Part shown: positions 1 to 38,197 of the stretch, in pieces | Layout of the letters: each line of letters opens with the position of its first letter | Position numbering within the stretch: the first letter of the stretch is position 1 | From: Gammaproteobacteria bacterium | GTDB taxonomy: Bacteria > Pseudomonadota > Gammaproteobacteria > Xanthomonadales > Wenzhouxiangellaceae | NCBI GenBank assembly: GCA_009908385.1 | Contig: JAAAPE010000061.1 | Location: 1 to 38,197 of the forward strand | Direction: 5' to 3' | DNA length: 38,197 bases | Position numbers and translations under genes: made by a program | Notes under the pieces: generated by a model | What the model saw: only the letters and a program-made list of their open reading frames with translations | Databases searched by the model: none | What the model was told of the DNA's origin: nothing

Positions 1-3000
1 GGGATCGAGCGCGGAGAAGTAGCTCCCGTCGGGCCAGCCAGCTGAGTGGTGCAGGATGATCCGCCCGGCGTGCCCGAAACCGTAGAGGCTCAGCGAATCG
101 CCATCGTTCATGGGCACGTCGAACACGGCTACGGAGTCAACGGAAGACAGTTTCGCCAGCCAGATCTGGTACTGACCGCCTTCCTCCGCCAGGACGGCAA
201 GCTGTTGCCCACCGTCGTAGGCGATATCGACCGGCTCGAACGGAATGCCCGTCAGGTCCGCGCGATCCTGTATCCATTGATCGCTCACGACCGGCTCGAG
301 CGTACGAACACCGCTCTTGTAGACCCCATTGAGCGTGCTGTCCTGGCCGACGCTGTATGGATCGATAACCACGTAGGCAGGCCCCAGCTCGGGATCCGTC
401 ACGCGGATCGGTTCGTAGTTGTCCTGCCTGAACCCCTCGACCTGGTTATGGAACACCCTTCCGAAATTGTGTGCCCGAATGAGCGGCGACCGGTCGGTAT
501 CCACGGTCACCACGGTGCTGGCGAGGTCCTGGTTGCCGGATCTCAATCGGACGAGATAATCACCATCAACGACCACCGAGCCGAAGTCATCGCGGCCGTC
601 CCAGCGCAACTGTCCGCGGTCCACCGGGTTTTCCGCAAACTCGCTGAACCTGCGAACCACCTCACCCGGCCGCTCGATGATCAGCTCGACCGCCAGCGGC
701 TCCTCCATCCGGAAGACGAGAAGGGTTTCGTCCTTGACGCCGTCACCGTTGGGCGAGAAATATCGGTTGGTCGTGAACAACGGTCCTTCACCGGCTGCAA
801 GACCTAGGTCCGCCTCGTTGTTCGCCTCCGACTGTTCCGGAACTTCTGCCTGAGCGTCGACAACCACGCGCAAGCGCTCGGGATCTTCAACAGCCCCGAG
901 CGTCCAGGACCAGGACACGGTGACGAATCCCTCACCGGCTACTTCGTCGATGATTCGCGATTCGATGAGACTCTGGCCCTCCGGGCCGATCTCGAGAAGA
1001 TCTACACGAACGCTTTCGGCCGACTGCTCTCCGAGATTGTGAATCCTCGTATCCAGCGTGACCGCCTCGCCGGGGATGGGTGCGGCGGGATCGATCGAAA
1101 AATCCGAGACCTGCACCATCAGGTCCGGGAGGCTCAGCACCTGGTGGTCGAACGCGTGAAGGTTGTCGAGCTCATCGGTCTCGGAGACTTCATCGAGCCT
1201 GTCGGCCTGCAACCAAAGGGTCTGCTGCCCACGCAGCCCGAGCTCGTCGACCTGGACGTTCAGATCGACCGACCCTCCGGGAGCCAGGCCGTTGTCATGG
1301 ACGACATCACCGAGGAGCTGGCCGCCGCTCCTCGGATCGCCGTCGAACAACCCCAGGGAGAAGGCCGGAACGGTTTCTCCACCATCGGAATGAACCGTGG
1401 CGGTCACGTTGAAAGCGTCACCTTCGAACCCCGGGTCGGGCAGGGCCACGACCGAGAGCGGGTCGAGGCGGAGATTCATGCCCTCCGCCGCGGTCACTTC
1501 GAACGAGGCCTCGAGCTCGTTGTTGAGCGGATCGACATCGTTCAGCAATTCTTCGGGATCAGCGTGCGCCGTTACCGTATAAACGCCCGGCACAGCCGGC
1601 TGCCAGTCGAACTCTCGCACCGTTGCGGACAACGAGTCCATGGAGAGTGTGGTGGTGGCCTCGTGGACCGGCTGTCCATCCCCGTCCACAACCTCCAACA
1701 GGACTTCGAACGACGGCGCCGCAGCCAGACCCCGGTTTGCCAGGCCAACCACGATCTTCAACGGATGACCGGCATAGGTTGCTTCTTCCGGCTCCAGCCC
1801 GATGGACTCGACGGCCAGATCGATGCCCGTGCTGACATCCAGGCCGATTTCGACTTCGTTGTTGCTCCGGTCGGCATCTGCGATCAGGCCCTCCGGGTCG
1901 GCGACCAGAATCAGCTGACTGCTCTGGCTACCGTCATATTCAAAGCCGAGACCGAAAGCCACTTCTCCACCGGCCGGCACGTCGAGCGAAGTTTCGGACA
2001 GGACGCCAGGGGGCGTCGCGCCAGCGTCGACCAGCGCCAGGGGGGCATCGCCAACCGCGGTGGACCCGTGGTTCCAGAGCGTTCCCGTGACCTGGACTTC
2101 GACCGGAACGGAATCGATGGCGGCCGGCGAAACGGCCACTGCACTCGGGTGCAGGGCCAGTTCGGGGCCTTCGGGCGGTTCGGAAAGCACCAGCGGAAGG
2201 CGGGCGAAATTGTCTTCGAGCGTCCACTCATCGACGCCATTCGGTCCTTCGACTGCAACCCATACGTCCTGCTCACCTGGCTCGGGTCCGGTCTGCCAGA
2301 GGTAGTGCAGCAGCTGGGAGGAGCCGGCGGAAAGTTCGGCAACCGGGAGCGGATTCGAGAGCGCCACGCCGCCATCGCGAGGATCACCGAGATACCATTG
2401 AGCCGAGGATTGCGGGGCCGTCTCCCGGCCCGAGTTGGCGACCCGGGCCGTCAGCTGAACCATCGAACCCGCGATCGGATTCTCGGGTTGGGCAGCGGGT
2501 TGCCCCGCGATCTGGAGATTGGGCAGGTCCAGAAGGCCCAGGACCAGAACGGCCCGGGCGGTCGAGAATGCGCTTCCCGCCCAATCCCCGGCTTCGCCCT
2601 GCTGCCTGGAAAGCCAGGTGGCCGTCGCGTCGAACAGCGCCGGATCGACTTCGTGACCGATCAGCAGGGCCAGCGCTCGGGCCGTGTCACCCGGCGAAAA
2701 CGTTTCGCCGGCATGCTGGAACTCCCCGCTTGGCCGGTGGCGTGACGCCAGCCAGTCCCGACCCCCGTCGAGCGCTTCGGCGTGCGGCGAGATGGGCAGC
2801 GAGAGCGCCTCGACCGCCGAGAGCGTCGGCGGGAAATGCGTACTGGCGCCCGGGTAATTTCCCCAGCCTCCGTCAGCGTTGCGCGCATCGGCCAGGAACT
2901 CGAGCGCCGCGCTGCTGGATGGTTCCGGAAGCACATCCCAGAAAGCAATCAGGATGCCAGCGGTGTCCTCGACGCTGGACTGATGCTGACTCGTCAGCCC

Positions 3001-4449
3001 CCAACCGCCATCCGGTCGCTGTCGGGCAAGCAGTTGCTCGACCGTTTCCGCGCTCTTGCCCCCCTCGCCCGGCAAGGCGCGCGCCCGCCAGGCCAGCGCT
3101 TCGAGCGTGGCGGGAACAGCATCCAGCAGGGCGGTCTCCGCCAGCGGCAGCGCGTTCGAGTCCGGGCGCAGCAACCGCAGCGCCTCGATCGCCGACGCGG
3201 TGTCGCGCCAGAGGCTGCCGTTACGATCCGTCCAGAAGCCCTGCAGTCCCTGTGCCTGCTCGAGCCAGTCGAGCGCAAGCGCAATCGCGACGTCCGGGGT
3301 TTGCGACGGCGTACTGCCTTGTAGCGGTTCAGGCAATCCCGGCGCGGCGGGAGACGCGGATTCGGGCACGATGTGCAGGATGGCGCGGCCATCGACGAGC
3401 GACGAGAAGCGGTCCTGAATATCACGACGGAGGCGCTCCACCGACGCCAGCAAGCCCGCCGGGACGCTTTCTTCGGGTCGCGTCACGACCACCAGCGCCG
3501 CGCGAAAATGCTTCTGTGATTCGACGACGTCCGGAACCCGGGGGCCCTCGGCGTCGATCACGCTCTCTATGGCGATCCATTCCGGGTCGGCTTGGATCGA
3601 CAAGCCGGCCTCGGGGAACTCGGGCACATCCGGCTGGGGCGACCCGAGCCGAAGCATCGGCGAGACCTCACTGCTATCGGCGAGGCCCGCCAGATACAGA
3701 TCGAGATCCGAGTAGCGACGCATGACGGAACCACTCAGGTACTCGCTCCCGCCCTGCTCGATCCAGTCGTGCCCGTACATCACGGAGGCCTGGGTGTCGA
3801 GAAGTGAGTGCCAGTGGCTGTCGGCGTGGCCCAGGAGGTCGGGCTTGAGCGTGCCGCCTTCCATGTAGCGAACGTAGCTGGACCAGCGGTGCATCAGTTC
3901 GTGGGCGGCAGTCGTCAGGAGATACTGGTACTCGGCCGACTGCGGGAAGAGCCGCTCTGCGCCGGCCCGCCCCAGGTCGATGAAGCCTTGCAGGCGTCCA
4001 CTGGATCCCCAGTCTGCGCTCTGGTCGAATACGGGAAGGCCGATCCCTTCGACGGCATTGCTGACGTGCCAGTACATGCCGTTGGCGGCCAACTCTTCCG
4101 TCCTCAACTCGACCGGGAATGTCGTCAGAACCATCACGAAATCGAAGCGATCTCCCTGGTCCTCGATCACGGCTTCCGTGAGGGCATGGCGGATCGCGAG
4201 GTTGAGCTCGTCGTCAACGTAGGTATCCAGGGGCCACTCCGTGGCGGTCGTCAGGACATTGCCTTGCCGCACGATCGGGCCGAAATAGTCGTCGACGTTT
4301 CGAAGCGACTGGGGTGCCTCGAAGCCTTCAGGCGGATAATCCTCCGGCAGGAAAACATCGGCGTGCACGGGGACGATCGTTGCCGAGCAAAGCAACAGGA
4401 AGAACAACAGGCCGCGAAAGAACGATCGCGGGTGGCCTTTCGGACTCAT
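1..4449 (-). CDS. Large secreted multidomain protein (HExxH motif, toroid, CARDB-like and FlgD-like Ig repeats), C-terminus beyond window
   Basis: The frame runs open from ATG 4449 to the window edge, giving at least 1483 residues; the C-terminus is missing. Residues 1-30 look like a signal peptide (basic start, LLFFLLLC core, cleavage after VHA). HELMH at 183-187 is a zinc-metallopeptidase-type HExxH. Residues about 390-650 carry terpenoid-cyclase/prenyltransferase toroid repeats with DGGWG (Trp 483, Trp 529) and a weaker GDWAG (Trp 623). About 637-1225 holds several CARDB-like beta-sandwich repeats with DxxNNE-type ends. SPNGDG at 1232 and a WDGRDDFG element near Trp 1283 mark an FlgD-like Ig domain; the rest resembles the start of a beta-propeller. 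The start overlaps the upstream gene (ATGA) behind a GAGGA site. I infer an exported, extracellular or surface protein. Protease activity is unproven and the substrate is unknown. Confidence 0.8.
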   Translation of the reverse strand, partial: MSPKGHPRSFFRGLLFFLLLCSATIVPVHADVFLPEDYPPEGFEAPQSLRNVDDYFGPIVRQGNVLTTATEWPLDTYVDDELNLAIRHALTEAVIEDQGDRFDFVMVLTTFPVELRTEELAANGMYWHVSNAVEGIGLPVFDQSADWGSSGRLQGFIDLGRAGAERLFPQSAEYQYLLTTAAHELMHRWSSYVRYMEGGTLKPDLLGHADSHWHSLLDTQASVMYGHDWIEQGGSEYLSGSVMRRYSDLDLYLAGLADSSEVSPMLRLGSPQPDVPEFPEAGLSIQADPEWIAIESVIDAEGPRVPDVVESQKHFRAALVVVTRPEESVPAGLLASVERLRRDIQDRFSSLVDGRAILHIVPESASPAAPGLPEPLQGSTPSQTPDVAIALALDWLEQAQGLQGFWTDRNGSLWRDTASAIEALRLLRPDSNALPLAETALLDAVPATLEALAWRARALPGEGGKSAETVEQLLARQRPDGGWGLTSQHQSSVEDTAGILIAFWDVLPEPSSSAALEFLADARNADGGWGNYPGASTHFPPTLSAVEALSLPISPHAEALDGGRDWLASRHRPSGEFQHAGETFSPGDTARALALLIGHEVDPALFDATATWLSRQQGEAGDWAGSAFSTARAVLVLGLLDLPNLQIAGQPAAQPENPIAGSMVQLTARVANSGRETAPQSSAQWYLGDPRDGGVALSNPLPVAELSAGSSQLLHYLWQTGPEPGEQDVWVAVEGPNGVDEWTLEDNFARLPLVLSEPPEGPELALHPSAVAVSPAAIDSVPVEVQVTGTLWNHGSTAVGDAPLALVDAGATPPGVLSETSLDVPAGGEVAFGLGFEYDGSQSSQLILVADPEGLIADADRSNNEVEIGLDVSTGIDLAVESIGLEPEEATYAGHPLKIVVGLANRGLAAAPSFEVLLEVVDGDGQPVHEATTTLSMDSLSATVREFDWQPAVPGVYTVTAHADPEELLNDVDPLNNELEASFEVTAAEGMNLRLDPLSVVALPDPGFEGDAFNVTATVHSDGGETVPAFSLGLFDGDPRSGGQLLGDVVHDNGLAPGGSVDLNVQVDELGLRGQQTLWLQADRLDEVSETDELDNLHAFDHQVLSLPDLMVQVSDFSIDPAAPIPGEAVTLDTRIHNLGEQSAESVRVDLLEIGPEGQSLIESRIIDEVAGEGFVTVSWSWTLGAVEDPERLRVVVDAQAEVPEQSEANNEADLGLAAGEGPLFTTNRYFSPNGDGVKDETLLVFRMEEPLAVELIIERPGEVVRRFSEFAENPVDRGQLRWDGRDDFGSVVVDGDYLVRLRSGNQDLASTVVTVDTDRSPLIRAHNFGRVFHNQVEGFRQDNYEPIRVTDPELGPAYVVIDPYSVGQDSTLNGVYKSGVRTLEPVVSDQWIQDRADLTGIPFEPVDIAYDGGQQLAVLAEEGGQYQIWLAKLSSVDSVAVFDVPMNDGDSLSLYGFGHAGRIILHHSAGWPDGSYFSALDP

Positions 4450-4880
4450 GGGGTTTCCTCGGGATCGTTGACGCCTGGCTGTGCTTCGATGTCGTCGACG
4501 AACACACCCTGGACTTCGTAATAGATCGACGTGCCAGGTTGAACGCGTTCAACGTCCGGCAGGTCATCTCCCGCTCCGAGGATGACCGATGGGATCGCCC
4601 TGGCGGCAGCCGCTCGTCTTGCCGGAACGAGCACCACATGGTCGGCGCCGATCGATTGCAGGCGCCATTGACCATCGGCGATCTCTTCGCCGGGTCGGTA
4701 GGTTGCCAGCTGCCCCTGAGAATCTGAAAAGACCGATGTTTCGGAAGCGACGGAAAAGCCGATCAATCGCCAGTCAAGATCGGCCTCCCCCCAGCTCGGC
4801 AGCGAGAGGGCAAGACAGAAACCCATAACGAATGAATTACGAACGAATCGCGCCAGATTGCCGTGACGCGACGTCCCCAT
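4446..4880 (-). CDS. Small exported protein with GspC/PilP-like homology-region fold
   Basis: This is a 144-residue protein. It has a basic N-terminus, a hydrophobic stretch (FVMGFCLALSLPSW) typical of a signal peptide, then about 105 residues. The pattern LIGFSVASETSVFSD, YRPGEEIADG, QSIGADHVVL resembles the homology-region domain of type II secretion GspC and the pilus protein PilP. These domains bind a secretin in the periplasm. ATG 4880 is preferred because it leaves a normal signal peptide; a GTG at 4916 in the same frame would add 12 residues. The stop overlaps the start of the giant secreted protein (ATGA), so the pair is probably translationally coupled. Function is inferred from fold-like similarity only; no other secretion gene is nearby. 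Confidence 0.65.
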   Translation of the reverse strand: MGTSRHGNLARFVRNSFVMGFCLALSLPSWGEADLDWRLIGFSVASETSVFSDSQGQLATYRPGEEIADGQWRLQSIGADHVVLVPARRAAAARAIPSVILGAGDDLPDVERVQPGTSIYYEVQGVFVDDIEAQPGVNDPEETP

Positions 4881-5072
4881 GGGCCGAAACGAGGCCCGTC
4901 TCCCTGAAAAAGACACAACGAATTACCATGGTTGCCAGACGTATTGTTCGAGCCCGAAACGTCCAGCGACATTGCCCCTTCGGCGAAACCAATCCCTCAC
5001 AGCGGATCGCCGCTACAACACCGGATCGTCATCAAGATCGTCGAATGGCGCCCCTCAGACCATTCGGTTCGG

Positions 5073-5101
5073 AGTCTACGGAATCGGCAATCGACTTTCA
5101 A
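5073..5101 (-). promoter_or_regulatory. Putative sigma-70 promoter for the 4880-1 gene pair
   Basis: On the minus strand TTGAAA (5101-5096) is followed after 17 bases by TAGACT (5078-5073), matching the consensus 5/6 and 4/6. It lies in the 303-base gap between the membrane protein gene and the GspC-like gene, giving a 5' leader of about 185 bases. Apart from this I see nothing clear in the gap; it is less GC-rich than the genes around it. Confidence 0.4.
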
Positions 5102-5183
5102 CACCACACGCAATAAAGTCCATTGAGGGCTTCCTTGATAAGACAAACCTGATATGAAGTCGCGTTGTGCCTGATGCACTCAA

Positions 5184-6812
5184 TCAGCCTTCATGACCCG
5201 AAACCCATGGCCAGCCTTCGTAGTCGAGCCGAAGACGGCGCGAACCTGGCGGCACAGTCAGCGTCATCGCGCCAGAGTCCGGCTCTGTTTCGATCCGGAC
5301 CGGCTCATCGCCGACCCGGGCTCGCCAACTCGGGAAGTTCAAGTGCTTCAGGCGGATCGTGCTCATCCGCGTCGCTTCGTAGTCGATGACAATCCGGTGC
5401 TGCGCCCGACTGAGTGAGCGAACTCGCAAATCCCCCGTTCTCACCCAGACAAACGGCATGGGATCCCTTTCCAGATCGAGCCTCCAACCCTCTCCCATCG
5501 ATTTCGGCCGCATTTCGAGGGTCGGCCAGAATTCGTCTCGGATAGCACGCTCCGCCCTGGCTCCGGAAATGCGCTCGCTCTCCAGGCCCCAGTTACCAGC
5601 CCAGGGACCGGCGCCTACGACCGCGAGCGAGGTGGCGAACATCAACGCCAGAGTGAAACCCGGCACAACCAGGACCAGAGCTCTCGTGCGGCCGGGAAGC
5701 AGCGCAATCCCCTTCCAGCACACTTGGATGGAAAGCGCTAGCAGCCCGAAACCGAGCAGCCAATGAACGCCCAACCATCGCCAGGCGAACATGAGATACC
5801 CCACCGGCGGTATGGTCTCTGCAAGCCAGACCCCAGCCGGGCTCATGATGTAAAAGCAGGTCAGGACGGATAGAACCAGTGCCGTAGCAAGACCCCTGGC
5901 GTCTTTGCAGCAGCGCCATGTCGCCGCATAGCAAGCCATTGCGACCACCAGACCAGCGATGGCCAGCCCGTCGAATAGAGTTCGAAAGTCGTGGAAGGCT
6001 CCGTAAGGTGGCTCGGGGCGGCTAAACAGGACGTTGTGCTCCCACGACCATGCCGGGTTGAGGAGAAATTCCCACTGGACCAGGTCACGGAACAAGAGTA
6101 GGGGCAGCCAGTACCACACGGATGCAAGCAGCCCGACGGCGCCGCCGGCAATGGCCTGGAGGGCACCCTTCTTCTCGCCGCGGATAAGGACAAAGCAGAG
6201 CAGAATCGCCGTTACGATCGCTGCCTGCACCGCGATCATCGGGTGAGCAAGAATCATCAAGGCCGAAACCGCGGCAACAGTGGATATCTGTTTTCCCGCG
6301 CTTTGCCCCGGGGACAGCACGGCCCCAAGCAACCAGGGGATGAGGGCAACGGCCAACCCGCTCGCGGGCATGTGAATCTGATATAGCTTCAAAAGGAATG
6401 GCGGAGATAGCGCCCAAAGGGCGCCCGCGGTCGCTGCGACAACGGCGCCGGACCAAAGCCGAAACAGGCGATAGCTCCCGAGTGCCGCAGCCAGGATCGT
6501 CACCAGATAGACCAGCGACCAGGCGACCGGCATGGCCAGGCCAAGGAGCAATGGAACGGAACCCAGGTAGTACGAAAGCGGCGGATAGAACAGAAACGTA
6601 GGGGCGCCGTATCCGCCGTTGGCATCCGCGTGCCAGTATGGCCGCCATTCTCCTTCGAGAAGGGACTGGGAGAAACCCTGCAGGCGAAACCAATGAACAT
6701 GCCAATCGCCGCTGTCGATCATCCCCGACAGCTGCATGGGCAGCCAGGCCAGAACGGACCCGATCAGAACGACTAAGACTGCGATTCGACGATCGTTCAA
6801 TAGCTGATTCAT
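5184..6812 (-). CDS. Polytopic membrane protein, GT-C/YfhO-like (6-pyruvoyl-tetrahydropterin-synthase-related membrane family)
   Basis: A 542-residue protein with about ten or more hydrophobic helices. An early periplasmic loop holds two acidic residues (DSGDWHVHW, Asp 33 and Asp 36), followed by YGAPTFLFYPPLSYYLG around 68-84. That signature belongs to membrane proteins annotated as PTPS-related and to YfhO/GT-C glycosyltransferase relatives, which use lipid-linked sugars. The last 100 residues are soluble and beta-rich (FPSWRARV, then PGSRRLRLDYEGW), as in YfhO-type C-terminal domains. ATG 6812 is chosen because the first helix begins 10 residues later and AGG lies just upstream; the frame stays open upstream for 98 more codons, but that stretch is basic and looks untranslated. 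The sugar donor and acceptor are unknown. Confidence 0.7.
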   Translation of the reverse strand: MNQLLNDRRIAVLVVLIGSVLAWLPMQLSGMIDSGDWHVHWFRLQGFSQSLLEGEWRPYWHADANGGYGAPTFLFYPPLSYYLGSVPLLLGLAMPVAWSLVYLVTILAAALGSYRLFRLWSGAVVAATAGALWALSPPFLLKLYQIHMPASGLAVALIPWLLGAVLSPGQSAGKQISTVAAVSALMILAHPMIAVQAAIVTAILLCFVLIRGEKKGALQAIAGGAVGLLASVWYWLPLLLFRDLVQWEFLLNPAWSWEHNVLFSRPEPPYGAFHDFRTLFDGLAIAGLVVAMACYAATWRCCKDARGLATALVLSVLTCFYIMSPAGVWLAETIPPVGYLMFAWRWLGVHWLLGFGLLALSIQVCWKGIALLPGRTRALVLVVPGFTLALMFATSLAVVGAGPWAGNWGLESERISGARAERAIRDEFWPTLEMRPKSMGEGWRLDLERDPMPFVWVRTGDLRVRSLSRAQHRIVIDYEATRMSTIRLKHLNFPSWRARVGDEPVRIETEPDSGAMTLTVPPGSRRLRLDYEGWPWVSGHEG

Positions 6813-7122
6813 CGACCTGGCATGATCGAAGCTTCTCGCGCCGGTTGATACGAGCAAACTCGGTGCTCGGTAAAGCCTCTTCAGACATGGCTTGAACGAT
6901 CCGCTTGACCGCCAACGCCCAGCAGGCGCGATTCTAGCAGACAGCACCGACGGCCAGCCGACTTCCGCCCATCTCATTGAAAGGCGGGCGTTGTTCAGCA
7001 GGTTCCGCTTCGACGGATCCATACGAACTTTGCTGGCTGTACGTGCAATTGCGTAATGACCTGCCCGGCGCCCTGGATCAGAATACCGGCCAGTTTCGAG
7101 ACTCAAAACCGGAGACGAAGAG
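6813..7122. other. Divergent intergenic region (310 bases)
   Basis: This region separates the minus-strand membrane protein gene from the plus-strand doxX-like gene. It holds a good extended -10 element for the minus strand (6931-6939). I found no convincing plus-strand sigma-70 promoter; TTGCTG near 7030 lacks a fitting -10. No small gene with a plausible ribosome site is seen. Confidence 0.5.
6931..6939 (-). promoter_or_regulatory. Putative extended -10 promoter for the GT-C-like gene
   Basis: Minus-strand TGCTAGAAT (6939-6931) is an extended -10 with TAGAAT matching 5/6. No good -35 hexamer is present at 16-18 bases, which extended -10 promoters can lack. It would give a leader of about 110 bases before ATG 6812. 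Confidence 0.4.
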
Positions 7123-7803
7123 ATGTTCCTGATTGCCGTTCGAAATCGCCTGGAGGGCGCGGGTACGTGGCTCGCGCCGCTGGGTTTGCGTCTGCTGCTC
7201 GCCTACGAATTCTTCAGCGCCGGGCAGCGCAAGCTCGGGGCCGGGCTGGGCGAGGCGCCGGGCTGGTTCGCCGAGCAGAACTTCCCCTTTCCGTTCGGGA
7301 TGCTGCCGCCGGACATCAACTGGATGCTGGTCACCCTGGGCGAACTGGTAGCCGGGGTGGCGCTGTTGCTGGGCGTGTTGACCCGCTTTTTCGCGCTGGT
7401 GCTGATCGTGATCACCACCGTCGCGATCGCCGCGGTGCACTGGCCGGAGTCCTTTGCCAGCCTGGGGCAGCTCTGGGAGGGCTACTCGGTCTCGCGCGTC
7501 ATGGACGACGGTGATTTCCGGGGCAACTTCCGCATTCCCCTGTTGTTCCTGGCGATGCTCCTCCCGCTTCTGTTCACCGGGCCGGGCAAGCTCAGCGTGG
7601 ACCATCTCGTAACGCGTCTGGCCGGGCCCGTGCGGCTCGAACCGGTCACGGACGCCGCGTCATTCGCCCTGGCCGCGGCGGTCGGTTCGCTCCTGACGAT
7701 CTGGCTGATCCCTTCCTGGGGCATCGTGCTGGGCGTGGTTGCCGTTGCGCTGTTCGTTCGTGCCAGAATGAGCCCAGGTACCCATTCGGTTCCTGATCAG
7801 TGA
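7123..7803 (+). CDS. DoxX family inner-membrane protein
   Basis: A 226-residue protein with four or five hydrophobic helices. The N-terminal half carries the DoxX pattern: LLLAYEFFSAGQRKL in the first helix, a short loop with WFAEQNFPFPFGMLP, then LGELVAGVALLLGVLTRFFAL. DoxX proteins are small integral membrane proteins related to the quinone-interacting DoxD and to YphA/HvfX types; most have no assigned reaction. The ATG follows a GAAGAG ribosome site. The stop overlaps the start of the response regulator (TGATG), so the two are probably co-translated. That arrangement suggests a link between a membrane redox function and the two-component pair, which is inference. Confidence 0.8.
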   Translation: MFLIAVRNRLEGAGTWLAPLGLRLLLAYEFFSAGQRKLGAGLGEAPGWFAEQNFPFPFGMLPPDINWMLVTLGELVAGVALLLGVLTRFFALVLIVITTVAIAAVHWPESFASLGQLWEGYSVSRVMDDGDFRGNFRIPLLFLAMLLPLLFTGPGKLSVDHLVTRLAGPVRLEPVTDAASFALAAAVGSLLTIWLIPSWGIVLGVVAVALFVRARMSPGTHSVPDQ

Positions 7804-8459
7804 TGAGATCGGAGGGCAAGACGGCAACGGGTCGCGCACCGGCGCCCTGCGTGTTCGTGACCGACGACGACGATTCGGTCCGGGAGGCGATCGCCTTCCT
7901 GCTGCGCTCGGAAGAATTGGACTTTCAGCTCTGCGCCTCGGCCGAAGAGCTGCTCGAACGGGTCGGCCCCGATCACCGGGGCTGCATCCTGCTCGACGTG
8001 CGCATGCCGGGCATGGACGGGCTGCAGGCGCAGCGTGCGCTGAACGAACGCGGCATCCGCCTGCCGGTGATCTTCATCTCCGGTCATGCCGACGTCAGCA
8101 CGGCCGTCCGCGCCGTCCAGGCCGGGGCGCTCGACTTCGTCGAGAAACCGTTCGAGGATGAACTGCTGGTCGAGAAGATCCGGAACGCGCTCGATCTCGA
8201 CCTGGAAGAATGGCAGAGCGAGATCGAGCGCGACGACATCGAGCGACGGATCCTGTCGCTCACGCCGAGAGAGCGGCAGGTGGTGGAAGGCATCCTGGAG
8301 GGCAAGCTCAACAAGATCATCGCCGACGACCTCGATATCAGCGTGCGCACGGTCGAGATTCACCGCGCCAACGCGCTCGAGAAGATCGGGGCGCGCAACA
8401 GCTCGCAGATGATCCGCATGGTCCTGTCGAGCCACAGTTACCGCGACTGGCTGCTGTGA
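7803..8459 (+). CDS. FixJ/TtrR-type response regulator (receiver plus LuxR-type HTH)
   Basis: A 218-residue cytoplasmic regulator. The receiver domain spans about 15-130, with the acidic pocket DDDD at 21-24, phospho-acceptor Asp 65 in LLDVRMPGMDG, and the conserved Lys in FVEKPF. A LuxR/GerE helix-turn-helix follows at about 150-210 (LTPRERQVV, then ISVRTVEIHRANALEKIGARN). Phosphorylation should lead to DNA binding and transcription control. ATG 7803 overlaps the stop of the DoxX gene; a GTG three bases earlier is in frame. The likely partner kinase is encoded convergently, 28 bases away. FixJ, TodT and TtrR families share this layout, so the target genes cannot be told from sequence. Confidence 0.9.
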   Translation: MRSEGKTATGRAPAPCVFVTDDDDSVREAIAFLLRSEELDFQLCASAEELLERVGPDHRGCILLDVRMPGMDGLQAQRALNERGIRLPVIFISGHADVSTAVRAVQAGALDFVEKPFEDELLVEKIRNALDLDLEEWQSEIERDDIERRILSLTPRERQVVEGILEGKLNKIIADDLDISVRTVEIHRANALEKIGARNSSQMIRMVLSSHSYRDWLL

Positions 8460-8465
8460 CGTCTT

Positions 8466-8481
8466 CCGCCGGCCCTGGCGG
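8466..8481. terminator. Short GC hairpin between convergent genes
   Basis: CCGCC (8466-8470) and GGCGG (8477-8481) flank a 6-base loop in the 28-base gap between the convergent regulator and kinase genes. There is no T-run on either side, so an intrinsic terminator is only possible. Confidence 0.25.
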
Positions 8482-8487
8482 CCCCGG

Positions 8488-9804
8488 TCAGGCTGGCGGT
8501 GATTCCGCAACGCCGTGGACGGGCAGGCTGAAGCAGAACGTCGCGCCCGGCCCGGGGACGTCTTCCAGCCAGACCTTGCCTTTGTGCCGATCGACCACCG
8601 ACTTGCACAGCGACAGGCCGATGCCCAGACCCTGCTTGCGGGTGCTCACGAACGGATCGAAAAGGCGTTCGCGCATGCCCGCATCGACCCCCTTGCCGGT
8701 ATCGCTGACCGACACCACCACCTGATCCCCCTCGGCGCTCAGAGTAACGGAGAGCTCGCGCCGGGGATTGTCGCTGTCGTTGATGGCTTCGATGCCGTTT
8801 CGCACCAGATTGAAGATGACTTGCTGGATCAGCACCGAGTCGACCCGCACGGTCGGCAGGTCTTCCGGCGCGACGATCCGCAAGCGCACGTGGTGGTGGC
8901 GCGCCTCGGTATCGAGCAGGACCCGGCACTCGCGCAAGAGATGGGCGGCCGGAACGGGATGCGGCTTCATTTCGCCGCGGCGGATGAAGCTACGCAGTTT
9001 GCTGACCACCTCGCGAGCGTGTTCCGCGCTGGCGAGTGAATTGCTCATGGCCTGGTGGAGATCGGCCTCGGACAACCGGCCCTGCTCGAGCATGCGCAGG
9101 CAGGTCCGGCAATAGGTCATGATGGCGGTCAGGGGCTGGTTGACTTCGTGCGCGAGGGCCGAGGCCAGTTCACCCATCGAGCCGAGGCGGGAGACGTGCG
9201 CCAGCTCGGTCAGGTGCTGCCGGGCCCGCGCTTCGCTGTCGCGCAGGGCGCGCTCGGCCTGCAGGCGCTCGATCTCGGCGCCGGCGCGAGCGGCGATGAT
9301 CCGGAACATCGATTCGACCACGGCATCTTCGGCCATCGGCTTGCGTCCGTAGACGGCGATATGCCCCAGGGTGCGCCCGTCGCTGGGCGCCAGGACCGGA
9401 ATGCCGATGAAGCTCTCGATTCCGCCTTCCTCGGCGGCCCAGTCGGGGAACTGTTTCGAAAGATCGTCCGGGTAGAAGCAGAACGCTCCGCCGTGAATGA
9501 CCTCCTCGCAGGGCGTGCCGACGAGGTCGAATTCGATGTTCTCGGTGATTCCCTCGCCTTCCCAGAAGGCCAGCGTTCGGACGTGGTTCTCGGGATACTC
9601 CAGGCACTCGGTGGCCAGGGCGGCGTGGACATCGAGGTTTTCGGCCAATCTCGCCACCAGCGCGCGGAAATAGTCGCCTCCGGTCAGCGGCGCGGTGACC
9701 TCGTTGATCATCGCCACCATCTGTTCGACCTGCCAGCGGCGGTTCCCGGCCGGTTCGCCGTTCGGGAAAGTCGTGGTGGCAGCTTCAGACGTCGGATTGT
9801 CCAT
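8488..9804 (-). CDS. Cytoplasmic GAF-domain sensor histidine kinase (FixL/TtrS-like catalytic core)
   Basis: A 438-residue protein with no membrane helix. A GAF-type sensor region spans about 45-180 (TPCEEVIHGGAFCFYP, IGIPV, GHIAVYG), followed by a short linker helix. The kinase core has the H-box ALAHEVNQPLTAI with His 219, the N-box NLVRNGIEA at 332-340, the G1 box DTGKG at 369-373 and GLGIGLSL at 392-399. The HEVNQPL form of the H-box is typical of FixL, TodS and TtrS kinases, which pair with FixJ-type regulators such as the one encoded convergently next door. ATG 9804 has only a weak ribosome site; the frame remains open further upstream but that part is not protein-like. The ligand of the GAF domain is unknown; its several Cys and His residues leave a metal or redox cofactor possible. 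Confidence 0.88.
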   Translation of the reverse strand: MDNPTSEAATTTFPNGEPAGNRRWQVEQMVAMINEVTAPLTGGDYFRALVARLAENLDVHAALATECLEYPENHVRTLAFWEGEGITENIEFDLVGTPCEEVIHGGAFCFYPDDLSKQFPDWAAEEGGIESFIGIPVLAPSDGRTLGHIAVYGRKPMAEDAVVESMFRIIAARAGAEIERLQAERALRDSEARARQHLTELAHVSRLGSMGELASALAHEVNQPLTAIMTYCRTCLRMLEQGRLSEADLHQAMSNSLASAEHAREVVSKLRSFIRRGEMKPHPVPAAHLLRECRVLLDTEARHHHVRLRIVAPEDLPTVRVDSVLIQQVIFNLVRNGIEAINDSDNPRRELSVTLSAEGDQVVVSVSDTGKGVDAGMRERLFDPFVSTRKQGLGIGLSLCKSVVDRHKGKVWLEDVPGPGATFCFSLPVHGVAESPPA

Positions 9805-9972
9805 GGTAAGACTCGCTGTTCGAGGCAATGACCGAACGAGTGTTTCGACACCGCGGCCGGCCCGGACGTTCAGCTTGCCGGCCGACGGTAAGAGAGGCAA
9901 GGGCGAAGGCGCCCAGGCCCGTAGCGGATTCCGATTGTACGGGCGCGCCGCGGCGCCGGGCAAATGCCGCCT

Positions 9973-10001
9973 GTGACATGACGGGCGCCTGCCCCTATCA
10001 T
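9973..10001 (+). promoter_or_regulatory. Putative sigma-70 promoter for the DUF456 gene
   Basis: GTGACA (9973-9978), a 17-base spacer and TATCAT (9996-10001) match the consensus 5/6 and 5/6. The expected transcript start is about 25 bases before ATG 10033. This is the best-looking promoter in the window. Confidence 0.55.
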
Positions 10002-10032
10002 GTGCGGGATTCGACGCAAAGGCTAATCCGGG

Positions 10033-10536
10033 ATGGAATGGTTGAGTTGGGAACTGCTGATCTGGCCGATCTGGGGACTGGCGTTCGTGCTGGTGCTGGT
10101 CGGACTGGCGGGCACGGTCCTGCCGATCCTGCCCGGGGTGCCGGTCGTGCTCCTGGGCCTGGTGCTCATGGCCTGGCTCGACGGATTCGAGCGCGTGGGC
10201 TGGTGGACGCTGCTGTGGCTGACGCTCCTGACCGTCCTGTCGGTCCTGATCGATTTCATCGCCACTGCCGAGGGGGCGCGGCGATTCGGCGCTGGACGCT
10301 ACGCCATCCTGGGGGCCACGCTTGGCCTGCTGGTGGGCCTGTTCTTCGGCATCTTCGGCATTCTGCTCGGCCCCTTCGTCGGCGCGGTACTGGGTCACAT
10401 GGCCGGCAAGGCCAATCTGGACGATTCACTGAGAGCGGGTGTTGGCGCCAGCATCGGGGTCGTCGTCGGCACGGTCGTCGGCGCAGCCATCGGCGCCGTC
10501 ATGGTCGTCTGGTTCGCGCTGGCCTGGTGGTTGTAA
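10033..10536 (+). CDS. DUF456 family membrane protein
   Basis: A 167-residue protein made almost entirely of hydrophobic helices. It shows the DUF456 pattern: GTVLPILPGVPVVLLGL after the first helix, then a helix with DFIATAEGARRFGAGRYAILGA and glycine-rich LLVGLFFGIFGILLGPFVGAVLGH. The GxxxG-rich end (GVGASIGVVVGTVVGAAIG) suggests packed helices in the membrane. Function is unknown for the family. It is monocistronic on the plus strand, with its own promoter just upstream and a repeat island directly after its stop. Confidence 0.85.
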   Translation: MEWLSWELLIWPIWGLAFVLVLVGLAGTVLPILPGVPVVLLGLVLMAWLDGFERVGWWTLLWLTLLTVLSVLIDFIATAEGARRFGAGRYAILGATLGLLVGLFFGIFGILLGPFVGAVLGHMAGKANLDDSLRAGVGASIGVVVGTVVGAAIGAVMVVWFALAWWL

Positions 10537-10688
10537 GGTTTCAGGGTTCAGGGGGCGTTTGGGGAAGCGTTCCGTTCGTTGCCGAAGATTCCGGCGCCGA
10601 GTATGCTGCTTGCCCCCAAACAATCAGGTTCGGTCCGGAAACCGGAAGATCCGCCAGGGTCTTTTCCTGAACCCTGAACCCTGAATCC
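10537..10688. repeat. Mirrored short-unit repeat island 1 (unit TTCAGGG)
   Basis: The left arm (10537-10555) has two TTCAGGG units. The right arm (10666-10688) has three units of the complement, CCCTGAA. About 110 bases of unrelated sequence lie between; inside it are GTTTGGGG (10557-10564) with its complement (10614-10621) and a small TCCGG-AAA-CCGGA hairpin (10634-10646). The left arm begins on the base after the DUF456 stop. Confidence 0.75.
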
Positions 10689-10713
10689 TTTTCTGTTCAG
10701 GCGTCAGTCGTCC

Positions 10714-10737
10714 GTCGGGGGTGCGACCCCGACCTAC
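10714..10737 (-). repeat. REP-like hairpin with GTAG head
   Basis: On the minus strand GTAG (10737-10734) is followed by a 7-base stem GTCGGGG / CCCCGAC with a 6-base loop. A GTAG head plus short imperfect palindrome is the form of REP elements moved by RAYT transposases in xanthomonads and pseudomonads. It starts two bases after the nuoN stop, so it could also end or stabilise the nuo transcript. Only one copy is seen here. Confidence 0.5.
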
Positions 10738-10738
10738 G

Positions 10739-12175
10739 TTACACGAAGGAACTCACGCAGAGGCTGATCAGGCCGCCGGAGAAGATGCCGAGCGCGAGCA
10801 TGGCCACACCGTTGACGGTCAGCACCGCGCGGAAGTCGACCGGCGCGGTGACCGGCTCTGCGTCTTCGGGCTCGTCGAAGTACATCAGCTTGACCACGCG
10901 CAGGTAGTAGAACGCGCCGATGACGGCGGTGACGACGGCGATGATCGACAGCCAGGTCAGGCCGGCCGACAGAGCCGCGGCGATGACCTGCCACTTGGCG
11001 AAGAAACCGACGAAGACCGGGATGCCGGCCAGCGAAAACATGATCATGAGCATCATGAGGGCGTGCCAAGGATTGCGCTTGGCAAGGCCCTTGAGGTCGT
11101 CGAGGTTCTCGGCCTCCGCGCCGCTGGTGGACAGCAGGATCAGTACCGCGAAGGCGCCGGCCGACATGATCGCGTAGACAATCGTGTAGAACATCGCCGC
11201 CGCGTAGCCTTCGGGCGTGGCCGGCAGCAGGCCGAGCAGAATGAACCCGACGTGGGCGATGGTCGAATAGGCGAGCATGCGCTTGATATTGGTCTGCGCG
11301 ATGGCGACGACGTTGCCGAGAATCATCGACAGGGCCGCGAGCACCACGAGCATGCCCTGCCAGTCCCCGTGCAGCGCCACCATGCCGTTGTCGAGCAGGC
11401 GGATCGCCAGGGCGACGGCGGCCAGTTTCGGCACCGAGCTCAGGAACAGGGTGATCGGTAGCGGCGCGCCGTGGTAGACATCGGGGATCCACATGTGAAG
11501 CGGCACGGCGCCGAACTTGAAAGCGATACCGAGCACCATGAAGACAAGGCCGAAGGCCAGCAGCATTTCCTCGCCGACGCCCGCCGACAGCGCCGCGCTG
11601 ATGTCGGTGAGCGCGAGGCTGCCGGTGGCACCGAAGATCAGGCTCATGCCGAACAGCAGCATGCCCGATGCCATCGAGCCGAGAACGAAGTACTTCATGG
11701 CCGCTTCCGAGCCCTGCAGGGAATTGCGGTCGAGCGCCACCAGCGCATAGCTCGACAGGGTCAGCAGCTCCAGGCCCAGGTAGACGGTCAACAGCGAATT
11801 GGCCGAAATGAGCACCATCGTTCCAAGAAGCGCGAACAGGCTGAGCGTATAGAACTCGCCCTTGAACAGGCCGAACTGGCGCAGGTAGTGCTTGGCGTAG
11901 ACGAACACGCCGATCAGGATCAGGTAGCAGAACACCTTGAGCACGTCGCCGAAGCGATCGCGAACGAACGTGTCACTGAACGCGTAGACGACCTCTCCGG
12001 GCGCCATCATCAGGCGCAGGCTCAGGATGGCCGCGAAGGCCAGGGTGATCACCGCCAGCGTGTGCGTGAGCCCGCGGCGCTCCTCGGAAATGAACAGGTC
12101 GGCCAGCAGCACAACGCAGGTCATGCTGAGCACGAAAATCTCCGGTAGCGCCAGTTGCAGTTCAGCAATCGTCAT
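10739..12175 (-). CDS. nuoN: NADH-quinone oxidoreductase subunit N
   Basis: A 478-residue antiporter-like subunit of the complex I membrane arm, with about 14 helices, that helps pump protons. The helix-5 glutamate is visible in LGLELLTLSSYALVAL and the channel lysine in AFKFGAVPLHMWIPDVYHG. The family motif NIKRMLAYSTIAHVGF follows. The length is normal for bacterial NuoN. It is the last gene of the operon and starts 6 bases after the nuoM stop. The stop is followed at once by the GTAG hairpin. Confidence 0.97.
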   Translation of the reverse strand: MTIAELQLALPEIFVLSMTCVVLLADLFISEERRGLTHTLAVITLAFAAILSLRLMMAPGEVVYAFSDTFVRDRFGDVLKVFCYLILIGVFVYAKHYLRQFGLFKGEFYTLSLFALLGTMVLISANSLLTVYLGLELLTLSSYALVALDRNSLQGSEAAMKYFVLGSMASGMLLFGMSLIFGATGSLALTDISAALSAGVGEEMLLAFGLVFMVLGIAFKFGAVPLHMWIPDVYHGAPLPITLFLSSVPKLAAVALAIRLLDNGMVALHGDWQGMLVVLAALSMILGNVVAIAQTNIKRMLAYSTIAHVGFILLGLLPATPEGYAAAMFYTIVYAIMSAGAFAVLILLSTSGAEAENLDDLKGLAKRNPWHALMMLMIMFSLAGIPVFVGFFAKWQVIAAALSAGLTWLSIIAVVTAVIGAFYYLRVVKLMYFDEPEDAEPVTAPVDFRAVLTVNGVAMLALGIFSGGLISLCVSSFV

Positions 12176-12181
12176 GTCGAA

Positions 12182-13693
12182 TTATCCAGTCTTGCTCTGC
12201 ATGATGTGCCCGACCAGATTCTGGACCGAGGGCTCCATCAGATCGATCAGCGGATAGGGCCACACGCCCAGCCCCAGCGTGAAGACGGCAAGCACGGTGA
12301 GCATGAGCCACTCGCGACCGTCCAGGTCCTTGAGCGATGCCACGTTGTCGTTCGCCACCTCGCCATAGAAAACGCGCTTGACCAGCCACAGGCTGTAGGC
12401 CGCGCCGAGAATCAGCGTGGCGGCGGCCGCGAAGGCGAACCAGAAGCTGGCGTGGAAAGCGGCCAGGATGACCATGAACTCGCCCACGAATCCGGACGTG
12501 CCCGGCAGGCCCGAGTTGGCCATGAAGAACAGCACGGCGAACATCGCGAACCAGGGCATGGTGTTGGCCACGCCGCCGTAGGCCGAGATTTCGCGGCTGT
12601 GCACGCGGTCGTAGAGCACGCCGACGGCGAGGAACATCGCGCCCGAGATGAAGCCGTGCGAGATCATCTGGACCATGGCGCCGGACATGCCCAGGCCCGC
12701 ACCGGTCAACTCGCCTGTATTGCGGGCGATCGCGAAGGCCAGGAACATGCCCAGCGTCACGAAACCCATGTGCGAAATGGAGCTGTAGGCGATCAGCTTT
12801 TTCATGTCGCTCTGGGCCAGCGCGACGAAGCCGATGTAGACGATGGCGATCAGCGACAGGCCGATCACCAGCCAGTCGAGGTGCGCCGCCGCGTCGGGCG
12901 AGATCGGCAGGGCGAAGCGCAGCAGGCCGTAGCCGCCGATCTTGAGCATCACCGCCGCCAGCACCACCGATCCGCCCGTGGGCGCCTCGACGTGGGCGTC
13001 CGGCAACCAGGTGTGCACCGGCCACATGGGCACCTTGACGGCGAACGCGATCAGGAAGGCCAGGAACACCCAGATCTGCGGCACCAGGCCGAACTCGTGG
13101 CGGTGCAGGTCGGCGATGGCGAAGCTGCCCGAGTCGAGGTAGAGCCACAGCAGCGCGATCAGCATGAACACCGAGCCGAAGAAGGTGAACAGGAAGAATT
13201 TCACCGTGGCGTAGATGCGGTTGGGGCCGCCCCAGATACCGATGATCAGGAACATCGGCACCAGCATCGCTTCGAAGAAGACGTAGAACAGCAGCGCGTC
13301 GAGGGCGGCGAACATGCCGGTCATCAGCGCGTGCAGCGTCAGGAAGGCCGCCATGTACTGGTGCGGCCGGTCGGTGATACGCCAGCCGCCGACGACCACC
13401 AGGACGCAGATCAGCGTATTGAGCAGGATCAGCGGAAGCGACAGGCCGTCGATGCCCAGGTGGTAGTGGATATTGAACGCCTCGATCCAGACCGCTTTCT
13501 CGACGAACTGCATCTGGGCACTCGTGGCATCGAAGCCGGCGTAGAGCAGCAGCGACAGGCCGAACGTGACCAGGGCCACGATCAGCGACAGCGGGCGCAC
13601 GAGATCGGGCGATCGCTGGCCGAGCGCGATCACGGCGACCGCACCGGCGATCGGAATCCAGGTCAGCAGACTCAGCAGGGGCCAATCCAGCAT
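12182..13693 (-). CDS. nuoM: NADH-quinone oxidoreductase subunit M
   Basis: A 503-residue antiporter-like proton-pumping subunit of the membrane arm. The helix-5 glutamate lies in FFEAMLVPMFLIIGIWGG and the conserved lysine in VKVPMWPVHTWLPDAHVEAP; DMKKLIAYSSISHMGF is the NuoM-type connecting motif. Length is normal. ATG 13693 follows a good AAGGA ribosome site, needed because the gene is not coupled to nuoL: a 200-base gap holding a large palindrome separates them. Confidence 0.97.
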   Translation of the reverse strand: MLDWPLLSLLTWIPIAGAVAVIALGQRSPDLVRPLSLIVALVTFGLSLLLYAGFDATSAQMQFVEKAVWIEAFNIHYHLGIDGLSLPLILLNTLICVLVVVGGWRITDRPHQYMAAFLTLHALMTGMFAALDALLFYVFFEAMLVPMFLIIGIWGGPNRIYATVKFFLFTFFGSVFMLIALLWLYLDSGSFAIADLHRHEFGLVPQIWVFLAFLIAFAVKVPMWPVHTWLPDAHVEAPTGGSVVLAAVMLKIGGYGLLRFALPISPDAAAHLDWLVIGLSLIAIVYIGFVALAQSDMKKLIAYSSISHMGFVTLGMFLAFAIARNTGELTGAGLGMSGAMVQMISHGFISGAMFLAVGVLYDRVHSREISAYGGVANTMPWFAMFAVLFFMANSGLPGTSGFVGEFMVILAAFHASFWFAFAAAATLILGAAYSLWLVKRVFYGEVANDNVASLKDLDGREWLMLTVLAVFTLGLGVWPYPLIDLMEPSVQNLVGHIMQSKTG

Positions 13694-13711
13694 CTATTAG
13701 TCCTTTAGCTC

Positions 13712-13884
13712 GCCATGTGCATGGCTGGTTCGTCGCGAGACGGATCCAGGCCCTGTAGACGCGGCAATTCGCGACCGAGCGAACCACAGGCGTACTGGTC
13801 AGTACGTCGAGGATTCGCGACCGAGCAAAGTGCCGCAGATGCAGGGTCTGGGTGCGTCGTAGTAGAAGCAGTCATGTACATGGC
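13712..13884. repeat. 173-base imperfect palindrome between nuoL and nuoM
   Basis: Nested arms share one axis at about 13798.5. The outer arms 13712-13731 and 13865-13884 match at 17/20 (GCCATGTGCATG end). The middle arms at 13751-13766 and 13831-13846 share CCCTG and GCGGCA blocks. The central hairpin is CGTACTG-GT-CAGTACG (13791-13806). A 14-base direct repeat ATTCGCGACCGAGC (13767-13780 and 13813-13826) is embedded off-axis. It has no coding potential. The shape is MITE-like, and it is transcribed within the nuo mRNA. Confidence 0.75.
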
Positions 13885-13893
13885 GGGCCCAAA

Positions 13894-15861
13894 TTACCGG
13901 AGCAGAACGAACGACGCCACGAGCGCGACCAGCGCGACTACCATGACGAAGGCGTAGTGGAACAGGAAGCCGGACTGCAGCTGACGCATGGCACCGGAAA
14001 CGCGACCGACCAGGCGGGCCGAACCATTGACCAGCCAGCCGTCGATGACCGTACGGTCGCCGCCTTTCGACAGGCCCGAGGCAATGCCCAGGCCGGCGCC
14101 GGCTAGCACCTTCTGCCACAGCTCGTCGAAGCCGTACTTCCTGTCGAGGATGGTCCAGGCCAGGTAAAGCCTGCGCTTGATCGTATCGGCCAGGCCCGGA
14201 TTGAACAGGTAGATGTAGGTCGAAATGCCCACACCGAGCATCGCCAGCCAGAACACCGGCGTCATGAAGCCGTGCAACGCGAAGGCGAAGGCGCCGTGAT
14301 CGAACTTCGCGGCAAGCTTGTTACTGACCACGTCGTTGACTTCGCGCACGACGATGGAATCAGACAGGGCACCGCCGAACAGCAGCGGCTCGACCGTGAA
14401 ATAGCCGATCGCCAGCGAGGGGATGGCCAGCAGGATCAGCGGCACGGTGACCACGGCGGGCGTCTCGTGCGCGTGCGAACGCGTCTCCTCGTCCATCCGC
14501 GTCGGACCGTGGAAGGTCAGGTAGAGCATCCGGAAGGTGTAGAGCGCCGTGATCACCACGCCGGCCATGACGGCGAAGTAGGCGAAGCCCGCGCCGGGCC
14601 GCTCGGCGTAGTGGACCGCCTCGATGATGAGATCCTTGGAGAAGAATCCCGAAAAGAACGGGAAGCCGATCAGCGCCAGCGAGCCGATCCAGGCGGTGGC
14701 GGCCGTGATCGGCATGTACTTCGCCAAGCCGCCCATCTCGCGCATGTCCTGCTTGTGGTGCAGGGCGATGATGACAGAACCCGCGCCCAGGAACAGCAGG
14801 GCCTTGAAGAAGGCGTGCGTCATCAGGTGGAAGATCGCGACCGAATAGGCCGACGCGCCCAGCGCCACCGTCATGTAGCCCAGCTGCGACAGGGTCGAGT
14901 AGGCGACGACACGCTTGATGTCGTTCTGCACGATGCCGATCAGACCCATGAACAAGGCGGTGACCGCACCGATGACCAGGATGAAGCTCAGCGCGACGTC
15001 GGATGTCTCGAAGATCGGCGACAGGCGCGCGACCATGAAGATGCCGGCCGTGACCATGGTGGCCGCGTGGATCAGTGCGGAGATGGGCGTCGGGCCTTCC
15101 ATGGAGTCAGGCAGCCACACGTGCAGCGGCACCTGCGCCGACTTGCCCATCGCGCCGATGAACAGACAGATGCAGATTACCGTCATCAGCGACCACTGCG
15201 TGTCGCCGAACAGGGCGATGGTGGTGCCTTCGACGGCGGGCACGGCCGCGAACACTTCGGCATAGTTGAGCGAACCCATGTAGACCAGAATCGCCGCGAT
15301 CCCCAGCAGGAAGCCGAAATCGCCCACACGGTTGACCAGGAAAGCCTTGAGGTTGGCGCGAACCGCCGTGTCCTTCTTGAACCAGAAACCGATCAGCAGG
15401 TAGGACACCAGGCCGACGGCTTCCCAGCCGAAGAACAGCTGCATGAAGTTGTTCGCCATCACCAGCATCAGCATGGCGAAGGTGAACAGGTTGATGTAGG
15501 CGAAGAAGCGCTGGTAGCCGGGATCGTCGTGCATGTAGCCGATGGTGTAGATGTGCACCATCAGCGACACGAAGGTCACCACGGTCATCATCAGGGCCGT
15601 GAGGCTGTCGACCAGGAACCCGACCTCGAAGGTGATGCCGTCGGTCACCGCCCAGGTGTAGACGGAGTAGTCCAGCGTGGGCAGGCCGTTGAAGAACACC
15701 TGCCAGGCGACCCAGGCCGACAGCGCCGCCGAACCCGCAACTGCGAGAATGGTAATCCAGTGCGCTCCGGCGCGCCCGACCTGATGACGCAACAAGCCGG
15801 CCACGGCACTACCGACGAGCGGCAGCAGCGGGATCAGCAGCAGTACGGTCTCAATACTCAC
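13894..15861 (-). CDS. nuoL: NADH-quinone oxidoreductase subunit L
   Basis: A 655-residue distal antiporter-like subunit with the long C-terminal lateral helix expected for NuoL. The helix-5 glutamate is in FFGWEAVGLVSYLLIGFW, the channel lysine in MGKSAQVPLHVWLPDSMEGPTP, and DIKRVVAYSTLSQLGYM follows. The start is GTG 15861, behind GGGATGA; two upstream ATGs run into a stop or are out of frame. It is separated from nuoK by 205 bases and from nuoM by 200 bases, both gaps filled by palindromic repeats. Confidence 0.96.
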   Translation of the reverse strand: MSIETVLLLIPLLPLVGSAVAGLLRHQVGRAGAHWITILAVAGSAALSAWVAWQVFFNGLPTLDYSVYTWAVTDGITFEVGFLVDSLTALMMTVVTFVSLMVHIYTIGYMHDDPGYQRFFAYINLFTFAMLMLVMANNFMQLFFGWEAVGLVSYLLIGFWFKKDTAVRANLKAFLVNRVGDFGFLLGIAAILVYMGSLNYAEVFAAVPAVEGTTIALFGDTQWSLMTVICICLFIGAMGKSAQVPLHVWLPDSMEGPTPISALIHAATMVTAGIFMVARLSPIFETSDVALSFILVIGAVTALFMGLIGIVQNDIKRVVAYSTLSQLGYMTVALGASAYSVAIFHLMTHAFFKALLFLGAGSVIIALHHKQDMREMGGLAKYMPITAATAWIGSLALIGFPFFSGFFSKDLIIEAVHYAERPGAGFAYFAVMAGVVITALYTFRMLYLTFHGPTRMDEETRSHAHETPAVVTVPLILLAIPSLAIGYFTVEPLLFGGALSDSIVVREVNDVVSNKLAAKFDHGAFAFALHGFMTPVFWLAMLGVGISTYIYLFNPGLADTIKRRLYLAWTILDRKYGFDELWQKVLAGAGLGIASGLSKGGDRTVIDGWLVNGSARLVGRVSGAMRQLQSGFLFHYAFVMVVALVALVASFVLLR

Positions 15862-15887
15862 AACGAGTCATCCCATCAAATTCAAAA

Positions 15888-16053
15888 TTTGTCCACAGAT
15901 GAACACAGATCAACACAGATAAAGAGCGAAGACCGTTTCGGGCGAAGCCCAGATGGGCCATTGATCGCTTCCGGAATCAACTTGGCGACGATCTCTCTCG
16001 TTTTTTCTTGTTCCTTTTTCATCCGTGTTCATCCGTGTTCATCTGTGGACAAA
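15888..16053. repeat. Mirrored short-unit repeat island 2 (unit GAACACAGAT)
   Basis: The left arm (15888-15923) reads TTTGTCCACAGAT, then GAACACAGAT and CAACACAGAT. The right arm (16018-16053) is its complement with two ATCCGTGTTC units. The outer 19 bases (15888-15906 and 16035-16053) are a perfect inverted repeat. About 95 bases of non-repeated sequence separate the arms. The island fills the nuoK-nuoL gap, with the right arm 13 bases after the nuoK stop. Confidence 0.8.
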
Positions 16054-16066
16054 AGATCTTCCCGAA

Positions 16067-16372
16067 TCAGCCCCTGAGGTCCGAAATATCCTCGACGCTG
16101 ATCGAGCGACGGTTCCGGAACAGCACCACCAGCAGCGCCAGCCCGATCGCGGCCTCTGCGGCCGCGACGGTCAGGATGAAGAACACGAAGACCTGTCCGT
16201 CGAGCACGTCGAGAAAGCGCGAGAAGGCGATGAAGTTCATGTTCACCGAAAGGAGCATCAGCTCGATGCACATCAGCAGGATGAGCACGTTCTTCCGGTT
16301 GAGGAAGATGCCGGCCAGGGCGATGCAGAACAGCAGCGCGCCCAGGGTGATGAAGTGCGCCAGTGTCAGCAT
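16067..16372 (-). CDS. nuoK: NADH-quinone oxidoreductase subunit K
   Basis: A 101-residue, three-helix subunit of the membrane arm proton path. The two conserved membrane glutamates are visible in [14 protein letters not shown] and [13 protein letters not shown]. The length is exactly the family norm. ATG 16372 overlaps the nuoJ stop (TGATG), so the two are coupled. The frame remains open far upstream, but that part is nuoJ sequence in another frame. Confidence 0.97.
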
Positions 16373-16974
16373 CAGGCTTCCTCTCCCTCGCTTTTCATCT
16401 TGACCACGCGCAGGCGCTCGTCGCGCTTGACGCGGACCTGGCGGGCGGGATCCTGGTGCTTGGTCTCCGGCCGCCGGCGATGCGTCAGCGCGATGGCCGC
16501 AATGATCGCGACCAGCAGCACGACCGCGGCGATCTCGAATGCGTAAAGGTACTCGGAATAAAGCAGCTCGCCGATCATGCTGGTGTGGCTGTATTCGTCG
16601 CCCTCGCCCGCGGGCATCGGCATCGTTTCCATGCCGCGCGTCCAGATCACCAGAAAGAGCTGGACGGCCATGGCGAGCGCAACCAGCACGCCGGCCGGCA
16701 GGTAGCGGGCAAAGCCCTCCCGAACGGAAGCGACGTGCACGTCGAGCATCATCACCACGAACAGGAAGAGCACCATGACGGCGCCGACGTAGACCAGCAC
16801 CAGGGTGATGGCGAGAAACTCGGCCTGCAGCAGCATCCAGATGCACGCCGCCGAGAAGAAGCTGAGGATCAGGAACAGCGCCGCGTGGATCGGATTACCG
16901 ACCGTGATGACGCTGAGCGCGGACAGGACGAGGACGCCGCTGAACAGGTAGAAGAGTATTTCGATGATTGGCAT
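16372..16974 (-). CDS. nuoJ: NADH-quinone oxidoreductase subunit J
   Basis: A 200-residue membrane subunit with five helices, including the [19 protein letters not shown] segment that forms the helix-3 bulge linked to coupling in complex I. A hydrophilic tail after the last helix ([17 protein letters not shown], ending KSEGEEA) is charged and probably cytoplasmic. ATG 16974 starts the typical [13 protein letters not shown]; it lies 13 bases after the nuoI stop, and the 3' end overlaps nuoK. Confidence 0.96.
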
Positions 16975-16987
16975 GGCAGGCAGACCC

Positions 16988-17476
16988 TTAACGATAGCGT
17001 GCGTCGCGCGCGCGGTTGGCGGCAATGCTCTCTTCGTACCGATCCCCGATGGCCAGCAGCTGCTGCTTGTCGACGACCTTTTCGGACTTGTGCTCCATGT
17101 GGTACTCCCCGACGTCGGTGAGCACGATCGAGTCGACGGGGCAGGATTCCTCGCAGAAACCGCAGTAGATGCACTTGAACAGGTCGATGTCGTAGCGCGT
17201 CGTGCGCCGCGTGTTGTCTTCTCGGTTGTGCGACTCGATGGTGATCGCCAGGGCCGGGCAGACCGCCTCACAGAGCTTGCAGGCGATACAGCGCTCTTCG
17301 CCGTTGGGGTAGCGGCGCAGCGCGTGCAGGCCGCGGAAGCGCGGCGACCAGGGCGTATGCTCGTCCGGGTAGTTGAGCGTGGCCTTGGGCGCCAGGCCCA
17401 TCCGCCACGTCACCGCCAGGCCGCGGAACAGCTCCAGCAGCATCAGCGAGCGCAGATAGCGAGTAACAGCTTGCAT
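16988..17476 (-). CDS. nuoI: NADH-quinone oxidoreductase subunit I (two [4Fe-4S] clusters)
   Basis: A 162-residue ferredoxin-like subunit of the connecting arm. It carries clusters N6a and N6b between the NADH module and NuoB. Two complete CxxCxxCxxxCP sets are present: Cys 63, 66, 69, 73 and Cys 102, 105, 108, 112. The N-terminal amphipathic helix ([18 protein letters not shown]) anchors it at the membrane face. The start lies 6 bases after the nuoH stop. Confidence 0.98.
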
Positions 17477-17482
17477 AATCGA

Positions 17483-18502
17483 TCAGCCTCCGAACCAGCC
17501 CATGACCCGGAACACCCCGGCGACCATGATCCACACGATCGTGATCGGGATGAAGACCTTCCAGCCCAGGCGCATGATCTGGTCGTAGCGATAGCGCGGA
17601 AACGTCGCGCGGAACCACAAGAACAGGAAACAGAACACGGCGGTCTTGAGCAGGAACCAGTGCACCCCGCCCTCGCCGAGGAACGTGTCGCCCACGACCG
17701 GAATGCCCGAAAACGGCGACAGCCAGCCGCCCATGAACAGCAGGGAGGCGAGCGCCGAGATCAGGATCATGTTGGCGTATTCGGCCAGGAAGAACACGGC
17801 GAAGCCGGCGCCGGAATACTCGACGTGGAAACCGGCGACGATCTCGGACTCGCCCTCGGCCACGTCGAAGGGCGCGCGGTTGGTCTCGGCCACGCCGGAG
17901 ACGAAGTAGATCACGAACAGCGGCAGCAGCGGCAGCCAGTACCAGGTGAAGATGTTGCCGGACTGCGCCTCGACGATGGCCGTCAGGTTGAGCGTGCCGG
18001 CCAGCACGATCACGCCGACCAGGGCGAAGCCCATGGCGATTTCGTAGGAAACCGTCTGCGCGGCCGCGCGCAGGCCGCCAATCAGCGCGTACTTGGAATT
18101 CGAGGCCCAGCCACCGAGCAGGATGCCGTAGACGCCCATCGACGTCAGGGCCAGGATCAGCAGCAGCCCGGCGTCGACGTCGGCCAGCACCAGCCAGTCG
18201 TCGAAGGGCACTACGGCCCAGGCAGCCAGCGCCGGCGCCAGCGAAAGCAGCGGCGCGAGCAGGAACAGGAACTTGTTGGCGTTGGTCGGAACAATCAGTT
18301 CCTTGAACAGCATCTTGAACACGTCGGCGAAGGGCTGCAGCAGCCCCAGCGGCCCGACGCGGTTCGGCCCGCGGCGCGAGTGCATGTAGCCGAGCACCTT
18401 GCGCTCGAAATACGTGTAGTAGGCCACGGCGATGGTCACCGGCAGGATGATGATCATGATCTTGGTCATCGTCCAGATCAGCGTGAGGAGCTGGTCGATC
18501 AT
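17483..18502 (-). CDS. nuoH: NADH-quinone oxidoreductase subunit H
   Basis: A 339-residue membrane subunit that forms the quinone chamber with NuoB and NuoD. Family signatures are clear: [20 protein letters not shown], then [16 protein letters not shown], and the acidic loop [17 protein letters not shown]. The length is normal. ATG 18502 overlaps the nuoG stop (ATGA), indicating coupling. Confidence 0.98.
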
Positions 18503-20862
18503 GCCGGCACCTCCAGGCTGATGTCACCGCCACCGGCGCCCAGGGTCGAAACCGGGCAGGTCGCGACCGGCAGGCCGACCGCCCCCGGCGCGACGCGGGC
18601 GTCGATCACCAGATCGAGCTCTGCGCTGGCATCGCCCTGGCTGACGCGAACCCGACTGGCGTCCTCGAGACCGTGACGCCGGGCCGTGGCCGGGTGAACG
18701 GCGCAGACCGTGGCCTCGGCATGCGTGGTCTGCTGCAGGGCCGGCGCCCTTCTGAGCACGTTGTCGCCGGCGTAGATGGGCACCTCGCCGGTGCGCCAGA
18801 GCGTGTCGCCTTCGGCCAGCACCGGCGCGGCCGGCTCGTCGCAGGCCGCTTCGCCCGTCTCCACGGCGAGGGCGCGTTCGGTCACGGCCTCCAGGGTCGC
18901 GAAGTCGAAACCCGCCGCCCCGGACATCTCCCCGAGCTTGCGCAGGATCTTCCAGCCGGGCCGCGCCTGTTCCGGCGCGCGTCCGACCGCCTGAAGCGTT
19001 TCGCGATGGCCGTCGGCATTGATCCAGGTGCCGTCGACTTCCGGCACCGGCGAGAGCGGCAGCAGGACATCGGCCGTCTCGCGCAGCACGGCGTTGTCGA
19101 AAGGCGTCGCGGCGACCACCGAAGCGGCGCCGTCGAGCGCGCGGCGCGCCGCGGCCGGGTCGGCCAGGTCGAAGTCCGGCTCGATGTCCCAGAGCAGGTA
19201 GGCCTGCCGAGGCCTGGCGATCATGCCCCAGGCGCTCAGGCCGTCGCGGGCGGGGACGCTGCCGGCGGTCCAGGCACCGGTGCTGTTGGCCGGCCCGGGC
19301 AGGACGACGAGCGCCACTTCCACGGCGCCGGCCAGCCATTCGGCGATGCGGCGCAGCCAGCCGGCTTCGGGGTGGTTGAGCGCCTGGTCGCCGAGAAGGA
19401 GAACGCCGGAATCGGCGTCCTTGAGGAGGCTCGCGAGCTGTTGCGCTTCGGGTTCCGGATGCCGCTCGGCGATGTATTCGCCCAGCTTGCCGTCGGGCAG
19501 GCTCGCGCCGGTCAGGTCGGCGGCCGCCTTGGCGACCCGGCCGAAGGTGTCGACCATCGCCTGCGGCGGCACGATCAGGCGCTCGGCGAGATCGAAATGG
19601 AAGTCCCAGGCCACGCTGTTGATGTCGGCCACCTTCGCGCCGTTCTGACGCCAGGCGGTGCGCACGCGATGGCCCAGGATGGGCTGTTCGTGGCGGATGT
19701 TGCTGCCGACCAGCACGATGGCGTCGGACTCGGAAATACTCGCCGTGGGCACGTCGAGATGCGCGCGGCCCGCCTGCGGATGCGAGAAGTCGAGCAGGCG
19801 CAGGCGGTGGTCGACGTTCTCGCTGCCCAGGGCACGCGCCATCGAGGCCGCAAGGTAGTGTTCTTCGGTGGACGCGCGCGGCGAGACCAGCACGCCGAGT
19901 TCGCGGCCGCCGTGGGTCTCGACGGCGCCCTTGAGCGCGCGTGCGGCCGCTTCGAGGGCGTCCTGCCAGTTGGCCTCGCGCCACTCGCCGTCGACCTTGA
20001 TCTGCGGCGTGGTCAGGCGATCGTCGGCGCGCAGCCCGAAGTGGCTGTAGCGGTCGCGGTCGGCCAGCCAGCATTCGTTGATCGCCTCGTTGTCGCGCGG
20101 CACGGCGCGCATGATCTTCGGGCCACGCGTGTGGTAGAACAGGTGCGAGCCGAGGCAATCGTGCGTCCCGATGGACTTCCGGGCGCGCATCTCCCACGGC
20201 CGCGCGGTGTGGCGGAAGGGCTTGTTGGTGAGCGCGCCGACCGGGCAGAGGTCGATGACGTTGCCCGACAGCTCGGAGTTGATGTTGCGCTCGACGAAGG
20301 TGCCGATCTCCATGTGCTCGCCGCGGCTCATGCCGCCGAGCTCGCAGGTGCCGGCGATTTCCTCGAGGAAGCGCACGCAGCGCGTGCAGTGGATGCAGCG
20401 CGTCATGTCGGTCTCGATCAGCGGGCCGACGTTCTTGTCGCGCACCACGCGCTTGCGCTCGGTAAAGCGCGATACCGACCGGCCGTAGCCCATGGCCAGG
20501 TCCTGCAGCTCGCATTCGCCGCCCTGGTCGCAGATCGGGCAGTCGAGCGGATGGTTGATCAGCAGGAATTCCATCACGCCGCGCTGGGCGTCGACGGTGC
20601 GGCGCGATTCGGTGAACACCTTCATGCCGTCGGCCACCGGCGTGGCGCAGGCCGGCAGCGGCTTGGGCGCCTTCTCGACATCGACCAGGCACATGCGGCA
20701 GTTGGCCGCGATCGACAGCTTGTGGTGGTAGCAGAATCGCGGAATGTCGATCCCGGCCCGATCGGTCACCTGGATGATCATCTCGCCCTTCCGGGCGGTC
20801 AGTTCCTGGCCGTCGACCTCGATCGTGACGGTGTCGTCCTGTTTGTTCTCAGCAGTAGCCAT
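18499..20862 (-). CDS. nuoG: NADH-quinone oxidoreductase subunit G (large iron-sulfur subunit)
   Basis: A 787-residue molybdopterin-oxidoreductase-like subunit of the NADH module. Visible ligands: [2Fe-2S] N1b at Cys 44, 55, 58, 72; N5 at His 104, Cys 108, 111, 117; N4 at Cys 156, 159, 162, 206. The extra N7 quartet of E. coli is absent; only Cys 236 is seen in that region. The rest is the degenerate molybdopterin fold. The 3' end overlaps nuoH by four bases. Unlike its neighbours, it is not coupled to nuoF: 185 bases with a repeat island lie between. Confidence 0.98.
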
Positions 20863-20897
20863 CAGTTCATCCGATCTGCCAGAGCTTCTCGAAACCG

Positions 20898-21034
20898 CCG
20901 ATTACGCAGATTCGCGCAGATTCATTGGTTTCGGAAAACTCCGAAACGCCGTTACAAGATTCGATTTGCTGCGTCATTCTCGAAATCATTCGTCTGCGAG
21001 CTCGATCTGCGTCCATCTGCGCAATCTGCGGTTG
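20898..21034. repeat. Mirrored short-unit repeat island 3 (unit CGCAGATT)
   Basis: The left arm (20898-20923) has two CGCAGATT units 10 bases apart. The right arm (21004-21034) has three complementary units (ATCTGCG). Between them are about 80 bases with an 8-base hairpin GTTTCGGA / TCCGAAAC (20928-20947). It fills the nuoF-nuoG gap, with the right arm 13 bases after the nuoF stop. Confidence 0.78.
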
Positions 21035-21047
21035 CATGGGCCCCACA

Positions 21048-22343
21048 TCAGGCTGCTTCGCCGATCTTGTCGGCGATCATCGAACGGCCGTGCTCGACGT
21101 AGTACTCGAATTCCTCGCGGTAGTGCTTGAGGAAGCCCTGCACGGGCCAGGCCGCGGCTTCGCCGAAGGCGCAGATGGTGTGGCCCTCGATCTGCGTGGT
21201 CACCGACGCCAGGGTGTCGATGTCTTCCATCTTTCCCTGGCCGGCCATCAGCCGCTTGAGCATGCGGTACATCCAGCCGGTGCCTTCGCGGCAGGGCGTG
21301 CACTGGCCGCAGGATTCGGCGTAGTAGAAGCGCGCGATCCGGGTGCAGGCGGCGACCATGTCGGTGGTCTCGTCCATGACGATCACCGCGCCCGAGCCCA
21401 GGCCCGAACCGGCCTTCTGGATGGCGTCGTAGTCCATGGTCAGGTCCATCATCACGTCGCCGGGCAGCACCGGCATGGACGACCCGCCCGGGATCACGCC
21501 CTTGATCTCGTGGCCGTTTCGCATGCCGCCGGCCATCTCGAGCAGCTCGGAAAACGGCGTACCCAGCGGCACCTCGTAGTTGCCCGGCCGGTTGACGTGG
21601 CCGGAGACCGAGAAGATCTTCGGGCCGCCGTTGTTGGGCTTGCCCAGATCGAGGAACCACTCGCCGCCGTTGCGCATGATCGCCGGTACCGAGGCGAGCG
21701 TCTCGGTGTTGTTGATGGTGGTCGGCCGGCCGTAGACGCCAAAATTGGCTGGGAACGGCGGCTTGAAGCGCGGCTGGCCCTTCTTGCCCTCTACCGATTC
21801 CATCAGCGCGGTTTCCTCGCCGCAGATGTAGGCGCCGGCGCCGAGCAGGTTGTGGATGTCGATGTCGATGCCCGAGCCCTGGACATTCTTGCCCAGGTAG
21901 CCGGCCTCGTAGGCTTCCTTGAGCGCCGCCTCGACGCGCTCGAAGGGCTCGTGGTGGAACTCGCCTCGCAGGTAGTTGTAGGCCACGGTCGCGCCCATCG
22001 AGTAGGCGGCGATCGCCATGCCCTCGAGCAGCGCGTGCGGGTTGTAGCGCAGTATGTCGCGGTCGTGGCAGGTACCCGGCTCGGATTCGTCGGAATTGCA
22101 TACCAGGTATTTCTGTCCGGGCGCTGATCGCGGCATGAACGACCATTTCAACCCGGTCGGGAAACCGGCGCCGCCGCGCCCGCGCAGGGACGATTTCTTC
22201 ACCGTCTCGATGATCTCTTCCTGGGGCGTCTTGTCCTTGAGGATCTTCTCCCAGGCCTGCCAGCCGCCGTGCTTGCGATAAGCCTCGAGCGTCCAGCAGT
22301 TGTCCTCGTCGAGATGCGTAAAGCATATGTTGTGTTCAGCCAT
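21048..22343 (-). CDS. nuoF: NADH-quinone oxidoreductase subunit F (NADH and FMN binding)
   Basis: A 431-residue subunit that oxidises NADH with FMN and passes electrons to cluster N3. The FMN/NADH region [14 protein letters not shown] is at 54-67, [10 protein letters not shown] at about 82-91 and [13 protein letters not shown] at 168-180. N3 ligands are Cys 345, 348, 351 and 391. ATG 22343 gives the normal N-terminus; a TTG two codons earlier is in frame but unlikely. It starts 6 bases after the nuoE stop. Confidence 0.98.
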
Positions 22344-22349
22344 CGTCAA

Positions 22350-22877
22350 TCACTCCAGACCGTCGAGGATCTCGTCGACCTTCTCGGGCGTGAGGTTCTC
22401 GTGGTAGTGGCCGTCGACGATCATCATCGGCGCACGCACGCAGGCTGCCAGGCACTCTTCCTCGCGCTTGAGGAAGATGCGGCCGTCCGGCGTGGTTTCG
22501 CCGATTCGCGTGCCCAGCTTCTTCTCCACGTGTTCCAAGATCTTGTCGGAACCGCATAGCATGCATGAGATGTTGGTGCAGATCGAAATCGAGTGACGAC
22601 CGACCGGCTCGGTCTCGATCATCGAATAGAAGGTCGCCACTTCGTAGACCCAGACCGGCGGCACTTCGAGGCAATCGGCCACGCCGTCCATCAGGTCGAC
22701 GCCGACCCAGCCGCCGTTCTGGTGCTGGGCGGCGACCAGCGCCTGGATGATGGCCGAGCGCCGGCCCTCGATGCCTTCGGGGAACTTGGCGCGCCAATGG
22801 TCGATCTCGCGGCGGGTCTCTTCATTGAGCAGCTCGGCCTTGCCGGCGACCGCACTGGTGGTAGCTTGATCGGTCAT
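22350..22877 (-). CDS. nuoE: NADH-quinone oxidoreductase subunit E
   Basis: A 175-residue thioredoxin-fold subunit of the NADH module carrying [2Fe-2S] cluster N1a. The four ligands are Cys 100, 105, 142 and 146 (SICTNISC and ECLAAC). Size is normal. ATG 22877 overlaps the nuoD stop (ATGA). Confidence 0.98.
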
Positions 22878-24127
22878 CTGTCAATCTCCCCGAAGACGAT
22901 GTCCTGGGTTGCAATGAGCGCGGCGATATCGGCCAGCATATGGCCCTTGGCCATCTCGTGCATTGAAGCGAGATGCGCATAACCCGGTGCGCGCAGGTGC
23001 ACGCGAAACGGCTTGTTGGCGCCGTCGGAAACCAGGTAGCAGCCGAATTCACCCTTGGGGGCTTCGACCGACACGTAGGTTTCGCCCTCGGGCACGCAAT
23101 AGCCTTCGGTGAACAGCTTGAAGTGATGGATCAACGCTTCCATGTCGTCCTTCATCTCTTCGCGCGTGGGCGGCGCGACCTTGAAGTCGCGCACGATCAC
23201 GGGGCCGGGGTTTTCCCGCAGCCAGGCGATACACTGCTTGATGATGCGCGCGGACTGGCGCATTTCCTCGACGCGCACCAGGTAGCGGTCGTAGCAATCG
23301 CCGTTGGTGCCCACCGGGATGTCGAAATCGACTTCGCGGTACTTGGCGTAGGGCTGCTTCTTGCGCAGGTCCCACTCGACACCGCTACCGCGCAGCATCG
23401 GGCCGGTGAAACCGAGCTGAAGCGCCCGCTCCGGGCTGACCGCGCCGATGCCGACCGTGCGCTGCTTCCAGATTCGGTTGTCGGTCAGCAACGTTTCGTA
23501 GTCATCGACGCGGTGGAAGAAGTCGTCGGTAAAGGCCTCGATGAAGTCGAGCATCGAACCCTGCCGCCACGCGTTGATGCGCTCGAGCTCCTTACCCTTA
23601 CGCCAGCGCGTCTCGGCCACCTTGGGCATCTCGTCGGGCAGGTCGCGGTAGACGCCGCCGGGGCGATAGTACGTGGCATGCATGCGCGTGCCCGAGACCG
23701 CCTCGTAGACGTCCATCAGGTTTTCGCGCTCGCGGAAGGCATAGAGGAACACCGCCATCGCGCCGAGATCGAGCGCGTTCGACCCGATCCACATCAGATG
23801 ATTGAGGATGCGCGTGACTTCGTCGAACATCGTGCGGATCCACTGCGCTCGCTCCGGAGGACTCACCTCGAGGAGGTTCTCGATGGCGCGCACGTAGGCG
23901 TGTTCGTTGCACATCATCGAGACGTAGTCGAGCCGATCCATGTAGCCGATCGAATGGTTGTACGGCTTGGACTCGGCCAGCTTCTCGGTGGCACGGTGCA
24001 GAAGGCCGACGTGCGGGTCGGCACGAACGACGGTCTCGCCGTCGAGCTCGAGAATCAGCCGCAGCACGCCGTGCGCAGCCGGATGCTGCGGGCCGAAATT
24101 CATCGTGAAGTTGCGAATCTCGCTCAT
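22874..24127 (-). CDS. nuoD: NADH-quinone oxidoreductase subunit D
   Basis: A 417-residue, [NiFe]-hydrogenase-like subunit that lines the quinone site with NuoB. Signatures: [14 protein letters not shown] at the N-terminus, [16 protein letters not shown], and the [13 protein letters not shown] segment. It is a separate gene, unlike the fused NuoCD of enteric bacteria. ATG 24127 overlaps the nuoC stop (ATGA); the longer open frame upstream is nuoC sequence in another frame. Confidence 0.98.
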
Positions 24128-24855
24128 GCGCCGCTTCCTGTTCCTTCGAGCTTCTTGTCGATGTATCGGCTGTCGCGGCGCACGACGCGTGCCACGGTCA
24201 CGCGCGGCTCGATCTCGACCGGCTCGTAGACCACCCGCCCCTTGTCCTCGTCGTAGCGGACGGTCACGTTGCCGATCAGGGGGAAATCCTTGCGGAAGGG
24301 GTGGCCGATGAAGCCGTAGTCGGTCAACAGGCGCCGCAGGTCCGGGTGGCCGTCGAAGACGATTCCGAACAGGTCGAAGGCCTCGCGCTCGTACCAGTTG
24401 ACGGAGTTCCAGACCTCGATGAGCGAAGGCAACACCGGAAACTCGTTGTCCGGGGCGTAGCAACGAAGGCTCAGGCGCCGGTTGTGCTTGAGCGAAAGCA
24501 GCTGCACCACCGCGGCGAAACGGTTCTGGATCTCGCCGGCCTCGGGGCGCTCTTCCCAGGAGAACCGTCCGGGACCGAGCTCATCGGCAGCGCGCGAGTA
24601 GCCCTGACCGGTCGCTTCGGCCGTCTCCCATTCGTCGTCGCCGTAGCCCAGGTAGTCGATTCCGCACAGGTCGAGCAGCTGCTCGAAGGCCAGTTCCGGC
24701 TCGTCGCGCAGCATGAAGGCCGCATCCAGCCAGTGATCTCGCGGAATCTCGACGGTGAGCTGGCCGCGGTGCTCGATCATCGAGTCGATGCGTTCGCCGA
24801 GCTTGTCGACTAGCGACTGTGCCAGCGCCTGATTGCGGGTCGAAAACTGGGTCAT
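24124..24855 (-). CDS. nuoC: NADH-quinone oxidoreductase subunit C
   Basis: A 243-residue hydrophilic subunit of the connecting arm. The family signature [20 protein letters not shown] followed by [14 protein letters not shown] is present near 160-190. It has no cofactor. ATG 24855 overlaps the nuoB stop (ATGA), and the 3' end overlaps nuoD in the same way, so B, C, D and E form one coupled run. Confidence 0.97.
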
Positions 24856-25397
24856 GATCGGGCAATGGTGTTGGTGCGCCGGATCTTCTTGTAGAGCTGG
24901 AGCACGCCGTAGACGAGGGCTTCGGCCGTCGGCGGGCAGCCCGGCACGTAGATGTCGACCGGCACGATTCGATCGCAGCCGCGCGTGACGGCATAGGAGT
25001 AGTGGTAGTAACCGCCGCCGTTGGAACAAGAGCCCATGGAAATCACCCACTTGGGATCGGGCATCTGGTCGTAGACCTTGCGCAGCGCCGGGGCCATCTT
25101 GTTGACCAGGGTGCCGGCGACGATCATCACGTCCGACTGGCGAGGACTCGGCCGGAAGATCATGCCAAAGCGGTCGAGGTCGTAGCGCGAAGCGGCCGAA
25201 TGCATCATTTCGACGGCGCAGCAGGCCAGCCCGAAGGTAACCGGCCACATCGAACCGGTCCGCGCCCAGTTGATGAGGGCGTCGGCGCTGGTGGTCACGA
25301 AACCCTTCTTGAGCAGCGGGTTCTCGCCGCCGGGGCGCAGGATGTCATCAACCGGGCTCTCGGGAACCGGGTTGTGCATGATGTTGCTTATTCCCAT
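24852..25397 (-). CDS. nuoB: NADH-quinone oxidoreductase subunit B (cluster N2)
   Basis: A 181-residue subunit that holds terminal [4Fe-4S] cluster N2 and reduces quinone with NuoD. The ligands are the adjacent Cys 59 and 60 ([10 protein letters not shown]), Cys 124 (MGSCSNGG) and Cys 154 (VPGCPP). ATG 25397 is chosen because GGGAG lies 7 bases upstream; it overlaps the nuoA end by 10 bases. A GTG at 25418 and an ATG at 25379 are in-frame alternatives. Confidence 0.97.
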
Positions 25398-25744
25398 TCC
25401 AGCGCTCCCTTTTTCCACTCGTAGATGAAGCCGATCACAAGGATCAGCAGGAACACGCCCATCGCCACCAGCCCGGTCACGCCGACGGTGTCCAGGGCGA
25501 CGGCCCAGGGGAAGAGAAAGGCGATTTCCAGGTCGAAGATGATGAACAGGATGGCCACCAGGTAGAAGCGCACGTCGAACTTCATGCGCGAATCCTCGAA
25601 GGCCTCAAAGCCGCATTCGTAGGGCGAGAGCTTCTCGTCGTTCGGCCGGCGCGGGCCGAGAATGCCGCCGGCCAGCAGCAGGACCACGCCCATTCCGAAG
25701 GCCATAGCCAGGAACAACAGAATCGAAAAGTAGTCAGCGAGCAT
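25388..25744 (-). CDS. nuoA: NADH-quinone oxidoreductase subunit A
   Basis: A 118-residue, three-helix subunit at the junction of the two arms. The conserved loop [20 protein letters not shown] is visible, then [21 protein letters not shown] with the membrane acidic residues. Length is normal. ATG 25744 follows an AGG site. It is the first nuo gene, 112 bases after the tRNA-Leu; no clear sigma-70 promoter is seen in that gap, so transcription may read through from tpiA-secG. Confidence 0.97.
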
Positions 25745-25796
25745 CCGTCTACCTGCCAGTAGTGCGTCGATTGTCGCGGCGATCCGCCGCAGCGAT

Positions 25797-25820
25797 TGTC
25801 GCCGCAAGTGTCGCCGCAAG
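25797..25820. repeat. 12-base tandem repeat upstream of nuoA
   Basis: TGTCGCCGCAAG occurs twice in tandem (25797-25808, 25809-25820). A related GATTGTCGC word occurs at about 25769 and 25795. It lies in the leader between tRNA-Leu and nuoA and might be an operator, but nothing identifies a regulator. Confidence 0.4.
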
Positions 25821-25856
25821 TGACCGCGCGCCGGTGGAAGCGCGGGTCTTGCAAGA

Positions 25857-25943
25857 TGGTGCCGAAGGCCGGACTCGAACCGGCACGACCGTTAGGCCAC
25901 TGCCCCCTCAAGACAGCGTGTCTACCAATTCCACCACTTCGGC
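25857..25943 (-). tRNA. tRNA-Leu (anticodon GAG)
   Basis: An 87-base class II tRNA with encoded CCA. The acceptor stem is GCCGAAG / CTTCGGC, followed by discriminator A and CCA at 25859-25857. The anticodon loop TTGAGGG gives GAG (25909-25907), reading CUC and CUU. A long variable arm (TGGCCTAACGGTCGT) and the T-arm GCCGG-TTCGAGT-CCGGC are intact. It lies between secG and nuoA on the same strand with no clear promoter of its own, so it is probably cut out of a longer transcript. Confidence 0.97.
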
Positions 25944-25976
25944 ATTGTCAACGATGAGGACCAGTCGGCGCCGACA

Positions 25977-26417
25977 TCAGTCAACGCGCGGCGGCTCCTG
26001 CGTACCTTCCTCCCCGTCGGCCGTCTCCTCTTCGACCGGAACTTCGAGAAACTCGTCTTCGCCCGCCTGTGCGGCTTCGGAAGCTGCTTCGCTGCCAGCT
26101 GAGTCGTTGTCGGCCTGCTGCCCGGCCGCCGGCTGACCGAGCTGATCGGCCACGCCGAGGTCGTCGCTCGCCGGACCGACATTACCCGAGCGGGCCACCA
26201 TAACGGCCATGGTCAGGCTGATGGTGAAAAAGGCCACACCGAGCCAGCTCGTAAGCTTGGTCAGGAACCCCGCCGAGCCGCGCGAACCGAAAACCGTGCC
26301 GGAAGCTCCCGAACCGAAAGCGGCGCCCATGGTGGCGCCCGGCCCGCGCTGGACCAGTACGACGGCAACCAGGGCCACGGCCAGGAGGACATGAAAAACG
26401 ATCAGAACCGTATACAT
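25977..26417 (-). CDS. secG: Protein-export membrane protein SecG
   Basis: A 146-residue auxiliary subunit of the SecYEG translocon. The two helices are at about 3-21 and 55-75, with the family signature LVQRGPGATMGAAFGSGASGTVFG between them. The C-terminal half is long, acidic and low in complexity (Glu, Ala, Asp), longer than in E. coli but usual in xanthomonad-type SecG. ATG 26417 gives the normal start; a TTG just before it is unlikely. It starts 30 bases after tpiA. Confidence 0.95.
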   Translation of the reverse strand: MYTVLIVFHVLLAVALVAVVLVQRGPGATMGAAFGSGASGTVFGSRGSAGFLTKLTSWLGVAFFTISLTMAVMVARSGNVGPASDDLGVADQLGQPAAGQQADNDSAGSEAASEAAQAGEDEFLEVPVEEETADGEEGTQEPPRVD

Positions 26418-26447
26418 CAAAAATTCTCGTCAAAAAAACCGTTGGAC

Positions 26448-27197
26448 TCAGGCCGCCTGATAAATCGCCATGAACGATTCGGCCTGCAGCGACGCACCGC
26501 CGATCAGACCGCCATCGATATCCTCGCAGGCAAACAGATCAGCGGCATTGTCGGGTTTGACGCTGCCGCCATACAGGATCCTGACTCGGCCGGCTATTGT
26601 AGCATCCTCTTCGGCCATCTGCGCCCTGATTGCGGCGTGAACTTCCTGCGCCTGGTCGGGCGTGGCAGTCCGGCCGGTACCGATCGCCCAGACCGGCTCG
26701 TAGGCCAAGACGGCACGCGAGAACGCCTGAATGCCGGCCGCTTCGATCGCCGCCGAGAGCTGCGCGCCGACCACTTCGCGCGTGCGCCCGGCCTCGCGCT
26801 CTTCAAGGGTTTCGCCGACGCACAGAATGGGCTGCAGACCGGCGTCCTGGGCAGCGACGAACTTGCGCGCCACCTGTTCGCTGTCCTCGCGGTGCAGCGC
26901 CCGGCGCTCGGAGTGCCCCACCAGGACGTGCGAGCAGTTCCAGTCGGCCAGCATTCCGCCCGACACCTCGCCGGTATAGGCACCGCTTGGGTGGACACTG
27001 AGATCCTGTGCGCCCAGCATGACCGGCGTGGCGTCGGTGAGGGAATCGACCAGCGGCAGGTAGGGGAACGGCGGCAGCACCATCACTTCGGCGGACCGGT
27101 TGGCATCGAGACGGGCGAGGATGCCGCCGATGAGGCTGCGAACCTCGGGCTTGCTGCCGTGCATTTTCCAGTTGCCGGCGATCAGCTTCGTGCGCAT
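26448..27197 (-). CDS. tpiA: Triosephosphate isomerase
   Basis: A 249-residue TIM-barrel enzyme that interconverts dihydroxyacetone phosphate and glyceraldehyde 3-phosphate in the cytoplasm. The active site is complete: Asn 9 and Lys 11 (AGNWKMHG), His 95 (LVGHSERR), Glu 167 (AYEPVWAIGTG), and the phosphate-binding ILYGGSVKPDN near the end. Length is normal. It heads the tpiA-secG-tRNA-nuo run. A GGTGGA sequence lies very close to ATG 27197. Confidence 0.98.
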   Translation of the reverse strand: MRTKLIAGNWKMHGSKPEVRSLIGGILARLDANRSAEVMVLPPFPYLPLVDSLTDATPVMLGAQDLSVHPSGAYTGEVSGGMLADWNCSHVLVGHSERRALHREDSEQVARKFVAAQDAGLQPILCVGETLEEREAGRTREVVGAQLSAAIEAAGIQAFSRAVLAYEPVWAIGTGRTATPDQAQEVHAAIRAQMAEEDATIAGRVRILYGGSVKPDNAADLFACEDIDGGLIGGASLQAESFMAIYQAA

Positions 27198-27232
27198 GTA
27201 TCCACCATGGGGGGGTTCGATGAAGGACGCAG

Positions 27233-27238
27233 ATTTTA
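27233..27238 (-). promoter_or_regulatory. Possible -10 element upstream of tpiA
   Basis: Minus-strand TAAAAT (27238-27233) matches the -10 consensus 5/6. With an 18-base spacer the -35 would be TTGTTC, matching 3/6 and lying in the lower arm of the perfect hairpin at 27248-27303. Weak on its own. Confidence 0.25.
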
Positions 27239-27247
27239 CTGTCTCAG

Positions 27248-27303
27248 GGAACCTCTGAACAACTCTGCGCGGGCGCGAAGGCGCAGAGTTGTTCAGAGGT
27301 TCC
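27248..27303. repeat. Perfect 23-base inverted repeat upstream of tpiA
   Basis: Arms 27248-27270 and 27281-27303 are exact complements around a 10-base loop (GGGCGCGAAG). The outer end reads GGAACCTCTGAAC. No T-run follows on either strand, so this is not a standard intrinsic terminator; it may still end transcription of the gene at 27370 or be the remains of a small mobile element. Confidence 0.8.
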
Positions 27304-27369
27304 TTGGGGCTCGCCGGATAAAGACGTTCGTCAAGCCACCGGCGACCGGCAGAAGAACGGCCGGGTCGC

Positions 27370-27945
27370 TCAGGGCAGGTCGATCCGGCGAAGGCGGCCG
27401 TCGACGAACAGGAGCTCGCGGGGGCGCTGGCGACCGTCGAATTCGTAAGTCCACACCAGGCGCTCGGCGAACGCCGAGGACGATCGGTGCCAGCCCGGAG
27501 CGTAGCCCATCGGCTCGGAAAGCTCGTAGCTGAAGTCGGGCGGGCCGCAGCGCGCGAAGATTTCGGCGGTGGTCTCGCCGGCCTGGCCCAGATCGAGTGG
27601 ATCGCAGCGCCGGCTGCCGGGCTCGTAGCTCACGCCGTAGCCGAGCTCGCGTACTCGAGAGAGGCGGCCGTCGACGAACTCGAGCTGTCGCATGAAGCGG
27701 TTGCGCCCGAAATTGAGCGTCCAGATCTCGACGCGGGCCAGCCCCAGGACGTGACCGTGTCGGTCGACGACGGTGGGTCGCTCGCGCGTCTCGCGCCAGA
27801 ATGGCTCCGGGCAACGCCGCGCCACCTGCCAGACGGGGTCGCCCACCTGGACGATGCGCTGGCCGCACCAGAAGCCTTCGTTGGCAGCGAGCGCGGCACC
27901 CGGGGCAAGCAGGCACAGCAGCAGAAGGGCGGCGAGCGTCTTCAT
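27370..27945 (-). CDS. Exported DUF2845 protein with two modules
   Basis: A 191-residue protein with a clear signal peptide (MKTLAALLLLCLLAPGAALA). The mature part has two DUF2845-like modules. The first begins CGQRIVQVGDPVWQVARRCPEP and ends FVDGRLSRVRELGYG; the second begins CDPLDLGQ, has IFARCGPPDF and ends LLFVDGRLRRIDLP. Each has a Cys pair that could form a disulfide. The family has no known function and is periplasmic by inference. ATG 27945 is chosen for the signal peptide, though no good ribosome site precedes it. It is divergent from the YceI gene. Confidence 0.8.
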   Translation of the reverse strand: MKTLAALLLLCLLAPGAALAANEGFWCGQRIVQVGDPVWQVARRCPEPFWRETRERPTVVDRHGHVLGLARVEIWTLNFGRNRFMRQLEFVDGRLSRVRELGYGVSYEPGSRRCDPLDLGQAGETTAEIFARCGPPDFSYELSEPMGYAPGWHRSSSAFAERLVWTYEFDGRQRPRELLFVDGRLRRIDLP

Positions 27946-28078
27946 GGGATCAAGACTATTCGGCCGGCCATGAACGCAAACTGAATTTTCCCTCGCGGCA
28001 CGGGTCAATGCCGATAGAACATTCACTTCCAATGCTCTATTGTCTTTGCCACCCGAATCCACAGCAAGGAGTTCCATC

Positions 28079-28660
28079 ATGAAGACGCGTCTCATCACGG
28101 CTCTTTTCGCCCTGGCGCTGGCGGCCCCGCTGCAGGCGTCCGAGCGCTACGTCATCGACACCGAGGGCATGCACGCCTTCGTGCAGTTCAAGATTTCCCA
28201 TCTCGGCTTTTCGTGGCTGTACGGGCGGTTCAACGATTTCGAGGGTGAATTCACCTTCGACCCGGAAAACCCGGCCAACTCGGCCGTGCAGGCCACCATC
28301 CAGACGGCGAGCGTGGATACCAACCACGAGCGCCGCGACAATCACCTGCGGGGCGAGGATTTCCTCCACACCGAGGAATATCCCGAGGCGACCTTCGTGT
28401 CGACCGCATTCGAGCCCGTCGGCGAGGACAGTTATCGCCTGGAAGGCGAATTCACGCTTCGCGGCGTCACCCACGAGATCGAGATTCCGGTGACCCAGAT
28501 CGGCGCCGGCGAAGACCCCTGGGGCGGCTTTCGCCGCGGCTTCCAGGGCCGCACCGAGCTGACGCTCGAGGCCTTCGGCATCGACTACGACCTGGGCCCG
28601 GCGGCCGAGGAAGTCGAGATCATCCTGTCCATCGAAGGGATTCGGCAGGACGACGAGTAA
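28079..28660 (+). CDS. YceI family periplasmic lipid-binding protein
   Basis: A 193-residue protein with a signal peptide ending LQA-S at about residue 20. The mature protein is the lipocalin-like YceI fold: HAFVQFKISHLGFSWLYGRF, then NHERRDNHLRGEDFLHTEEYP, then LRGVTHEIEIPV. YceI proteins bind isoprenoid-type lipids in a beta-barrel; some are induced by alkali or osmotic stress. AAGGAG sits 7 bases before ATG 28079, one of the best ribosome sites in the window. It is convergent with pmbA, with a repeat island between. Confidence 0.93.
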   Translation: MKTRLITALFALALAAPLQASERYVIDTEGMHAFVQFKISHLGFSWLYGRFNDFEGEFTFDPENPANSAVQATIQTASVDTNHERRDNHLRGEDFLHTEEYPEATFVSTAFEPVGEDSYRLEGEFTLRGVTHEIEIPVTQIGAGEDPWGGFRRGFQGRTELTLEAFGIDYDLGPAAEEVEIILSIEGIRQDDE

Positions 28661-28670
28661 TCGCACGGCG

Positions 28671-28816
28671 GGTCAGTGCGTCTGTGCGTCGGTAGTCTGT
28701 GCGTCAGTGGTCGGCACCTCCGACGCACGGACGCACGGACGCACGGACGCACGGACGCACTGACTACTGACGCACTGACCACAGACGTACTGACGTCCTG
28801 CCCACCGACGCACGGA
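28671..28816. repeat. Mirrored short-unit repeat island 4 (unit GTGCGTC + 1 base)
   Basis: The left arm (28671-28714) holds three GTGCGTC units, two CAGT and one TAGTC variant. The right arm (28720-28782, weaker to 28816) holds five consecutive GACGCAC units with an 8-base period from 28722 to 28760, then CTGACTACTGACGCACTGACCAC-like sequence mirroring the left arm. Only 5 bases separate the arms, so it could form one long hairpin. It sits between the convergent YceI and pmbA genes and could act as a terminator for both. Confidence 0.8.
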
Positions 28817-28828
28817 CACGCCGACCCC

Positions 28829-30211
28829 TCACTCCTCCTGCCCGGCGACGGTCATCTCGCCGACCAGCAGGGAGCCGGTCCGGATATTGTGGCGGACATC
28901 CACGTCGGTGCCCGCCGCGACCAGGCCGAGGTACATCTCGCGCAGGTTGCCGGCGATCGTGATCTCCTCGACCGGGGCGCCCAGGCGGCCGTCCTCGACC
29001 CGGAACCCGGCCGCCCCGCGCGAGTAGTCGCCGGTGACCAGGTTCACGCCCTGCCCCATCAGTTCGGTCACCACCAGCCCCTCGCCCATCGCCGCGAGCA
29101 GCTCCTCGAAGCTGTGCGTCGCGCCCGATAGCTCCAGATTGTGGACGCCGCCGGCATTGGCCGTCGGCGCCAGGCCCAGACGGCGGGCGGAATAGCTGCT
29201 GAGCACGTAGCGCGACAGGACGCCGGAATCGACCAGCGGTGATTCCCGCGTCGCCATGCCGTCGGCGTCGAAGGCCGCCGAGCGCGCGCCGCGCGGCAGG
29301 TGGGGGCGCTCCACCAGGGAGGCCCAGTCCGGCAACACGCGTTCGCCGGCGGCATCGAGCAGGAAGCTGCTGCGCCGGTAGAGGTTGCCGCCCGACACCG
29401 CGCCAACCAGGTGGCCGATCAGGCCGCGTGCGACCTCGGGCGCGAACAGCACCGGCATGCGTCCGGTCCGGATGCGCTTCGCACCGAGCCGGCGGACCGT
29501 GCGCCGGGCCGCTTCCCGTCCCGTGCTTTCCGCGCTGGCCAGGTCGGCGAAGCGGCGCTGCATGTCGAAATCGTAGTCGCGCTGCATGCCGTTCTCGTCG
29601 CGCGCGATCAGCACGCAGCTCTGCGAATAGGCCGTGCCGCGCATGCGGCCGACAAAGCCGTGGCTGTTCGCGTAGACGGCGAGGTTCGCCTCGGTCGTCA
29701 CGCTCGCGCCCTCGGAATTGGCGATGCGGCTGTCGGCGTCGCGTCCGGCCTGCTCGATGTCCAGGGCGCGGGCGACGAGGTCGTCGAGCGCGATGTCCTC
29801 CGGATGCCACAGATCCAGGTCCGGGAACTCGGTCGCCATCGATGCCGCGTCGGCCAGTCCGGCGGCCCGGTCGGGCTGGGTGTTGCGCGCGATCGCCAGG
29901 GCGCGCTCGACCGTCTCGTCGATCGCCTGCGGCCTGAGGTCGCCGGTGCTGGCGCTGCCCGTGCACTGGCGGATGTAGACGGTCACCTGGACGCTGCGGT
30001 CGCGCGCTTCCTCGAGCGTTTCAATTTCGGCCAGCCTCACGGTCGCTTCGCGTCCGAGGCTCGAGCCCAGCGACACTTCGGCCTCGTCGGCCCCGCCGGC
30101 CTTCGCCCGCTCGAGCACGCGCTGCGCGATGCCCACGAGCAGCTCGGTTTCGCGGTCGGGGTCGTGGAGCAGCGCGGTATTGTCGGTGTCGATCGACTGC
30201 CCGCGGCTCAT
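28829..30211 (-). CDS. pmbA: Metalloprotease subunit TldE (PmbA)
   Basis: A 460-residue member of the PmbA/TldE half of the TldD-TldE protease, which trims unfolded or leader-bearing peptides (microcin B17 maturation and CcdA degradation in E. coli). TldE lacks the HExxxH motif and none is seen here. Family segments: [39 protein letters not shown], and [21 protein letters not shown] near the end. The start overlaps the tldD stop (ATGA), so the two subunits are probably made in step; in E. coli the genes are apart. Confidence 0.95.
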
Positions 30212-31638
30212 CCCGTCCCCCCGACGGTCAGGCCGTCGATCCGCAGCGTGGGCTGGCCCACGCCGACCGGGACGCTCTGTCCTTCCTTGCCGCAGATGCC
30301 CACGCCCGAATCGAGGGCCAGGTCGTTGCCGACCATGCCCACCCGGGTGAGCACGTCCGGCCCGTTGCCGATCAGGGTGGCGCCCTTGATCGGCGCCCCG
30401 ACCTTCCCGTTCTTGACCCGGTAGGCCTCGGAGGCGGCGAAGACGAACTTGCCGGACGTGATGTCGACCTGGCCGCCGTTGAATCCGACGGCGTAGATGC
30501 CGTCGTCGACGGAGGCGAGAATTTCGCCGGGATCGTGCTCGCCCGGCAGCATGTAGGTATTGGTCATGCGCGGCATGGGGAGGTGGGCGAAGGACTCGCG
30601 GCGGCCGTTACCGGTCGGCCTGCCGCCCATCAGGCGGGCATTGAGCCGGTCCTGCATGTAACCGACCAGGCGGCCGTTCTCGATCAGCGTATTGTAGGCC
30701 GAGGGCGTGCCCTCGTCGTCGATGCTCAGCGAACCGCGCCGATCGTCGAGCGTGCCGTCGTCGACCACGGTGCACGCCTCGGTGGCGACCATCTCGCCCA
30801 TGCGATCGGCGAACGCCGAAATGCCCTTGCGGTTGAAGTCGCCCTCGAGCCCATGGCCGACCGCCTCGTGCAGCAGGACGCCGGGCCAGCCCGACCCCAG
30901 GACGACCGTCATGTAGCCGGCGGGGGCCGGCTCGGCGCCCAGGTTGACCGCGGCGATGCGAACCGCCTCGCGGGCATGCTCCTGCCAGAAATCGGCGTCG
31001 CTCACCGACGACAGACCCCAGCGGCCGCCGCCGCCCGAAAAGCCCTGCTCGCGACGACCGTCTTCTTCCATCAGCACGCGGATGTCGAGCCGGACCAGCG
31101 GCCGGACGTCGCCGGCGAGCACGCCGTCGGTCGCCGCCACCAGGATCGATTCATGGCTGGCGGAGAGATTGACGCTGACCTGGCTGATGCGCGAGTCGAG
31201 CGAACGCACGTAGGCGTCGATGGTGCGCAGCAGCTCGACGCGTTCGGACGACTCGCCGCCGCCGACCGGATCGTGCGAGCCGTAGCGCGTCGGTGCCGTG
31301 CGCGGCTGGCCGACGCGAACCATGCCGTTGCCGCCCGCGCGGGCGATGGCGCGGGCGCTGCCGGCGGCATCCATCAGGGCCGGCAGGGCCATCGAATCCG
31401 CGTAGGCGAAACCCGTTCCGGCGCCGGCCACGGCGCGAACGCCCACGCCCTGGTCCGAATCGAAGCTGCCGCTCTTGACCGCGCCGTCCTCGAGCATCCA
31501 GCCCTCGGACACGCGGCGCTGGAAGTACAGCTCGCCGAAATCGATCTGCGAAGACACGAGCCGGCCGAGCGCCAGCTCCAGTTCCTTTTCGCCTACGCCG
31601 GCCGGGGCCAGCAGGCTGTCGAGTACTTGTGCATACAT
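30208..31638 (-). CDS. tldD: Metalloprotease TldD
   Basis: A 476-residue catalytic subunit of the TldD/TldE protease. The zinc motif HEAVGH is intact (His 257, Glu 258, His 262) within [17 protein letters not shown]. Other family segments are [20 protein letters not shown] and the end [20 protein letters not shown] 31638 is followed in the expected way by [10 protein letters not shown]. It lies 34 bases after yhdP and is coupled to pmbA at its 3' end. Confidence 0.97.
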
Positions 31639-31672
31639 ATCGGGTCAGATATCCGGTCGGTCGGTGGTGGTT

Positions 31673-34600
31673 TCAATCGGGGGGCGGCTGTGAAGCGTCG
31701 TTTTCTTCGGCGGCCCCGGGCTCGCCTTCGCCGGCGTCCCCGTTCTCCTCGCCGGCATCCAGCCGGTAGTCGGGTTCGGCCGCGCGCGCGCCGACCAGCT
31801 CCACTTCGGGGTCGCCCCAGGGGCCGGTGACCCGGTAGCGCGCCTCGGCGATTCCCTGCAGCGGTCGCTCGAGCAGGCTGCGCAGGATGAGACCGGCCGC
31901 GGCGCCGGCCGGCCCGCCCGCCAGGCCGCCGAGCACGGGCAGGGTTCCGCCGACCCCGGGTTCGACGACCACGGTCTGGTCGTAGGTCTGCCCGCCCAGG
32001 TCGGTCAGGCCGCTCACGCGGATGTCGGCCGCCGGCGATTCGAGCTTGAGACCGTCGGTGCGCGCGACGCCCCCGGCGAGCTCGAACGCCCCCTCGATGC
32101 GATCGAACTTCAGGCCCTGGCCGAACACGTCGCGGAAGTCGAGCATCAGGCGGCGCGGCATGGCGCTGAGGCTGATCAGGCCGAGCAGCCGGCCCGCGCC
32201 CGGCTGGGCTTCCGGGATGTTGCCGTCGACCATGACCAGCTGCATCCGGCCGCTGAGGCGGGCGAGCGCGAAGTCGAACGGTGCGCCGGTCCAGCGCCCG
32301 TTCAGATCGACCTGGGCGCGGGCGGCGCGGAACTGCGAGGCGTGCCCCATCGCGTCGAGCAGCGCCGGCAGGTCGCTGCTGATCAGGCGGCCCTCGAACT
32401 CGGTCACCGGACCGTCCGCGCCGACGATCCAGCGGCCATGGCCCCCGAGTTCCAGATGCGGCCCGTCGACCTCGATGCGCTCGATCTCGATGCCGTCGGG
32501 GCGCGCGTGGCTTTCGACGCGCACCCGCCCCATGGGCAACTCCCCGTAGCGGAACGACTCGACCAGCAGGTGAATCGGCGGGAACTCGGTCGGCACGCGG
32601 GTACTCGTCTGACCGGGCACCGGCGCCTGCGACAGGTCCTCGGCGAGGGACTCGCCTTCCGGACGGGCGAGGTGCAGACGCGCCATGTCCACCGCGACCA
32701 CCCGCCCGGAGTCGATTGGCCGGGGCACGCTCACCTCGCCGCTCGCGTTGTCACCGGCCAGGTTCAGCCGCCACTCCTGCGCGTCGCGCCGGCCGTCGAG
32801 CTCGACGTCGAGCAGGCTGACCGCGCCGTAGTCGAGCCGGCCCAGCTGCAGGCGGAGGCGCCCGCCGCCGGTGCCGCCCGCATCCGCCCGCGCCGGCGAC
32901 AGCGCCGAAAGGAGGTCGATCCACGCCGCCAGGTCGAGGCGATCGATGGCGCCGGCGATCTCGAAGCCGGCGGTCGACGGCAGGGCTGGCGCGGCGCGGC
33001 CGAGACCGGCCGCCAGGCGCCATCGACCCGAGGCGTCCTCGGCGGTCAGGTCGAGCAGCTCGCCGAGGCGGCCGCTGACGGTCAGGCCCGCTTCGTGGCC
33101 GCGCAGGCTCAGCTGCAGCGGCATGACGGACTCGGCGGGCTTGGTCAGCGGCACCGGCAGCTGCAGCGACAGGCCCGCCAGGTCGGAGCGTGCATCGAGC
33201 TGCCAGCCGCCGGCGGGATGGCCGTCCAGGCGAACCCGCCACTCGCTCTCGCCGCCGATGCGTCCGGCCAGCTCGGACCAGGGCGCCTGCCCGGACAGCA
33301 GGCGCGACACCAGCAGGCGGCCGCTCGCTTCGAGCCAGTTCGGGCGCGTGAAACCGGCCGCCACCTCGACCGCGGCTTGTCCTTCAGCGCCGATCGTCAG
33401 CCGCGTCGGGTCGATGCCTTCCCGGTCGAACGCGAGCGGGCCCTTCAGCTCGGGAAAGCGCAGCGCAGCGGCCGGCAGCGCCAGTGTCGTGCCGTCCAGC
33501 GTCACGCGACCCTGCAGCCGCCAGTCGCTCATCGAGCGCACCGGCAGGAAGAGATCGGTTTCGAGCGACAGCGTGCCGGACGCCGCCACCGGTTCCACGA
33601 AGCGCGACCAGCCCTCGATGGGGAAGGCGCCGACGACGTCCCTGACCGCCGCGGACTCGACCGATTCGGCGGCCAATTCGATCTCGACGGCCGGCGCGGT
33701 CAGGTCGTCGATGGCGATTCGCTCGGCCGTCAGCGGCACCGTTCCGAGCCGTCCGGCGTCGACGCTGGCCACCATGCTGCGACCGGCGAAATCGATCCGG
33801 CCGCCCAGATCGCGGGCCACGGGCCAGTCTTCCCAGTAATCCAGGTCGGCGCCCCGGAAGTCGACCCAGGCCTGGAAGTCCCCGGGGCTCCAGGTGCGGA
33901 ACTTGTGCCCCAGGCGGAAATGGTAGTTGAGCCCCCCGCTGGCGGACGTCACACCGAGCAGAGCGCGGTCGAGCCAGGTCAGGGCCTTCGGCGGAATCTG
34001 CCCGGCCGGCAGCCACGGCCGCGGATCGACCGGCCCGACCCGATCGGAGGTGACGATGAAGTCCATGAAAGGCCGCCCCCCGCCGAGCCAGACCCAGCCG
34101 TCGGCCCGCGCGCTGGCCTCGGGACGACGTCCGACGACGCCATCGATCTGCACGGCGCGCGGCGAGACCACCAGGCGGCCCGAGATCGTCTCGATCGGGA
34201 CCGGCTGGCGCATCTTGGCCGGCCAATCGAGCACCGGGCTGCCCGACAACGACAGCGCGGCGCGGTCGCCGGCCAGCCCGAGGTCCAGGTCCAGGCCCGA
34301 CAGGCCCGCCCGGTCGCCGGGCAGGTCGAAGGCCAGGCCGGTGATGGCGCCCTCCAGGCGGTGCAGGGAACCCGGGTGGCGATAGAGCAGCTCGAGTCCG
34401 TCGATCCGGCCGGCCACCGAGGTCGGCCAGTGTTCCCAATCGCCCAGCCAGCGACCCAGCAGGGCATGCACGCCCGGCAGATCGAGAGCGGGCACCGAGG
34501 CTGCCCAGCGTTCGTCCCGGTGGGCCAGGACGATGCCTTCCGCGATCGGTTGCCCGCGCACGGTGAGCGTCTCGAGCTCGGCGTCGATGCGACGCGCGCG

Positions 34601-35485
34601 GCGCTCGATCCGAAGGCGGGCCGAGGCCTCGAAGTCGCCTTCGCCGCTCAGCTCGAGTTCGAGATCCGCCACCCCGCCGCGGCCGGCCCGCCAGTCGAAA
34701 CGCAGGCTCGCCCCCAACCGGTCCGGGGGAACCGTCAGGAAGCCGGGCAGGAAGTCGTCGAGCTCGATCGCCGCCAGCCTCAAGCGGTCCAGGCTCACCC
34801 GGCCGGTCAGGGCCTGCAGGCGTCCGTCGACCTGACGGCCGGCCAGCGCGAGGTCGAGGGCGGCCCGCGGCGCGGCCGCCAGGTGGGCGCGGGCCACCAG
34901 TCCGGTCCGGTCACCCAGGCGTCGGATCTCTCCCTCTTCGATGATCACGTCCAGGGGCGGACCAGCCCGAGGTCGGACCCGGAGCCGGGCGTCGCGCACC
35001 AGGAGGTCTCCGGCCAGGCCCTGCCCGCCGCCCGCCGGCTGGCCGTCTCCCTGCATGCGCAAGCCCCACTGGCCGCTCTCGTTCTCGGCCAGGACCAGGT
35101 CGAGTCCGAGCACCACCAGGCGGAAGGGATTCCGCTCGGCGCGAAGCAGGTCGGGCAGATGCAGTTCGAGCCGCGCACGCGCGGCCTCGATCAGCGGCTG
35201 GCGCTCATCGCCGGCGCGCAGGCCCTGCAGGGTGACCTGGGGTGTCAGTCGCGGCCATCGGGCTTCCACGCGCTCGATCGAGACCGGCTGGCCGAGGCGT
35301 TCGGACAGCTGGCTTTCGAGCCAGGGCCTGAGTTCGTCAGCGTAGGGAATCAGCATGCGACCGACGCCGACGACCACCGCCGTGGCGATGATCGCGACCG
35401 CGGCAATCGCCGCCAGCCACTGGCGCAGCCGGCGCAGCAGCGTGCCCAGCCGTCGAGCGGGCTTGTTCGAACCGCGTTGACTCAA
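31673..35485 (-). CDS. yhdP: YhdP family AsmA-like envelope protein
   Basis: A 1270-residue protein with a basic cytoplasmic N-terminus, one helix at about 24-47 (LAAIAAVAIIATAVVVGVG), then a very long beta-rich periplasmic part of the DUF3971/AsmA type. Members of this group (YhdP, TamB, YdbH) form hydrophobic-grooved bridges that carry phospholipids to the outer membrane. The conserved C-terminal region (LMLDFRDVFGQGLKFDRIEG, then VSGLTDLGGQTYDQ) is present. The size matches E. coli YhdP. The start is TTG 35485, overlapping the rng stop as TTGA; the first downstream ATG would remove most of the helix. An acidic low-complexity tail ends the protein. Confidence 0.93.
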   Translation of the reverse strand: MSQRGSNKPARRLGTLLRRLRQWLAAIAAVAIIATAVVVGVGRMLIPYADELRPWLESQLSERLGQPVSIERVEARWPRLTPQVTLQGLRAGDERQPLIEAARARLELHLPDLLRAERNPFRLVVLGLDLVLAENESGQWGLRMQGDGQPAGGGQGLAGDLLVRDARLRVRPRAGPPLDVIIEEGEIRRLGDRTGLVARAHLAAAPRAALDLALAGRQVDGRLQALTGRVSLDRLRLAAIELDDFLPGFLTVPPDRLGASLRFDWRAGRGGVADLELELSGEGDFEASARLRIERRARRIDAELETLTVRGQPIAEGIVLAHRDERWAASVPALDLPGVHALLGRWLGDWEHWPTSVAGRIDGLELLYRHPGSLHRLEGAITGLAFDLPGDRAGLSGLDLDLGLAGDRAALSLSGSPVLDWPAKMRQPVPIETISGRLVVSPRAVQIDGVVGRRPEASARADGWVWLGGGRPFMDFIVTSDRVGPVDPRPWLPAGQIPPKALTWLDRALLGVTSASGGLNYHFRLGHKFRTWSPGDFQAWVDFRGADLDYWEDWPVARDLGGRIDFAGRSMVASVDAGRLGTVPLTAERIAIDDLTAPAVEIELAAESVESAAVRDVVGAFPIEGWSRFVEPVAASGTLSLETDLFLPVRSMSDWRLQGRVTLDGTTLALPAAALRFPELKGPLAFDREGIDPTRLTIGAEGQAAVEVAAGFTRPNWLEASGRLLVSRLLSGQAPWSELAGRIGGESEWRVRLDGHPAGGWQLDARSDLAGLSLQLPVPLTKPAESVMPLQLSLRGHEAGLTVSGRLGELLDLTAEDASGRWRLAAGLGRAAPALPSTAGFEIAGAIDRLDLAAWIDLLSALSPARADAGGTGGGRLRLQLGRLDYGAVSLLDVELDGRRDAQEWRLNLAGDNASGEVSVPRPIDSGRVVAVDMARLHLARPEGESLAEDLSQAPVPGQTSTRVPTEFPPIHLLVESFRYGELPMGRVRVESHARPDGIEIERIEVDGPHLELGGHGRWIVGADGPVTEFEGRLISSDLPALLDAMGHASQFRAARAQVDLNGRWTGAPFDFALARLSGRMQLVMVDGNIPEAQPGAGRLLGLISLSAMPRRLMLDFRDVFGQGLKFDRIEGAFELAGGVARTDGLKLESPAADIRVSGLTDLGGQTYDQTVVVEPGVGGTLPVLGGLAGGPAGAAAGLILRSLLERPLQGIAEARYRVTGPWGDPEVELVGARAAEPDYRLDAGEENGDAGEGEPGAAEENDASQPPPD

Positions 35486-36954
35486 AGCAGGACCACGTCG
35501 AACTGTTCCTGGCCGTACTGTTCCTCGGGCTGAAAGTGGATGCTGGTGCCGAGCTGTTCGGTCAGCTCGGCGATCGGGCGATGGTGCTCGTCGAGCATCC
35601 GATCGACGACCGCCGGACTGGCCATGACCCGCATCTGCCCGGTCTCGAACTGCCGGACCGCGCGCACGATCTCGCGGAAGATCTCCGAGCAGACGGTGTC
35701 GACGCTCTTGACCCGCCCGCGTCCGTCACACGCCGCACAGGGCTCGCACAACCGGTGCTCCAGGCTCTCGGTGGTTCGCTTGCGGGTCATCTCCACGAGG
35801 CCGAGGGGAGAGATCTCCGAGACGGTCGTGCGCGCATGGTCACGCGCGAGCGCCCGCTGCAGCGTCCGCAGCACCTGGCGCTTGTGGTCGTCATCGGTCA
35901 TGTCGATGAAATCGATGATGATGATGCCGCCGAGGTTGCGCAGGCGCAGCTGGCGCGCAATCGCCTGGGCCGCCTCGAGATTGGTCTTGTAGATGGTCTC
36001 TTCGAGATTGCGGTAGCCCAGGTAGGAGCCGGTGTTGACGTCGACCGTGGTCATCGCCTCGGTCTGGTCGATGGTCAGGTGGCCGCCCGACTTCAGCGGC
36101 GTGTTGCGCTCCAGCGCGCGTTCGATTTCGGTTTCCACGCCGTAGAGGTCGAACAGCGGACCGTCGCCGTCGTAGAACTCGATGCGGTCGGCCCACTCCG
36201 GGAAGAACTCGCCGGCGAAGCGCAGCGCGCGCTGGAAGGTCTCGCGGTCGTCGATGCGCACCTTCTCGATCTGGGCGTGCATCAGGTCCCGGAGCGACCG
36301 GTACGGCAACGAGAGATCCTCGTAGACGAGCTCTCCGGCAGGCGTTTGATCGGCATCGGCTTCGATGCGGGGCCAGAGCCGGCGCAGGTATTTCAGGTCC
36401 CGCGCCAGCGCCTCGGCCTCGACACCCTCCGCGTTGGTCCGGATGATGAAACCGTGCCCGGTGTCCTCGCCGATCAGATCGCGCAGCTCGCCGCGCAGGC
36501 GTTCACGCTCGGCCTCGGCCTCGATGCGCACCGATACACCCAGGCTGTCGACGCCGGGCAGCAACACCAGGTAGCGCGACGGGATGCTCAGCTGCGTGGT
36601 CAGGCGCGCGCCCTTGGTTCCAAGCGGATCCTTGACGACCTGCACCAGCAGTTTCTGCCCCTGCCCGACCAGCTCGATGATCGACGGGACGGGCCGCGAC
36701 TCGCCATTGTCGTCGAGCTCCGGCTGGCGCGGCACGATATCGGCAGCGTGCAGGAACGCGGTGCGTTCGAGCCCGACATTGACGAAGGCCGCCTGCATGC
36801 CCGGCAGGACCCGCTCGACGCGGCCCACATAGATATTGCCCACGTAGCTGGACTCGCCGATGCGCTCGAGGTAGAGCTCCTGCAGCAGGCCGCTTTCGAC
36901 GACCGCCACGCGCCGCTCGGTCGGCGAGACGTTGATCAGGATTTCATCGCTCAC
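35482..36954 (-). CDS. rng: Ribonuclease G
   Basis: A 490-residue endoribonuclease of the RNase E/G family; RNase G matures the 5' end of 16S rRNA and degrades some mRNAs. The S1 domain is at about 35-125 (SSYVGNIYVGRVERVLPGMQAAFVNVG). Catalytic metal ligands are Asp 305 (TTVDVNTG) and Asp 348 (IDFIDM). The zinc-link region has Cys 403, 406 and 409. The start is GTG 36954, giving MSDEILINVSPTERRVAV, which aligns with the known N-terminus. The stop overlaps yhdP (TTGA). There is no RNase E scaffold tail. Confidence 0.96.
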   Translation of the reverse strand: MSDEILINVSPTERRVAVVESGLLQELYLERIGESSYVGNIYVGRVERVLPGMQAAFVNVGLERTAFLHAADIVPRQPELDDNGESRPVPSIIELVGQGQKLLVQVVKDPLGTKGARLTTQLSIPSRYLVLLPGVDSLGVSVRIEAEAERERLRGELRDLIGEDTGHGFIIRTNAEGVEAEALARDLKYLRRLWPRIEADADQTPAGELVYEDLSLPYRSLRDLMHAQIEKVRIDDRETFQRALRFAGEFFPEWADRIEFYDGDGPLFDLYGVETEIERALERNTPLKSGGHLTIDQTEAMTTVDVNTGSYLGYRNLEETIYKTNLEAAQAIARQLRLRNLGGIIIIDFIDMTDDDHKRQVLRTLQRALARDHARTTVSEISPLGLVEMTRKRTTESLEHRLCEPCAACDGRGRVKSVDTVCSEIFREIVRAVRQFETGQMRVMASPAVVDRMLDEHHRPIAELTEQLGTSIHFQPEEQYGQEQFDVVLL

Positions 36955-37023
36955 GGTCGCTGGATTCGCTCAAGGAAACCGGTAATCGGAAAGAATAGCA
37001 CTCGCCGCCGCCAGGCCGCGTCC

Positions 37024-37623
37024 TCAGCGCCCGAGCCCGGCCGCGCGGAGGAGCTCGCCGGTTTCGAAAAGCGGCAGGCCCACGACGCCGCTGTAGCTGC
37101 CGTTCAGAGACCTTACCCAGATCCCGGCAGCGCCCTGGATCCCGTACGCGCCGGCCTTGTCGTGCGGTTCGCCGGAGGCGATGTAGCGCCGGATCCACTC
37201 GAGCGGCAACTCGGCGAACTCGACCCGGGTCACGCTCAGGCGTTCCCGGCTCGCGCCGTCGGGGGCGATCAGGGCAACGGCCGAGAGAACGCGATGCTCG
37301 CGGCCCGACAGGCGCCGGAGCATGTCCTTCGCCTCATCATCGTCGGCGGGCTTGCCGAGACATTCGTCGTCGACGACCACGGCGGTATCGGAGCCGAGCA
37401 CGAAGCGGCCGTCCAAGCGGGCATGGATCGCCAGCGCCTTGTCACGCGCCACCCGAACGACGTAGCGCTCGGGCGATTCGCCGCCTTGGACGGACTCGTC
37501 GATATGCGCCGGGGCCACCTCGAAATCGACTCCGAACAGGCCCAGCAGCTCGCGGCGACGGGGGGAGGCGGAGGCGAGGATGAGTGAAGCAGCGTTGGCT
37601 TGTCGGGTTCTGGAGTGGTCCAT
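37024..37623 (-). CDS. maf: Maf-like nucleotide pyrophosphatase (YhdE type, dTTP/UTP)
   Basis: A 199-residue cytoplasmic enzyme that hydrolyses non-canonical and some canonical nucleoside triphosphates. The motif SASPRRRELL at 18-27 and GSDTAVVV near 97 are typical. The C-terminal AGAYGIQGAAGIWVRSLNGSYSGVVGLP places it with YhdE (dTTP/UTP) rather than YceF. ATG 37623 lies at the edge of an 8-base tandem repeat. The usual rlmH-maf-rng order is kept, but 217 bases separate it from rlmH. Confidence 0.94.
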   Translation of the reverse strand: MDHSRTRQANAASLILASASPRRRELLGLFGVDFEVAPAHIDESVQGGESPERYVVRVARDKALAIHARLDGRFVLGSDTAVVVDDECLGKPADDDEAKDMLRRLSGREHRVLSAVALIAPDGASRERLSVTRVEFAELPLEWIRRYIASGEPHDKAGAYGIQGAAGIWVRSLNGSYSGVVGLPLFETGELLRAAGLGR

Positions 37624-37629
37624 GGGTCG

Positions 37630-37682
37630 GTGCGTCTGTGCGTCTGTACATCTGTGCGTCTGGGCGTCTGGGCGTCTGGGCG
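37630..37682. repeat. 8-base tandem repeat (GTGCGTCT) upstream of maf
   Basis: Six units with an 8-base period run from 37630: GTGCGTCT three times, one GTACATCT variant and GGGCGTCT twice, then a partial unit. The core GTGCGTC is the same as in island 4 at 28671-28816. It begins 7 bases upstream of maf ATG, covering the place of a ribosome site and leader. No mirrored arm is found nearby. Confidence 0.8.
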
Positions 37683-37732
37683 ATCACCGGGGCCCGCCGG
37701 GTCATCTTCCATAGAATTCATCGTCGAACGGG

Positions 37733-37811
37733 GCCGTCTCGTTCGGGGAGGCTTCGCTGAGGGCCTCGCCACCGCGTCGAACTGAAGCGAAGCCTCCCCG
37801 AACGAGGCGGC
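37733..37811. repeat. 26-base inverted repeat between rlmH and maf
   Basis: Arms 37733-37758 and 37786-37811 match at 25 of 26 positions around a 27-base loop. The arms include TTCGGGGAGGCTTCGC. On the minus strand the hairpin begins 29 bases after the rlmH stop and no T-run follows it, so it may be an attenuator, an mRNA-stabilising stem or a small mobile-element remnant. Confidence 0.75.
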
Positions 37812-37840
37812 ATCGAAGCCCGCCCCAGCGAAGAACCCAT

Positions 37841-38197
37841 TCAGGCGCGATGGTATGGGTGGCCGGAAAGGATCGAATGGGCGCGGTAGAGTTGCTCGGC
37901 CACGATCACCCGAACCAGCATGTGCGGCAGGGTCGCCGGGCCCAGGGACCAGCGCTCTTGGGCGCGATCGAGCAGTTGCGGGTCGAGGCCGTTGGCGCCG
38001 CCGATGAGAAACCACACCGGTTCGCCTTCCAGTTGCCAGTGCTCCAGCCGGGAAGCCAGTTTCTCGGTCGTCCAGGAGCGGGCGGTGATTTCCAGGGCGA
38101 CGATGCGCGCGCGATCGGGCAGCTTGCCGATCAGGCGCTCGGCCTCCAGGGCGGACTCGCGCCCCGCGCCGGCCTTGCCGGCAACCGGCACCTCGAC
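37841..38197 (-). CDS. rlmH: 23S rRNA (pseudouridine1915-N3) methyltransferase RlmH, N-terminus beyond window
   Basis: The frame is open to the window edge, giving 118 residues of an enzyme normally about 155 long, so the first 35-40 residues are missing. RlmH uses S-adenosylmethionine to methylate pseudouridine 1915 in helix 69 of assembled ribosomes. The SPOUT-fold knot is visible: FLIGGANGLD, WSLGPATLPHMLVRVIVAEQLYRA and the conserved end HPYHR. An in-frame ATG-like start near 38191 is a GTG and would cut the fold, so the gene is read as partial. Confidence 0.95.
   Translation of the reverse strand, partial: VEVPVAGKAGAGRESALEAERLIGKLPDRARIVALEITARSWTTEKLASRLEHWQLEGEPVWFLIGGANGLDPQLLDRAQERWSLGPATLPHMLVRVIVAEQLYRAHSILSGHPYHRA

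What the first reader, a model, noticed from the sequence alone, without database searches (positions are those of the whole stretch)
10537..21034. Three different palindromic inserts fill the only wide gaps of the nuo operon
Most nuo junctions overlap or lie within 13 bases. The exceptions are F/G (185 bases), K/L (205) and L/M (200). Each is filled by a different palindromic or mirrored repeat (20898-21034, 15888-16053, 13712-13884), and a GTAG hairpin follows nuoN. Similar gap size but unrelated sequence suggests repeated insertion at tolerated sites, or selection for structured RNA that separates expression of modules.
Basis: partly seen in the sequence, partly recalled or inferred. Interest (0 to 1): 0.75.

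Follow-up and report, generated by a model that had tools for sequence, protein, structure and literature searches.

The report
Nuclease-linked palindromes filling operon gaps
The odd gaps in this bacterium's respiratory-chain operon are filled by small palindromes built from short repeated words, most likely a little-recognised kind of selfish DNA whose full-length versions carry a nuclease gene or a four-helix protein gene, and which turns up in different forms in the same gaps of related species.

Summary
The gaps are real: F/G 185, K/L 205, L/M 200 bp. K/L and F/G are the same kind of thing: a core between inverted arms of 2-3 tandem copies of a ~10-nt unit. L/M is a different, genus-level repeat without iterated arms. 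In 21 genomes, 50 of 186 nuo junctions are at least 60 bp wide; 28 of those hold inverted arms, of different families in different species at the same junction.

Full-length versions carry a gene. Inverted arms beyond the highest of 400 control ORFs flank 71 of 99 GxxExxY (PD-(D/E)XK nuclease) genes, with 8-10-nt units, and 37 of 58 four-helix (23S-IVP) genes, with 7-nt, rarely 8-nt, units. Arm sequence follows the nuclease's kinship (Mantel p 0.0005). The K/L arms match the nuclease element of sister genome G003; G024 has a truncated nuclease between the same arms at that site.

At 8 sites shared between species arms stay about 96% identical while most cores cannot be aligned better than shuffles. 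Most likely these are non-autonomous DNA elements recognised by the encoded nuclease. Mobility and mechanism are inferred: no target duplication or transposition was shown.

The parts
15888..16053 (-). K/L insert: iterated-arm palindrome, ~10-nt unit TGAACACAGA, ends TTGTCCACAGATGAACAC; non-coding core
   Evidence: same ends as the nuclease element of G003 (L089/L340); multicopy in own genome
16011..16053 (-). arm of the K/L insert next to nuoK (5' side in the transcript)
15888..15930 (-). arm of the K/L insert next to nuoL (3' side in the transcript)
20893..21033 (-). F/G insert: iterated-arm palindrome, arms AACCGCAGATTGCGCAGATGGACGCAGAT (21005-21033) and about 20893-20922
   Evidence: arm type of the 'FLEAVYQ' nuclease clade
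13704..13892 (-). L/M insert (borders approximate): palindrome of a genus-level repeat family without iterated arms; present in G003 and G024, absent in G011, G027 and others
10537..10690 (-). insert beyond nuoN: arms of 7-nt units (GGTTCAG/GGTTTCA), the unit length of the four-helix type; absent in G011 and G024
10691..10738 (-). GTAG-tagged hairpin directly after nuoN, REP-like
   Evidence: sequence; GTAG REPs as in PMC3733652 (abstract and outline)
28672..28825 (+). further iterated-arm palindrome (8-nt unit GCACGGAC / GTGCGTCC; arms 28672-28764 plus more units to 28825)
37624..37682 (+). one-sided array of an 8-nt unit (GTGCGTCT and variants)

Best explanation
The K/L and F/G inserts are non-autonomous copies of a class of small selfish palindromes. 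Full-length members carry one small gene between two inverted arrays of a short tandem unit. One lineage encodes a GxxExxY PD-(D/E)XK nuclease and has 8-10-nt units; the other encodes a four-helix-bundle (23S-IVP/S23) protein and has 7-nt, rarely 8-nt, units; by unit length the palindrome beyond nuoN belongs there. SHOWN: the architecture, the gene association, the unit-length rule, covariation of arm and nuclease sequence, purifying selection on both proteins, filled and empty junctions, and one deletion derivative. INFERRED: the protein recognises the iterated arms as DNA and cuts at or near them; a break at an operon junction or an older copy is then repaired with an element as template, which spreads copies and keeps arms alike while cores drift. 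Copies persist mainly between co-directional genes, where they do little harm. The L/M insert is a separate, more conventional small palindromic repeat.
For: Flank test: GxxExxY 62 of 74 (many phyla) and 24 of 25 (relatives), four-helix 23 of 30 and 21 of 28 exceed the 99% level of Markov-shuffled flanks (24-27); mirror controls 5/74, 0/25, 0/30, 1/28. Against the highest of 400 control ORFs (33; 99% level 28): 49/74, 22/25, 21/30, 16/28. Clear periods: GxxExxY 8-10 nt in 56 loci, four-helix 7 in 34 and 8 in 3. Arm similarity follows protein similarity: 62 loci under 70% identity, Spearman 0.25, 2000 permutations, p 0.0005. D65, E75, Q89, Y93 invariant and K77 at least 90% in 50 sequences. dN/dS 0.045-0.18 in the 15 of 25 pairs where it could be estimated. 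Family ends: G003 25+25, G011 24+20, G024 17+16, G021 13+10, own 7+6; reversed pattern 0. Truncated nuclease in G024 where G003 has the full gene. Empty versus filled junctions. Arm identity 0.957 versus core 0.57 (shuffled 0.51), 14 pairs at 8 sites. Arm polarity G/A, p 0.002.
Against: No target-site duplication could be read; the non-coding borders are too diverged. No copies with near-identical cores were seen except at shared sites, so no recent transposition is visible. G011 (99% complete) and own G000 (85%) keep conserved arms with no cognate nuclease found; G010 has the nuclease but only 1+1 ends. 13 of 99 GxxExxY and 14 of 58 four-helix loci lack arms at the looser threshold, 28 and 21 at the stricter one. 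With swapped flanks as null, inflated by shared words, only 1 of 25 GxxExxY loci of relatives passes. The Mantel correlation is modest. Arm identity is partly guaranteed because copies were found by their arms, and 3 of 14 core pairs do exceed all 50 shuffles. Loci tested were the best-scoring ones, not random. The structure tool was off.
Confidence: 0.6

Rival explanations
1. Host-useful RNA hairpins: the palindromes are kept because the transcript folds into long duplexes that are processed (RNase III/E) or tune the ratio of nuo subunits.
For: Strong folding of K/L, L/M and the post-nuoN insert; 42 of 48 copies of the K/L family lie between co-directional genes by a codon-position heuristic; arms conserved while cores drift, also where no cognate nuclease was found.
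Against: F/G folds little better than shuffles (z -2.3). Arms share one sequence across unrelated loci, which pairing does not require. At unit 2 the arms tend to differ: of 40 copies with A or G in both arms, 21 would give A-C and 10 G-U in the transcript (5 convergent copies are among the 47 tabulated). The same junctions are empty in related species.
Confidence: 0.2
2. Ordinary MITEs of an unseen transposase acting in trans; GxxExxY and four-helix genes are passengers.
For: Terminal inverted repeats, multicopy, filled and empty sites; ends with polarity.
Against: Unit length splits by the encoded protein, and arm sequence follows the nuclease's kinship, not expected of passengers. Copies do not share cores. 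Only loci of these two genes were read, so a third gene type was not searched for.
Confidence: 0.1
3. No mobility: arrays arise in place by slippage and are made palindromic by template switching; genes sit in them by chance or as local passengers.
For: Array length changes freely, and in L325 both arms have an 8-nt instead of a 7-nt unit.
Against: The same unit recurs at many loci in one clade and hardly elsewhere; a gene with catalytic residues intact recurs inside such arms across phyla.
Confidence: 0.1

Closest known systems
REP / RAYT elements (GTAG-tagged REPs and their tyrosine transposases)
   Same: Short palindromes, multicopy, mostly downstream of genes, with a rarer protein-coding partner
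   Different: K/L and F/G have no GTAG tag; arms are tandem ~10-nt units; the partner found is a PD-(D/E)XK nuclease (or a four-helix protein for 7-nt arms), not a transposase. PMC3733652: abstract and outline read
23S rRNA intervening sequences (IVS) encoding S23/IVP
   Same: Stem-loop insert with a PF05635 protein; a four-helix protein here matches 2GSC, XCC0516 of Xanthomonas, reported as a homopentamer in the passage read
   Different: Known IVSs lie in rRNA helices; the loci read here lie between protein genes and have 7-nt iterated arms. PMC4990558: passages read
GGGAATC heptamer repeats of Xanthomonas and Nostoc
   Same: 7-nt tandem units; 70 and 75 convergent inverted pairs in two Xanthomonas genomes
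   Different: Described as G-quadruplex repeats generally not associated with mobile elements; 'four helix bundle' and 'S23' do not occur in the text. PMC4692102: passages read
Paired tandem hepta/octanucleotide 'global regulator binding sites' of Geobacter metallireducens
   Same: Tandem 7-8-nt units on opposite strands at variable spacing; one class has unit TCTCCGTS(Y), which reversed resembles the CACGGAGA arms here (my comparison)
   Different: Read there as regulator sites; no nuclease link in the passages seen. PMC2700814: passages read
Intergenic TAACTGA heptamer direct repeats of marine Beggiatoaceae
   Same: 7-nt tandem intergenic repeats; mobility is discussed
   Different: Almost all direct, one inverted set; 'S23', 'intervening' and 'four helix bundle' do not occur in the text. 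PMC4679880: passages read
Small PD-(D/E)XK nucleases: phage endonuclease I, TnsA
   Same: GxxExxY has sub-threshold Pfam hits to Phage_endo_I (E 0.0097) and TnsA-like (E 0.099)
   Different: Both below the curated cut-offs; a lead, not a membership

Membership tests
MITE (non-autonomous DNA transposon) | terminal inverted repeats | tested here: met
MITE (non-autonomous DNA transposon) | ends shared with a coding element of the same clade | tested here: met
   K/L ends equal those of the G003 GxxExxY element
MITE (non-autonomous DNA transposon) | coding element has a DDE, HUH, tyrosine or serine transposase | tested here: not met
   Genes examined inside arms are PF13366/TIGR04256 or PF05635; other gene types were not searched for
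MITE (non-autonomous DNA transposon) | target-site duplication | tested here: inconclusive
   Empty and filled sites compared, borders too diverged
MITE (non-autonomous DNA transposon) | copies share their interior | tested here: not met
   1 of 20 own-genome core pairs above all shuffles; in G003/G024 17 of 465 pairs, of which 10 are one element read twice, 5 shared sites, 2 weak others
GTAG REP / RAYT | 20-40-bp palindrome with GTAG tag | tested here: not met
   K/L and F/G arms carry no GTAG tag; 10691-10738 does
GTAG REP / RAYT | RAYT transposase in the genome | not tested
   no search made
23S rRNA IVS | IVP/S23 reading frame inside the insert | tested here: not met
   The window inserts (about 140-190 bp) are too short for the ~110-residue IVP domain; met by the four-helix loci of relatives
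23S rRNA IVS | located in an rRNA gene | tested here: not met
   Window inserts lie between protein genes
Known RNA family (Rfam 15) | match above gathering score | tested here: not met
   0 matches in 10300-29000
GxxExxY-associated iterated palindromes (class proposed here) | inverted arms of tandem 8-10-nt units | tested here: met
   K/L period 10, F/G period 10

The most novel reading that the evidence does not exclude
A bacterial class of selfish DNA outside all transposase-based kinds: each element is two inverted arrays of a short word plus one small protein, and the protein family sets the word length (four-helix: 7 nt; GxxExxY nuclease: 8-10 nt). What is copied and kept is the arms; cores are disposable. 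The nuclease may cut arms or their cruciforms and spread them by repair, homing into operon junctions and into older copies, so one junction hosts a succession of families.
Probability: 0.4. Interest if true: 0.92.

Novelty: new variant of a known kind. Interest (0 to 1): 0.8.

Why it matters
It could give a common cause to several observations reported separately: intergenic heptamer repeats in Xanthomonas and cyanobacteria, paired 'regulator sites' in Geobacter, S23/IVP genes, and the widespread uncharacterised GxxExxY nuclease. If the mechanism holds, it is a way for DNA to spread without a transposase, and a source of operon-internal hairpins and variable-number repeats. It is directly testable with one purified protein and one palindrome.

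Tried and rejected
Target-site duplications: sought by comparing empty and filled sites (the output of 47 was cut); the few non-coding border bases are too diverged. Cores as deletion remnants of the nuclease gene: of the 13 G003 and 7 G024 regions fetched, only the truncated G024 copy had a core related to the gene, besides the full G003 element itself. RNA pairing as the conserved feature: weakened by the G/A asymmetry of the arms. L/M ends as ends of a larger transposon: a pattern search matched in 12 of 41 genomes, not in the own genome; the listed places gave no clear long pair; not pursued. Anti-phage annotation: no PADLOC hit for either protein tested. Plasmid copies: 8 of 72,556 records hold a GxxExxY relative, none followed up. 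Structure of GxxExxY: tool off; best PDB hits E 0.52 and 0.99, i.e. none.

What the counts rest on. Of the 80, L146, L163, L164 and L191 (near contig ends) were not used and L161 was skipped: 75 tested; L151 (same locus as L093) was also dropped, leaving 74. Of the 30 GxxExxY loci from relatives, L091 and the partial L109-L112 were not used. Of the 30 loci, L261 and L270 were left out though tested. The own-genome sample came from contigs chosen because they carry the K/L family. In one search the position tables hold 47 copies, including 5 convergent ones through a labelling slip in the script. In one search, two of the 23 inserts flagged periodic are L/M-type false positives, leaving 21; the G027 G/H junction was not truly measured because its nuoG match broke off. 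The 50 junctions are the 30 loci returned plus 20 that I picked from the listing.
Full report
WHAT WAS CHECKED. The nuo genes lie on the minus strand. Recomputed gaps are F/G 185, K/L 205 and L/M 200 bp, with the other E-to-N junctions between -4 and 16 bp. K/L has 43-nt arms at 84% complementarity. F/G and L/M arms exceed their shuffles. Folded as RNA, K/L (z -6.5), L/M (-5.0) and the post-nuoN insert (-3.9) are far more stable than dinucleotide shuffles; F/G is only mildly so (-2.3), and the GTAG hairpin is not (-1.0). The host is probably Wenzhouxiangella: a locus of G017, which is of the window's genus, coincides in contig length and position (L093) with L151, titled Wenzhouxiangella limi C33 206.

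ANATOMY. The K/L insert reads, in the transcript, TTTTGTCCACAGATGAACACGGATGAACACGGATGA - core - ATCTGTGTTGATCTGTGTTCATCTGTGGACAAA: a ~10-nt word repeated at each end, inverted. F/G has the same plan with AACCGCAGATTGCGCAGATGGACGCAGAT. The insert beyond nuoN (10537-10690) has 7-nt words (GGTTCAG). More lie at 28672-28825 and 37624-37682 (8-nt words). In a sample of 427,756 bases (the window plus 0.39 Mb of the own genome, from contigs chosen for carrying the K/L family), 24 inverted repeats of score at least 40 were found; 12 were flagged automatically as iterated with the same period in both arms, and several others are visibly iterated with mixed 7/8-nt words. L/M lacks iterated arms and is a repeat family of the genus, found in 9 of 36 genomes.

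TURNOVER IN THE OPERON. In the window plus 20 related genomes, 186 E-to-N junctions could be read. 50 are at least 60 bp wide, 28 of these have inverted arms above shuffles, and 21 are iterated (two L/M-type false positives removed from 23). None of the 63 G/H, H/I and J/K junctions counted is wide (one, G/H of G027, was not truly measured). The other 22 wide gaps show no arms by this test; some hold a single arm or a decayed copy. The same junction holds different families in different species: K/L has TGAACACAGA in the window and G003, CGCAGATTTC in G024, CGCAGATGAA in G018 and CACGAAGG in G029, and is 3-5 bp in G025, G026, G019, G013, G002, G017 and G023. Two other operon junctions behave alike, with G027 empty; at one of them G026 has a 112-bp gap without iterated arms. 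On the nuo tree, the eight species of the window's clade all have a K/L gap over 100 bp, with several families among them, so one old insertion with later replacement of arms is as possible as many insertions.

THE GENES INSIDE. The M/N gap of G008 and of G026 (479 and 475 bp) holds a complete small gene between CACAGAG arms: PF13366/TIGR04256, GxxExxY, a PD-(D/E)XK nuclease. In relatives, 28 of 61 genomes have a match (26 over the family's cut-off; 3 of 14 control genomes ring, none over it), and many loci read by eye show arms of several families around the gene. I then guessed that the 7-nt families belong to the four-helix (23S-IVP) protein. 29 of 61 related genomes and 50 of 299 genomes of the phylum have it, and many of its genes sit between 7-nt arrays whose word differs from copy to copy but agrees between the two ends of one copy.

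CONTROLS. Local alignment of 300 nt upstream with the reverse complement of 300 nt downstream: GxxExxY 62 of 74 loci from many phyla and 24 of 25 from relatives, four-helix 23 of 30 and 21 of 28, exceed the 99% level of Markov-shuffled flanks (26, 24, 27, 26). Mirror (reversed, not complemented) controls: 5, 0, 0 and 1. For 400 control ORFs of the own genome the 99% level is 28, a little above those thresholds, and the maximum is 33; beyond 33 lie 49 of 74, 22 of 25, 21 of 30 and 16 of 28. With swapped flanks as null, which is inflated because loci share words, the figures are 42 of 75, and 1 of 25, 17 of 30 and 8 of 30. Periods: GxxExxY 9 or 10 nt (48 loci) or 8 (8 loci), 30 without a clear period; four-helix 7 nt (34 loci) or 8 (3), 7 without. 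No GxxExxY arm had period 7.

ARMS FOLLOW THE NUCLEASE. Among 62 loci under 70% protein identity, arm similarity rises with protein identity (Spearman 0.25; maximum of 2000 permutations 0.14; p 0.0005). The K/L arms are those of the clade of L089 (G003); the F/G arms those of the 'FLEAVYQ' clade. D65, E75, Q89 and Y93 are invariant in 50 sequences and K77 at least 90%. dN/dS could be estimated in 15 of 25 pairs of the two proteins and is 0.045-0.18; dS is saturated in several.

FAMILY HISTORY. The K/L end (20 nt, at most 2 mismatches) occurs 25+25 times in G003, 24+20 in G011, 17+16 in G024, 13+10 in G021 and 7+6 in the own genome, 2+3 in G034, 1+1 in G010, 0+1 in G018 and not in the other 53 of 61 genomes; the reversed control pattern gives 0. 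The cognate nuclease was found in G003 and G010, not in G011, G021 or the own genome. In G024 the same arms enclose a nuclease cut down by an internal deletion, at the site where G003 has the full gene. Cores of copies within one genome are unrelated with few weak exceptions. At 8 sites shared between species (14 pairs), arms are 96% identical while cores average 0.57 against 0.51 for shuffles; 3 of the 14 core pairs exceed all 50 shuffles. The copies were found by their arms, so arm identity is partly guaranteed, but the contrast with the cores stands. So at least these copies are old, vertically kept insertions whose arms are maintained.

DNA OR RNA? Of 48 copies, 42 lie between co-directional genes, 5 convergent, 1 divergent, by a heuristic. 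At the first base of unit 2, one arm tends to have G and the other A (31 of 40 copies with A or G in both arms; Fisher p 0.002; orthologues make these not fully independent). This polarity, also seen in the nuclease-coding copy (left G, right A), looks like left and right ends of a DNA element and costs pairing in RNA.

A SECOND SYSTEM. In genus g109 (unnamed, same phylum), the junction after an acyl-CoA-dehydrogenase-like gene (name from memory) was compared in 146 species: 33 listed matches run through the whole four-helix element. Of 50 junctions read in detail (30 returned loci plus 20 picked), 30 are filled, 15 empty and 5 otherwise. In some filled species the array itself supplies the stop codon of the upstream gene; in others a TAA or TGA precedes it. 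In one species the unit is 8 nt in both arms instead of 7 (L325), which points to homogenisation between arms. Filled and empty species interleave on a tree of the flanks (at least 7 changes; well-supported branches force only 1-2).

LITERATURE. GxxExxY: 2 papers; one passage read in PMC8934634, the other seen as a listing only. PF13366/PDDEXK_3/TIGR04256: 1 paper, listing only. Searches for four-helix/IVS or heptamers with repeats: 0 papers, and listings of 15 of 109, 15 of 32, 15 of 1,671 and 20 of 29; no listed title or abstract start joins these genes to the repeats. Passages read: PMC4692102, PMC2700814, PMC4990558, PMC4679880, PMC11270868; abstract and outline of PMC3733652. The repeats are thus partly described, under other readings; the link to these two genes was not found in these searches of an open-access library that lacks most subscription papers and preprints.

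CONCLUSION. K/L and F/G are members of a nuclease-associated palindrome class (I put 0.9 on this part). That the encoded protein moves or copies them is likely but unproven (0.6 for the whole statement). The exact mechanism is a guess.

Noticed in passing
L250, L252, L257, L258, L260, L269 (about 1300-2050 of the strand shown): In six genomes of other families of the phylum a four-helix element with 7-nt words sits upstream of a gene that reads like nuoD (identified by eye), so the nuo operon may be invaded in distant groups too.
   Followed up: no
window 27245-27306: Inverted repeat of 26-nt arms (96% complementary) with GGAACCTCTGAACAACTCTGCGC, extremely stable (z -10.6), looking like a minimal transposon-end hairpin.
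   Followed up: no
window 37733-37811: 26-nt arms GCCGCCTCGTTCGGGGAGGCTTCGCT, strong hairpin (z -6.9).
   Followed up: no
L325 (G436): Both arms of one insert at the g109 junction have an 8-nt unit where relatives have 7 nt.
   Followed up: partly
L068, start of nuoE (G027): A ~265-bp insert with ends GGGAATTCGCTTC...GAAGCGAATTCC at the start of nuoE in G027, of yet another type.
   Followed up: no
L128 (G040): Four-helix gene surrounded by a ladder of ~30-nt hairpin units, not 7-nt words.
   Followed up: no
L096, L098: GxxExxY genes with an extra iterated palindrome beside them upstream, one element next to another.
   Followed up: no
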